Shown here in pieces: positions 1-64,000 of a stretch of 64,000 bases of DNA (position 1 is its first letter; each line of letters starts with the position of its first letter). Source of the DNA: Polytrichum commune. Lineage: Eukaryota > Streptophyta > Polytrichopsida > Polytrichales > Polytrichaceae. The notes under the pieces are model-generated. The model was given only the letters and a program-made list of their open reading frames with translations. It was not told the DNA's origin and did not search any database. The position numbers and the translations under genes are program-made. Location: positions 27,218,001-27,282,000 of the forward strand of contig OX485804.1 in NCBI GenBank assembly GCA_950295325.1, written 5' to 3'.

Positions 1-1
1 A

Positions 2-586
2 TATTCACTGTATGGATCCTATTTATATTGCATCAACATTTGCATGACTATGCTCCCAATGTATGGACCATGTAAGTCCGCCACTCTTTGTTGTACAATT
101 ATTGATCCATGTACATATATGTCAAATGTGTCGTCGGGACAAGTTGGAGGCAAACCCCACCCCCCCAAGCTCATTTTGGAATTCTTGAAGAAAATGCAAT
201 CCCGTGATCCAGATGCTCCTTCAGACCCCCAAATGGGAGAGATGTGTATTGACGATGAGTTTAACTTCTTAGCACATGCGATTGATGTGTGCATGGGAAA
301 TTTCCTTCGACTACAAAAGACCATGACCACTGCTCTAGAGAGATATGAGGGATGTCTCATGATTGGAATGGATATACACATGCTTGGGAGAGTGGTTCGT
401 GCTGCTTTGCAAATTAGGCTCAACGTCCAACAACTGGAGTTTATCGACCACCATATCCCAAACTTGTGGTTAATGGAGATAGTTATGTGGGAAGCCACTC
501 AAGAAATCGAACCTCATCTGGAATACCTGCATCATCTTGACATAGATATGATGATCAACCATGTCAATAACTTATCAATAAATTAA
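2..586 (+). CDS. Unidentified ORF, open at the left window edge
   Basis: The frame is open from the first bases of the window to a TAA at 584-586, about 194 codons, so the true start may lie outside. The first ATG in frame is at 44. I do not recognise the product. It is rich in Met, His and Leu, with a moderately acidic middle section and no signal peptide, membrane helix or zinc cluster that I can see. The opposite strand is also open for 159 codons, which weakens the coding case. It could be an exon of a host gene or a transposon-derived protein. It is listed because its length is unusual for this AT-rich neighbourhood. Confidence 0.3.
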   Translation, partial: YSLYGSYLYCINICMTMLPMYGPCKSATLCCTIIDPCTYMSNVSSGQVGGKPHPPKLILEFLKKMQSRDPDAPSDPQMGEMCIDDEFNFLAHAIDVCMGNFLRLQKTMTTALERYEGCLMIGMDIHMLGRVVRAALQIRLNVQQLEFIDHHIPNLWLMEIVMWEATQEIEPHLEYLHHLDIDMMINHVNNLSIN

Positions 587-3500
587 CATACTTTCATCCT
601 AGACTTTTATAAAACACATGTAGAATGATCCCATATTAACTCATTTAACTATGTTTATACTTAGAATGTCACAAGATTTTATCCTTAGAAGTCTTCTAGC
701 ATAGACCTTTAGGGGCTCAATTGAATCATGACATTGGCCAACATTTCCCATTGATTGTATGACAATTTATTTTCATTCAATAAAAGCAGCAGTCTTGCGT
801 ATTTGAACGTTCCCCTCACTCTGGTTCTCAATGTATAGTTGTCATTGGTAAACAATCTTTATGATGCAAAAATCCATGTGTTTCAAAGCATGCATGCATG
901 GGTTGTACTCACCGGTGTGTTCCTGGTGTGTTCCCTATATGTTCCCAATGAGTTTCCCACTATCTTCATAATAGTCCCAAAATTGTGCTAAAGTCCCAAA
1001 ATGTTTAATATAGTGTTGTTGTCACATGTCCGAATGGGTCTCCGAATGGTGGAGAGATAAATTTGTGGGCATTGTGTACCTTAAAGCAACACTTCTAGCT
1101 TATATCATGATTTCAAGTGTGTTAAAATCATTAAAAAATATGAAAAGTTATCCACGAAATCAAGACCAAAAATAAGGTCAAATTTAAAATAAAATCATAT
1201 GAGCTGTTGACTTGACCCCTAACTTCCCAAGCAACTTATTTTTGGTTGATGGATAATATCTTCCCTACATTAACCCATCTAACTCATTCATTCGCAATTA
1301 CCATAACTATAAACATCAGGTCAACATGGATGTCACCCACATGCACATGACCCACTCAATTTGGAGATGATTAGAATGTGGAAAAAAAAAAGTCAAAATA
1401 GGAAGTTGTCTTGTTTTTGTTGTGTTGGGAGTCCATATGAGGTTGTTGACTCAAATCAATGGTTGCCACTCCAATGCAAACTTTACATGAATGTTGATGA
1501 TGTTTATTCTGGTAAAAGTGATAATTTTTTGTTTAAGTTCATGTAAAAAAGGCCTTTGTGCTTACATCGACCACTCAATTTAACATTTAGACACTCTTTA
1601 AATTTTTAAAGAATTCTTTGCATATATGTGGTCAGAAGTATGGGACAATTTATATTCTCCAAATGCAAAGTGGCTAACCTATTGTGGTGTGCACAATTTG
1701 GCGTGAGAATTTGTGGAAGTGCTCAGCTATTGAGTTTTTCCATCTAGTGGACCCAGGACTCTTAATATCATACATGAACTAACATGAGTGTAAGAAGGGG
1801 TATTATTTCAGGCATTAGTGTACATAATTATATAAGGGAGAGGTATTTTTTGCCTCTAGTGTGTACATTAAAAAAAGCGACTAAGAATGTTGAAGTAAAG
1901 GTAGATGTACATAAGGGGGCCCTATAGTTTACAAAAATAATTTGACAATAGATGTGTTAGTTCCATCCAGTTCACATTTTCATCCATTTTTGTCATATGG
2001 TAACAACCCTCAATAACTACCTTGTCAATTTTTGTTGGGGATTGCATTTGGATTTTAGGTTCCTACAAACTAAAGGCTCATGGGCTCCCTTGAGTTTTTA
2101 TCTATGGATTGTGGCTAAGTTAATGTGCTCTCTTGTCTTTGTTTGCTTGATGCAAACGTTGAGTTGCATGTTATGGATGAAAAATGTTCAATGAATCTCT
2201 TATTGGAAAGTAAAAATGCTTATTTAATTTGAGGTTTATAGTTTCTATATGTAATGGAGGCATTTAGTACATTACATTGGAAAACATTTAGTACATTACA
2301 TTGGAAAACTTAGTATAATTAGATGAGTCCATTTTCTAGCCTACTGTTAGTATTTATACATTTATTTTTCTCTATAAACTCCTCATAAATATGGGGTTTA
2401 ATTTCAATACTGACCCACACATGTCATTTAGGTTTCCAATGAAGAGTCCATCCCTGGGCTAGTGGATCACACAAGCCTTCCACTCATTTTCCAAGTAAAT
2501 TTGATTGGGCAAAGGATTTTTTTTTTAATTTAAAAAATAAAAATAAAAACTATATATATATATAAGTTTTTGGGAGGGGGACAAAACATGGCATTTTCTT
2601 GTGCATCCCTTCCGTCAATTGTTATAATCTAGATAAGTACAAAGGATTATTCATGCTCATTTTTTCTCTTGAAGTAGCTCATCTGCCATGTTTCAAGATC
2701 ATACAGACTAATCCCATTTTAACCTCAAACTTGCCCATGATAATTCCACAACCAATATTCAATGAAATGCACTCAAAACAACCCTTTCCCATGCTTCAAA
2801 AGTTACGGGTTAATACAATGTTACACTAACCACGACACAACTATGAACGAGGGTGAAGTCACCCCACAAATGACGGTATGAAGTTCAAATACGTATGTAT
2901 GTGCAATGAGTCAAGCGCTCAAGGATTAAGCCTTAAAGGTGTTGATATGTGTTCGATGGACTATGCAATCTATTATACGAGCCCCGTATGAGTGAGTTGC
3001 GATATTTTACTTGGTCTATGAGATTGAATCTATGTATTCCATGACTACCACATATGCAATCATATGTAACAACGATGATATGGTTGGTACTATGTATTTG
3101 AGTCTAGGTCATTGATATGAGCCCAAATCTCTCAACATTATTTAAAATTACATATATATTCCGAATGTGCGTGCTCCAGATATAAGAATGCAATCAAGAC
3201 AAATGAGTATAATTGTCAATTTAAGCTGAAAAAATAACAACTGGTCAACTTAAACAACTCGGTATGACATCTTGAGGCCCATAATGAGCTAGGCTTGGAG
3301 TTTCAATCATGTATGGAGCTAACTCATTTGCAAGGTGTGAACTACGTATTTGATGGGTTAAGGCCTTACACAAGCCTTAGGGGGTAAGGTCAAAGCATCC
3401 ATCCTCAACCAAATCCATGTAACCTCTCACTAGGGTTGTGTATTGCCGACATCGATGAGATTTATATTTGTTAGGTGAACGGAGGTAAGGTTTATGTGGT

Positions 3501-4561
3501 GGTGGCTTGTGACTCTCATACGAGTTTTGACAACTGTCATGACCAAGCATTAGCATTTATATGAGCAGTTATCGGTTAACCTATAGATTGACTGTGTGCT
3601 ACCCTAAAGTTTATTGCTTTGAAATTTGTAGCAATTTTCATGTTCCTAAACAAAACAAAAATTATATTTGCATTCTCCTTAGATTTCTTATTTCTTATCC
3701 TCTTTGCAAGAAAGAAAATTCCATGCTACTACTCCTTCTATACAAATGTAAACTCTCTTATTTTATCAGTTATAGATGCCTCAACTTTAGAGTAGTTTAT
3801 AACTTGTGTTATAAAAAAAAAGTTCTCAATGGTATTATGGAGAAATATATTGTTGAATAGAAGTTGCAAGGTATCATCAAACACTTAGCATAAATAAGGT
3901 GTTTTCATGACAACCACAAATGACACAAACTGGGTTTGAGCCGAAACTTTAACAACGTGAGGCTTGGGGCTTGTGTTGAGAGTTGGGTCGAGCAAAAAGC
4001 TACACCTACCTTGTAACACAAGTCCTAATTTTTATTGCAAAAAATAATCAAGATCTAGCTTTTATGAATATAAACCATACTTTAATCTAGGGGTCAACAC
4101 TCCTCAAAAATTAGAAACAACGTGCGGCAAAAGGTAAGGTTTTATAATTGATGGTATCTAAAGAATTGAAGTTGTTTCAAAATAAAATAGGCCCCACACA
4201 TGAGTTTAAAACAATGTAGGTTCTTATAAACTCCATGACATTTAGTTTACAATATTCTAAGATATCATGGTATAAAGAATTACAAAAGGGTTGTATGCAG
4301 TCTGAGTTTCATCAATCAACTTAGAGATGTCATTGGTTTATGGTTCCGCGATAAATGCAATTCGTATTGTTCTTGAGTGCATATCTATTGTGTGTGTGTG
4401 TGTGTGTGTGTATTTTATACTGTGGCTTTATGATATTTCTTTCAGGCTAAACCGCATTCCAACGAATTATTGGCTCTATGTTTTGAAATGAGCCTAACTT
4501 TGGCCTTAGTCGTTCAACGGACTAGAATTGGCCACGTGTGGAGGATAATCATAGAGGATAG
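587..4561. other. AT-rich intergenic DNA without a supportable gene
   Basis: No ORF here exceeds 100 codons and none resembles a known family. Contents are low-complexity tracts: an A/T-rich run with TATATATA near 2520-2565, and a (TG)n microsatellite at about 4389-4411. A short direct duplication of the phrase ACATTTAGTACATTACATTG lies near 2255-2305. No transposon ends or structured RNA were recognised. Confidence 0.5.
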
Positions 4562-4566
4562 CACTC
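4562..4566. repeat. Target-site duplication CACTC, left copy
   Basis: CACTC sits immediately before the TATGATCCC start of the Ty3 5' LTR. The same five bases follow the end of the 3' LTR at 22865-22869. A matching 5-bp duplication is what Ty3/Gypsy integrases leave. It also fixes the LTR termini. Confidence 0.85.
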
Positions 4567-4902
4567 TATGATCCCAAAATGGTTGCTCATATTTGTTTTA
4601 TGCTTAGAATTTACTTAGAATTGCATTCGGAGTGTTATTGAAACAATTAAAAGTATAAAAAGAGTGAGGCTTGGTGCGGGTTATGTTTTGGGCCTTAAGC
4701 CTATTTTGTGTGATTAATTAGAAGCTTAGTGGCATTAGGAAGAGTTTGGGATGAGTGAGTAGTATTGGTGAGGCAAAGAGAAGTGCCTTGGATTTAAATG
4801 TTTGATTTAGAAAACGTTTGTGTTGATTTAGGGGGTGAGGGTTTAGTGGATAGGATAAGGTCCTACTAAGTAGGAGAAGGTTAAGGGGTTGTGGTCTTGG
4901 GT

Positions 4903-4904
<2 letters not shown>
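4567..4904 (+). repeat. Ty3 5' LTR, left part
   Basis: These 338 bases match 20947-21284 with two differences seen by eye (TATGATCCC versus TATGAGCCC, and GGGATGAG versus GGGGTGAG). A TATA-like AAGTATAAAAAG lies near 4651-4662 and may be the LTR promoter. The LTR is cut at GTGC/TCTCTC by the nested element. Confidence 0.9.
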
Positions 4905-4921
<17 letters not shown>

Positions 4922-4945
<24 letters not shown>

Positions 4946-6041
4946 ATCTTGCTCTTGTTTAAAGCCATATATTTTGTTTAAGCTTGTATTCCTTTACTTT
5001 ATACCTATCATGCACACATAAATAAAAAAGTAGTTACTGTATGGACTAAGTGTTCATAAGTATAGATGAATGATACAAGGTGACTAGGGTTAAGGATGTA
5101 GAACACATCCCTAACACGTGGTAAAATTAGGGTTGTACAGAACTTACCTTGGGTAAGATCTCCAATATAAACCCGTAAACCCTAAAAGAGGCTCTTTTTT
5201 ACCATTCGCACAAGGGCTTGGTGAGGTAACTTGGAGCACACTTGCTGGGATACTAGATACGTGTGCTAAGTGAAGTAGAGGATACTTAGGCTATTCACAA
5301 AGGAGAGCATTCTACTTGTGGTGATACAATCATGGCTAAAGAACAGGTTTGAACACCCATTTGACATTTTGTAATGAGTGTTACTACTAGCAATACTAAT
5401 ATGCATGTAATGTAAGTTTGATGTGTGTGACATGGATAACAACTGGGTCCTGCTGTTATTTACCTCGTGTACGTAACTAATCCTCAATTATTTGTTGGTT
5501 GGTTGCATGGGCACAGGTGAGGCAGGCCCTTCACACTTACAATACTACGAAGTATTGTGAATATGACATTTTATGTATTCCTTTTGGTTGATACTACTAG
5601 GCATATCTCCTGGTATGTTTTCCATATATATAATAGTTAGGGTACATCCTTGTTGGAGCAATGCATGAAGAGAGGTAATTAGATCTACAAAGGTATGATG
5701 GGGTCAGCCACAATTTGTTTTTGAGTACTTAGGAACTATGTATGAGTACTGAAACCCTAAGTATGATACAAATACTTATGAAAGTACAGTATATCGCATT
5801 ATTACATGTTTGTATTGTTTACATACAAATAGACATGGGCGTTTACAAAGAGCATTGAACATACTTAGCCTTAAAACGATATGATGAGAAGGTTTGATTT
5901 GAGGTAATGAGGGTTATGAAAAAGTTCCCACCCACCCACCCACCCTTGCATTGCAATGAAGAAGACATTGAAGGATTAGGCCTCTGAAAAGAGGAAGTTC
6001 AAGCTTTGCAAAAAGCGTTGAAAAGTCAGCTCTCTCTGGAT
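4922..6041 (+). repeat. Left terminal direct repeat (pLTR) of the nested element
   Basis: It begins in a CT microsatellite (left tract about 4904-4942, longer than the right tract at 10129-10149) and ends at CTCTCTCTGGAT. It contains CCACCCACCCACCC near 5928-5945 and a 73-codon minus-strand frame that is identical in both copies and probably meaningless. The ends are not TG...CA. No hammerhead ribozyme core (CTGATGA with GAAA) was found on either strand. Confidence 0.88.
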
Positions 6042-6171
6042 TATCCTTTAGTGGTGTGGAAACCACTACCTAGTCCTTCATATTCTTCTGAAGTTGCTTT
6101 ACATGTTCTGTGGCTGACTAACGTCGCAGAACCATAACAAGGGACCGGCATGGAACAGCGAGCTCGTAGGA
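6042..6171 (+). other. Leader between left pLTR and ORF1
   Basis: These 130 bases follow the repeat. GTGGTGTGGAAACCAC near 6050-6066 can fold into a short hairpin. No tRNA-complementary primer-binding site beginning TGG was recognised directly after the repeat, which argues against a conventional LTR retrotransposon. An out-of-frame ATG at 6150 precedes the ORF1 ATG at 6172. Confidence 0.45.
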
Positions 6172-7704
6172 ATGGGGTACGGCCCACCACTACCGGCACC
6201 CATACCTGCGGTGCAAACCACTATATCTACCATAGATTTACCCGAACTGCACAGATTTGTACAAGACAGTGACAATGCAGCACTTACAAACGGCGAAGAA
6301 GAAGGTGGGCATACACCACTTCTCCTGGATTCACTTGACCTAGCATTGTGGACGTCACTATTTATTACTGCAACCACAGATCCAACCAAAACCTTGGCCA
6401 ACATCAAGTCTGCACAGACTAGACTAGGTGATTTACTGATACAGGATGAAATCGAAGCTACAAAATCAATCGGGTTATGCTCGATGATTGAGGAAACCCT
6501 CAAGCTGGCCAATAAAGATGCGCTGGAAGCAAACTCGTCGCACACGGCAGTGGTAGCAACCAGCGATGGCAACGGAGCTAACAGCACCGTTCACCCATTA
6601 CTGGCAAAACTGAAGATCTCCACCATGGAGATGGCTGCTCTAGAGGATTTCACCGAGGACATCAATTCTTCGCAGGCGGAGAAAGATAAGCAGACCATGG
6701 TCAATACCAGGGGTCCCTTAGTACCCGTCAAACCGCCACGCTGTGTGGAGCTCCTCGTCGCCGACCACCAACATCGAATGTGGGCAATCGGGAACACGAA
6801 CCTGATCGCACCAATTTCGATCGTCATGTGGAAAACCTGGGCTGGCCTCTCGGATTCGGAGATAGAACAATGCAAACAGCAGGCACTTAATAACATTGGC
6901 GTGCTACGTGCTCCAGTGGACTTGCTGCCGGCCTTCTCTCTTAACATGTTCGAGCATTCTAAATGCACGACTACAGAAGTGAAGCTGCACACTAAACAGG
7001 ATCTACCCACGGGCTATAACAGAAAAGAGTCTCACCTAGCGGAGCTCTGGAATGTTCAAAGACCCTATATGAGATGCTTGTGCAATCCTAGGGCGATCAG
7101 TGGGTGCAAAGGATCCATAGTCTGGTTTGACCATGCCATTTGGACAATGGTTAACAAGCTAGACATGTTCTTCCCGAATCAACCAACCAATAACACCAGG
7201 TTCGCTGCTTTCATGCTGTGGCTCAGCAGCGCAGCAAAAATCGCAGTAAAGGTTGCAGTAGTGTTCCACATTGGAAGAGAACACATGGTGACAGCGGCGA
7301 CACAACTCGCTGATAATTCTAACCAGAAACTACTACCTGACCTAAGCGATGCTCCACTGGCTATCAAAATCGAACGACTCCTGAGAGGGCCAAAATTCTC
7401 TCTGCTGCACCCAGGATCACCGAGCCCTGCGCCATCGCCGTTCAAGAAACAGCGACTCAACCTCAATACCTCACCCTCACAGCAGGGTGCACAGGGAGGG
7501 CGCGGTAGATCTCCAAATGGTCGCGGGTTTACTCCCCGAGGTGGGAGGTTTAGGGGTCGCGGCAATGACCGCAGCTTCCATCCGCGTGACAGCTCGCAGG
7601 GGACACCACCCGGCCAAGCCAGGGCAGCAACCACCGAAAATACACAGGGAGCAGGTGGCCAGTCCCCGCTCCGAGGACGTGTTCTATTGTGGGATGGGAT
7701 TTAA
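6172..7704 (+). CDS. ORF1: gag-like protein with RG-rich C-terminus
   Basis: An uninterrupted 510-codon ORF lies between the left terminal repeat and the RT ORF. The N-terminal third is acidic and Ser/Thr-rich, and the middle (about residues 180-400) looks globular. Residues about 415-480 are Pro/Ser then Arg/Gly-rich, with RGG- and GRG-type repeats typical of RNA-binding tails and of nucleocapsid-like regions. No CCHC knuckle is present. By position and composition it is probably the structural, RNA-packaging protein of the element; this is inference. Codon use is more GC-rich than the flanking DNA. It is followed by ORF2 in the +1 frame, separated by stops at 7745-7747 and 7757-7759. A DNA-binding ORF of another transposon type cannot be excluded. 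Confidence 0.72.
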   Translation: MGYGPPLPAPIPAVQTTISTIDLPELHRFVQDSDNAALTNGEEEGGHTPLLLDSLDLALWTSLFITATTDPTKTLANIKSAQTRLGDLLIQDEIEATKSIGLCSMIEETLKLANKDALEANSSHTAVVATSDGNGANSTVHPLLAKLKISTMEMAALEDFTEDINSSQAEKDKQTMVNTRGPLVPVKPPRCVELLVADHQHRMWAIGNTNLIAPISIVMWKTWAGLSDSEIEQCKQQALNNIGVLRAPVDLLPAFSLNMFEHSKCTTTEVKLHTKQDLPTGYNRKESHLAELWNVQRPYMRCLCNPRAISGCKGSIVWFDHAIWTMVNKLDMFFPNQPTNNTRFAAFMLWLSSAAKIAVKVAVVFHIGREHMVTAATQLADNSNQKLLPDLSDAPLAIKIERLLRGPKFSLLHPGSPSPAPSPFKKQRLNLNTSPSQQGAQGGRGRSPNGRGFTPRGGRFRGRGNDRSFHPRDSSQGTPPGQARAATTENTQGAGGQSPLRGRVLLWDGI

Positions 7705-7759
7705 ATGGAATGTGAGCTTACTTAAGCAAGTTTTACACTACTCTTAGGATGCATCCTAA

Positions 7760-9937
7760 CAGCTAGTTGGCTATAATTTTGAACTCACAGAGACAGGTCA
7801 CACATTACGACATAATGCACTTGGACGCCGTTATGTGTCACGTGACAAGAATACGGATCGAACTGGGATAGTACACGTAAACTACTGCAGTAGGGCATTA
7901 GAGTGGGTGAATATAAAACAATTATTCTCAGAGGTGTTCACTCAGTTGTCAATACCACATATTGTACCTTTTTTGCTTAACATTATGTTCGCTTGGAATT
8001 TTCTGCCTAATGTCTCCAAAGTTTGTTATAGACCTGCTTTAGTATTCAAAGATTTCAATGTGGGTGCACACATGACGGGCTCATACGAATGTATATGTAA
8101 CAGTTCTAAGAGACTGATACAGTTTCTAGACCCAGATACCATAGATGATACCAATGGTGATCCAAGGATGCATGTACGCACCATGGATACAACCATAATA
8201 CATCACCATGGATTAAGAGAAGCAGTGACCTTAGGATTGAATCACATACCTTTACGAAATACTAATATACGTGAGACTGTCCAAGTGGTAATGGATACGT
8301 TTGAACAGGTTTGCCGACTTTTGAAAGTAGACGAACTTATTGACGTGGACATGGCATCTAAAATCGTTCGAGCAAGGTCAAGAGACAAACTGTTATCAGC
8401 CATAAAAGAAAATCTTTTTGGCTTCAGGTATTCAAAACCATACCTCTTCTCTGAAAAGGCAGTGGAAAATGAATTGTCTTGGCTCATGAAGCATGTATTC
8501 ATATCGGGACTAGATAAAGCAACTAGTAATGCTTGTTTCATATGCATTACTCACATAAGAAATCAAGCCTTGATAAGACTCAACAGTCCTGATTTTGAAC
8601 CATGCCAACATGACAATGCATGGGACTCTGTAGAGGATGTCACAAACAAGGTAAAGATGGAATTGAAATCCCTCTTACCCGAACTACCCATACATGAGGA
8701 AGAACTTCCTTATATAATGGCGATATACAAAGTCCACAAAATGAAATATAGGTGGATCTCCAATGCATTTGGGACCCTATATGTAAATATTGCCACACTC
8801 CTTACCATATCAACTATGGCACTACTTGATGAGGTAAAGGAATGGGCTACTCTCACGGTCAAAGGGTATAGTAATTTCCTTGGTATTGACACGTCAATAT
8901 ATTGGATTATAGACTCAATTACAGATTTTACCTTAAACATTCCTGAAAGTATCAACAACATATATGTTGCTGATATAACAAGATGTTTCGAGTCTATTCC
9001 AATTTCGGGCAAAGATACATTATATGACGCTATGGAGTTTATCACTCAAATTGGTATATCCAATATGAAACGAAAACATCCTAAATCTGAACACCTCCTC
9101 TGGGTTAGGATTAACGACAAAGGAGTTACCACTAAAGCACTATGGGCATCTAAATGCCCTAAGTATGGGGAATGGTTCCCAATACCAATCCCTAAATTCC
9201 TACAAATTCACAAATGGTTGACAACTAACTGTTATGTACGATTGGGAGACCAGGTATGGAAACAGGTACTCGGTATACCCATGGGTTTTTCATGTTCGCC
9301 TCTTTGGTGTAACTTATATCTCATGTCATATGAGATTAAGTTTATACAGAGGTTAGCTAGACTTGGACAAACAACAATCCTAGCTAAATTTAAGTACGCA
9401 TTTCGATATATCGATGACTTGTGTTGGATTAACGTGGGTGAGGCTAATATGTTCCTCGATCCTACACAACCAAGACACAGAGATAATCCATTATGGATCT
9501 ACCCATTGGATATTATTGAAATCAAGACTGAAGTGTCTCAGTTTTCATTAAACCATCCACAGTCTGGCATCAAAGCACATTTTATGAATGTGTTAATCAC
9601 TGTTACAGACGAGGACGCTGGTCTATTCATCATGCAGAAGTACGATAAACGATGTGAGTTACCATTCAGTTACTCTCAGTTTATAAAATTCAAGTCGAAC
9701 AGACCGGTTAAACAGGCTTACAATGTGGTTATTTCCCAAACTGTACCCATACTATACCTATCAAGCAACCAGGACGTAGCTTTGCAGGAGATAAGAGCTC
9801 TGTTCACAGTGCTATCTGCTAATGGGTTCCGCAGTACCAAACTACAACAAATAGTGATTAAGTTCCTGACTAACAACCACTTTCCTGCGTTGCGATTTAA
9901 TAAAGACCATCTTCTGCAACTGCTGCAAGGTATGTAA
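7760..9937 (+). CDS. ORF2: Penelope-like-type reverse transcriptase, catalytic residues intact
   Basis: The frame is open for 725 codons from 7760 to the TAA at 9935-9937. There is a GTG at 7835 and the first ATG is only at 7985. Residue numbers below count from the GTG. RT motif A carries Asp about 380 (VADITRCFESIP), motif B is GIPMG at about 480, and motif C is YIDD at 525-528, so all three catalytic aspartates are present. The surrounding blocks, including WIIDS before motif A, the YPLD segment after motif C and the YDKR segment downstream, match my recollection of Penelope-like or related non-LTR RTs found across eukaryotes. The protein ends soon after the thumb-like region, with no nuclease or RNase H. 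It would copy the element's RNA, probably primed from a DNA end at the target. An unusual start, stop readthrough or splicing must join it to ORF1 or initiate it. The exact RT clade is uncertain. Confidence 0.8.
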   Translation, partial: QLVGYNFELTETGHTLRHNALGRRYVSRDKNTDRTGIVHVNYCSRALEWVNIKQLFSEVFTQLSIPHIVPFLLNIMFAWNFLPNVSKVCYRPALVFKDFNVGAHMTGSYECICNSSKRLIQFLDPDTIDDTNGDPRMHVRTMDTTIIHHHGLREAVTLGLNHIPLRNTNIRETVQVVMDTFEQVCRLLKVDELIDVDMASKIVRARSRDKLLSAIKENLFGFRYSKPYLFSEKAVENELSWLMKHVFISGLDKATSNACFICITHIRNQALIRLNSPDFEPCQHDNAWDSVEDVTNKVKMELKSLLPELPIHEEELPYIMAIYKVHKMKYRWISNAFGTLYVNIATLLTISTMALLDEVKEWATLTVKGYSNFLGIDTSIYWIIDSITDFTLNIPESINNIYVADITRCFESIPISGKDTLYDAMEFITQIGISNMKRKHPKSEHLLWVRINDKGVTTKALWASKCPKYGEWFPIPIPKFLQIHKWLTTNCYVRLGDQVWKQVLGIPMGFSCSPLWCNLYLMSYEIKFIQRLARLGQTTILAKFKYAFRYIDDLCWINVGEANMFLDPTQPRHRDNPLWIYPLDIIEIKTEVSQFSLNHPQSGIKAHFMNVLITVTDEDAGLFIMQKYDKRCELPFSYSQFIKFKSNRPVKQAYNVVISQTVPILYLSSNQDVALQEIRALFTVLSANGFRSTKLQQIVIKFLTNNHFPALRFNKDHLLQLLQGM

Positions 9938-10128
9938 CTCTTACTACTATTTACAGTATTGCATAAAGGGAGTATATGTAATTGGATACCAATGAATGAT
10001 GTATACAAATCGCATGAGAGTGACAGAGAGAAAAATAAACAGGGTGACTGGTATGCTTACCGTGAGTGGATGCATAACCAGCATCCACTCCTATACACTT
10101 ATGACCTACCAGGGGTTTGGTGGAGGGA
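9938..10128 (+). other. Spacer between ORF2 and right pLTR
   Basis: It is 191 bp long and noncoding in the ORF2 frame. The last codons of ORF2 contain AAGGTATGT, a good 5' splice-site match. A purine-rich stretch, GGTGGAGGGA, directly abuts the right repeat at 10119-10128. It resembles a polypurine tract, but its role is unproven. Confidence 0.4.
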
Positions 10129-11248
10129 CTCTCTCTCTCTCTCTCTCTCCCTATCTTGCTCTTGTTTAAAGCCATATATTTTGTTTAAGCTTGTATTCCT
10201 TTACTTTATACCTATCATGCACACATAAATAAAAAAGTAGTTACTGTATGGACTAAGTGTTCATAAGTATAGATGAATGATACAAGGTGACTAGGGTTAA
10301 GGATGTAGAACACATCCCTAACACGTGGTAAAATTAGGGTTGTACAGAACTTACCTTGGGTAAGATCTCCAATATAAACCCGTAAACCCTAAAAGAGGCT
10401 CTTTTTTACCATTCGCACAAGGGCTTGGTGAGGTAACTTGGAGCACACTTGCTGGGATACTAGATACGTGTGCTAAGTGAAGTAGAGGATACTTAGGCTA
10501 TTCACAAAGGAGAGCATTCTACTTGTGGTGATACAATCATGGCTAAAGAACAGGTTTGAACACCCATTTGACATTTTGTAATGAGTGTTACTACTAGCAA
10601 TACTAATATGCATGTAATGTAAGTTTGATGTGTGTGACATGGATAACAACTGGGTCCTGCTGTTATTTACCTCGTGTACGTAACTAATCCTCAATTATTT
10701 GTTGGTTGGTTGCATGGGCACAGGTGAGGCAGGCCCTTCACACTTACAATACTACGAAGTATTGTGAATATGACATTTTATGTATTCCTTTTGGTTGATA
10801 CTACTAGGCATATCTCCTGGTATGTTTTCCATATATATAATAGTTAGGGTACATCCTTGTTGGAGCAATGCATGAAGAGAGGTAATTAGATCTACAAAGG
10901 TATGATGGGGTCAGCCACAATTTGTTTTTGAGTACTTAGGAACTATGTATGAGTACTGAAACCCTAAGTATGATACAAATACTTATGAAAGTACAGTATA
11001 TCGCATTATTACATGTTTGTATTGTTTACATACAAATAGACATGGGCGTTTACAAAGAGCATTGAACATACTTAGCCTTAAAACGATATGATGAGAAGGT
11101 TTGATTTGAGGTAATGAGGGTTATGAAAAAGTTCCCACCCACCCACCCACCCTTGCATTGCAATGAAGAAGACATTGAAGGATTAGGCCTCTGAAAAGAG
11201 GAAGTTCAAGCTTTGCAAAAAGCGTTGAAAAGTCAGCTCTCTCTGGAT
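10129..11248 (+). repeat. Right terminal direct repeat (pLTR) of the nested element
   Basis: This is the same 1,120 bp as 4922-6041 at constant offset 5207, with no substitution or indel found by eye. It begins CTCTCTCTCT and ends CTCTCTGGAT. Its right edge is not a target-site junction: the element continues into the tail. Confidence 0.88.
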
Positions 11249-13175
11249 CTATGGGCGCCCCCAATAAATCCCTGTGGGCTGCCCGAAAAAGAAACGAAAT
11301 ATAAGTATAAAAAGAGGAGCCGGAAGGCAGGAAATCATCTGACAGGCTTTCCTCGATCTTAGTGTAAGAGTATTACTGCAGAGGCTTCGAGCCTGAGTTC
11401 CCCTTATGAGTAGGCTTCGGCGTACAAGTAAGATACTGCCTGTCTGTGTGATGCTACCACAAGTCTCTCAACAGGAGAGTTCGGTTCCATAGAAGTGTCC
11501 GAAGCCTGAGTGATTTCAGTCTGTGACTCTGTGTAAATATTCACCTGTATACTGTCAGTCAAGATCCCAGTGCATCTCTACAATGACCAAGTCTAGCTCA
11601 TCGCAAGACGAATTCAAGGTGTAGCCACAGAACATTCTCTGAAAATTCACAAGACTACACTTCTTGGTCACATGGGATAATCAGCCATCTAACCATATTC
11701 TTGATTCAAGATTTTATGTTCATATATCTTTTCAATATATGCAACTATTTGTATTGAATATGGTGAATGATACCTACTTCCTAGGAGGTGAAATAGCCTT
11801 GTTGACATCGATAACAAGTAAGAAGGTTCGCTTACACCTGATGTACGCTCTACTAACTTATTTCTTGGTAATGTTGGGGAGCATGGGCACAGGTGAGGAC
11901 CTCTTCTACAAGTGCAATACGCCTTCCGAAGATCCGTCCACTCTAGTCAATTCTTAAAAGACTTCATAATCTTGGAATTGACTTTGAGTACTTCCTATTT
12001 TTACACCATACTTTCTTTACATACTACATTCTCTATTCAAACTTCAGCTTATGCTCTATTCGAAGCAGTTGAATAGGTAATAAAGACATCAAGAATACAA
12101 TTATATAATCTGTCATACCACTATATATGGTAAACAGAATAAAGACAGTTATTCTTGATGTACTCTACAATAACGAAATAGAGTTTCAGAATTCTATGTT
12201 CAAATCATGCATACTGTGCTTAGATATACTCTCTTGAAATAATATGGTTCTGTTTGGCCTGAATTGTAGAATTTATGAGAACCCAATATGCAGATATACA
12301 TACATTTATGTATACAGGATCAGGCGGCAAGGGATAAATAAAAGAAGTATTGATAAAGGAGATATACATAGACTGCTTGACAGTCTGTGTTTGGTTCTAT
12401 CCATGCTGTCATGTGCAGTTGGAAAGAAATACCTGATATAAACAGGATATACTATCATTCTTAACAGAACGAATGATTTGGAATCAGACTAACAGCCTGT
12501 GAAATCAAGAAAACTATCGAAATTTGAGGATTTCTTATTTAAGCTAAATAAGTTATTTACCTGCTCAATAAAGTACTGTTTACAACCATGTAATAGGATT
12601 AGTAGTGTTGACTACTAAGTACATACTGATGCCTATATCAAAAGATGTGTATGAAAATAAGTTCGAAGCTCGTTGAATTTCGACTAATGTACACTCCCTG
12701 AAAACTCCTGAAAACTACTGAAAGCCAAGATATATATATACTGTGATATATACAGTTATAACCTGAAGTAAGATGGGCTGTTCTAACTTATGAAGATAGA
12801 CAGCTTCATAAGTTATTTGACTAACCAGATCAGCAGAGGGAGTAGACATCTGAGTAAAACAGCAAACAGGGAAAACTGCTATAACTGATTTTGAATGAAC
12901 AAGTATAAGTTTACATGATATCAAGTCTTATTTTCTGAAAATATTATGTATACTTATCTATAGTAGTACATAAAATTCATACAAGGTGATACTCTCCTTC
13001 TGTTACAAGACTGTTATTAGAGAAGGTTGAGTTTGGAATAATAAGTAAAATGCTTGGTTATCAGGACCCTAACAAGGGATGTATGTTGTCATAACATAAC
13101 ATAACTTGACCTGTATAGTGATGACCTATCCTAACAGGACAAGACAATAATCAAGACAAGATTAGTCAGCTCTCT
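11249..13175 (+). repeat. Asymmetric tail of the nested element, including a diverged pLTR segment
   Basis: About 1.9 kb lies between the right repeat and the point where the Ty3 LTR resumes. The stretch near 11800-11930 is related to pLTR positions about 5425-5550. It shares GACAT-GATAACAA, a run ending TGTACG, the identical 18-mer GCATGGGCACAGGTGAGG (11881-11898) and a following AATAC...GAAG block. The tail ends with AGTCAGCTCTCT (13164-13175), also found near the end of both pLTRs. It therefore looks like part of a related, diverged terminal repeat, as expected from a head-to-tail tandem. A 97-codon ORF (11664-11957) overlaps it and is unconvincing. Confidence 0.55.
11306..11314 (+). promoter_or_regulatory. 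TATA box in the tail of the nested element
   Basis: TATAAAAAG follows a GC-rich stretch and is followed by a GC-balanced region with a small hairpin (AGGCTTCGAGCCT, 11382-11394). It is a good plant TATA match pointing rightward, out of the element. In a tandem array it would drive the next unit. Activity is inferred only from the motif. Confidence 0.4.
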
Positions 13176-13786
13176 TCTCAAGGAGGTTGAGCTCTTAGAG
13201 CGGGGAAGAAGGTACATTAGGGGAAGACTTATTAGGATTAGTGGAATTAGGTAGGTGCATTAGGGTAACACTTATTAGGATTAGTGGAATTAGGTAGGTG
13301 CATTAGGGGAAGACTTATTAGACTTAGTGGACTTAGGAAGGGAACTGTTGGTTGCTGGAGTTGGACTGCTGGGCCGAAGCCTGGTTGCTGGAGTTGGACT
13401 GCTGGGTTATGAGAAGAGACTAAGGTTATTTATTATGGAGGCTATTTAATTAAAACAAGGGGGGGGGGGAGATTTAATTAAGAGCTCAACTCATTAGGGA
13501 ATTAGCGGGGTTAGATTCATGTAAATTAGATGGTGGCATAAGGGAATAAACTTTAGTAGGGATTGAAGTGTGGGGTTGTGAATTAGTGTAGGAGAAAGGG
13601 AAGAAATAGAGAAGAGCATTTTTCAATGCTTGTACTCGTGGTATGAAATAAATTGGTGTGCAAGAGTTGATGGGAAACGAAATGGATTTGTACGGAGTTG
13701 ATAAGATGGAGTTATGGAAACATGAATGTGATACCCATTCCCTCACCCGGACTAGGACGCTTAAGGGTGGGTGGTTCGGCCTCATA
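13176..13786 (+). repeat. Ty3 5' LTR, right part
   Basis: It resumes at TTCTCAAGG and ends at GGCCTCATA. It matches 21360-22864 except for seven or so changes and the minisatellite, which here has only two units (about 13345-13410). A poly-G run lies near 13461-13471. The end CTCATA mirrors the LTR start TATGA(G). Confidence 0.88.
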
Positions 13787-13790
13787 TAAA

Positions 13791-13809
13791 TGGTGCGTCC
13801 GCCGGGAGT
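13791..13809 (+). promoter_or_regulatory. Ty3 primer-binding site, tRNA-Gly-like
   Basis: TGGTGCGTCCGCCGGGAGT lies four bases after the LTR end. From memory of plant tRNA-Gly (UCC) it is complementary to the tRNA 3' end with one mismatch. A TGG start and this spacing are standard for LTR-element minus-strand priming. Confidence 0.7.
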
Positions 13810-14719
13810 GAAGCGGGATTAGGAAAGACTTGGAGGCGATTAGGGAAGACTTGGAGGCGACATCGTACGAGAAGGGAATGAGCGAGTGGCTCATGGTAAG
13901 TGTCTTACTTATACTATTGATTTTTGCTATTTACTAGTTTATTTCATTTTCTTTGTTTCCTTGGAATGAATTGCATATTTCCTTTATGCCTTTTGTTTTG
14001 AGGAGGGAGCGCGGCGAAGGTATGTCCTCAACATTTTTGGGGATTTGCTAAAAACATAAAAAGAACCTTATGATCGATTAGTTCATTAAAACATTAGAGG
14101 GATAATTAATCTTAGGAAGAGTAGACTTTGATACTCACCTCGGGGTGAGTCTCCAAGTCTTGGGGATTTGACATTTCATTTAGATTAGATTATTAGTTTA
14201 GCAATTTTGTTGTTATTATCACATTGAGTCACGGTCGAGGGGAGTGCTAATTTGCAGGGGGATGCGAATGCTTAAGGTACGATAACTTCTTCAAAGTGAA
14301 TTGTTAATTAATTAAAAAATGATTTTAGTACTTGTTTGTGTCGTTATCCATTGTAGAGGGTAATTCCCTAGTCATAGCATGGTATTGGAGACAAGAGGAT
14401 GATGCCTCAGTCTTTGATGCAGTGCATAACGACGATCAGCCCCTCACTCTCGGTATTGTGGTGAGTGTCAATGGGAGGGAAGGTTTTAGAGATGATACTC
14501 TAGCCCGACCGAAAATTAACATAAGCATGCTTATCCCTTGTTTGGGATTGTTCATCTAAGTGGGCTTGCAGGTTCTCTTCCTCACCACCTCAATTTTTAA
14601 TTCACACCAAGAAAAATGATAATATTAATGAGTGAAGGTAGTGAGGAGTATGATTGGTCAAGTGAGGGTTGATCAATTCTTTGGAGAATGCAAGGTAAGA
14701 CTCGATCTCAAAACCAAGC
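13810..14719 (+). other. Ty3 untranslated leader
   Basis: About 900 bp separate the primer site from the first gag-like frame. It holds no convincing gene; a 75-codon frame at 14332-14559 has no recognisable features. Long leaders of this kind usually contain packaging and dimerisation signals, but none can be pinpointed here. Confidence 0.5.
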
Positions 14720-16672
14720 TTGACATTAGGATTAGAAAGATCTAGATGTAGGAGGAGATTATCTAGGATTAGTGATGTTGTGGAAGAAGTTGATGGTAGA
14801 TTAGAAAGTTGTTTGAATGTTGAACCTAATTTTAGTCCATTACTAGAGACATTAGAAGGGGAGATTAAAGTGGAGGAAGATGTAACTCCCTCTAAATTGA
14901 GTGGTGAGATATGATTGGATACTTATACATCTAGAGAAGAGATTCTGATACACATTGATAGGAACATAAGAAAAGATCCACCGGTTGACATGGCACGGCG
15001 AGGGGATGACGATGATCCCATATTGGATGAGGACCCCATTGATCTATTGGTTAGACCGAGAGGTTTACTAATTATGGTTCCACAAAACTTACATGCGGTG
15101 GATATGTCCTCCCACCTCCCTAAGTTTTATGGAACCAAGGATGAGGATCCTTCTAGGCACATGGAGAGGTACATTGAGAGGTTGGCTAGTTCTTTGGTGA
15201 CCAATCCGGGGTATTGGTTGGTATGATTTCCCACTACTTTGGAGGGTGAGGCTTACGAGTGGTATAGAGATCATGCCGAGGGACATTTTAGAGCATGGGA
15301 GCAATTGCAAAGGGAGTTTTTGAATGAGTTTCGACCGGAGGTTGATCAAAGCACGGCTTTGAAGGCATTGGCTTCGTTTAAGCAATGTAAGGAAGAGGAG
15401 ATTTCGGCGTACATTAGGAGGTTTGATTTAGTGTGTACACGGTTTGTGGGAACCATGCTAAGTGATGATACACTAAAGCAATTTTTCATTCAAGGATTTT
15501 TTAAATCGGGAATAATTAGGGTGTTCTTGAAAGACACCCTCAAACGTTGGCGGATGCCAAGCGGGCGGCTAGAGAGATGGAGACCTTGGATAGTGATCAT
15601 GAGAGATTGTGGAGAAGTGAAGATGAATTGATACCACAATTCATTCCCATTCAACTTAGGTTGATGGCGGGGGAGCCAGTCAAGTATGAGAGTCAAGTCC
15701 CTTATGCCATTGTTGACACCGGTCCACGTCCTTTAGCGGTTAGAGAACCGGCACCACTTCTAGCATTACCGGCCCCTAGAGCGGATCCTCACATTGACGA
15801 AGTGGAGAGAAAGTTGGGTGCTAGCCAATTGGGATTTCAAGAGGCCATGATCAAGCAAATGCAAACTTAAGTCTTACGAATCAAATGTCTTTGATGATCA
15901 AGAGCCAACAACCAGGTCCTCCTCCTCCGGTCGAGTCGGATAGACATTCATCGGGGTTGTGGTGTGTTCAATGTGGCCAACCGGGCCATACTCGTCAGTT
16001 TTGTAGGAGTGGACAAAACCGTGATCAAAGAGGAAACGGTGGTCCACCCCCACAAAACCAACGAGATCAAGAACAACCTCAATATGGACAAGGCAACAAT
16101 AGGGGACCTCCTCCTAGAGGTCAAGGTGGTCAAAACGTGAAAAAGAGGGAGTTCCATTTATTTTGTGGGAGGTGGCATGCACAAGGTCAATGTTGGTCCG
16201 AGGGACAAGGTCATAGTTGTAGTAATTGTGAAAGAAACCATCCTTTGGACGAATGTCGTCAACCGGTAAGGTTATTAGTGCGACTTACTCGGTGGCCAAT
16301 TCACAACAACAAGCGAGGGACAACATGAGGGGAGCTGAACCTCAAGGTGGAACACCGAATGAGCTTAGGCCACCGAATTTGTATTACGACCATGGTAATG
16401 CGAGACAAACTTCTCACCCACCGGCGGGATTGCATACGGCGAATGGTTACATTCCGATTCAAGGTAGGCAAGGAGGTCCACAAAACTTCGACAATCGGCG
16501 TCAACCTCCTCCTACGGATCCATGTCCGTCTAATTCTCAAGATGTAAAGTTTATGGATGATGTAGTGGAGTCACATCATGATGACACTCTTCCTCTCCAA
16601 ATGGATAGTGGAGAGGGACAAGGTCAATGGCCTCTACACACCAATGCCATCACCTATGAGTTGAAAGTCTAG
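14720..16672 (+). pseudogene. gag: Broken Ty3 gag (capsid and zinc-knuckle nucleocapsid)
   Basis: The capsid-like part lies in one frame at 14720-15631, interrupted by in-frame TGA stops at 14912-14914 and 15224-15226. It contains a retrotransposon-gag block (W-x-x-L, then EFL near 15280-15330, ARF-like RRF later). The frame shifts near 15545, again after the TAA at 15868-15870, and again near 16250. A nucleocapsid CCHC knuckle with spacing C-x2-C-x4-H-x4-C is at 15963-16004. A second Cys/His cluster ends near 16260. A Gln/Pro/Gly-rich linker follows to 16672. At least five lesions mean no functional Gag can be made from this copy. Confidence 0.85.
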
Positions 16673-16776
16673 GGGATGAAGTTACTCATGAGGTATCGGC
16701 ATTAGCGGTTACCACTAGAGCTAGAAGAGGGAAGGCCCCATTAGAGGTAGAAGTAGAATGTCAAGAGGAGTATTTT

Positions 16777-17550
16777 TTGGATGAAGCTCCTAACCTTTCC
16801 GAATTGGATAGAGTAGCTAAAGTAGCTAGAAGGGCCACTAGGGACTTGGAGGAGGAGAATGTGATTCTTCATGATAGGGAGAGGCCTAATGTCATTCATG
16901 ATTTGGACAGTAGTGAGATGGGAGAATGGGAAGAACCCGGGATTCCTTTGGATGAATTTGATGGTGTTGACAAGGCCAAAGTGGAGAAGTCAAGTGGCTA
17001 CGATTTATGGGCCGATCTTAGCTCACTTAAGGCCGATATTACCTTTGGACAATTGTTGGAGATTTCACCCGTGGCTAGGAAGACTCTCAAAGAGAGAATG
17101 CCGGTGACTATGAGGACTAGGAAGGTTAAGCCTAGGATGACGACTATAGTTCAAACGAACGGAGGAAGACGCGATGTCAAGCCAATTGAAATTGAGGTTA
17201 TGGTGGTGGACAAGGTGGTTCCTAATGTGCTAGTGGATGGAGGTAGTGGTTTGAACATCTTACCGGAGCACACCATGAAGAAGTTGGGTCGTAGTCTTAC
17301 GGATCCGTCACCTTACAACATCAATATGGCGAATCAAAGTCCGGCCGTGCCTTTGGGAATGATTAAGGATTGTAGAATTAGCACCGGAGGGGAAAAATAT
17401 GTGATCACCTTTCATGTCATCAAAATGCATTCTAACAAGGATACATTTCCTATATTGTTAGGTAGGCCTTGGTTGAGAATGGCGGATACCATAGTAGATT
17501 GGGACCGAAGGAGCCAAGCCATCTATTACTTATGGCCAGGAGGACAATAG
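16777..17550 (+). CDS. pro: Ty3 aspartic protease segment
   Basis: This 257-codon open segment lies between gag and RT. The retropepsin active site reads VLVDGGSG near 17229-17250; DGGS replaces the textbook DTGS, as in many plant Ty3 elements. The second hallmark, ILLGRPWLR, lies near 17455-17480. The first 90 or so residues are an acidic linker. The frame ends at TAG 17548-17550, and the following frame differs, so it is cut off from RT. It is a piece of a polyprotein and not a separate gene. The catalytic region itself looks undamaged. Confidence 0.82.
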   Translation: MDEAPNLSELDRVAKVARRATRDLEEENVILHDRERPNVIHDLDSSEMGEWEEPGIPLDEFDGVDKAKVEKSSGYDLWADLSSLKADITFGQLLEISPVARKTLKERMPVTMRTRKVKPRMTTIVQTNGGRRDVKPIEIEVMVVDKVVPNVLVDGGSGLNILPEHTMKKLGRSLTDPSPYNINMANQSPAVPLGMIKDCRISTGGEKYVITFHVIKMHSNKDTFPILLGRPWLRMADTIVDWDRRSQAIYYLWPGGQ

Positions 17551-18127
17551 GGTCAAAGTTCCTATAGGGTCGCTAGGTGGTTGGATTAGACAAGAGATTG
17601 TTTCATCTTCGGAAGAGGAACGTGATGCCAATGAGGATGGCAAGAATGATGAGGCATTGGTAGGAGTAGTTCATTCGGGTAGTGTAGATCATAGTTTCTA
17701 TAATTATGGGGATGATGGGGAGTATGCCCAATGGTTGAGAGATTATCCGGAATCTGAATTCGATATCATGACGACGTCCCACTATACATGCTTGAGCCAC
17801 GACATTCTTGATTCACGGAGTGAAGAACATTCCTTGTTAGAATCATGTGAGGTGCTCATCGAGGAAGAATGGATTTTAGGGGGATTGACACCATGGGTTG
17901 ATAATATGGAAGATAGTGACGTAAGTTTAATACATGTAGATGAGACTCAAGATGATGATGCTATCATAGAGATGGAGAAGTTGGAGGAGCCTTCACACTT
18001 CAAGACTACATCAATGGGAATTGTTGTTGGGCAAGATATCAAAGATTAACCTAACGTACCGGCGGATTGGTATAGGAACAAAGACGAGCAAGTTCATGTC
18101 ACCGAAGGAGATTGGAAATATGTAGAT
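17551..18127 (+). pseudogene. Acidic protease-RT linker of Ty3 pol
   Basis: A different frame opens here (17657-18049, 130 codons), very rich in Asp, Glu and Ser. Acidic linkers between protease and RT occur in plant Ty3 polyproteins. The frame change from the protease and the stop at 18047-18049 separate it from RT. Confidence 0.55.
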
Positions 18128-20888
18128 GTGACGATAAAGAATGGCAAGGTGAGGCAAATGAAAATGAGATCTCAATTGGGCGAGGAAGAGATCAAGGAAT
18201 ATAGAGATTTGGTGCATGAATTTAGTGACACTTTTGCATGGTCATATAATGAGCTCAAGGGTATCCATAGAGAAATGGTGGAGCATCGCATTCTTTTGAT
18301 TCCGGGTGCTAGGCCCATTAGGCGAAATGAGAGAAGGATGAACCCACGACTATAATTGTTGGTTAAAGCGGAGTTAGAGAGATTGTTGAATGCCGGGTTT
18401 ATTAAGTCCGTCGAGATTACGGATTGGATCTCTCCGATAGTATTGGTGAAGAAAAAGAATGGGAAGTTGAGGGTGTGTGTGGATTTTATGAAGCTAAATG
18501 CTTGTACACAAAAGGATCATTTTCCTTTACTATTCATCACTCTCCTTTTACAAGAGGAGGGCATGCTTGCTACACATTTATGGATGGTTATGCGGGATAA
18601 AATCAAATCACCATAGCATTACAAATGCCCACAAAACAACTTTTACTACTCCATGAGACACATTTGTTTGGGTGGTCATGCCATTTGGGTTGTATAACGC
18701 TCTGGCCACGTTTCAAAGGCTTGTCATGTACATCTTCACCGACTTGTTGTACAAATCCATGACCGTGTTCATCGACAATTTTAGTACTCAATCAAATGTT
18801 AGTCAACATATAGGGTGTGTGCGAGAGGCTTTGATTAGGTGTAGAAAGATGCAATTGGCCTTGAACCCGGATAAAACCTTCTTGGCCGTTCACAAGGGAG
18901 TTTTTTTGGGTTATGTGGTGAGTGAGAAGGGGAGAGAACCGGATCCCGACAAAATCACGGTTATTGATGAGTTGCGCACTCCCACCAATGCGAAGGGTAT
19001 AGCCAAGTTGTTAGGACATGTGGGGTGGTATAGGGAATTGATTCCTAATTTCTCTAAGATAGCGGTTCCTATTACCCATTTGCTCAAGAATGATGTTAGA
19101 TTTGAATGGACCGAGGCTTGCCAAAAGACGTTTGAAGAGTTAAGGGATAAGTTGAGCACTTATCCGTTATTGAGGCCACCCGATTGGGATAAGCTTTTCT
19201 ATATGTATTGTGATGCTAGCAATGTAGCGGTTGGTAGTGCTTTATGTCAATCCGCGGGTGAAAACGGTAATGACCATCCTGTTGCCTATGCTAGTAAGCA
19301 ATTGACACCGGCCGAGAGGAATTATTCTACTACGGAGAGGGAGTGCTTGGCTATGGTATTTTCGGTTAAGAAGTTTCGTCATTACCTTGTGTGTAATCCG
19401 GTTGTTTTCTTTGTGGATCACATGGCCATAAAATACTTGGTCAATAAGGCGGAGCTAAGCGGGAGATTAGCTAGATGGGTCTTGTTATTAGAGGAGTTTG
19501 ACTACACGGTGGAGTATAAACCGGGCCGCATGCACTTACAAGCCGACCACTTGTCTAGATTGTCCGAGGAGATGGGAGAAAGTCCAATAGATGATAGGTT
19601 GGTGGATGACAATCTTTTTGTGGTTACGGCCAAACCAGATTGGTATGCGGGTATCGTGGAGTTCTTAATCACACAAAAGTTGCCCGAAGATTGGACCACG
19701 GAGGAGAGACGAAAAGTTAGAATTAATAGTAGGCATTTTACGGTGATAGGGCATAGATTGTTTAGGAGGGGAACCGATGGGTTGTTTAGGAGGTGTGTGT
19801 CGGAGGTAGAGGTCCCGACCATCCTAGAGGCTTGTCATGATAGTGCATGTGGGGGACATTTTTCCGGCCAACTTACCGGTCCAAAGATTCTTAGAGCGGG
19901 ATACTTTTGGCCTACCTTGTTTAAGGACTCATATGATTATGTAAAACGTTGTAACGCTTGTCAAAGGTATGCTCGGAATGATTTACGGATGGAAATGCCA
20001 CTCCATATTTCTTTGCTTCTTGTGCCTTTCGAGAAGTGGAGGATTGACTATGTAGGCGAGGTCCATCCCCAATCCTCAAAGGGAATGGCTTACATTATAG
20101 TTGCCACCGAGTACCTTACCAAGTGGGCGGAGGCTAAGGCGGTCAAAACCGATACGGCGGCGCATGCGGCGGCATTTATGTATAAAAACATCATCTCAAG
20201 GTTTGGAGTGCCCAAAATTTTGGTGAGCGATAGAGGTATTCATTTCCTAAATTCCTTGATTCAAGAAATGACGGACAAGTTTCAAATTGACCATAGGAAG
20301 ACCACACCTTATCACCCCCAAACAAATGGTCAAACGGAGAGGGTAAATGATATTTTGGTAAGCATCCTACGCAAAACGGTAATGGACTCTAAGAGGGATT
20401 GGGATACGAAGTTGACGGCGGCATTGTGGGCTTATCGGACAACTTACAAAGTAACTACCCAAGCTACTCCCTTCTCTTTGGTGTATGGTTTGGAAGGCAC
20501 CCTTCCCATTGAATATGAAGTAGAATCTCTTCGGATGGCTATAGGCTCACGCCTTACCGAGAGTCAATCGTTGAAAAATAGATTGACCGACTTATAGGAG
20601 CTTGATGAGAGAAGGCGAATGGTGGCTCAACACATCGAGGCGATTCAACGTCGAAGGAAAGTCACCTTCGACAAACGTCACAAGAAAAGGGCATTACGAC
20701 CGGGAATGATGGTGATGATTCAAGATGGTAGGAAACTTGAATTCCCCGGTAAGTTTGATGCGGTTTGGATGGGTCCTTACCTTATACACGAAGTATTTCC
20801 CAACAATTCTATGCAATTGGAAACATTGAACGGGGAGAGCTTCCCAACTCGAACCGCGGGGAGTAGGTGCAAGGAGTATCGTGTTTGA
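18128..20888 (+). pseudogene. pol: Broken Ty3 pol: RT, RNase H and integrase
   Basis: RT begins in one frame (18128-18616), with an in-frame TAA at 18353-18355. It then shifts to the frame of 18672-20597 after garbled sequence near 18600-18670. The polymerase motif normally ending in two aspartates reads F-I-D-N; the Asn codon is at 18777-18779, so the catalytic pair is lost. RNase H follows, with CDAS near 19209, TERE near 19337 and VDH near 19413. Integrase has an H-H-C-C zinc region (about 19836-19965) and the D, D, E residues near 20046, 20230 and 20335. A TAG at 20595-20597 splits off the C-terminal part. That part ends in a GPY-type module (W-M-G-P-Y near 20770) and has no chromodomain. 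Domain order is Ty3/Gypsy. Confidence 0.9.
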
Positions 20889-20946
20889 AGACAACTTGCC
20901 TTCGAAGCAAGAGATTCGGGATCCATCCCCCGATGGTCGCCAATTA
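20889..20946 (+). other. Pol to 3' LTR junction, no clear polypurine tract
   Basis: These 58 bases should hold the polypurine tract. The only purine-leaning stretch is GAAGCAAGAGA, about 35 bases from the LTR. No typical run of ten or more purines abuts TATGAGCCC. The tract may be degenerate. Confidence 0.5.
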
Positions 20947-22864
20947 TATGAGCCCAAAATGGTTGCTCATATTTGTTTTATGCTTAGAATTTACTTAGAA
21001 TTGCATTCGGAGTGTTATTGAAACAATTAAAAGTATAAAAAGAGTGAGGCTTGGTGCGGGTTATGTTTTGGGCCTTAAGCCTATTTTGTGTGATTAATTA
21101 GAAGCTTAGTGGCATTAGGAAGAGTTTGGGGTGAGTGAGTAGTATTGGTGAGGCAAAGAGAAGTGCCTTGGATTTAAATGTTTGATTTAGAAAACGTTTG
21201 TGTTGATTTAGGGGGTGAGGGTTTAGTGGATAGGATAAGGTCCTACTAAGTAGGAGAAGGTTAAGGGGTTGTGGTCTTGGGTGCCCTCCCCTCCTCCTCC
21301 TCTCCTCTCTTCTTTCTTCTTCCTTCTTCTCCTCACCTCTCTTTCTTTCTTTCTTTCTTTCTTCTCAAGAAGGTTGAGCTCTTAGAGCGGGGAAGAAGGT
21401 ACATTAGGGGAAGACTTATTAGGATTAGTGGAATTAGGTAGGTGCATTAGGGTAACACTTATTAGGATTAATGGAATTAGGTAGGTGCATTAGGGGAAGA
21501 CTTATTAGACTTAGTGGACTTAGGAAGGGAACTGTTGGTTGCTGGAGTTGGACTGCTGGGCCGAAGCCTGGTGTTGAAGTTGGACTGCTGGCCGAAGCAT
21601 GGTTGCTGGAGTTGGACTGCTAGGCCAAAGCCTGGTGGCTGGGAGTTGGACTGTTGGGCCGAAGCCTGGTGGCTGGGAGTTGGACTGTTGGGCCGAAGCC
21701 TGGTGGCTGGGAGTTGGACTGTTGGGCCGAAGCCTGGTTGCTGGAGTTGGACTGCTGGGCCGAAGCTTGGTGCTGAAGTTGGACTGCTGGCCGAAGCCTG
21801 GTTGTTGGAGTTGGACTGCTGGCCGAAGCCTGGTGTTGAAGTTGGACTGTTGGGCCGAAGCCTGGTGTTGAAGTTGGACTGCTGGCCGAAGCATGGTGTT
21901 GAAGTTGGACTGCTGGCCGAAGCATGGTTGCTGGAGTTGGAATGCTGGGCCGAAGCCTGGTGGCTGGGAGTTGGACTGTTGGGCCGAAGCCTGGTGGCTG
22001 GGAGTTGGACTGTTGGGCCGAAGCCTGGTGGCTGGAGTTGGACTGTTGGGCCGAAGCCTGGTGCTGAAGTTGGACTGTTGGGTCGAAGCCTGGTGCTGAA
22101 GTTGGACTGTTGGGCCGAAGCCTGGTTGCTGGAGTTGGATTGTTGGGCCGAAGCCTGGTGGCTGGGAATTGGACTGTTGGGCCGAAGCCTGGTGGCTGGA
22201 GTTGGACTGTTGGGCCGAAGTCTGGTTGCTGGAGTTGGACTGCTGGGCCGAAGCCTGGTGGCTGGGAGTTGGACTGCTGGTCCGAAACCTGGTGGCTGGG
22301 AGTTGGACTGCTGGGCCGAAGCCTGGTGGCTGGGAGTTGGACTGCTGGTCCGAAACCTGGTGGCTGGGAGTTGGACTGCTGGGCCGAAGCCTGGTTGTTG
22401 GAGTTGGACTGTTGGGCCGAAGCCTGGTGGTTGGGAGTTGGACTGCTGGGCCGAAGCCTGGTTGCTGGAGTTGGACTGCTGGGTTATGAGAAGAGACTAA
22501 GGTTATTTATTATGGAGGCTATTTAATTAAAACAAGGGGGGGGGGGAAGATTTAATTAAGAGCTCAACTCATTAGGGAATTAGCGGGGTTAGATTCATGT
22601 AAATTAGATGGTGGCATAAGGGAATAAGCTTTAGTAGGGATTGAAGTGTGGGGTTGTGAATTAGTGGAGGAGAAAAGGAAGAAATAGAGAAGAGCATTTT
22701 TCAATGCTTGTACTCGTGGTATGAAATAAATTGGTGTGCAAGAGTTGATGGGAAACGAAATGGATTTGTACGGAGTTGATAAGATGGAGTTATGGAAACA
22801 TGAATGTGATACCCATTCCCTCACCCGGACTAGGACGCTTAAGGGTGGGTGGTTCGGCCTCACA
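20947..22864 (+). repeat. Ty3 3' LTR
   Basis: It spans 1,918 bp from TATGAGCCC to GGCCTCACA and is followed by the target duplication CACTC. Its left 338 bp equal the 5' LTR with two differences. Then comes a C/T-rich tract (21283-21367, including CTTT repeats) that is the uninterrupted counterpart of the nested insertion site. A 29-unit minisatellite follows, then a final ~380 bp shared with the 5' LTR. It is twice the length of the 5' LTR (949 bp without the insertion), almost entirely because of the minisatellite. Confidence 0.92.
21531..22482. repeat. 31-34-bp LTR minisatellite, about 29 units
   Basis: The core is GGAGTTGGACTGCTGGGCCG followed by AAGCCTGGT. Counting GTTGGA-type cores gives 29 units. 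Variants are 31 bp (GTGTTGAAG type), 33 bp (GTTGCTGGAG type) and 34 bp (GTGGCTGGGAG type). Runs of the same variant suggest block duplications. Because the unit lacks stops, all three forward frames stay open for hundreds of bases; these frames are repeat artefacts and not genes. Confidence 0.95.
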
Positions 22865-22869
22865 CACTC
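22865..22869. repeat. Target-site duplication CACTC, right copy
   Basis: It matches 4562-4566 and directly follows the 3' LTR end CTCACA. Confidence 0.85.
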
Positions 22870-24100
22870 GTGCAACAAGTTTCTTGTTGATTTATTATAT
22901 ACATATGGTACATGAAATTGACTGACCCTTCATTTAGTTTAGTCCAAAGTGTCCAAAAAAAAAGGCTTGATTTACTAAGAATTGAAATAGATAACATGAA
23001 AATAAGTATTATTAAACAATCATAATATGGTGTCCATTTGATCCATTCCTCTTAGAAATTTATCCAATTACTCTAAGCAACTCTAGGGGTGGGCACTTTC
23101 AAAATTGTAGAAAACCCCGTGCAAGAAAATGTAGGGTGGATTTTATTCAAGACACATAATTTTTACATTTTTCTTAGATATACAATAGCGTCCTCTAAAT
23201 GCAAATTTGTGTTATTTTTTTATTAGATTTATTGTAGTATAAATAGAATTAAGTTAATATTTTTACTTATTTATAGGTTCAACATAAACCATCTGTCACT
23301 AGTGGCATTGGATGAGAAATAAGCAAAATGTATGTGGACATGTGGATGGATTTGTTGAAACGGTCGCCTTTGGATGAAAGTACCGTCATCCGGCGATGCA
23401 AGGGTTGGCTAGCTTAGTTAGGGTTTCCTGGGGGGGTCAAGAATCATACACAATATGCTCAAGTTTGTGGTATGATGGTTAATGTGTGTAATGTGCAGAG
23501 TGAAATTTGCGCAGTGTAATGTATGCATAGTGTATTGTATGCGTAATGTATATGCAAATTGTTCTCATGAAATTTCTAACTTATAAATAAGATAGGGTGA
23601 TTATAATTATGTGACTCTTAAATTTATATATAATGATAGGGTGTTAAAAAACAACATCCAGTAAAAATTAAGCTACTTGTAGGGTGGAAAATATTCAACG
23701 TAGGAAGGTAAATTACCCCACCCCCCCCAATTGAATAAGGGATTATCGCACGTGTATAAATAATGTAGGTGCAACCTCCATGAAGCAACTATGGAGTGAG
23801 AGAGAGAGAGAGATACAAGCGTACATTCCCATTCATCCAATAAGCGGGTAAAAAATCGTAATTAAGCATAATGAAGCCTAGACAAGTGTAATTAAGCACA
23901 TCAATCATCATATACATATTACATAATGATTAGGGGCATTTTACGAAATTTAACTATATATTTTGCCATAAGGAATATTCTTGATTCAATTGGACTTAAA
24001 TATGATCATTTAAGATTATATAGACATTTGACACATATTCACACTTAATTCATTTGAGTGTGTATGATTACTTTGTGAAAATAGAATATATTATTTTTAG
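22870..24100. other. AT-rich intergenic DNA
   Basis: No ORF of note. There is a C-rich run near 23719-23727 and a (GA)n run near 23798-23812. I see no transposon ends. Confidence 0.45.
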
Positions 24101-24360
24101 GAGACGATTAGGGTAATTGCCCGAGGAATTTCCCTAAAAGGTAAAGGAATTCCCCGTGGCTGATGGGGGCGGACCTGTCCCTTCTGGGCTGGGGCGGACG
24201 GTCCGCTCTGCCTCCCACAGCTGGTGGAGGGAGGGCTGCCATCCAATGCCCGATGAATTTCGTCGCCCTCCGCCTGGCCAAGTGGCGGAGGAACCCTCAT
24301 ATGCGCAACACTAACATCCCACTATTATATTCCGAGGACGCACACCACTGAGTAATGTTA
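24101..24360. other. GC-rich island of unknown origin
   Basis: Base composition rises sharply here relative to both sides. Short palindromic phrases occur (GGCGGACGGTCCGC near 24192-24205), and 62- and 67-codon frames overlap on opposite strands. It may be the end of a GC-rich transposon or a gene fragment. Nothing is recognisable. Confidence 0.3.
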
Positions 24361-24609
24361 TGTCATTTGAAATGAATCACCAACAAATCTATAGGGAGTC
24401 AAGTTTTTATGTTGGATGGATGGATGAGAGGTACACTTGTATACAATTACACAATTTATAATTCCCTCTCTCCGTAACTGTAGGTAGCAGGAATCATCAT
24501 AAGGACCATAGCTATGGTGAAAGACTCTCTGCTTGCAGTGTACTCTAGCTATGGTGAAAGGAAGCAGAGTTTAACATCCAGAACTACTTGCACCTCTCGG
24601 TGAGCCTCC

Positions 24610-24616
24610 TATATAA
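24610..24616 (+). promoter_or_regulatory. TATA box of small gene copy 1
   Basis: TATATAA lies 41 bp upstream of the ATG at 24651. The same element and spacing recur in copy 2, which supports a real promoter. Confidence 0.5.
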
Positions 24617-24650
24617 TAGCTCAAGGAATGATCGAAGCTCATTGTCAGCC

Positions 24651-24752
24651 ATGGACCCAGCTGCTTGCATTCTTCACTTCCTAGCTCTAGACTACAGACC
24701 GCAACGACAGTTTGAAGGAGCAATTGCTGCTTACAAATCTTGGTTAGCCTAG
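24651..24752 (+). pseudogene. Small gene copy 1 (33 codons before a premature stop)
   Basis: The frame starts MDPAACILHFLALD and ends at TAG 24750-24752. It is clearly paralogous to copy 2 (24939-25130): the start, the HFLALD block, the RQFE block and the KSW block align in order. Copy 2 continues for about 30 more residues after KSW, where copy 1 has the TAG. The family is a small protein of about 63 residues that I do not recognise. The upstream region (A-G-C-T-A-T-G-G-T-G-A-A-A-G and CAGAACTACTTGCA) is also duplicated, so the whole promoter-gene unit was copied. An alternative reading is that an intron begins near the stop. Confidence 0.45.
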
Positions 24753-24896
24753 ATGAAAGCTCAACTCTTGGGAAATTTTCTGAGCTTTTGGTAGGATAGG
24801 CGACATGGAGAGACTCAACATGCGGTGTACTCTAGCTGTGGTGAAAGAATAGACAGATCAGCCTTCAGAACTACTTGCAAATCCTTGTGTCCCTGC

Positions 24897-24903
24897 TATA
24901 TAA
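24897..24903 (+). promoter_or_regulatory. TATA box of small gene copy 2
   Basis: TATATAA lies 42 bp upstream of the ATG at 24939, with the surrounding CTATATAA-TAGCTCAAG context shared with copy 1. Confidence 0.5.
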
Positions 24904-24938
24904 GTAGCTCAAGCGATGGTCGAAGCTTTTCATCAGCC

Positions 24939-25130
24939 ATGGATCCTGCTTGCATTCGTCACTTCCTAGCTCTAGACTAGCACACACCACAAACTAGACA
25001 GTTTGAAGAAATTATAGGTGCCTGCAAATCTTGGTATGCCGAGATGATGATAGCGGGATGGTTTTCGGAGTCTGTTGCAAGTGCGTTTGAGGTTTACCAA
25101 ATTGCTACAATACTTTGGAAATGTTTTTAG
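24939..25130 (+). pseudogene. Small gene copy 2 (in-frame stop at codon 14)
   Basis: The frame begins MDPACIRHFLALD, then has a TAG at 24978-24980. It stays in the same frame through RQFEEIIGACKSW and a hydrophobic C-terminal stretch to TAG 25128-25130, 64 codons in all. Copy 1 has Tyr at the stop position, so a point change probably broke copy 2. No signal peptide or known domain is visible. The pair sits head to tail, about 288 bp apart from ATG to ATG. Programmed readthrough seems unlikely but cannot be excluded. Confidence 0.45.
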
Positions 25131-25766
25131 GTTGGATCTGTGCATGGAAGGTGAAGCTGGATAGAGACAAGCACTTCAAATATGCTCATCTGTGTGTAGG
25201 CTAGTGTTTATGTGCATTGGAGTATGGTTTTTAGTATAACTCATTTCAAGATGTATAACATTGCTTGCATTTAATGCATGGTGGGGGCTTGCACTGTTCG
25301 GGCCTTTATGATAATTTATGATGACCAACTGGGGGTTTTTGATGGATGCAATCTACAGGAACAATATGATGCAAAGGAGGACAGTCTTGCTTCACCGAAT
25401 CTCACAAGTCTTGTGTTTGCAAACTTTTATTCTTCCAATCTTCTGCCCCAGGTGAGCCCAACTTACCTTCGTCCATGTGTCAAGTTCTTTAGGTTGCGAC
25501 TAGGGTTCTCCCACAAAGCATAACTTGACAGGTAGCAAGTTACTTAATTTCATCTGAATAACATGAAGGATGGTGCTGGGAATGATAAAGATTATGGGGG
25601 ATATTGACTTGTAACCAATCCTTTCATTCTGACCCTTCAACAACCATTCTAAACCTTTTGCAATGTACTAATTAACTTTTTCCCTCAATGCTTTCCGTCC
25701 TCTTGTATGTATGTCATGTCCTCTTGTATATATGACTGAAAGCTTCTGTTAAATTGGATGGTCACT
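25131..25766. other. Region downstream of the small gene pair
   Basis: It contains an 81-codon frame (25278-25523, +) with no recognisable motif, possibly a chance ORF, followed by AT-rich DNA. Nothing else is supportable. Confidence 0.35.
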
Positions 25767-26160
25767 TCATGTGTTAATCAATGAAGTGTTTCCGATTAAT
25801 ATATCCTCGGCTCTCCTTGAGTGCAGCATGTGGAGTGAAACTAGAGCTGCAGACCCGGCCTCTATGGAGGAATTATCCGTCCCCACAATAATGGAGGGAT
25901 TCCTTGAATGCCGTGGAGCTCGGCTCTCCTGCGACATCAGCGATGTCGCGAGAAGATGAATCTCAGCCTCTTTTGTGGCCGCCCCGGATGTTGCATTCCA
26001 ACTCGGTGCTGCTAGTTGCCCCCTTGCTTGCACACTAAAGGTCAGATTCGTATTCCGGATGGAACGGATCCAAGTAGCTGTGACATTGAGTTTCCTCGGG
26101 TTCACCAACATCTGGTTGGTGAACCACGTAACAACCGTCGCAAAGGTTGCACTTTAGGAT
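25767..26160 (-). pseudogene. Unidentified gene fragment, minus strand
   Basis: A 114-codon frame runs from 26111 to 25767 on the minus strand. The same frame continues upstream through a VVTWFTNQML block. A related VVTWFTFSNKML block occurs on the plus strand at about 26625-26660, so this is one arm of an inverted duplicated gene fragment. The product has alternating polar and hydrophobic residues and no known motif. The upstream part is interrupted by stops. Confidence 0.3.
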
Positions 26161-26690
26161 GTGGCGAGCACTACTCCAGCTTACTCGCGGGGTTATTGGG
26201 GACTCGGCGTGACAGCAGTTCGGCTGGCTCTTTTTGGGGCTGCTAGAATATAGCACATATTTCTTGTGATCTTGCAGATGGCGGGGAACATTCTAGAAGG
26301 GAGAGTGTATTTTGAGGATTCCGGCACAATTGTTGGGATACTCAAGAACAATCTCTTGATCTGTAAACTTAACGTGTTTCTTAACATGTGCTCCAGAGTC
26401 CTTGCAATAGAACCTCCCTTCTAAAGAAGTTCACCACCATCTGCAATAACACAACGTATATGTGCATTATTCTCGCCGCCCCAATCAGACTCAGCAGTAA
26501 TGCTTTCACATCGATTTCCTGGTAACCACTGCGCTCCAGCCGAAGTTCCTGGGAACCACTGCACTCCAGCCCAAGTTGCGCGCCAGCCCAAGTTGCGTTG
26601 CCGGATCATTACTGCAGCCGTTAAGAAGGTCGTTACGTGGTTCACTTTCTCCAACAAGATGTTGCTGACCTTGCAGAAACAGCATGTCAT
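26095..26690. repeat. Imperfect inverted duplication of a gene fragment
   Basis: Sequence read on the minus strand from about 26300 to 26095 resembles sequence on the plus strand from about 26430 to 26680. Shared blocks in order are ACCATCTGCAA-A-CACAA, ATATGTGC-TTATTCT, GCCGCCCCAA, and GTTACGTGGTTCAC followed by CAAGATGTTG. The arms are clearly diverged. The plus arm also has small tandem duplications of GGAACCACTGCACTCCAG near 26520-26600. Transcripts could fold back into a long hairpin. Confidence 0.4.
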
Positions 26691-27557
26691 GTAGCTACTT
26701 GCTAGTTTTTGCTCATAGCTGGATAAATCTCTAAGAGGAAAAGATCAGTTGGGCACCATTTCATCAATTTTACATCAATGTTTTCTGTTTCAACTCTGAG
26801 TAGAAACTTTCTTTGATGCTCTAAATTGAATTGAATGAAGGTTCACTAGTCTTTGATACCATAGGGGTTACTGTGAGGAGGGGTTAACTTCCATCTGAGG
26901 AATAGCCTAAGGTGCTGCTCCTTCGGGATTTAGTGGGTAGACTTGAGGTCCACAAGAATCAAGGCTTCGTCCATCTTCGATTCTTTAACTAAGCTCCTAG
27001 AAATGAATATCGCTGTCCCGGGAAAATGAAATCCCGGGAAAATACTGTTTACAATTCATTCATTCTTTCCATACGTCACATGATTTTCTACAGATAGTGC
27101 TGCACGCATGTAATTTCATGAGCACATGAGGGGTTGTATGATTGAGACGTGCCTACCATTGAGAATATAATATCCGTAACCTTCAATTCTTGCAAGATTT
27201 TTATTTGTTTGACCGTTGTTCTTATCCTTCCCTTGCCGGCTGCATCAAAGAAGAGGTTAACCTTACCCTGCGAGGGGAGCTCAATTCCACTAACCGCCCA
27301 ACTTTGGTTTCGACCCAACATTAATTACTGCAAACTTAGCACCATACGTTAGGTGTGAGGAAAGGCGTGGGGTGAAATGCTGCTGTTACTTCAGGACTAG
27401 TTCTTCGGGACTAGGGAGGAGATTAAGGGCCAATTTAAACAAGTTGCTGCTCAACTTCCAAATTTTTACTTTCCTGAAGTTCCAAATTGAAGCTCAGAAC
27501 TGAACCTCAATTTCGTGTGCAATTGGGTCGACGGAGATCCAGAAGCAGGACCTCCTT
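26691..27557. other. Intergenic DNA without a supportable gene
   Basis: Only short frames occur. A CCCGGGAAAATGAAATCCCGGG inverted motif lies near 27017-27039. No transposon end is evident. Confidence 0.35.
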
Positions 27558-27998
27558 TTGTTCAACCAGGATGGCTCAAATGTGGCGAAATTCGAGCTGT
27601 ATTGGTTGAAACTGGTGTGTAGGTGGTTCCGGGATTTTGATGAGTTCGGAGAAAGGCAAGCTGTTTCTGGAAACGGTGACCACCCGTGCTACAAGTGTTG
27701 TTATTTGTACTCTTCATGTAGTTATTATGTAGGCAATCGTATATCAAAAGACCTAAAGACCATGGACATGATGTACGCAAACATTTGGCATCGAATTGAA
27801 GAGATTAAAGCGGATGTGCGGTGGCAGATTCGTCGGAAGTCCGGATTGGCCAAAAATGTGCGGAATCACGTAATTATCAGTGTTGAACAAAAGGGGGGTT
27901 GCCTCCGCCTCTCAGAAGTGTTGGTGCAATCCCATCAAGGAAGCCGTGTTGTTGAACGGTACCGCCCATGGAGTCCAATGCGTAGTGGGGTCTTGTAG
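27558..27998 (+). CDS. Unidentified ORF with FNQ-GSN block
   Basis: The frame is open for about 146 codons from a TTG and stays open somewhat further upstream; it lacks a clear ATG. The block KQDLLLFNQDGSN followed by F and W resembles the minus-strand ORF at 47129-47530 (EAELRVMFNQYGSN, then F and W), so the two may be paralogous exons. The rest is Cys-rich near residue 50, then helical and basic. The function is unknown. It overlaps the end of a minus-strand ORF by 64 bp. It may be an exon of a decayed gene. Confidence 0.3.
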   Translation: MFNQDGSNVAKFELYWLKLVCRWFRDFDEFGERQAVSGNGDHPCYKCCYLYSSCSYYVGNRISKDLKTMDMMYANIWHRIEEIKADVRWQIRRKSGLAKNVRNHVIISVEQKGGCLRLSEVLVQSHQGSRVVERYRPWSPMRSGVL

Positions 27999-28282
27999 TT
28001 TATTGCTGCATATTCCTCTTGTTCATGAGCTGGGAACCGTATGGAGAGCCTAGGGACTTGTCCATTCAAGATGTTCACCTTTGAAAGGAGGCAGTAATAT
28101 TCGGAGCCCTCTGCAAGTGCAGCTTCTGCTCTCGCTCTGTCGATGTCCAATGCAATGCCCAAGTGTGCAAGTCCAGCCTCCTGGCAGAGCTCAAACCAAA
28201 CACTGGCAGTCAAAGTCAAGTTGCCTTCTTGCGCACGCTGAAGTGTTTCGTTGTAGACTTCATACTCCAATAACCTTCGCAT
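27935..28282 (-). CDS. Unidentified ORF, minus strand
   Basis: This 115-codon frame starts at the ATG ending at 28282. The central part is alanine- and glutamate-rich (RARAEAALAEG) and looks like an amphipathic helix, flanked by ordered-looking sequence. That composition is more protein-like than most frames here. I recognise no family. It is probably an exon or fragment. Confidence 0.3.
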   Translation of the reverse strand: MRRLLEYEVYNETLQRAQEGNLTLTASVWFELCQEAGLAHLGIALDIDRARAEAALAEGSEYYCLLSKVNILNGQVPRLSIRFPAHEQEEYAAINYKTPLRIGLHGRYRSTTRLP

Positions 28283-31144
28283 TCTCTGAGAAGTTCTTTT
28301 CGATGATAAGTGTCACTACACATCTAATTAACCCATGCAAGTCTAATAAAAACATGTGGATGAACTTGACTTACGATAGCCTCAAAGCTGAAGATACATA
28401 GCAGTGTCCGGGTCGGATTTTGGCAGAATCGGTCGAGATCCTAGTCCTCCCAAGTCCAACTGGTTACATGTTTACATCTTTCGGTTTTTGTTATTAATTT
28501 GAGGTATACTCTCTAAATTCCTCTAAAATGATTGGTAATTCTTTCCGAAGTCTTGAACTCCAATCGGTTGTTTCTCAACTTCAATCGGTTCATCTGTAAC
28601 TACCTGTCAGTTCTTAATGTTCATTGATAAATAGTACCCAGAACAGGGGTTGATGACAATCAATGACCGGTACATAAACTTAAAGTTTGCAATAGTAATT
28701 GAGCTGATGAAGTATGAAGGAACTCTTACACTCCAGCCTAGACGCATTTTCAAAGTTCTCGCTTCTTCTTTTGGTTATGTGAGGGCCATGATATTTGTGT
28801 GTTTTTCTAACCATATGGATGTGGTCTTTTGACGGTGCCTCATCCTCCAATGGTTTGACGTGTTACGGCTCATAAAACACTCTTCAAGCAATCGTGACAG
28901 AAATAGGTGGTGGCTTTGGCATTGAGAATCGGAGAATTGCCGCATTTAGGAGACTCGTGTAAGATTCGTTGCCTGTGGGTCTAAATAATCAGCAAGATAT
29001 TCAGGACTTCTGGAGAGTCTAGCAATGTTGGGCTGGGTCGTCGTGACACTACACGGGCGGTTTACATTTAGTAACGAGGAAGACAAATAGAATTGGTGAC
29101 ACTAAAAACAATATTTAGTGTAGTCTTGAAGAATTTCACCCATGACCATGGCCTTGCGAATGAACTTAACTCCTAACACCTAACATATAGTAATATAATT
29201 ATACGTTTGCATCAATAATGTGTGGTTGAAACCAAGAGCTCAGGCAGGGCCAAGAGACGATCGACTCCCACATCACGGCACAGTGTGTATGTTTGATAAA
29301 TTTCATTTGATGTTCAACTTCAAATCCAAAGTGTCATGTGATGTTTTCAAAAAAAATAAAAATGAATGTCAATGGACATCTACATTATCTTTGAAAATGT
29401 CACCTCAGTGTCACATGCCTAGTAAGACGTATCATTTCAATTTCTTATGTGTCAATTGACTTGTGGCTTTTTTCTTCACTAGTCACACTACATGTCAAAT
29501 ACTAAATCATGCGTGTCAATTGACGTGCATTTTAATGTTTCTGCAAGTTTTTGCGTGTCAAATGTCAAAACCTTGCAAAAGATTTGTCAAAATAACACCC
29601 TGACTGCACGGCAGTCAATTTTAGCTGCTTCTATCCATCAGCCTGGTATGGATATACCTGAAAACCAAATTTAAATACATGAAAAATTGGAATTAAAATG
29701 TGCTCCGATCATGGTATTTAGTCCCAGAGATGAAGTTCTGGGCCAGGGTTCGGGAGATTTTTGAGCTCAACCAGCTAAAATCCGTCCCTTCATAATTTCT
29801 ACCGGTTTTTTTAGGATTTGATCGGTTGCAAACTTGTTGTCATTAATTTGGATCGGCCAATATCCTATATTTTTTTCAAGTGCCGGTTAATTTCCTCTTC
29901 ATTGTAATGACAACCGGCCAAAAACTCGGGCATTGATAAGTAAGTTGGTTTTCCAATTATATCTACAAACAACATACACCATTCAACAACAATGTCCAAA
30001 GAACATATCAGCATACAACAATAATATGTAATGATATCAACATCCAACAAGAATGATCAACAATTTATCCGTAGTAGGAGTTGAACCTAAAATAAGCCAC
30101 CAACCGGTTGATGGCCATGGATAAACTCTTCTATCATACCTAGGTCTTAAAACCTCATATTAGATTTGAGGCCACAACATGATAAAAGAGTAACCTAACA
30201 TACCATACTATATACAAAAATGAAATTCACCAACTATTAGAGTCAAAATCAACAATATCATCTTCACCTTCAAGAGGAAAACGCCCTGAAAGGTATCTTT
30301 GTGGATGTGAAAACAACCATCTAAACTTTGTAGAGTTCCTTCATAAAGCTATGGCTTCCATTAGTACATTATCAAGATCACCACAAAGATCTTCCATAGA
30401 CACACTCATAATACATTCTAAACGCTAGCCGTCAACAATGAAATGCAATAATGAAGCAAAAGCACCGTTAAGTTTCATGTGACCTACATGGCTGAGAACG
30501 TCCCTCATTCAATATCCGCCTATACCCTCGGGAGACCCAACTCATTTCCACCATTTTCTGAGCCTGAGGGGTTAAATTTCCTACATTATCTCATATTGGT
30601 CGGTTGATTTCCTATACTCTTCATATTTAACTCGGTTATACGGCTGAAATCTCCCCAAAAAAATCGGTAATTTTGCAATTTCACTCGGCTAACTTACAAC
30701 TAGCTGCCGGATCTCCCCGATCATTGTTCTGGGCTGAACTATGCTGGTGGTAGCACTGACACAGCCTTCAAAGCTACTGGAATCTCACGTGACCTTGATT
30801 GCAAACAATGTGAATGTCGTGGAGGTCGTGTGAAGGCATTCAGCATAGCCTGAAAGTCTTCTTACAAAACCTTAACTTAACACAAAAACTGTGAGACACA
30901 CACTGTTGACAACCATCAAGTCATCCCAAGTTCTGGCTGAATCAAAAAGCTCCCCAACTGGGGGGTTCGCAGTTTTTGAACCACCCAGTACTCCAACAGC
31001 TTGGAATGGGCCTGAAATTCAAGTGTGCTCGATTCTCATAATGTTGATGCAGAACAAATTCTGCGCAAACCGGGATCTGGAGCTCATGTGAAGATGTTCA
31101 ACAAAGCCTCAAAGTCTTCATACGATACCTTGAGGAACTGTACC
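28283..31144. other. Intergenic DNA, no convincing gene
   Basis: Short frames only. It contains a MITE remnant (29035-29125, listed separately) and several copies of GTGTCAATTGAC near 29450-29525. The remainder shows nothing supportable. Confidence 0.4.
29035..29125 (-). mobile_element. Fragment of CACTA-type MITE family A
   Basis: The right end reads AATATTTAGTGTAGT, the reverse complement of the family terminus ACTACACTAAATATT. It is preceded by AATAGAATTGGTGACACTA, as in the copies at 32154, 46207 and 60379. Only about 90 bp remain. Confidence 0.5.
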
Positions 31145-31705
31145 ATCATATTCCACCGCCTTCCAATCTCGCCCGAACTTGCTCGTTGCAGAAATACAAC
31201 TAGGTACATATGCCATCTCCAATCTAGAAGAAACCTCCAGGTTAAGGGCGATGGCTTACTATGAGCTTGACCTAACTTTATGCATACAAAAATGCTCATG
31301 TTGCTGCTGAAATTTCTGGTAGCACTTGATGAAATTATCTCCAGGTTTTTAAATTTCTGCAACAGGACTATGCCTACCCAGAAATCTGGGATCTCTAGGA
31401 TGGAAAACAGAGGTGATGCAATTTGAGTTAAGAATTATAATAGATGGAGAATTGGGAGAAAAAAATAGCACGGAATCTAATTATCAAACAGTACTATCCT
31501 CATACTTCTGCAAACATGTTTTTGCAGAACTTTGATCACATCTACACTAAAAATTACACATTGTCACGCAGATGGTCACATTTTCATCCACAGGGAATGT
31601 CAAGTTTTCGCAATGGTATTTTTTAATCCCACCTTTCTTGGTTACTTCTGATGTTTTGCTTCGCCATTGCAAAGCTTACAAGAAGCACATCACAAGTTTC
31701 CAATC
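31145..31705 (+). repeat. Dispersed repeat R1, plus-orientation degraded copy
   Basis: It aligns over its whole length with the reverse complement of about 63195-63780. Shared landmarks in order are CACCGCCTTCCAATCTCGCC, ATGGCTTACTATGAGCTTGA, GATGGAGAATTGGGAG, TTTGATCACATCTACACT and GTTTTGCTTCGCCATTGC. The other copy keeps an open frame; here an indel just after the ATGGCTTAC block shifts it. It is likely a pseudogene or an old transposon copy. Confidence 0.6.
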
Positions 31706-32153
31706 CCCCTCGCATCCCACTAGCCTTAGTTCATAATGTGCTCAATTAGACAAGAGTGAAGTTACAAGAAAAATGTTTCATGAATACGAGTAGTTCCCTT
31801 CGTTGAGTATACAATAGGGAGGTTTGTTGTTGTTGTAGCTAGAGTGTACACGAGTTGAATTGTTATTCTATTAAATATTTGAACATTACCATGGACAATT
31901 GTCACAATGATGCCCAACACAAATGTTCCAAAATATGGTCATGTTTTCATCCATATCATATGAATAATGTGAATTCATATTTAGCATTATCATGCACAAT
32001 GCAATATAGTGGTTTGCTGTTGTTGCAAGCTGTCAGTCATACATTAATTAATTTTGGAATATTATGATAGGAGTTATTATAAATAAAAAATATACTCTTG
32101 GACCGGGAGATGAATCCTAGGTATTTGGTAATTCACCACATTGGGACTAGACT
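31706..32153. other. Intergenic DNA
   Basis: No gene or repeat end recognised between the R1 repeat and the MITE. Confidence 0.4.
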
Positions 32154-32405
32154 CACCACACTAAATATTGTATTTAGTGTCACCAATTCTATTTGCCTTG
32201 CTCAACACTGAATTCAAACCGCCTGTGTAGTGTCAGATTTGTTACAATTCATAATAGACCAAACTCTGTTTCAATAATTGACAGGCATTTCATGCAAATT
32301 ATAATCATCCATGACAACACTTGTAGACTTACATAAAAAGTGTCATTAGAAAAGTTACCACAGTGACCAAAAACAAATACCATATGACACTAAATATGTA
32401 CTGTC
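32154..32405 (+). mobile_element. CACTA-type MITE, family A
   Basis: It starts CACCACACTAAATATTG, continues TATTTAGTGTCACCAATTCT, and closes near CATATGACACTAAATATG. It shares CATCCATGACAA and AAAGTTACCA blocks with the copies at 46207 and 60379. The right terminus is eroded. Noncoding, so non-autonomous. Confidence 0.6.
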
Positions 32406-35400
32406 CTTTCAATTTCAACCTATTATTCATGACCATCTATATGCAATGTTCAGCCCATAAAATTGATGATCTCCACTTAGGTCCGGTTTACACTAGGAGT
32501 CAAGACCGGAGTTTTTTGGGTCAAAAGGTTGGAATCCATGCTTCTCATTGGTGTAATTTTTGAAATCAGCCCCAACCACATTGCACCAAAGGTAAGGAAG
32601 ATATTTCTAAAGGAATTTCATAATTCAGAAGAGACATGATATAATATGGTCTGAGCTCAAGCAAGGAGCGCATCATTCTTGGAATTTCAAACCACCCTCA
32701 AAACTAATAGGGGCTAAAATCTCATCGAATCAACCGCAAGAAAAGTTGGTCTCAACCTAAAGTGTAAACCGGCCCTTAGCTAAACACTTCAAGTACATGG
32801 GGAGAGTGTTTAACATTTTGAAAGTTTGATCGAACATAACATCGGTAAGTGGAGTCTTCTTGTTTTGTGGGACCAAGTATAATGATGGAATGATCCCTAA
32901 ATATGTTAGAATTAGGTTGGGGCAAGCCAAATTTGACATGGCAACTCAAATTTGAATGGTTACATTTCTTGTATGTCGTGTAGCCATGTCCAACTATGAT
33001 AAGGTGTATACTAAGGACTAATCAAGAACAAGTTCTTACATTTCATATGGGCTCATGTTTGAGGCAATATTAACAATTGATCATCGAGCATTAATCAAAT
33101 GTGATGATCATTTTTATGATTGTGCTATGTCTTGATTATAAACCTACGTATAGAACAATAAAGTTGAAAATACAAGCATGATACCTTTCCAAAGGAGTGT
33201 CAAGGACTATGAAAAAAGAGTGACGCATGACACAATTTTGCTACACCTTATTGTGGTTGGACTTAATCTTAATGTGGATTCCGTTCCCCACCATCTTTGT
33301 TCCTTGCAAAGTTGCTATAATGTGAGGCATCACTGCAAGAAAAGATGGACTTTCAACAAGTTGTTCAGAAACAGCTAACCAAAAAATAATCTAAATGTAG
33401 GATTGTGCCAAGGTGTGTGAGAGTATATTAAGGAAAAATGGGCTACGTCTCCTTATACGACGTGCTAATTGGTCCATGAAGGTATGATAAAACTAGGATC
33501 TAAATATATATCGACAAAAGACTTGTCTAAAATCAATAATGCATATGAGAGTATATTTTGCACAGTCAAAACATGCACCTTGCAAAACAAACTATTTGGA
33601 GGAAGAACCTAGAAGATTATGAGTATACTATGGGCAAAATATGAATGTTGTGTGAGCAATAGTTTGCGACATTGTTAGTATTCGATTTTCATGTATTTCA
33701 TGCATTAATTACATTGATTGGTCCCAATTACCAAACCCACCATTGCAACTTTATTATTCCTCTCTTCCATTTCTAGAATGTATTGACTTAGTTTCTACCT
33801 TTCAATACTCTAGCCCTTACACCACAATATGAATGCATGACAAAGAAATCTTGTCTATAAGCTTAGGCTTGCCAGGATGGGGGGGGGGGGTCATTCGTCA
33901 TGTATTTAGCCCTGCAGACTACCACAACAAATTATCAATTTATGACAATTGCTAAAATTGTTCCAAGGTGAATGCGAACAGTATAAGCAATTGTTTAATT
34001 GCAAGAGTATAAAATTGGGAAGTAGCAATGAAGATTAGATAAGGATAGGATAGAACGTTCCATTAAAATGGGACCACAATTTTACAGATCGTGTGGATAA
34101 GAAGTAGGATTAGGTTGAGACTAAAAAGATCTAAGACAAGGAGAAACAATGTGGTGTGTGACCAATATTTGTATGACAACTCTTTTTAGGTTACCTTCCT
34201 TGAATTATTTGTGTATGAAAGCCATTAAAGGGATTTGTGTTGTATGCAATGTGGAATGATACATGTCCTAGTTGGAGTTTGAGTCATTGGTTGTGGAGCG
34301 AAGACTAAGCAATTAAGTGTCATTTTCTCTCTTGGAATAGATTTGGAAGTGGTGCTTGTAAGAATAGCATTTGGTAGGCCGGAAGAACCCTAGGATATTA
34401 GAAGGATTCTTGAAGTCAAGTACGATGCACCAAGTATGCATCAAAGTGAAGTTGGGGGTAGTATCAACCAACTAAGGGAACTAACTTATGTGGAGTAATG
34501 GGAACCACTCGAAGAAGTTGTTGAGTAGTTGTAGGTCATTTGGTCTTGGTTAAGGAAATGTATGGTTCGTAGTAACCTTGGTGTGATTCATTCATGTATT
34601 GAGGAATAACCAATTGTCAGTGAAAATGCATGGAATTCAATGTGCATTCATATAAGGGGCCAAATTAAAAAAGGATTTTGCTACTAGTAATATGTAGGAA
34701 TATGAGTCTAGTACGATTGAGTTCACATAACCAGTAGTTGAGTACTACCAAGGAAACATAAGGATGAGTAATTATATTAGTATCCTTCCATATCATGTAA
34801 GTACTTGAATTACTAGGGGGCAAGGTTGATGTTAGCTACTAGCAAAGTCCGATAATTGACATCCTTTACCAACAATAATAGTAACACCGGTAGTACAGAT
34901 CACCCTGATGAATATGCAAGTAAGTGAAGCAGTATGGTAGTGTAGAACAAAATTTTAGGCTATAATTTGGATATGAATATTTTATTTCTTGTTTTTTGGA
35001 CTAAAGATGAAATTAGCATACTACAGTCGGATGAATATTGTTAGGAGGCAGTTGCCATGGGCAATAGGCATGAGGTAATGGTTACAATCGTCTATCAAAG
35101 ATGAGGATAAGATACTATTGCCTGAGATAGCAAAGAGGCCATTTTTCAGCAAGTAAAGTTGGAAGGTAGTTAAGTAGCAAATAGAAGGCCATTGCCAGAA
35201 GAGTGTTTTGTGGACATAATCGAGTAAAGTGCGGCAATCTTTGGAGATTGGTGTAAAGCTTGGTACAACTTGTGATACTAGGGGAGTAATAGACTCTGAT
35301 CTTTTGAAATAATGTGGACTACTATCACATATAGGAATGAATGTATGTTGATGCACTATAGTCAAGAATTCAGTGACTAATCAATGTGTTAGAAAGGAGA

Positions 35401-38400
35401 GATGGTAGTATAGATTTGTGTTGAGTGACAGGAAATGGGTGAGTGAGAGTAAGTGCTTAACCCTATGAAAAAAGGTAAGTGAAGGATGCTTAGCAAAATA
35501 ATGAAGGACCTTAAGAGATTGCAAGTAATTGATGAAACCAAAAGATGGAGTAAGTGCACGAGAATAATGAGAGATGACGAAGCTATCATCTAAAATAGAA
35601 TAGGATCAAGGAGTAAGAGTGGACACAAAAGAGGCAGTGAGGTGAGAAGTGCAAGGCAAAAATTAACCAAGAGGTTAGGTATGCCCACTGATATTGGCAA
35701 TAGCCTACTTGAATAATTTGAAAAAGATAGACATAGTAAGATGAAGAGTAAGAAACACAAAGGCTGTAGTGGCAATGTGGTAATAATGGATAAGATGAAT
35801 GTATATGATAGGGAGGCAACCCGAATCAAGGAGCTCTAATATTGCCATAGTAGTGGTAGTTATAGACCATTGCACAGTTACAATATTGCATAAATAATAG
35901 CAAAGTAGCCATAGTCAAGGAGACATCACTGAGAACATGTGATAGGTGAGGTGACGAAGGAAGAACTTCGTAAGCCAATAGCCTGAGAGAGGTGAGGTGA
36001 AAGAGAAGGCAATTAGCCTAAGTTTGAGTGGGATGATAAGAAGGTTGTTAAGTAAGTCGGAAGAATTGAACTCATGGTGAATGACTCAACTTGTCAAAGT
36101 ACAAAAGTGGAAGAAGAGAAGTTTAGAGAAACTAGGGTTGTCATAACCTAGGTTCAGAGACTATAGTGCTAGAGCCGTAAGACTGGTCTTATGATTGGAT
36201 GTTACATTCATTTTAATGTTGTGATGAAAATTAGGCTAGTTGAGCTTTATGTTGATTAAGAATATAGCATATGCATTTGTATAGTTACCTTGGGTGTTTG
36301 CAGGGATTGCAGTCCAAGATGCTATATGTGTACAATGATTCATGAATGAGATAAATTCATGAGAAAATAAAAGGAACAAAACGGAAGAATGAACCTTGTA
36401 GCAATGCAATATGGTTTACGATGATGACATTAAATGAGCCTTTTAATTAAGGGAGAAGATGTTAACCCCAATAAGATGAAAATCCATTGGAAGAATGTGG
36501 TCACATCTCACAAAGACTATTGCCAATCAAAAGACTATTGCCCAATTTAAAAGAGTTCTACGACTAATGTAGAAGCATGTTATTAGATTTTTAGGGTTGT
36601 TAAATAGGATAGACTCACCTACATTTGAGAAATGCATGAATGAATCTCAAGAGGGTAAAGAATGGGTAATGAACCTTATAAAATGAAAATCTAGAAGAAA
36701 AGAACCTTAGATTGTTAGTTATTTCTAATTTACTTCCAATATTGCTTAGAATTCATGGTATATAAATGCTTGAAAAAAGGTCACTGACATGAAGCCATTG
36801 CTATCATTTGACATTGAAGTACAGAAAGTTTACAGTTTCACATGTCAACATTTTTAGATCTACTTAGAAGTTTAAAATTAAATTAAAAAGATTGAAATAA
36901 TATTTATTCTAATGCAAAAAATAGTTTGTGGGAAAGTGGGAGTTTAGATATCCCATATGTATTGTATAATTAAACCAAGGAGGAAAAATGCAATAAAGGG
37001 CAAGGCAAGGGGTGAGGGTGACTTTCTCACTCCCAATATTGATCATATGCCTTTGTGTGTGTGTAATTGCTCATGCAATTTGATCTTTAGTTCTATTGTG
37101 CTTCAATAGGTTATGGGCCCATCCACACAAGGTTTAGAGTTAAAGATTCAATTCCTAGTTGGTTGGGGAGTGGGTCTTCAAAGAGTTTAGTGTTTGGATT
37201 AGCCTTTGGGTTGCTTCATGTTGGAGGTGCATTGGAGTACGTTTGGGGCATCGCTGGGTGCTTGGAGGCTTGGAGTTTTGGAGATTAGAGTGTTGGAGGT
37301 GTACAAGTGCACATTGGAGGTTGTAAGTGTTCATTTGATGCATTTAAGTGGTGATTTGAGTTGGTTGAGTGCATTTGTGTATCTTTGAATGTTACATTGA
37401 AAGTCATTTGTGTTGAAGAAGGTCTGATTTGAGGTTGTGAAGTGCAACTATGCACATTTGAGGGCATTAAGGTGATTTGAGTTCAAGATGACTTGATTTG
37501 AGGATGTTGAGTGCAAGTTGTGCACATTTAAGCGTATGAAGGTCATTTGAGTTCAAGAGGACCTAATTTGAGGTTGTTGTGTGCACACTACTTGCACCAT
37601 TTTCTATAATATGTAGATTTTTCTTGAATTTTTTTTTGTCATCTTAAAATTGCTTGGCTTTGTAGATCAATGTGTTTATCAAATGTTTATGATTTTTTCC
37701 TTCACACTATTTAAAGTTAGTATATAGTTTTGAATCACTTTAACTTAAACCTACACAAGGTAATAGAGTTGTGTACGTGACTGTGCTCGCGCCCCTAAGT
37801 AGCAATTGACTATCCTATATCGATCAAGTACTAAGTAGTAGTTAATAGGGTAGTTGCTATGGGATGATTGCAACCCAACAATCAACCAAACGTCTTCTTC
37901 ATCTTGATTGTTGGATGCAACTACATCCAACGGTTAGGATCAAGGAGATTGGCCATGGGGTGTGAGACCCTCCCATTATATAATTTAAGTGGGAGTCCTC
38001 ATTGACCTCATTTTCGACCACCCCACCTCATGTGGGACATTGGGACTTAGCATGCCTAACACACTTTGCCCAATGTTCAAAGAGAATCAAGAGAAGTTGG
38101 AACATTGGTGACAGGTCAAACCTCTGCCAATTTTGGAGTGGATTTTTGTGGCATTGAGGTGTGGATACCACCATGTCCATGAACACAAGTATATCATGTT
38201 ATCAAACATAATGACGGAATAGAGTTGGATGATGGGAAATGACAAGCTGGAGGGTTCTTAATTGGGTGTTTAAACAACCTAATAAAAGGCAAAAGCATTT
38301 GAATGTGGGATCGACTAAGTCTATGGGGTCAAAACCAAACCTAACCCACCATTCAAAACGATAGCATGCCCGACTGTTCAATTGTCCATGCCTACTTGTG

Positions 38401-38500
38401 CGGGAAGGAGGAACTTCCAAGACCTCGGGGTCATCCATTAAGAGTGGTAAACCAAAGGTGAAATTTTAAGAAGCTATAACAAAAAAAAATTCAAGAATTA
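32406..38500. other. Six kilobases of AT-rich DNA without a supportable gene
   Basis: The longest frames (114 codons minus at 35021-35365 and shorter ones) have no recognisable domains. There is a poly-G run near 33881-33890 and a (GT)n run near 37052-37061. The segment 37200-37570 contains loose near-repeats of GTGCACATTTGA-type phrases. Transposon debris is likely but not identifiable. Confidence 0.4.
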
Positions 38501-38557
38501 AAAATTCCACAACACCATCATAGAATAGTATGTGTGTAACAATGTGGAAGGCATCAA

Positions 38558-39028
38558 ATGGAAATTTATATGGGGTATTATCCGAAAGTTCAAGTGGCCG
38601 ACAACATGAAGTCGATTGAGGAAGCCATTGGATATGTAGTGGATGGACCCAAATTTACTAAGGATCAAAATCTCACATATTTTGACTACTGGGTGAAGAA
38701 TAATGCCCAACATGTAGTTTTTGACCTCAAGCAATTGGTTGATAACGTTCTTCCGCCACTCAAAGTGGGTGAGGTGGTTACCCCTCGAGCGGCAAAAGTA
38801 CACGCGTTGTTTATGTGGTAGGAAATCCAAGCCAAAGGGTTTTCCAAGATGGCCAACAAAATAATTATTTGGAAGGAACATAATTTGGAGACGTCATTAC
38901 AGGTGTCTTGCCCATGCCAAAGACTGTGGACTCCCAATACAACAAAGGTGGTCATCTTGGATCGAAAAGAAAAAATATGGGGGTAATAAGGAGATTTTGA
39001 AGATGAAGATTGAGGGCAACGAATGTAT
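38558..39028 (+). pseudogene. Gene-like ORF, 5' part, interrupted by a solo LTR
   Basis: An 87-codon frame (38558-38821) ends at TAG. A second frame then continues through a stretch with several Trp residues and a Lys-rich helix up to the LTR insertion point. The sequence looks protein-coding in composition but is unidentified. It plausibly continues on the far side of the LTR at 40583-40884, where another 100-codon frame begins in sequence of similar character. It is broken by a stop or frameshift near 38820 and by the insertion itself. Confidence 0.35.
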
Positions 39029-39033
39029 GTCTT
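39029..39033. repeat. Target-site duplication GTCTT, left copy
   Basis: GTCTT precedes TGTGAGGCC and matches 40578-40582 after the solo LTR. Confidence 0.8.
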
Positions 39034-40577
39034 TGTGAGGCCAAACCCGCCACCCTTAAGCGTCCTAGTCCGGGTGATGGTTTTGAGAATCACATGTCTT
39101 GTAATGACAATTAAAGAAACACAAAATCCAACTTGGGTCTTCCGCCCAAGTAATTTATTAATTCCCCTCTACTAGTCACATGCGTACTTCTTCTTACTCA
39201 CTCTTGTGAGTGCAAGTGAAAGTAATTATCTCACTACCCTTACTCCAACCTTTTTTTATGGTTTTCATTCACTTGGTGATTCTCTTGAGTTTCCCACATC
39301 ACTTGAGGCAACAACACCTCGCTAATGCTGGCATCATGTGCGAGCACACCTTTAGCCGAATCAAGTCTCCACGTCATGGTTTCAGCCATGCCTACCCTTG
39401 CCGACATTCCTCTTAAGATTCTAACTGTGGAAGAACTTGGCCTTGTAGAATCCATGAGGTGATGACCAACCTAGCAACTTGGTGCCAACTCCACGTCGAT
39501 GTCGACTCCCCGCTTGACGTCAACTTCACCCTTAATATCAACTCCACGCTTAACGCCACCTTGGTGACAACCTCAAAGCCACTGCACTAATCCCAGCTAT
39601 CAACTAAACCCCTTCGCTAGTTTAATCCAACCCCCCTAATATCACAGCTGTGGATACACCCAACTCTCTACTATCACAGCTGTGGATACACCCAACTCTC
39701 TACTATCACAGCTGTAGATACACCCAACTTCCTAATATGACAGCTGTGGATACATCCAACTCCCTAATATGACAGCTGTGGATACACCCAACTCTCTACT
39801 ATCACAGCTGTGGATACACCCAACTCTCTACTATCACAGCTGTGGATACACCCAACTCCCTAATATCACAGTTGTGAATACACCCAGCTCTCTACTATCA
39901 CAGCTGTGGATACATCCAACTGCTGTGGGTACACCCAACTCCCTAATATCACAGCTGTGGATACACCCAGCTCTTTACTATCACAGCTCTCTATTCTCTA
40001 CTATAACACAACGAGCTAAGCTCTAAATGCCTCAAATCAAAGACTACTCCTAATAAATGTCAACTAACTTCAAGGCTAATTAGTCTTGGTTCTTCACCTT
40101 GAGACCTTGCACACACACGTGCTCCTTTCTTGCTTCACACACACCCACACTCATAATACGTGGGGTGCCAATGAGCACAAAGGAAAAAAAGAAAGGGAGA
40201 GGAGAGAGTGAGGATTATATAGTGAGGTGAAAGGGAGTAGGTGAGCACCCCCAAGGCTCAAGATAAATCTTTTGATTTTTTTCTACTTTATAGGCTTTCA
40301 TCCTATCATTTAAGCCTTCAACTCTTAAACCAATAACATAGATCCTAATTCAAACATTTAACTCAAGGAGCCACCCTTGGTTCATCACACATTATGCTCA
40401 CCTAACTAAGGAACTTTCTTCACACCGCTAAACTTCTAATCAACCTAAGGTCTAAACATAACTTCATTCAAACCTCACTTTTTTTATATTTTTGTGAATA
40501 ATCATAAAACATCAAAACATAACTTCTAATAGTTGAAAAGGATTAAGAACACATGTGGGCACCATTTTAGGCTCACA
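39034..40577 (-). mobile_element. Solo LTR related to the Ty3 element
   Basis: Read on the minus strand it begins TGTGAGCCTAAAATGGT and ends AAGGGTGGCGGGTTTGGCCTCACA-like, matching the Ty3 LTR start TATGAGCCCAAAATGGT and end GGCCTCACA. Other shared blocks include ACCCGGACTAGGACGCTTAA, a TATAAAAAAAGTGAGG promoter-like block and the pyrimidine tract. The 1,544-bp unit is flanked by the 5-bp duplication GTCTT and has no internal region or second LTR, so it is a solo LTR left by LTR-LTR recombination. It is clearly diverged from the 4.5-kb element and has a different minisatellite. Confidence 0.85.
39640..39990. repeat. 29-30-bp minisatellite inside the solo LTR, about 11 units
   Basis: The unit is CTATCACAGCTGTGGATACA followed by CCCAACTCT. 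Some units carry CTAATATGACAG or CCTAATATCACAG variants. It occupies the same relative place (after the pyrimidine tract) as the unrelated minisatellite in the Ty3 LTR. Confidence 0.9.
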
Positions 40578-40582
40578 GTCTT
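40578..40582. repeat. Target-site duplication GTCTT, right copy
   Basis: Matches 39029-39033 on the other side of the solo LTR. Confidence 0.8.
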
Positions 40583-40884
40583 CAAATATTAAATGGGCCC
40601 AAAAAAATCCAAAGACCATCGATCTATGGGTAGCTCGGATCCAAGCCAATGCCGAGGAATTCGTTTTAAAGAACTTGCATCCTAGCTTCATCAAGTTTTG
40701 GTTGATCACTAGTAAGACCAACGCATGCTATACACTATGGTGGAACGGGGCCGGGGATTCGTGGCACTCATGTATTTTCATTAGTGAGAGTTCATTCATC
40801 TTTGCGGATGAGATGAACCACTTTAGACACTACCTTACGTCATTAGCTTCTTGTCTCAAGGGTTTCAAAAATACCAAGTTTTAG
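40583..40884 (+). pseudogene. Gene-like ORF, 3' part after the solo LTR
   Basis: About 100 codons are open to TAG 40882-40884, with a Trp- and Asn-rich, globular-looking sequence (for example FIKFWLITSKTN and CYTLWWNGAGDSWH). I do not recognise it. It may be the continuation of 38558-39028 and the upstream part of the kinase-like fragment at 42366. A 21-bp piece of it (40749-40769) recurs inverted at 42148-42168. Confidence 0.35.
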
Positions 40885-42365
40885 TAGTTCTAAATAATCC
40901 TAGTCTAATCTAATACTTAAGGCAATAATACAAAGGGGGTTAGACATAAAAAAATTTAATTTTTTAAAAAATGCCTCATATAAAAGCAAGTGGGTGCATC
41001 ATGCGTTGCCAACCTATCATTACCAGTCTAGTTATTTTTAAAATAAAAATTTGAACCCGACTGAAAACTATTGCCCATCCCGTCCAACTTCGGAAAAAAA
41101 ACATTGCCCTTGCATTCTTGAAGGCCACTTGACTACAAACCCCATATTGAGTGCACTTCCCCTTCAAGGTCTAAAATCCAATATATATGTGCACTTCCAA
41201 TTAGCAAATAATCAATTGATTGGGATTTCATTCCAAAAGTGAAACTATCAATGAAGCACATAATTAACTTGGAGGTCTTAAACATTACAAAATCCTCATT
41301 AACATTGAGGTTATAATTTTGTGATTTACCATTTAAAATTATATTTTTTATTCTAATGATAGATTAGTGCAAGTGTTCATAAGATGACCAAAATGAAACA
41401 ATGGAGATATAATATAAAATATATAACAAAAATATTATATAAACATTAATTTTATTTTGTAGGTAATATAATACGAGATATAAGTAGATGGTATGTTATT
41501 TGGAATTAGACTTGTGGGACAACATTATGGATAGGGTATACTCAGAAAATCATAAGTTTCTGACTATAGCCTATATGAATTATTGTAATATTTTATCCTC
41601 ATCATATATTGTATTATCTTTAAAATTGCATGGTGTATATTAATTATTTTCAAATAAATTTCATTATATAGTAGTAGTAGTAGTAGTAGTAATAATAATA
41701 ATAATAATAATGAATTGATCTTTTGAGTTCACCAATTTACCATAAGGTGATATATATTATTTTGACATATTACAAAATTGGAGCAATCACCCGTGCAAAA
41801 TAAATGAATTATGAACAAATAGAAAATGTCGATGACAACACCTCATAATTATATGTTGCACACGTTGATATCTTGCGATATTTATCAAAATAATCATGTG
41901 GAATTCAAAGCCACATCATGGCCTTGGAAACAACTCATGGGAGGTTAGAAAATAGACTTAGAGCATCCAAGGCCACATCATTGCCCCTTGCCAACTAATT
42001 GATATTTACAATATAGCTAATAATTCACAATCTACGAGGAAGAAAATAGGTCTTACATGCCAACTCGGAGGCGTTTCACTAAAATAAGCTCCATCCAAAC
42101 TTCTTGATGGACTCATCTGATTTTTGGTACTGGATGACTTTACTTGAGTGCCACGAATCCCCGGCCGTGGAACGGGGGAACTCTACGAAAAAAATTATCC
42201 GAGATAGAGTGTATCGACCAAATGACAATGTCATGATCATAGGTCCAATTGAAAGGCAATGATGGGACTAGGTTGAAAGATTCTAGAAGAAGAGGGTAAA
42301 GTTGTCGTGGGCTTTGGTATGGCTTATGTTGGAAATGACACAATGATCTTTTCATAGACAATATT
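40885..42365. other. AT-rich spacer with trinucleotide microsatellite
   Basis: Contains a (TAG)n(TAA)n tract near 41671-41711 and an inverted 21-bp copy (42148-42168) of sequence at 40749-40769. No independent gene. If the flanking gene fragments belong together this could be an intron or an insertion. Confidence 0.4.
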
Positions 42366-42804
42366 ATGTTCCATTGGGAGTTGGACGGAAGCATGAAGAT
42401 CAGGGTGTATGATTGGGGGTACGCATTGCACAAGGGTGAGAATGTTGAATCATTGTGGCATGCGAAAATTGAAGAGGCCAAGGAAAATTTGAAGAAGAAG
42501 AAGTGGTGGGTGGGACCCGAGTTGTTTAAGGTCTACAATAGGAGACATCAAAATTCACCTAAATATTACACCATGGCTGAGAACTATACAGTCGGCAAAC
42601 TTGCACGGCGACTTTGGGATCATGGTCATGACCCAATTTTGTATGCCGGGGACCATGACCCCATACTTTTGGTGCAAAGATTTCATGGGAAGCCACATTG
42701 ACTTGGGATTTGTGAGATGTCAAATGGAGATGGATTATGTGAGGTGGGATGAGCCCGTGGACCATTGGAGATTTGTAATCAAGGATAGTATTATAAGTGT
42801 ATAG
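42366..42804 (+). pseudogene. Protein-kinase-like C-lobe fragment
   Basis: The frame contains KIRVYDWG, which resembles a DFG-type magnesium loop (DWG). After about 30 residues comes WWVGPELF, which resembles the activation-segment APE motif (GPE here). The spacing suits a kinase activation segment. Downstream, TVGKLARRLWDHG could be the helix after APE. The frame shifts between about 42640 and 42700, and the N-lobe (glycine loop, VAIK lysine) is not visible, so this is a fragment. The assignment rests on motif spacing only; another unrelated gene is possible. Confidence 0.3.
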
Positions 42805-42861
42805 TTTTTGTAACTTCCTAAGGGATTTTTTCATATTAGGCTTAGTGACTTTTAATTGCAG

Positions 42862-42936
42862 AGTCAACTACTCCCAATAGCAATCAACTAGAGGACCAAC
42901 TGTTCATGTGCAGTTGACTGTTATTGGGAGTAGTCA
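42862..42936. repeat. Hairpin with 26-nt arms in a CAGTCAACT-rich patch
   Basis: TCAACTACTCCCAATAGCAA and following bases pair with AGTTGACTGTTATTGGGAGT downstream (about 23 of 26 positions, loop about 24 nt). Further short GTCAATTG or CAACTG phrases continue to 43060 in both orientations, so it may be part of a foldback element ending near TGACTC at 43066. Confidence 0.5.
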
Positions 42937-43066
42937 AATTGAGAGCCAATTGCTGTGATTAACAGTTAGTTGGAGGCGACTGCCTATGTGCAATCAATGG
43001 TCGTGTCAACTGCCATAGTAACAGTCAATTGCTACTGTAGTAATTGACTTTGTGGTGACTCTACAA

Positions 43067-43610
43067 AAAATACCATGTGGTAAAGAAGTTGTCATCATAA
43101 TAACGTACTCTAAACGTCACGCCCAGACGTGACGCGATGTGATGGCATCACATTATTTGTGATGTGTCGTGATGGTCAGAGGCCGTGTCACATCCATTTG
43201 CACATCCCTGAAACCTAAAAAATTAAATTGTTTAGAAATGTGGGTATCTATAGATGCCATTGCAAAGAGACTAAACACTATAGTAAGCTAATTTTTGTAC
43301 TGAATCAGCTTCTCTCATGTGTATATCTTGGCGCAGACGCCTTCTATTTTCTAATTTCTATCACGCCAGGTGTTGTAATGAAGTGCATCAATCTATGAAC
43401 TACAGTTAATTCTTCGTCACTATCCGCTGGTATAACAGAGGAATGTTGTAAGGTGAATGCTGATACCATCTAAAAATATGGTCAATCTTTGCTGACTGTA
43501 TTTCAAGTGAACTTGAAACAATGGGGTACTTGGTATAAATACCAAACTAAGCTACTTGACTACAACTAGATGATCTACCCCATATGTAGTGGTGGATCCT
43601 ACATTTTTGA
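43067..43610. other. Intergenic DNA with small palindromes
   Basis: ATGTGATGGCATCACAT near 43138-43154 is a near-perfect palindrome, and CGTCACG...CGTGACG lies next to it (43116-43132). No gene. Confidence 0.4.
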
Positions 43611-43612
43611 TA

Positions 43613-44477
43613 CAGTCCTACCTCTTTAATACGACACTCGATAATACGACAACCTCGATATTATGACACAAATTTCGTAAACCAAACTTCCTAGTTCAAA
43701 TCTACCTCTATACTACGACTATGACAATGTTAATACGACACTCCTAGACCCCCCCCCCCAAATGTCATATTATAGAGGTAATAAATGCATTTATATGGTG
43801 GGTCCCACACACTTATATATACATAAATACATAATTTATGTTAAATTCATAAATCTTATACATATGAAGTTTGGATTAAGGAAGTTTAAATGTAAAATGA
43901 TGAGAACCATGAGAAAATAAACATGAGAACCATGGGAACTAGGTTCTCTTTCTAAAACCCTACTGACACTCACAACACTTAGCAGTTGGTGTCTTTTTCG
44001 CAACAGCTCTTACCCTAAACCCTAAACTAACATCCACAAATCTGGATTCGAGGTTTTTAGATCAATTTTTATCTGATTGATGTGTTTTTCATATTGTTGG
44101 AAAGCTATTGAAATTTCTCTCCTTTTGGTGGTAGTCTTGCTTGATTCCGAGTTGTATAGACAAAGTTATGAGCATATGAAGGTCGCCTAGTTCCAGAAAT
44201 TGATCGATTTGGTTTTGCAATTTGTGAGGTCAGTTCTTATCCGATTACACCCTTCTTCAAGTCCACATAGGTTTAGTGAGGAGAATTTCCATATTTGTAA
44301 TACATTTGAAAGAATATTCATTTTTATATATGGCAAAATATCTCAAGTGTGTTTTTATGAAGTACCTCGTTATTGTGACAACTAGGTCCAATTTGTCATA
44401 TTATTGAATATGTGACACCTCGATAACACGACCTTTTTCTCGTTTCCCAAACGTGTCATATTAAAGAGGTAGGACTG
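43613..44477. mobile_element. Pogo-like non-autonomous DNA transposon
   Basis: The terminal inverted repeats begin CAGTCCTACCTCTTTAATA on both sides (right end read in reverse), and the element is flanked by TA at 43611-43612 and 44478-44479. CAGT...CCTCT-TAATACGAC termini with TA duplication fit the Tc1/mariner superfamily, pogo/Tigger/Emigrant group. Subterminal repeats of AATACGACA occur inside the left end. The 865-bp interior has no transposase, so it needs one in trans. A C-rich run lies near 43750-43759. Confidence 0.8.
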
Positions 44478-44479
44478 TA

Positions 44480-44829
44480 GTGCCATAGCCCCACTAGTAA
44501 AAGCAAGGCAAATGGTCCTATAAAGCTGGAGACTAATCTATAGGCTATTAATCCACTAGCAATCCTTAACTATAGCAAGGAGTGTTCATAGTTTAGTAGA
44601 TCAAAAATTAATCACTATATTCGTTAATTTGAGACTTTCTCTTGTATCAAATTAATATATGGACCACAACAACATGGTCTAATGTTTGGGTTGTCCTACC
44701 TAAACCATCTTGATATGAGTTCTTAATTGGGTTCTTGATATGAACACCCGCTTCAAAGTATTTGCATCTTACAACATTCTCCAATATTTGTATGATTTTA
44801 TCCATGTTCTTATATTTGTAATTGTCTCA
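44480..44829. other. Intergenic DNA
   Basis: No gene or repeat end recognised between the pogo-like element and the LINE fragment. Confidence 0.4.
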
Positions 44830-45060
44830 AAATGCCGAAAAAGTCCCAAATTCACGAATTTAGTTGTATGTTAGTCTCATCCCACCTAGTGTTGTTAAAG
44901 ACACGATCATCCCTTTCAATCCAGATAGTCCAAAGTGTGGCATCACTAAGGAGGAGCCAAATTGTAGCATTCGTATTCAAAGAAGATCATGGCATTGTTT
45001 TTTTCAAAACCCCATAATGTCAATCCAATGCTCTCTATTGTCCTTCTTTGCAAGTGTGAC
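44830..45060 (-). pseudogene. LINE reverse transcriptase 3'-end fragment
   Basis: Read on the minus strand, the region near 44940-44890 encodes LWTIWIERDDRVFNN followed by T, R and W. This strongly recalls the conserved stretch after the RT in plant L1-type LINEs (WLIWKERNDRVF-like, next to the zinc-binding zf-RVT region). Upstream residues are garbled by stops. Only about 230 bp survive, with no EN or RT core. An RTE-type origin is also possible. Confidence 0.5.
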
Positions 45061-46206
45061 TCAAAAGCAATTTTACAAAAGGAGATGAAACCATTTAGAT
45101 CGAAGAGATGGAATTATCGAATATGAATGTGCCTCTCATCCATCCAACATCAAAACCTTGACCCCATATAGGTTTGTTGTCGATTCATCTCAAAACAGTT
45201 CGAGTAGACTAATTCAAGGGCTTTGAGACTAATTAGAATGTCAAATTAACAAACAAAAAGTAACCTCTAGGCTACGTTCTATTCCAAGGCTTTTATGTTG
45301 GATGAAAGCACTCATCCTCTCCATTCAAACCCCCTAATTTATTTTTCTTTTGTTTTATGTAGCACGCGGAAATATTTATTGGGAGAAAAAAGATAGTCAT
45401 AAATTTGTTTATGATAGTTTACAAAAGCAGATGTGGATAAAGGCACTTCTTAATCGTGTCTTAACAAACCATGTTCTAGAGACTCTAGTCCACAAGTGCT
45501 CCCAAATCCTCCTTGAGTCAACTGGTGTATTTAATCTGAAGACCAGATGAGAGTATTTACAATGTACAGATAGTAGTACAAAAGAAGACCCAGCTTCCAC
45601 TTTTAGTGCCTCACATGTAAGGTAGATAAGTCTTAAGTGGCTCGTTTTCTTCATTGGACCCCAATGTTTGATGGGTATGTATTTCGATGAAATCCAAAGA
45701 GCAAACATCATAAAGGCACATATTTAAAAGAGATTTGACTACGTCTTTAATTGTTAATAACTACTTTATACTGAATAGTAAACACAACCAGGAGGACTTA
45801 TGTATCTAGTTAAATAATCAACAAACATGCATTCCGATCACCATAACTAAATCGGGGGAGGTCCAAATTTTGATCCAATTTTGTCAGATGTTCATCGTAG
45901 ATTTGCTAATGCGACACGAGTTATTATGTTATGTAAATCTGATCAGTAGAAGTTGGAGAACATGAGAAACGAACCAAATAACACCCACATACGTGACATG
46001 GGATTTTCAGCTCCTTAAACAAACCTAGAGGACTCGTACCCGGGAGATCTACTCTACTCATCATCACTCTGCTCAAGTGGAGGATTCTCTCAAATCTCAC
46101 CAGCTGAACTAATTGAATGTCTGCAATACCTAATTAGTGCCGATGCTAACGGCGAATCTAATGGATTACAAGTCTTCATGTACTGAGATGAAATCAGCAG
46201 CAACCA
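45061..46206. other. Intergenic DNA
   Basis: Overlapping short frames on both strands (66 codons plus at 45350-45550, 100 codons minus at 45409-45711) have no recognisable content. It may include further LINE debris. Confidence 0.35.
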
Positions 46207-46630
46207 CACTCCACTAGATATTGTAACTAGTGTCACCAATTCTATTTGTTTTGCACAATACTAATTGTAAACCGCTCATGTAAATGTCACTGGCACTAAA
46301 TGTAACCCTAATATTATTTGCCATTCCTTGTAGAAAAATTTAAACATTGTAGATAAAATACACTGTTGCAAGTACTGTCACTTACTGAGTGATTTTCTGT
46401 CCAAATTTCAATCATCCATGACAATATTTCATGACAAAAATCTTAAGATGCAGAATAGGCACACCAAAGTTTGTGAGTAGTTCCTTGGAACACAAAGTGT
46501 AAGTTGGGAAGACAGTACTTTTGAACATATTCATAAGAAGTGCCATTACGAAAGTTACCACACTGCATGGTGACATAACATAAAATACCACAATATATGA
46601 CACTAAATACAATGTACATTAGTGTAGCTC
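46207..46630 (+). mobile_element. CACTA-type MITE, family A
   Basis: It starts CACTCCACTAGATATTG and TAACTAGTGTCACCAATTCT and ends ATGTACATTAGTGTAGCT, an imperfect inverted repeat. Internal blocks (TAAACCGC, CATTCCTTGTA, TACTGTCACTTAC, CATCCATGACAATA) match the copy at 60379-60764. Noncoding. No clear 3-bp duplication. Confidence 0.6.
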
Positions 46631-46674
46631 ACCTTCCAATACAGTATGTTAAAGGACCTACTCGCCGCTCACTA

Positions 46675-46945
46675 AAACTCTGCCGGGGCCTCTGATGGCT
46701 GGCCAGAGGGCGCCATGCAAGAATTTGCAAGCATTTGCAAGCCGCCCCGAGAGTCTGCATGCCAGAAGTTTGCATGACATTCAAGCGCAATAAACTGAAA
46801 AGGATACAGAATCATCGACATCCTGCATGAGCACCAGATTGGAATTCTTGTGCCGGGATCTCTGATGACCAGAGGGCCGCTTGCGAGGATTTGCAAGTCG
46901 AGAGTCTGTCTGCATGCCATGGTGAGCTTTCATGTCACGCCTGGA
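46675..46945. repeat. Tandem duplication of about 90-110 bp
   Basis: TGCCGGGGCCTCTGATGGC at about 46680 and TGCCGGGATCTCTGATGACC at about 46851 start two related segments. Both continue with CAGAGGG-CGC, ATTTGCAAG, GAGAGTCTG and TGCATGCCA blocks. Frames on either strand run through both, so they are not informative. Confidence 0.5.
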
Positions 46946-47128
46946 CATGCCGTCTTCAGAAAGAAAATTAAAATGCACGAACGCCTGTTTGAAAGAAGCC
47001 GCAATTCTCCACCTCCCAATGCGACTGCTATATAATTCCAATCCATTCAACGACACAGGTTCTCAATCGCCGGAACGTCGGCCTGAGGTTTCGTTGAATA
47101 CATCGAATCCTAGTGATCCGTCAGTCCC

Positions 47129-47530
47129 TTAACCATCTGCATCGTCTTTATACAGGTCATTGTAGTAGCCGACGCCGGCGTGGAAAGCAAGGTCATATGA
47201 GTCTCTTCCTCCGGCAGAGAGTGGTGCTCGAACCTGCAACCCAAACGGCCAACGCGCAGGGAACTCCTGCGCGTTCGAACCGTATTGGTTGAACATGACA
47301 CGAAGCTCCGCCTCCTTCTCCCTACGGTGCTTGCGTAATCCCATAAGGTACCCTGTGCTGTTGAAGGGCGCCATCGGTGGAGCCCCTCTGCGTACCACGT
47401 TTGTGTCGCAGTCTTGCCAGTTCCTCTTCTTCCTCCTGTTCCTAATATCACACGGCCAGGTTGAGCTCCCGACCTCTCGCCCGGCCGGCGATGACGTCGA
47501 CATGCGCAACCCGCCGGACGAGCTTGCCAT
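47129..47530 (-). CDS. Unidentified ORF, minus strand
   Basis: It is 133 codons from the ATG ending at 47530, in a locally GC-rich patch. The N-terminal 50 residues are Ser/Arg-rich and could be an organelle-targeting or disordered tail. An internal ATG precedes the MFNQYGSN block. The C-terminus is YYNDLYKDD-like and acidic. It resembles the ORF at 27558-27998 around FNQ-GSN-F-W. Base composition and residue usage look more genuine than neighbouring frames, but I cannot name the family and the upstream promoter is not evident. Confidence 0.4.
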   Translation of the reverse strand: MASSSGGLRMSTSSPAGREVGSSTWPCDIRNRRKKRNWQDCDTNVVRRGAPPMAPFNSTGYLMGLRKHRREKEAELRVMFNQYGSNAQEFPARWPFGLQVRAPLSAGGRDSYDLAFHAGVGYYNDLYKDDADG

Positions 47531-50500
47531 CAGGCAGGAGCCGGCTCCTGCGGCTGATCACTCTGCAAACTGAAATGACACTTAGGAAACTACAGTCAGG
47601 TACAATCGATCATCACCGCATCCTGTGCTGCAACAGAGAGTGAGTCGAACAATTTAGTCATACCTGACAAACTTGCCGGCTGTTGGATATGTCACAAGAA
47701 GGATCTGGTGTACAGATTCCTGTGAAGCGAGCAGAATTTAAAAGTGTCACAGTAAAAAACAAATCTGTCGGAACTCCCGAACTCTGCAGAAATTAACATT
47801 GGAAGTTAGGCGTTGATTTGTTCTCGAGAGTGCAAGTTTAAAAGTGAGAACTTTCTCTTCCTCTGTTCAGACACATAGCCCCCTGTTCGAATGCAAATAA
47901 ACTTGGTTTCGGAGGAGGAAATCCATGTGGATATCCCCTATTCCCTCGAAGCGCTGACCACTCCATATCCTCATTGCCGTGTAAAGAGCACCGGAGATGA
48001 AGATGTGTAAGGAATGAATTCTTTACTTGCGCTAGTATTCATCTCCCGGGGACAACAAAGGAAACCGTCATCTCTAGGAGCTGGGGATGCAACCGACATT
48101 CACAACCACACAAAGTGAGAAGCTACACCGTCGAACCAAATGGACATAAGCTGAGGTCCAGTACTCATTAGCGACTTCCAGCTTCGGCACAATAAAGTAG
48201 AAGAGGAGCAGCCTTGATTGCTGTGGCCTTTAATGTCCTCACTAGTCCCGAAGCAGCACCAGCACTTCACCCACACCCTGCATATCCTTCAAATCCGACA
48301 GCACATTGCTCACTCCCGAAGGAAGGAAATTAACCCCTCCTTCGGCACACACCTAACCCATGCTAATAGTTTTGCATCGGTGCTCTTCGGGTCATACGAA
48401 GAGCACATGCAAGGCTGGGAGATCATCGACTATATATGATCAATGGTAGCCTTGCTCTCTCTATTAAAATCCCCTATGCTCATGTCACATACCCGCATCA
48501 CCATAGAAAACCATGTGGACTACTCATCCGATCGACTCTCGGCCTGTCTGTTAGTGCTCACTTTACTCTCTAACGTCAAAACCTGTTAGAGAGTGAGACA
48601 CACAGAAAGAGTATGTATATGGTATTCAAGTTGATAAAACGGTACCTGTAGACACAACCCGTAGGTATAACAATAAAATTGTGGCCGCCAGAAATTATTC
48701 ACCGGCCCACAGACATCGTCATCCTGGCTGCGGTTGAAGCCGCAGTTGTTGTGAAATTAGCAGATCTTTCTTTTCTTTCTTTCTCGAATGACTCCAAAGC
48801 TTGGTGCTGCTGCTTGCATCTACCAGGCGAAGAGATTTCAATGCAAATGGCTATGGAGGAGTGGAGCGATGTGCGGGAGAAGCTCAGAGAAACGAGACAA
48901 TGGGCGAAGGGACAGAGAGCTTTCTCTGTAGACATAGACGGCAGCAAGAATATGGATGACCATGGATGGATGTTCTGTGCTGTTGTTGTTCTGTGGATTC
49001 CCTATCTGTCCATCCATCCAGCTGTTTTATATTCTAAGCACATGTATGACTACACTGATTTATCCCAGTTAATATGTGTTAGTATTCAGAGTTTCGCAGT
49101 GCAATAACATCTTACTCATGAGTTAAAATTTGACTTTGGAAGGTTCAATAGGTTAATTGGACATTATAGAACATATAAAATGATTTTTCTTGGTGAAATG
49201 TTATATTCTCGTTAAAAATTTATAGCATTGCGTAACTCCGAATAGCAACATGCACTAACTGGGATAATCGATCTACTTGATAAATGCTTTTGGAGCCTCT
49301 CATACTCATATGGTACTTTGAAGTTGTGTAATGTGAAATCTCCAAGTACATTGTGATGTGGTTTTTTGGTAGATATCGATAGCTTGTTGTCTTGAACTAG
49401 TATTTAGGTGATTCCAAACATTTCGACCAATTTTAAACAAAATCGGTGGTTCACATCACTCTGCGAATCCCCTCAATATTGTGACTTCTTCCCATCACTT
49501 TGCTTTTCTGCATCATATGTGGCTTCAATTGGTTTTCTATCATGCATTTAAGACGTTGTAGTTGTGTGTTTGCACTTAATATTTTGTTGGTTATGATCAC
49601 ACATTGCGTGCATGATTCTAGACTATCCAATCATAATCACCTAAACACGAGTTCTTAAAAGGTTGCACTCCTTCACGCCCCACATAAAACAATGTGAAGA
49701 AATATTTGAGAAAGATTATTTTTAGATCATCCCGTATGAAGAATGGATACACTTTGAATAGTGTGAAACTGATGGAAATGTATAGGTATGGGGCTTTAAT
49801 TAAAAGGTACAATTATCCAATGTAAAAAAGGAACCTAAGCTTGTAATCCTCAATGTCTTCAAATTGTTGATTTTTAGAATTCTTTGAGGCATATGATAGT
49901 CCAAACAAGTTTGACTTCCATAATGGAATCCTACATCATGGATTTTTTGGTACGCAGGGTGGGGTGTTATGGTTTAATGGTAGGTCTCATATTGTGTTTT
50001 TTTGTATTGAAGCCCAGTGCCACTTTTAATGTGTTGGTCTCTTGTGGATTAAGAGTTGTTTTAAGGTGTGTGGACATTAATATTTGGTCGTTATTTTTTA
50101 TTTGACACCTATATTTGAGTAGTATATGTCAAGGCTTCTAATTAATAACAACCCACCAAAAAGATACTTGTTATGACGAGATTGGACTGTATACTCAAGT
50201 TATACACGTGACCATTCCAACTCCAATACTCAACACCACAAACCGGAGTGTTCATGTGGTCATTTTACATGATAATCGAGAGGATCTTCACATCTGTTGG
50301 ATTCTTATAGCTACTTTTGCATCTCAGCTCCGATTATGAAAATTGAAATGACAATCTTTGTGATTCACAATCTCTAATCCGGTGAGAGCGTCCCGGAGCT
50401 GATCCAACGGCCCGAAATGATGGTGCAGTTGCAAGAACCCACAATAAAAATTTGAAAAAATCAAACCTATTGTTGGCACTATGCGACCCTATTGTTGGCA

Positions 50501-50848
50501 CTTCCAACCCCACCAAAAACATTTAGTTTGACCATCGGATCGTTGACTGTACCCATGACGATTAAGGAGAGTGACCACATAAGGCCCACACACCTTAAAG
50601 GGAATTGCAATGGCTTTCAATTGGACCTCAAGTTACCATCGACTTCAAAGGAGTCTTTTCCTCGACAAGCTTTGCCTGCACGCAAACTCGGAGAGTCCTC
50701 CTCCACTGCCTGTCCGTGGACCCATTGGGGGATTAGGGTTACAATGAGAACCCTGCCAACCAAGCTAAGGAACGGTGAGGATTGATCGCTAGTTGCAGAT
50801 GAACCGGTTGAATTTGAGAAACCACCGGTCCAAATTCAAGACTTGAGG
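47531..50848. other. Intergenic DNA with weak ORFs
   Basis: A 142-codon plus frame (48679-49107) and an 82-codon minus frame (48699-48947) overlap and neither shows a motif. The 47.5-48.5 kb part is more GC-rich than the rest and may contain exons of the gene at 47.1-47.5 kb. Nothing further is supportable. Confidence 0.35.
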
Positions 50849-52190
50849 AAAATTATCAATCCATTAGGAATTTGTAGAATATTCTTCATTTTAATTTTTT
50901 TTTAATCCGAAAGATGTCAACTTGTACCCGGTTGGTCTTGGAAACACTAGAATCTCAACCGATTATGCCCAAAATAATCCCCACACATTGATGCCAGCAC
51001 AAGGCTTCTGCCTTCTTAGAAGCCTTTGCAGTGACAATTACAGATTCACTAGAGGAATTTGCAGAATATTCTTCACTTTTTACTAACGAGAATCTGAAAG
51101 ACGTCAACATGTATCCGGTCGGTCTTGAAAACACTAGAATCTCAACCGATTATGCCCAAAAATCTCCCCACACATTGATGCCACAACAAGGCTCCTGCCT
51201 TCTTAGAAGCCTTTGAGGTGAAAATTACCAATCCAGTAGAGGAATTTGTAGAATATTCTTCATTTTAATAAATAACGAGAATCCGAAAGACATCACCATG
51301 CACCCAGTTGGTCTTGAAAACACTAGAATCTCAACCGATTATGCCCAAAAACAATCCCCGCACATTGATGCCAGCACAAGGCTCTTGCCTTCTTAGAAGC
51401 CTTTGAGGTGAAATTTACCAATTCACTAGAGGAATTTGCAGAATATTCTTCATTTTAATAAATAACGAGAATCCGAAAGACATCACCATGCACCCAGTTG
51501 GTCTTGAAAACACTAGAATCTCAACCGATTATGCCCAAAAACAATCCCCGCACATTGATGCCAGCACAAGGCTCTTGCCTTCTTAGAAGCCTTTGAGGTG
51601 AAATTTACCAATTCACTAGAGGAATTTGCAGAATATTCTTCATTTTAATAAATAACGAGAATCCGAAAGACATCAACATGTATCCGGTTGGTCTTGAAAA
51701 CACTAGAATCTCAACCGATTATGCCCAAAAATCTCCCCACACAGTAATGCCAGCACAAGGCTCCTGCCTTCTTAGAAGCCTTTGAGGTGAAATTAAAACT
51801 ACCAATCCAGTCCAGTAGAGGAATTTACTGTAGAATATTCTTCAGAATCATTTTAATAACGAGAATCCGAAACTTAAGGTGTCAACATGCACCGGTTGGT
51901 CTTGGAAACACTAGAATCTCGACCGATTATGCCCAAAAACAATCCCCGCACAGTAATGCCAGCACAAGGCTCCTGCCTTCTTAGAAGCCTTTGAGGTGAA
52001 ATTAAAACTACCAATCCAGTAGAGGAATTTACTGTAGAATATTCTTCAGAATCATTTTAATAACGAGAATCCGAAACTTAAGGTGTCAACATGCACCGGT
52101 TGGTCTTGGAAACACTAGAATCTCGACCGATTATGCCCAAAAACAATCCCTACACATTGATGCCACAACAAGCTAGGCTCCTGCCCAAAT
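50849..52190. repeat. Tandem array, seven units of about 187-208 bp
   Basis: The landmark GGTCTTG(A/G)AAACACTAG starts at about 50934, 51121, 51310, 51500, 51690, 51898 and 52102. Units contain AATCTCAACCGATTATGCCC, CTTCTTAGAAGCCTTTG and GGAATTTGNAGAATATTC. The middle copies (51310-51690) are near identical. The last two are longer by about 18 bp, with CTGTAG and CAGAATCA insertions. A 35-residue frame recurs in each unit but is interrupted between units. Confidence 0.9.
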
Positions 52191-54389
52191 ACAATGGAAC
52201 TATAAATATTGTATTCATGGCAGCTGGGATGTCGATATCAAGCCCTAACTTAATGTCTGTTGTCGCAACTTTAAACATGGGCACGCTAGATACACATCTT
52301 CTGGTGAACCTCACCATGCAATTTCCAACCACAAAGGTAGGTGTGTGTGGCTCCAAGCAAGAGGAGTAGTGTGGGTGCTTCCAACTTCACGGACACTTCG
52401 GACCGTTAGATCGATCGATCGAATCATAAAATTGGAGCATCCGGCCAACAATTCTAAACAACAAAGTCTATCATTTGTGGTTTCAAAATCGGTTTGAAAT
52501 GCAAATGGTCTAAGAGATCATAGTTAGTAATCTTTTTTTCTCTCTTTACATTGTCACATGCATAGGCACTCTCGATTGTGATTGAATTGTTATAGAACGA
52601 AGGGTGTCTATGTTATGACCATATCATCCACTCTCATCATAACATGTGTGCGTTTAGTGTAACGTGCTCTTAATTGTCATAGATCCATGAGATATAGATG
52701 TCCGAATTAGAAAAGTGATCGCATAAGGTCCACATACTTTAGCCCTTCACTGTCCAAGGAGTCTAGAATGGACTTTTCATATATTGTCCATGTATTTTGA
52801 TCTTACATTGATAGAGGTGTAAATCGTATGTTAGTTGTTCTTGCCACCCAAGACCCTATTTCAATTTAATTAGTCGTTAAACACATGTTGGAATTTTTTT
52901 AATTGGTCTCGTACATAGGTTCTTAGTGAGGGTGACTATAAAGTAATCAAATACATAAGAACACACTAGTACTAGTTTTCTTTCTACATTGTGCTAAAGT
53001 TGATTACTGTTGTCACATATGATTGCATTTCTACTTGTTTCTTGTAACTATTACATGTTTTAACAAAGTATAAAGTTTGTATGAAAAGGAACAAATGATT
53101 TAAACTACTGTATGAATATTGAAAAAGATTCTTAACGTCAAAAACATGGAATGTGGTTTTCATACCAACACAAGCATATGGATGTTATTTTTTGGGGTTG
53201 TTTGCAACTGTTTTCTATTTTGGAGAAACGGCTCTAGAATCCATTGAGCCTTACAACTCAAGCCGTCTCACTCTTTCAAAAACACTTTGGTTCTTTAAAG
53301 GCTAAAAATACTCCCCTACAACTTGGCCTCTCAAAGCATGTCATCGCCATGTTGCAACATGTGTCACAAGGTTGAGCTTCTCCGCTTCAATTAGTGTGGG
53401 CTCCTTACATGTGCGGGTGATAAGCAAGCTCAATGTACCGGGAAGAATCGGCAACTAAACCATCCATCTATTTGGTTTTGTGTGGCATTATCATGCACCA
53501 CATTAATATCCAAACTCTTTCGAATCAATGTTCTCATGTCTTGAACCACAAATTATTGGCTCCTCGGGGGGGGCAGTGTGTTAAAAAGTTAAGGATATAG
53601 GTGCGAACAACCACTATTTTATAGGGGGGTATTACTTTCAATTCTCTTCTTTTTTTCACATGCTATCATTATGTAAATTTCTACTTTGGGTTAATAGAAA
53701 AATGGCTTGCATTACTTATAATTTCAAATTACCTATTATTCCATACCCTATAGTACTTTAAAGATGTCCAGTGCCATTTTTGATACCCTATATTACTCTT
53801 AAGTCCATTTATAATTTTTAGCTCCCATGTTTTTAAAATACCCTATCATTTGTTTGCACGTATACTGCTACTCCAACCAATGACTACCCCCCCCCCCCCC
53901 CGAGATTGGCTCATGTCGAGCACTCATCATCACAATCTCTTTGTCGCCTATCAAATGCTCCTCCACCCCTCCTCCAATCGTCACAAGGTTTACTTACATG
54001 CAAGTTTATTGACCTAAAATCTCTTTATTCTCTTTATAAATCATGTGGTCCATATTAATAGACACTAGTGAGAAAGTGTGTTGTGAGAAAATTAATGTGG
54101 TCCACAGTTATTGGTTCAATGTTCATTGTCGTGAACTGATGATAAATAGTGTGGCCTACACTAAATCAGATATAGAGTGTGATTACATGCCACCTGGTTA
54201 TTGAAATGCTTAAAAAACATTTTATTTTTTCACCATCTTTAAGTAGAGGAATAGCTATATATATTCCCTACTTTGGTAATGTATAGTTGTTAGTATATAC
54301 TAACTAAGTTAGTTGCTTTGAAAATCTTGGGTTCTTGACCAATTGTTTCCAAGTTCTCCCTGTTGGTTGACCATATTGGCCAAACAAAT
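52191..54389. other. AT-rich DNA without a gene
   Basis: A C-homopolymer lies near 53887-53901 and a G-run near 53568-53574. No ORF of interest. Confidence 0.45.
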
Positions 54390-54583
54390 GGGTGCATAAT
54401 AATATTAAGCAATGTGCATTCGTTCATGTGGGCCCTGAGAATATAACCATGGGGTGCTGCAACTAGTGCAAATTCAATCTGAATCTGCTCTGAATCTCCA
54501 CTAGCCACGCCATTCCATGGTTATGTATTCTCGGGGCTCACATGAACAAATGCACACCGTTTAATAATGTTATGTGGTGCCCC
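54390..54583. repeat. Long imperfect hairpin, arms about 63-69 nt
   Basis: The left arm 54390-54452 and right arm 54515-54583 are imperfect reverse complements around a 62-nt loop. Pairing blocks include CATGTGGGCCCTGAGAATA with TATTCTCGGGGCTCACATG, and CCATGG with CCATGG. It could be a short foldback MITE or a young small-RNA hairpin locus. No flanking duplication was identified. Confidence 0.6.
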
Positions 54584-55244
54584 AGAACACCATAATGAAG
54601 TTTGGAATTTTTTAAAGCTTGGAGGTTTTTCTACTAGAGTTCTTCAGCTTCAAATACATGGCTTGGTCGTATTACATATTTAGGTGCATCTACAATGAAC
54701 CTTGATGTAGTTGTATTACACTCAATTCAAGATAGTATGATTTTGTTTCCATGGATAGTGCATTTGTGACGGTCATGATGTAAGTTACACATGAAAACAT
54801 TGAGAAACACTTATGATTCGGAATTTTCTTTTTAGATGGTATGACACATCACACATGAAGTGGATCATCAAAAAGCATGAATTAATCTAAAGGAGTTAAA
54901 TTGGGATGATTCAACCATAAATGGGATAATGAAAAAGAACTAAGATTGGGCCCCATATCAGAGACTTTACTTATCCCTTACATCCATGCCACTTATCTCC
55001 ATTTTCAAGTTAAGCTTCGAAACTTCCACCAACACACCGTGTAAATTCTTCCAATCAAGGGAGTGATTATTTAGAAGTTGCAAACTCTTGTTGCACATAT
55101 GAACCTTTCAATTCTCAAATCCTAATTTTTTCTTATGTGACCTTTTGGATCTCATCCCAAGTGGCTTATCAAGCACGGTCCTCGGCACGGTCATAATATG
55201 TAATATTCATGGAGTATTTATGAATCATCCCAATTTAACTCAGT
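54584..55244. other. Intergenic DNA
   Basis: No gene or repeat recognised. Confidence 0.4.
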
Positions 55245-55452
55245 CATTGTGACTCATGACGATAAAATAAATAAATATATAGAGCATTATGGTTGTCAAT
55301 CAGAGGGTTTTGGCTGCTAATTAATTATCCAAAAACTACAACCACAAATCTTCGGTTGACAACCAAAATGGTTTATTTATGCATTTTTTGGCCATGAGTC
55401 GCAATGGCCAAGTTGCAACGGACAGTGGTAATGGACAAGTTTTCTTCTAGTG
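55245..55452 (-). mobile_element. Truncated CACTA-type MITE, family B
   Basis: It ends with GACAAGTTTTCTTCTAGTG, identical to the end of the complete copy at 58716-58959. Inside it carries CTTCGGTTGACAACCAAAAT and GGTTTATTTATGC, which match the other copy in reverse orientation. The other terminal repeat is missing. Confidence 0.55.
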
Positions 55453-57439
55453 TGTTCTAAGGGAGCCTACTTGACACTTTTCTTTTTGAGACAAATGAAA
55501 CAAGGTTGTTTTTTAAAAAGAAAACAAACAAGGTCACTGGGACTCAAAAACATAGAGAGAGGAAGTATGTTGGGTGCACTTGGTGGAACCACAAAACCCC
55601 AAGAAAAGGGGCAAACAACATGATTGGTTAACCCAACATTAGACGCTCAATTGTTCCATATGATTTCTAAATTTGACCTATAATAAAGGAGGTTGTTGCT
55701 ACCCCTAGGACCCCAGTAGTATTACTAATATCAAACTTAGCAAGGCCATCATCATAAATAACCTCCCTCTTTGAGTCTTTGAGATTTTTTTTTCTAAGGC
55801 AATTCTAGCATAGTCCGGAAGGCATGAGAGCTTGGCTTAAAAAAACATTGATATAATATGAAAAAATTGACCATAGTAGCAAGTATTGATCATTTTTGCC
55901 TCATTAGCAGGTAATGTAGAAATAAATATTTTGAAAGGTTTTTTATCACTTTAATGTTTAATTTTTCATAGTGATTATATTTTACCTCATTTTAAAGTCA
56001 AATAGCTAATTGTTAAATATTTGTCACCTCTTTAACAACTAATTTATTTTCATTATTTTTTTAATTTAATGGATGATTTAATCTTTGTAATGAAACCTAG
56101 CCAATTGCTTACTTTGAAAGTGGTAAAGGACATATGGATTGGATTTTGAGCCTTCAAAATGAGATGCAACCAATATGGGTTTTGTGAGCAAGCAACCCTA
56201 TAAGAATGAAAAGAAAAAGTTTTTGGAGGCTAGGTGGGATCAAGCAGCCTTTTGTGGTCAGATAGGAAAGTTTATGATTCAATTGCCCAAGGGTTGTGGA
56301 CCCACCACTGATCCAACCAACAAACCCCCCCCCCCTCCCCTTGCTTTAAAATGGCTCTTACGGGGGGACAATATCCACACCTGATTTCCATGTGTCTTTA
56401 TTTTGTATAGGACATAATCTCTAGGGAAAATTTTGTGCTCAACATCATGTTTGCAATCTTAAGAGACTCCAACACATTTGGTTATAATCATTCAAATTTT
56501 ATTGCTAGACTACAAGGTATTCTCCGGGTTTTCTAGCGCGTGTTCTAGCGGTATGATCTTGTTTTTCTCTCCAATAAGTAGGAGGATTGGACCTGGTAGA
56601 TTCTCACTTATACTTTAGAATTTATTAAGTTTTGGCATCCTATCTTTTTAATCTTCTACAAGTCAAAGTAAGCGATACCTTAAGCGATACCATAGATCAA
56701 AATCTCATAAAGACAATTGGATAGTGCAATAAACCAAATCCAAAAAATTCACTCTTAAGGCAAGCATACCCAAAAACAACACATAACCAAAAATGAACAC
56801 TCTATATCATTATTATAAATCAATGTCTTTAAATATATGGTACTACTTGGTAGATATATAGATATGAATAGCAATTCCTTAAGGAGCAAGCATGAACTAA
56901 GAGCCTCATTGCCTTCATGCTACTGCTTCTTTCGGGGGGGGGGGTGGGCTTTATCAATGATCTGGTTACTAAAAAAGAGTGGCCCAAGGGCACATAGTGT
57001 GGGGCTTGAATATAATAGTACAATTATGTGTAACACCTTTGGTTGCAAAAAATGTGAGTTTATGAGGTGATGGTCCAGGTTCACTAGAAGTTAGTGAGAT
57101 AAGAAAGTTCTTCTCCCTTGCCTTGATTGAGACAATTGAGAGACTTGCATGTTTTCTTCACAATTGGTCAAACAATAAAATTATAGGAATGTTAAAATAT
57201 GTTGGGGTGTTGTGGAGAGAAGCTAGGACATGAGCATGAGCATAAGTAGGCCCCTATTGCCAATATTTTGGGACCTACCTATAATTTATGAGAATTCTTT
57301 AAAGTGATCCTTAGACACCCATAACCAAGTTTTCATGAGGGTTGTCCATTTCAATATTTACGTTGCCCGTTATAGTTTTTATGTTGCACGTTTCACAACA
57401 TGGTAGGGTGTAACAAATGGGGTTAAATTGCTTTTAGGG
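55453..57439. other. AT-rich DNA without a gene
   Basis: C-run near 56326-56338 and G-run near 56935-56944. Frames of 60-77 codons only, none recognisable. Confidence 0.45.
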
Positions 57440-58290
57440 GACTCACAAAGAATGTAGATGAGAGAGTTTCATGAATATTGACAAATAAAAAACAACAAAA
57501 GAAATTGGAGTTTGTTTGCACCTCATGTGAAACTTGGAAGGTTAAGGGCTTCAGCTCGGCCCTAGTACATCACAATACTAGTCTTGAATGGAAAATCTCA
57601 TGTACATGTAGATGAGAGAATTTCATGAATATCAAAGGAAAAAAAATTGAAAATTGAATTCGTTTACACTTTCTCTGAGATTTTGAAGGTTAAAGGCTTG
57701 AGCTCAGCACTAATACTGCACAATACTAGTCTTGAAGGACAAAGCTTGCATACATGTAGATGAGAGAATTTCATGAATGTTAATATATTAAATCAAAATC
57801 AAAATTTGTTTGCATTTTCTATAAAATTTTACTAGATGAGGGCTTCAACTCAGCCCCAGTATTGCACAAAATTAATCTTGAGGGGCAAAGCTCATTCATA
57901 TGTAGATGAGATAATTTCGTGATTATAGAAGAGAAAAATGGAACTAAAATCGGAATTTGTTTGCACTTTTGTGAAATTTGAAGGTTGTGGGCTAGAGCTT
58001 GGTCTTAGTACTGCGCGACACTAGTTTTGAGGGGCAAAGAAAATATTACATGTAGATAGGAGAATTTCATGAATGTTGAAAAAAACTACATTGAAATCGG
58101 AATTCATTTGCACATTTTGTGAAATTTTAAGGGTTGAGGCTTCAACTCGGCCCTAGTATTGCACAATACTAATCTTGATGTACAAAGCTCATATATATGT
58201 AGATGAGAGAATTTCATGAATGTTGGAAAAAAAGATAAAATTGAAATTCATTTGGACCTTCTATGAAACTTAGAAGGTGGAATTGAGGCA
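57440..58290. repeat. Degenerate tandem array, six units of about 150 bp
   Basis: The landmark TGTAGATGAGAGAATTTCAT or close variants starts at about 57453, 57607, 57755, 57901, 58051 and 58198. Each unit also has a TTTGTTTGCAC-TT block, an AAGGTT-AGGGCTT block and GCACAATACTAGTCTTGA. Units are well diverged, so the array is older than the one at 51 kb. Confidence 0.85.
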
Positions 58291-58715
58291 ATGTCACTTG
58301 TTATTAGTAAAACTTGTTGTTGGACATAAGTGCACAATTTGGTATCATGAGGAAGCAAGTTCCCAAAAATACAAACTCTGCATTCAACAAATTGGAAATG
58401 GTTACTGGTAGCCAAACGCTAAGGACAAAATTGGTCACTTGGATGTTGAAATCTTTTTGTCACAACTTGCTTTTAAAATTTAAAAACATACAAACTAAGG
58501 AACTTTTTTTAATCATATTCCCGATTCATTTTGCAAGATGCTCCAATTAGATGTCTTGGCACAAAAAAATATTTAGGGTAGCCTTGCCCAATACACTTGC
58601 ACCACCTAAATCCATGTGTTAGAGACCTATAAACCATGTGTTTGTGCACACTGATATGAGCATGCTCATGTCAGGATACTCATGAAACAGCAAACCCTAG
58701 GTTTGTTGGGGTTTA

Positions 58716-58959
58716 CAATAGAAGAAAATTTGTCCACGACAATCATTTGTTGCGACTCAGAGTTGCGACTAATGACAAGAGAACGCATAAATAAATCATT
58801 TTGGTTCTCAACCGAAGGTTTTAGGTTGTAATTTTTGGACAATGGGTAACCAAAATCCTCATGTTGACAAAGAAAGTGAGTTGCTTATGCACTTTCTTGC
58901 CATGGTGGCAATGGACAAGTCATAGCAGATGGTTGCAATGGACAAGTTTTCTTCTAGTG
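58716..58959. mobile_element. Complete CACTA-type MITE, family B
   Basis: It is 244 bp long. The left end CAATAGAAGAAAATTTGTCC and right end (reverse) CACTAGAAGAAAACTTGTCC form terminal inverted repeats. A TTA duplication flanks it at 58713-58715 and 58960-58962. CACTAGAAGAAAA-type termini with a 3-bp duplication are characteristic of the CACTA superfamily. It has no transposase. Confidence 0.8.
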
Positions 58960-58962
58960 TTA

Positions 58963-60378
58963 TGGTGGGGGTGTTGTGGTATTGATGTTTTGGATATTAG
59001 TTTTCTTTGGTTGAGGATAAGGGCAAGCATGGAGCGTAGTGGAAAGTTGGGTGTGTTCTATGTGTGTTTTTTGGGGGTAAAAGGAAGTTGGAATTGTTGA
59101 GTAAGTTACATTGGGTGTTGTTTTGTGGATCCCTCCATGTTATCATGCAGTAAGGACAAGGAGAGATTGGATCCTCCATCTAACATTTGTGATTGTTTGA
59201 AAAAACGAAGGGATGTTAATTATTCATATCACATGCACTCAAAAGGTAATGAATTAAAGCTCTTATACATGTCAAATCCGATTTTTATTTCATGTATTCA
59301 TACATATTAAAGCTTTTGAAAAATGACATTTATAAATATACTACTCTTGAACGTTTTAAATACATCTACATACATAAACTACAATAGTATTTCTAAGCTT
59401 TTGATTCTTTCTTTTTTAACATAAACATTATTTGAATAGCCTTTAATGGGACTATCTCAACCCTATTCTCACTTGTTAATGTCATTCCTTCCCACCCATT
59501 CCCACGCTTTTCTTCTTCAAATACCTCAAAAGCAAGTGATTCTCGTCATGTATGGTCCTATCCATCACTCGTCCCATCTTGGGAACATTGACCTAACTAG
59601 TCCAGTCGACCATCACGTTGACTTTAATTTTTTGGTCAACCAATCAAACTACTCCACATCAACCCAATCAATCGATTTGCCAAGGAGAAGTTTGGGCCAA
59701 AGCATGATAAAGTGAACAAAAGGTGTACCATATTCGTTTGGAGGGGGTAAGTAGCCACATTTCTAGTTATATAACTCAACCATAATAATGATTCATATTA
59801 AGGTTACTAATAAGGTGGGTCGTGATGTTTTTATAAACATTTTTGTAAACTGGGTGCAAACTACATGATTTACATTCATAGAAGTAGGTTCTTGAGTTTG
59901 GAGAATCTGCTTTCATTTTTGTTGGTGCTAGAAAGTGAGAGTGAAGTAGACCTTATGAAAATGAAAGTAAACCTAACTTAAGATATGCACTAAATAGAAT
60001 TTGATCCTGCCAAATACTTCAACTATACACATAAATCATGACAAATTTTGAAATGAAGTAGGTTTTAGCTCAAATCCACCACTCAGTTTAGTTTTTACTT
60101 CATACGTATCTCCATAACATTGATGAGGCATAGGATGTGTATTATATTTGGTTCAAACCCATTGGAATGCTCTATGGTCTCATGATGACATTTTTTAATA
60201 GAATTGAGCCTACTTCCCTTATTATATATGAAAATTATTTCATAATTGAAAGGCATACCACTTTTCTTGTTCACTTTACCATGCTCTGGCTCATAAACAA
60301 AACCCAACAAAACAAAACAAAACATAAAATGGTTGGACTGATATGTCGACTTGAATATTCCTTTCAACCACTCAATAC
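58963..60378. other. AT-rich DNA without a gene
   Basis: Short frames only (up to 89 codons at 59446-59715), none with recognisable features. Confidence 0.4.
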
Positions 60379-60764
60379 AACTACACTAAATATGATATTT
60401 ATTAGTGTCACCAATTTTTATTTTCTTGCTAATATTAATTATAAACCACGGTATAATGTCACCAACACCAAATGTTAACCCAACATTATTTATCATTCCT
60501 TGTAAATTTTTTGGGGGATTATAGATTTACAGTGTTGCAATTACCGTCACTTACCAAGTATTATTTTCATCCAAATTCCAATCATCCCATGACAATAATA
60601 CATCACAAGTTGCTAACAAGAGAAGGTAGACTTTTGGCCAATCGATGAACTCATCCATCATCCATGACAGTATTTGTTCACTTATTCATAAGTGTCATCC
60701 AAAAAGTTACCATAGTAACATAAAATAATACTATATGACATTAAATATCATATTGACTGTAGTA
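60379..60764 (+). mobile_element. CACTA-type MITE, family A
   Basis: It starts AACTACACTAAATATGATAT and ends TATTGACTGTAGTA, imperfect inverted repeats. Internal blocks match the copy at 46207-46630. It is 386 bp long and noncoding. Confidence 0.6.
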
Positions 60765-62834
60765 AAGTTGGCTAGTTGGTTATAAAAATAAATGCATAGA
60801 TTTTGCAATGGCTTGTATGACTCAAGGCCCTCCGAAGGGCTCAAAAATGACGCAAAGCCTTAAAAGACGCCTATATCCCATCCATCCATACATACATATA
60901 TACATACAAGGGATTTCTTTTTTCACCCCTACTAATGCCCCCTCCCCACCTGACTTTAGCTAAGCCTAAAAGTTGGTTCTAAAAACATGGCCTTCACACC
61001 ATTGACATTATCTAGTGCCGAGCCTAGTTGGCAAATGATGTGGCATTGTTCAAAAGTGGAGGGTTTAAGCCTTCAGCACCGACCCTCCCATCGGTACTTG
61101 AACATGAGGCAAGAATATAGGACTTTTAAAAGTGTTGCCTCCCGCCCTAGTAATTGGTTGCTTTTTAGTCTTAGCTATGAGGGCACGAGGAGCTCCATTA
61201 ACAAAAACCGATGGTAGGATAGATGAGTAGCGAGGCATTGGGGATGGGACAAAAACTCCTCAGCATTCATTGCTTGGTAGATAAAACCATGAACATGTGT
61301 GAAAGCTACTTAACTAAAACCTACTTGAAAATCTCCGGAGCAAGTTCTTGTAGGTGCATTGGGATAGCCGGATGCCTCCCCTATAACCGAGGGAGCTTTG
61401 CCCGGTTTTTAGGAAAGACATTGGTTATTTGGTAAAGTCGGGTGGGGAGGGGGCATAAGAAGTGTATGTACTTAAACTTGGTTTTAAAAAAAGTAACCTC
61501 CTTGATTGAATATACATCTGATGAGTGCATCTCATGCAAAAGTTATGAGAAGTCAAAGTGATGATTCTCTTTCTCCTTAAATGATCACACATCCTCTCCC
61601 GGTCATATTATTTGTTGCTCAACTAGAATGATAAAAATAGTTTGAGCACATAGTCCAATCTCATTGCAGCATGTGTCTTTTTCATGTCGTTCATAAGTAT
61701 GAGCCTTGCCATGTAACACTCAAATGCAGGTATATGATTAAGGAGAGTGACCACAAAAAGGCCCACATGCCCAGTTTCACCGCATTCTAGAAGATTACCG
61801 TCCCGCAAAGAAAGTAAAGCAAGCAAAGATTTGTTCCTCAAGTTAGTAATTGACAAAGTTTTCAAGTATAGCTAAGGTGGCCGGACTTATATCATATTGC
61901 ATCTAATATTTGACATAGAGCATGTGATTATCTAATGGACCTCAACCCACCATCACCACCACCAACTACAAAACCAAACCAAACCCCATACACATACACA
62001 CACACACAACCCCTCCAAGATGGTCATGGGACATAGTGTAAAATCAAATTTAGAACAAGATGTAGTCTTTCTAATGAAAATTCAAAATTGGAAGTACTTA
62101 GAAACTAAAAATTGTTGTAAATGGATTTTTTTTATGATAGTCACTTTTTTATTTAAAAATTTGAGACAATCCATTTGAGTTATCTCGTCACAAAATTTGG
62201 GTGACCACCGAGCATTATTTACTTATGGACATGTAAGAGTCCATGTCACTTTCTTGCCCATCTTCTGACAAGGTCAATCTAAATTTTGATGACTTTGTGT
62301 GAAGTGAAGTGAGACCACCATTCAATCCTCAACCAACAAGGGATCTTAGAAAGCAATGATCATGGGTCCATGTCATCGGCGTAAACAAGCCCTAACATCA
62401 TTTGGTAATTGAAAAGTGGGACATAACCTTCAATTTGACTTGCTATATAGGGGGCCAAGACTACATGTTTGGAATGATTTAACAATCTTCATGACTTTGA
62501 AAATCCGTTAGACATTCATACATGGTTCAACCGATATGAAGTCTCTCTCACTTTAACCAATTAAACATTTGTAATGGGCTCTTAAACCAATGTTGCATGA
62601 ATGAATTCACATCATCCATTTGATACGGATGAAAACATGATAATATTTCGTGCCATTGTTGTTGAGCAGTCCGACAACTCACCGTGACATTGTTATCATA
62701 TATTACAGATAGTGTTTCACTTGGTGCACATGCAACAACAAACTAACTCATTGTAGACTCCACGGAGATAATTGTTCATATTTATCAAAGATTTTTCTTG
62801 TGTCAACTTTTACATGGTCGAGCATCATATAAAC
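60765..62834. other. Intergenic DNA, no convincing gene
   Basis: A slightly GC-richer stretch (60987-61435) carries 76- and 70-codon plus frames with no known motif. The rest is AT-rich, with a (CA)n run near 61991-62008. Confidence 0.4.
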
Positions 62835-63182
62835 TACTACACTAAATAGGTAGATTAGTGTTAGATGAAGATTAGTGTTAGATGCAATAGTTACCTAAAA
62901 CACTAATTTTCAACTGATATTACAATTAGTGTTTGAATAGGGTTTGAACAAATTATACCTTTTACGAGGTTCTCATATTCTTCTTCCTTCAATTCTTCAT
63001 TCCAAGATTTACAAAATATCATCTAACACTAAATGCGCTCATGTAAATATTTAAAGTTACTACTTGGTACAAATAGTGTTAGAGTTGACATTTAGTGTTC
63101 TAACACTATAGAGACAATTTACATTTAGCGTTTTCGTCGACTATTAGTGTTTCCAACACTAATCTACCTATTTAGTGTAGTG
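62835..63182. mobile_element. MITE with near-perfect 27-bp inverted termini
   Basis: The left end ACTACACTAAATAGGTAGAT and the right end ATCTACCTATTTAGTGTAGT are exact inverted repeats extending 27 bp (through TAGTGTT). The outermost bases read TACTAC on the left and CACTAC on the right, so the family is CACTA-like. The interior is AT-rich, with repeated ATTAGTGTTAGATG phrases, and noncoding. No clear 3-bp duplication was found. It abuts the R1 repeat copy at 63195. Confidence 0.75.
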
Positions 63183-63194
63183 GAATGCAATGGG

Positions 63195-63986
63195 GGTTGG
63201 ATACTCGTGTTGGGCTTGTTGCAAGCTTTGCAATGGAGAAGCAAAACATGGGAGGTGCTCATAAAAAGTGGATGAACAAATGTCATCACGAAAACATGAC
63301 AGTCCTCGTGCATGAACATGTGACGTCACAATTTGTAATTTTTAAGTATAGATGTGATCAAATTGCTGCAAAAAGAATTTAGCGGAAGCATTGAGGATAG
63401 CACTATTTGATAGATAAGATGCATAAATATCGGTGCCCCTTTTTCCTCCCAATTCTCCATCTTTAAAAATTCTTAACGCAATTGCATCACCTCGCTTTAC
63501 CATCCTAGAAGGTCGCAAATTTCTGGCTAGACACACTTCTGTTGCAAGTTGCGAAAAAGTTGAGATGATTTCGAGAAATATTAGCACAAACATGAGCATT
63601 TTTTTTGCATAAGTTAGGTCAAGCTCATAGTAAGCCATCCTCTCCCTTAATCCTGCTGCAAAGGTGAAGCAAGGAAGGAAGGCAGTTTCTCTGAATGGAG
63701 ATGGTTTGCATAGTTGTGATTCGGGAGTGAGGAAATTTGGGCGAGATTGGAAGGTGGTGGAAGATGATGACCTGCAAAATGGGAGTTGCATGAATGAACG
63801 AGAGGTATGTCTCCGTTTTGTAGCTTTGGGATAAGCTTGGGGTTGGGAGAAGATTGAGGCTCTTGGGTTGGTGGGTTCTGGGTTTTTGTTGTTGTGGGTT
63901 TTGTGATCGATGGTGGAGGGGATTGGAAGTCTCCTGCTGCATCCTGCTGGGCCGCGGCAGCACACCATGAATAGAGTGGCCAACAA
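63195..63986 (-). CDS. R1 repeat, minus-strand copy with a 214-codon ORF
   Basis: A frame of 214 codons starts at the ATG ending at 63986 and stops at 63342. The N-terminal 110 residues are Ser/Pro/Thr-rich and low complexity. Then come MAYYELDLTYAKKM, a hydrophobic segment of about 15 residues (a possible membrane helix) and a KRGDAIALRIFKDGELGG block. The part from about 63780 down to 63195 is repeated, inverted and frameshifted, at 31145-31705. It may be a host gene whose pseudogene lies at 31 kb, or an unclassified transposon. The window ends just upstream, so the promoter and any earlier exon are not visible. Confidence 0.4.
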
Positions 63987-64000
63987 ATTTCAGCTTCGAT

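Follow-up and report, generated by a model that had tools for sequence, protein, structure and literature searches.

Direct terminal repeats (pLTRs) and a tandem structure are described as the norm among Penelope-like elements (PLEs) (PMC3846280, PMC11167929). Canonical elements such as Penelope and Poseidon share these features and a telomerase-like reverse transcriptase (RT) (PMC11167929, PMC3846280), and they carry a GIY-YIG endonuclease. Other members are endonuclease-less (EN- PLEs). In bdelloid rotifers, EN- PLEs known as Athena elements and terminons form chains at telomeres (PMC12477314), and a descent of telomerase from EN- PLE-like elements has been proposed (PMC7658794). The distribution of PLEs in plants is called patchy in reviews; EN- PLEs of land plants are listed for Selaginella moellendorffii, Pinus taeda, and Picea abies (PMC9033089). 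The titles and abstract openings of the openly licensed literature that was searched contained no PLE of mosses.

The 64-kb stretch of DNA analyzed here (the window), probably that of a moss or similar plant, contains an insert at 4904–13169 that is best read, with a probability of roughly 0.83, as a young copy of an EN- PLE with two proteins. The insert, its parts, and the second LTR of the host element all lie on the forward (+) strand. A sequence-only reading had placed the element at 4905–13175. This span fits the whole insert, but the 6.3-kb unit of repeat, ORF1, RT, and repeat ends at ∼11248, and the last 1.9 kb are something else, a related segment (T) that follows the unit.

The Insertion Site in a Ty3/gypsy LTR

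The sequences flanking the insert (4567–4905 and 13170–13784) recur at 20947–22862, where the insert is absent. Between the two flank copies, Pfam matches to gag (E = 2.3e-13) and, below threshold, to an aspartyl protease (3.8e-4) were observed, and a single frame combines RT, RNase H, and integrase. These frames identify the flank copies as LTRs of one Ty3/gypsy element; the second LTR (LTR2, 20946–22865, its ends read by eye) represents the empty site. Outside the pyrimidine tract, a minisatellite, and gaps, 886 sites were compared between the LTRs, and 8 of them differ. The insert is younger than the gypsy insertion, and the complete lack of substitutions between its own terminal repeats over 1,120 bp also points to this order of events. 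The young age that had been proposed is supported.

The empty site in LTR2 is a polypyrimidine tract (21284–21366) containing one A. Because the insert begins at one edge of the tract and stops at the other, the corresponding tract of LTR1 either was lost or was a shorter one. Pure pyrimidine runs of at least 25 nt occur three times in the window, once at the start of the insert and twice in the LTR2 tract, and there is one purine run of at least 25 nt, at 40179. As the site sequence is itself such a pyrimidine tract, a target-site duplication is not discernible. Neither the host LTR nor the empty site with its polypyrimidine target had been part of the sequence-only reading.

The gypsy element spans 4566–22865. 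Its LTRs seem to end in TATGA...TCATA, LTR2 having TCACA instead; CACTC is a likely target duplication, and the element's coding sequence is split across several frames. A 34-bp minisatellite (21536–22483) is present in ∼29 copies in LTR2 versus about two in LTR1 (13349–13406). Although the LTRs otherwise differ so little (8/886), the minisatellite has expanded or contracted since insertion.

The Terminal Repeats

The left repeat (R1, 4922–6041) and the right repeat (R2, 10129–11248) are 100% identical, confirming the two indistinguishable 1,120-bp direct repeats reported before. Identity of this degree could also arise as an assembly artefact. The sequences around the repeats differ, with (CT)19 versus (CT)10 on the left and the ORF1 region versus segment T on the right, and direct repeats of this kind are the PLE norm (PMC11167929), which makes an artefact barely credible. 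The (CT)19 run occupies 4904–4941 and overlaps the start of R1, and the (CT)10 run lies at 10129–10148 in R2. Since CT runs stand at both repeats, the run belongs to the element itself. Both ends of the element are CT-rich.

One canonical PLE that has been studied carries a hammerhead ribozyme (PMC11167929), in contrast to the present element: no Rfam match for a hammerhead was obtained at E up to 1 in 4500–13500, and no hammerhead core pattern was seen on either strand. Sub-threshold Rfam matches to mir-1244 were rejected.

ORF1 and Its Predicted Start Exon

ORF1 is, as described previously, uninterrupted over 510 codons from its ATG (6172–7704). The 510 codons are probably not the full protein, as coding similarity extends upstream of the ATG to a putative CAG acceptor, which gives an ORF1 exon of 6130–7704 including the stop. 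A sequence search returned 71 homologues of ORF1, and all organism-labelled homologues of ORF1 and of the RT are from the moss Ceratodon purpureus. Among the 71, 22 extend upstream of the block that begins at 6130, 33 start inside it, and 16 are without it. In each of the 22 relatives extending beyond the block, the residue preceding it is a glutamine; the window reads CGTCGCAG at the same place, which fits a CAG splice acceptor at 6130. The repeat contains ATGGCTAAAGAACAG|GT (5332–5346, donor GT at 5347), a predicted first coding exon in R1 that would join this acceptor in phase to give MAKEQ-NHNKGPAW..., and the annotated Ceratodon protein P0191 starts with MATSHQ ahead of the same block. 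With this exon, ORF1 is predicted to encode 529 aa. These comparisons provide good support for a predicted intron ahead of ORF1. Retention of introns in genomic copies is regarded as a feature of PLEs. Such retention has been discussed (PMC3846280).

The protein is conserved and its tail is RGG-rich. Its designation as gag-like goes further than the evidence, which consists of this conservation and the tail; no search found a known domain or fold. The window protein matched 0 Pfam families, and NCBIfam gave no match. Comparison of the predicted structure with PDB, BFVD, and VIA yielded nothing usable, but the model is poor (pLDDT 60.3), and so the missing fold match says little. Relatives of ORF1 were found neither in the plasmid collection nor in viral contigs. 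Among 45 relatives, matches to 8 Pfam families were observed at E up to 1, each in 1 to 3 members, and were taken as chance.

A Telomerase-like Reverse Transcriptase

The RT frame is open over 7760–9937 and has 173 homologues by sequence search. The catalytic aspartates are all in place, as had been stated: every row of a 28-row alignment has the motif A Asp and YIDD, and when 76 rows are aligned, 75 keep the motif A Asp and all 76 keep both YIDD aspartates. The predicted structure (pLDDT 91.6) has telomerase reverse transcriptase (TERT) as its best match; rows 1–15 of the VIA comparison are all TERT. The match covers parts resembling the telomerase RNA-binding domain (TRBD), the RT, and the thumb, at 10%–14% sequence identity in the alignments. 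The long TERT rows align more residues than R2, L1, or group II RTs, whereas the lower TERT rows and R2 are tied, their Z difference being under 1. Several TERT alignments extend to residue 714, the last of the RT model, so that no C-terminal domain is left over. Sequence searches of the PDB with P0001 and with the RT profile A1 gave only weak, unrelated matches, and relatives of the RT were absent from viral contigs and from the genome contigs collection. Unlike TERT, the telomerase relative described here is part of a mobile element that has repeats and an ORF1.

Similarity to other RTs begins at ∼7791, after CTCACAG, and splicing to an acceptor there is likely from sequence comparison, giving an RT exon of 7791–9937. 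An AG acceptor of the same phase is compatible with the RT start residue in 18 of 30 relatives, as compared with 1 to 12 of 22 to 33 at neighboring residues. At the exact residue the fit is 12/12 within the near clade versus 6/18 outside it; in distant relatives the site may either not be fixed or be poorly aligned. In one protein, P0038, an ORF1-like N terminus is joined to the RT N terminus at the expected place, which makes GAAG|GT at 6304–6305 a candidate alternative donor for an RT mRNA sharing the N terminus of ORF1. No further ORF1-RT fusion was found among 81 candidates, and P0038 is the one instance of a leader in common with ORF1. Alternatively, the RT may start from a putative mini-exon in the repeat, ATGGGCACAG, which is in phase 1 and fits the RT acceptor; the ORF1 leader of the P0038 type also fits in phase. 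Several ATGs lie upstream of this mini-exon.

Linkage of the two proteins was also compared through the sizes of the longest source contigs of 120 RT rows and 71 ORF1 rows. Five values are common to both lists (5396, 5491, 4402, 4393, and 4316); since ∼1.5 are expected from local density and the 5491 entries of the two lists have different sources, the linkage is only suggestive. The identities of RT and ORF1 correlate at 0.68 over five presumed pairs and the window (15 comparisons, not independent). Some presumed pairs disagree, for example, 0.745 for the RT and 0.606 for ORF1.

Absence of Nuclease Domains and Comparison with Known Elements

Fifteen stop-to-stop frames of at least 75 aa were scanned in the insert, ORF1 being scanned from its ATG. 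In agreement with the sequence-only reading, protease, integrase, RNase H, or nuclease was matched in none of the 15. Pfam GIY-YIG endonuclease was likewise found neither in these frames nor in the 28 RTs of alignment A1, and tyrosine recombinase, the hallmark of DIRS elements, had no match in the insert frames. The library that finds no protease, RNase H, or integrase in the insert does find them in the adjacent gypsy element. A sub-threshold Cas1 match (E = 0.035) in a 102-aa antisense frame was taken as chance.

An LTR, DIRS, or LINE element in disguise might be suspected from the LTR-length direct repeats, the two ORFs, and the weak matches of the RT to Pfam RVT_1 (21 bits, below the cut-off of 29.6) and, in NCBIfam, to group II RT (E = 0.0022), which, like the only other match there, Drt2 (0.039), is far below cut-off. 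As none of the 15 frames was found to encode a protease, RNase H, integrase, recombinase, or endonuclease, and as TERT is the best structural match, such an origin is very improbable. The structural match, the direct repeats, and the lack of a nuclease domain instead uphold the assignment to a Penelope-like type with an endonuclease-free RT. The RT is closest to telomerase among RTs, it is complete without an endonuclease domain, and the direct repeats correspond to pLTRs. In its testable features the element thus works like an EN- PLE, an assignment made by structure and anatomy on one copy.

To call it an undescribed system is too strong, as EN- PLEs are already listed for Selaginella, Pinus, and Picea (PMC9033089). 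The element resembles these in being a land plant PLE without endonuclease (PMC9033089); the conserved ORF1, the long identical pLTRs, and the interstitial C/T-tract target seen here may or may not set it apart, the comparison being at the level of descriptions. Like the Athena elements and terminons it belongs with chain-forming EN- PLEs (PMC12477314), but those are telomeric and very complex, whereas here one unit and one segment lie in a gypsy LTR. Novelty, as judged from the searches made, lies in the conserved ORF1, a probable start exon within the pLTR, the polypyrimidine target, and the probable second family stacked with the unit.

Segment T

Segment T (11253–13169) has no copy within the repeat unit. 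A block of about 130 bp in R (∼5424–5552) aligns with T (∼11800–11931) with a score of 75, whereas 200 sequences shuffled within 60-nt windows scored 56 at most. The aligned block contains an exact 18-mer, GCATGGGCACAGGTGAGG (5505–5522 in R1), which comprises an ATG and a sequence resembling a 5′ splice site and for which we infer a role in splicing. The sequence AGTCAGCTCTCT forms the end of T at the LTR junction and in R stands 6 nt before the identical part ends, and both R and T carry CTCTCT close to the 3′ end. An ATG stretch including a GT donor (11583–11618) precedes the shared block in T, in the same order as in R. On this evidence, T is probably the solo terminal repeat of a related second family, stacked with the main unit. 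A conserved hairpin at the shared block is unsupported, because folding was no better than in shuffles (z = 0.11 and 0.61).

Alternatively, 11253–13169 could be an integral long tail of the main element or host DNA captured by it. In Pen1 of Adineta vaga, captured host DNA reportedly forms a spacer of 0.9–1.5 kb ahead of the 3′ pLTR (PMC3846280). The ∼130-bp block and AGTCAGCTCTCT held in common with R, and the ATG-donor stretch in the same order, argue against such a tail, which is considered rather unlikely. The probable solo repeat T, like the probable start exon and intron in the repeat, was absent from the sequence-only reading.

Target Choice and a Possible Mechanism

The telomeric location typical of EN- PLEs of the Athena/Coprina type was not observed, the copy studied being in a gypsy LTR. 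It is conceivable that the normal target is nonetheless the chromosome end, the present interstitial copy then being the product of a stray repair event. According to a review, Selaginella and bdelloids have EN- PLEs associated with telomeres (PMC12477314). R has five TTAGGG/CCCTAA hexamers, a number matched in 0 of 500 dinucleotide shuffles (mean in the rest of the window, 0.76 per 1,120 bp). The hexamers occur in both orientations, however, with a single full CCCTAAA, and the position at a polypyrimidine tract within a gypsy LTR and the CTCTCT near the 3′ end of both R and T also speak against a telomere-type element, which is judged unlikely. TTAGGG/CCCTAA hexamers could be telo-box promoter elements; those of R are open to either explanation, a telomeric past or a promoter role. 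They are located at 5109–5760 (R1) and 10316–10967 (R2).

The CT-rich ends, the C/T-tract target, and the loss of the tract suggest, from this one copy, priming by microhomology from a pre-existing 3′ end of the purine strand. Transcription would start in the left repeat, where a short ATG exon would be spliced to ORF1 or, alternatively, the transcript to the acceptor at 7791 to yield the RT. ORF1 with its RGG tail may coat the element RNA. The RT, which is related to telomerase and has a TRBD-like part, would cut no DNA but extend a ready-made purine-strand 3′ end in a C/T-rich tract, at a break or stalled fork, after this end had paired with CUCUCU near the 3′ end of the RNA. If such an end were used repeatedly, elements could become stacked, as the unit and segment T may have been here.

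More broadly, and only tentatively, this may be a plant lineage of telomerase-related elements that has abandoned chromosome ends in favor of internal polypurine-polypyrimidine tracts. The RT of this lineage would have kept a telomerase-type RNA-binding domain and would prime on purine-strand ends exposed at such fragile tracts, with ORF1 as a dedicated RNA coat; alternative splicing from start exons in the terminal repeat would yield both proteins. If there is a preference for polypyrimidine tracts, it would hint at how a nuclease-free RT finds a primer away from telomeres. An intact family in a moss-like plant, its RT having an N-terminal part that structurally resembles the telomerase RNA-binding domain, would open the relation between mobile elements and telomerase to laboratory tests.

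Three further repeats were observed in the window: a tandem array at 50866–52172 (190-bp unit, 6.7 copies, 89% matches), a degenerate one at 57452–58278 (148-bp unit, 5.6 copies, 69% matches), and a 32-bp tandem repeat at 39635–39988 with a higher-order period of 96 bp.
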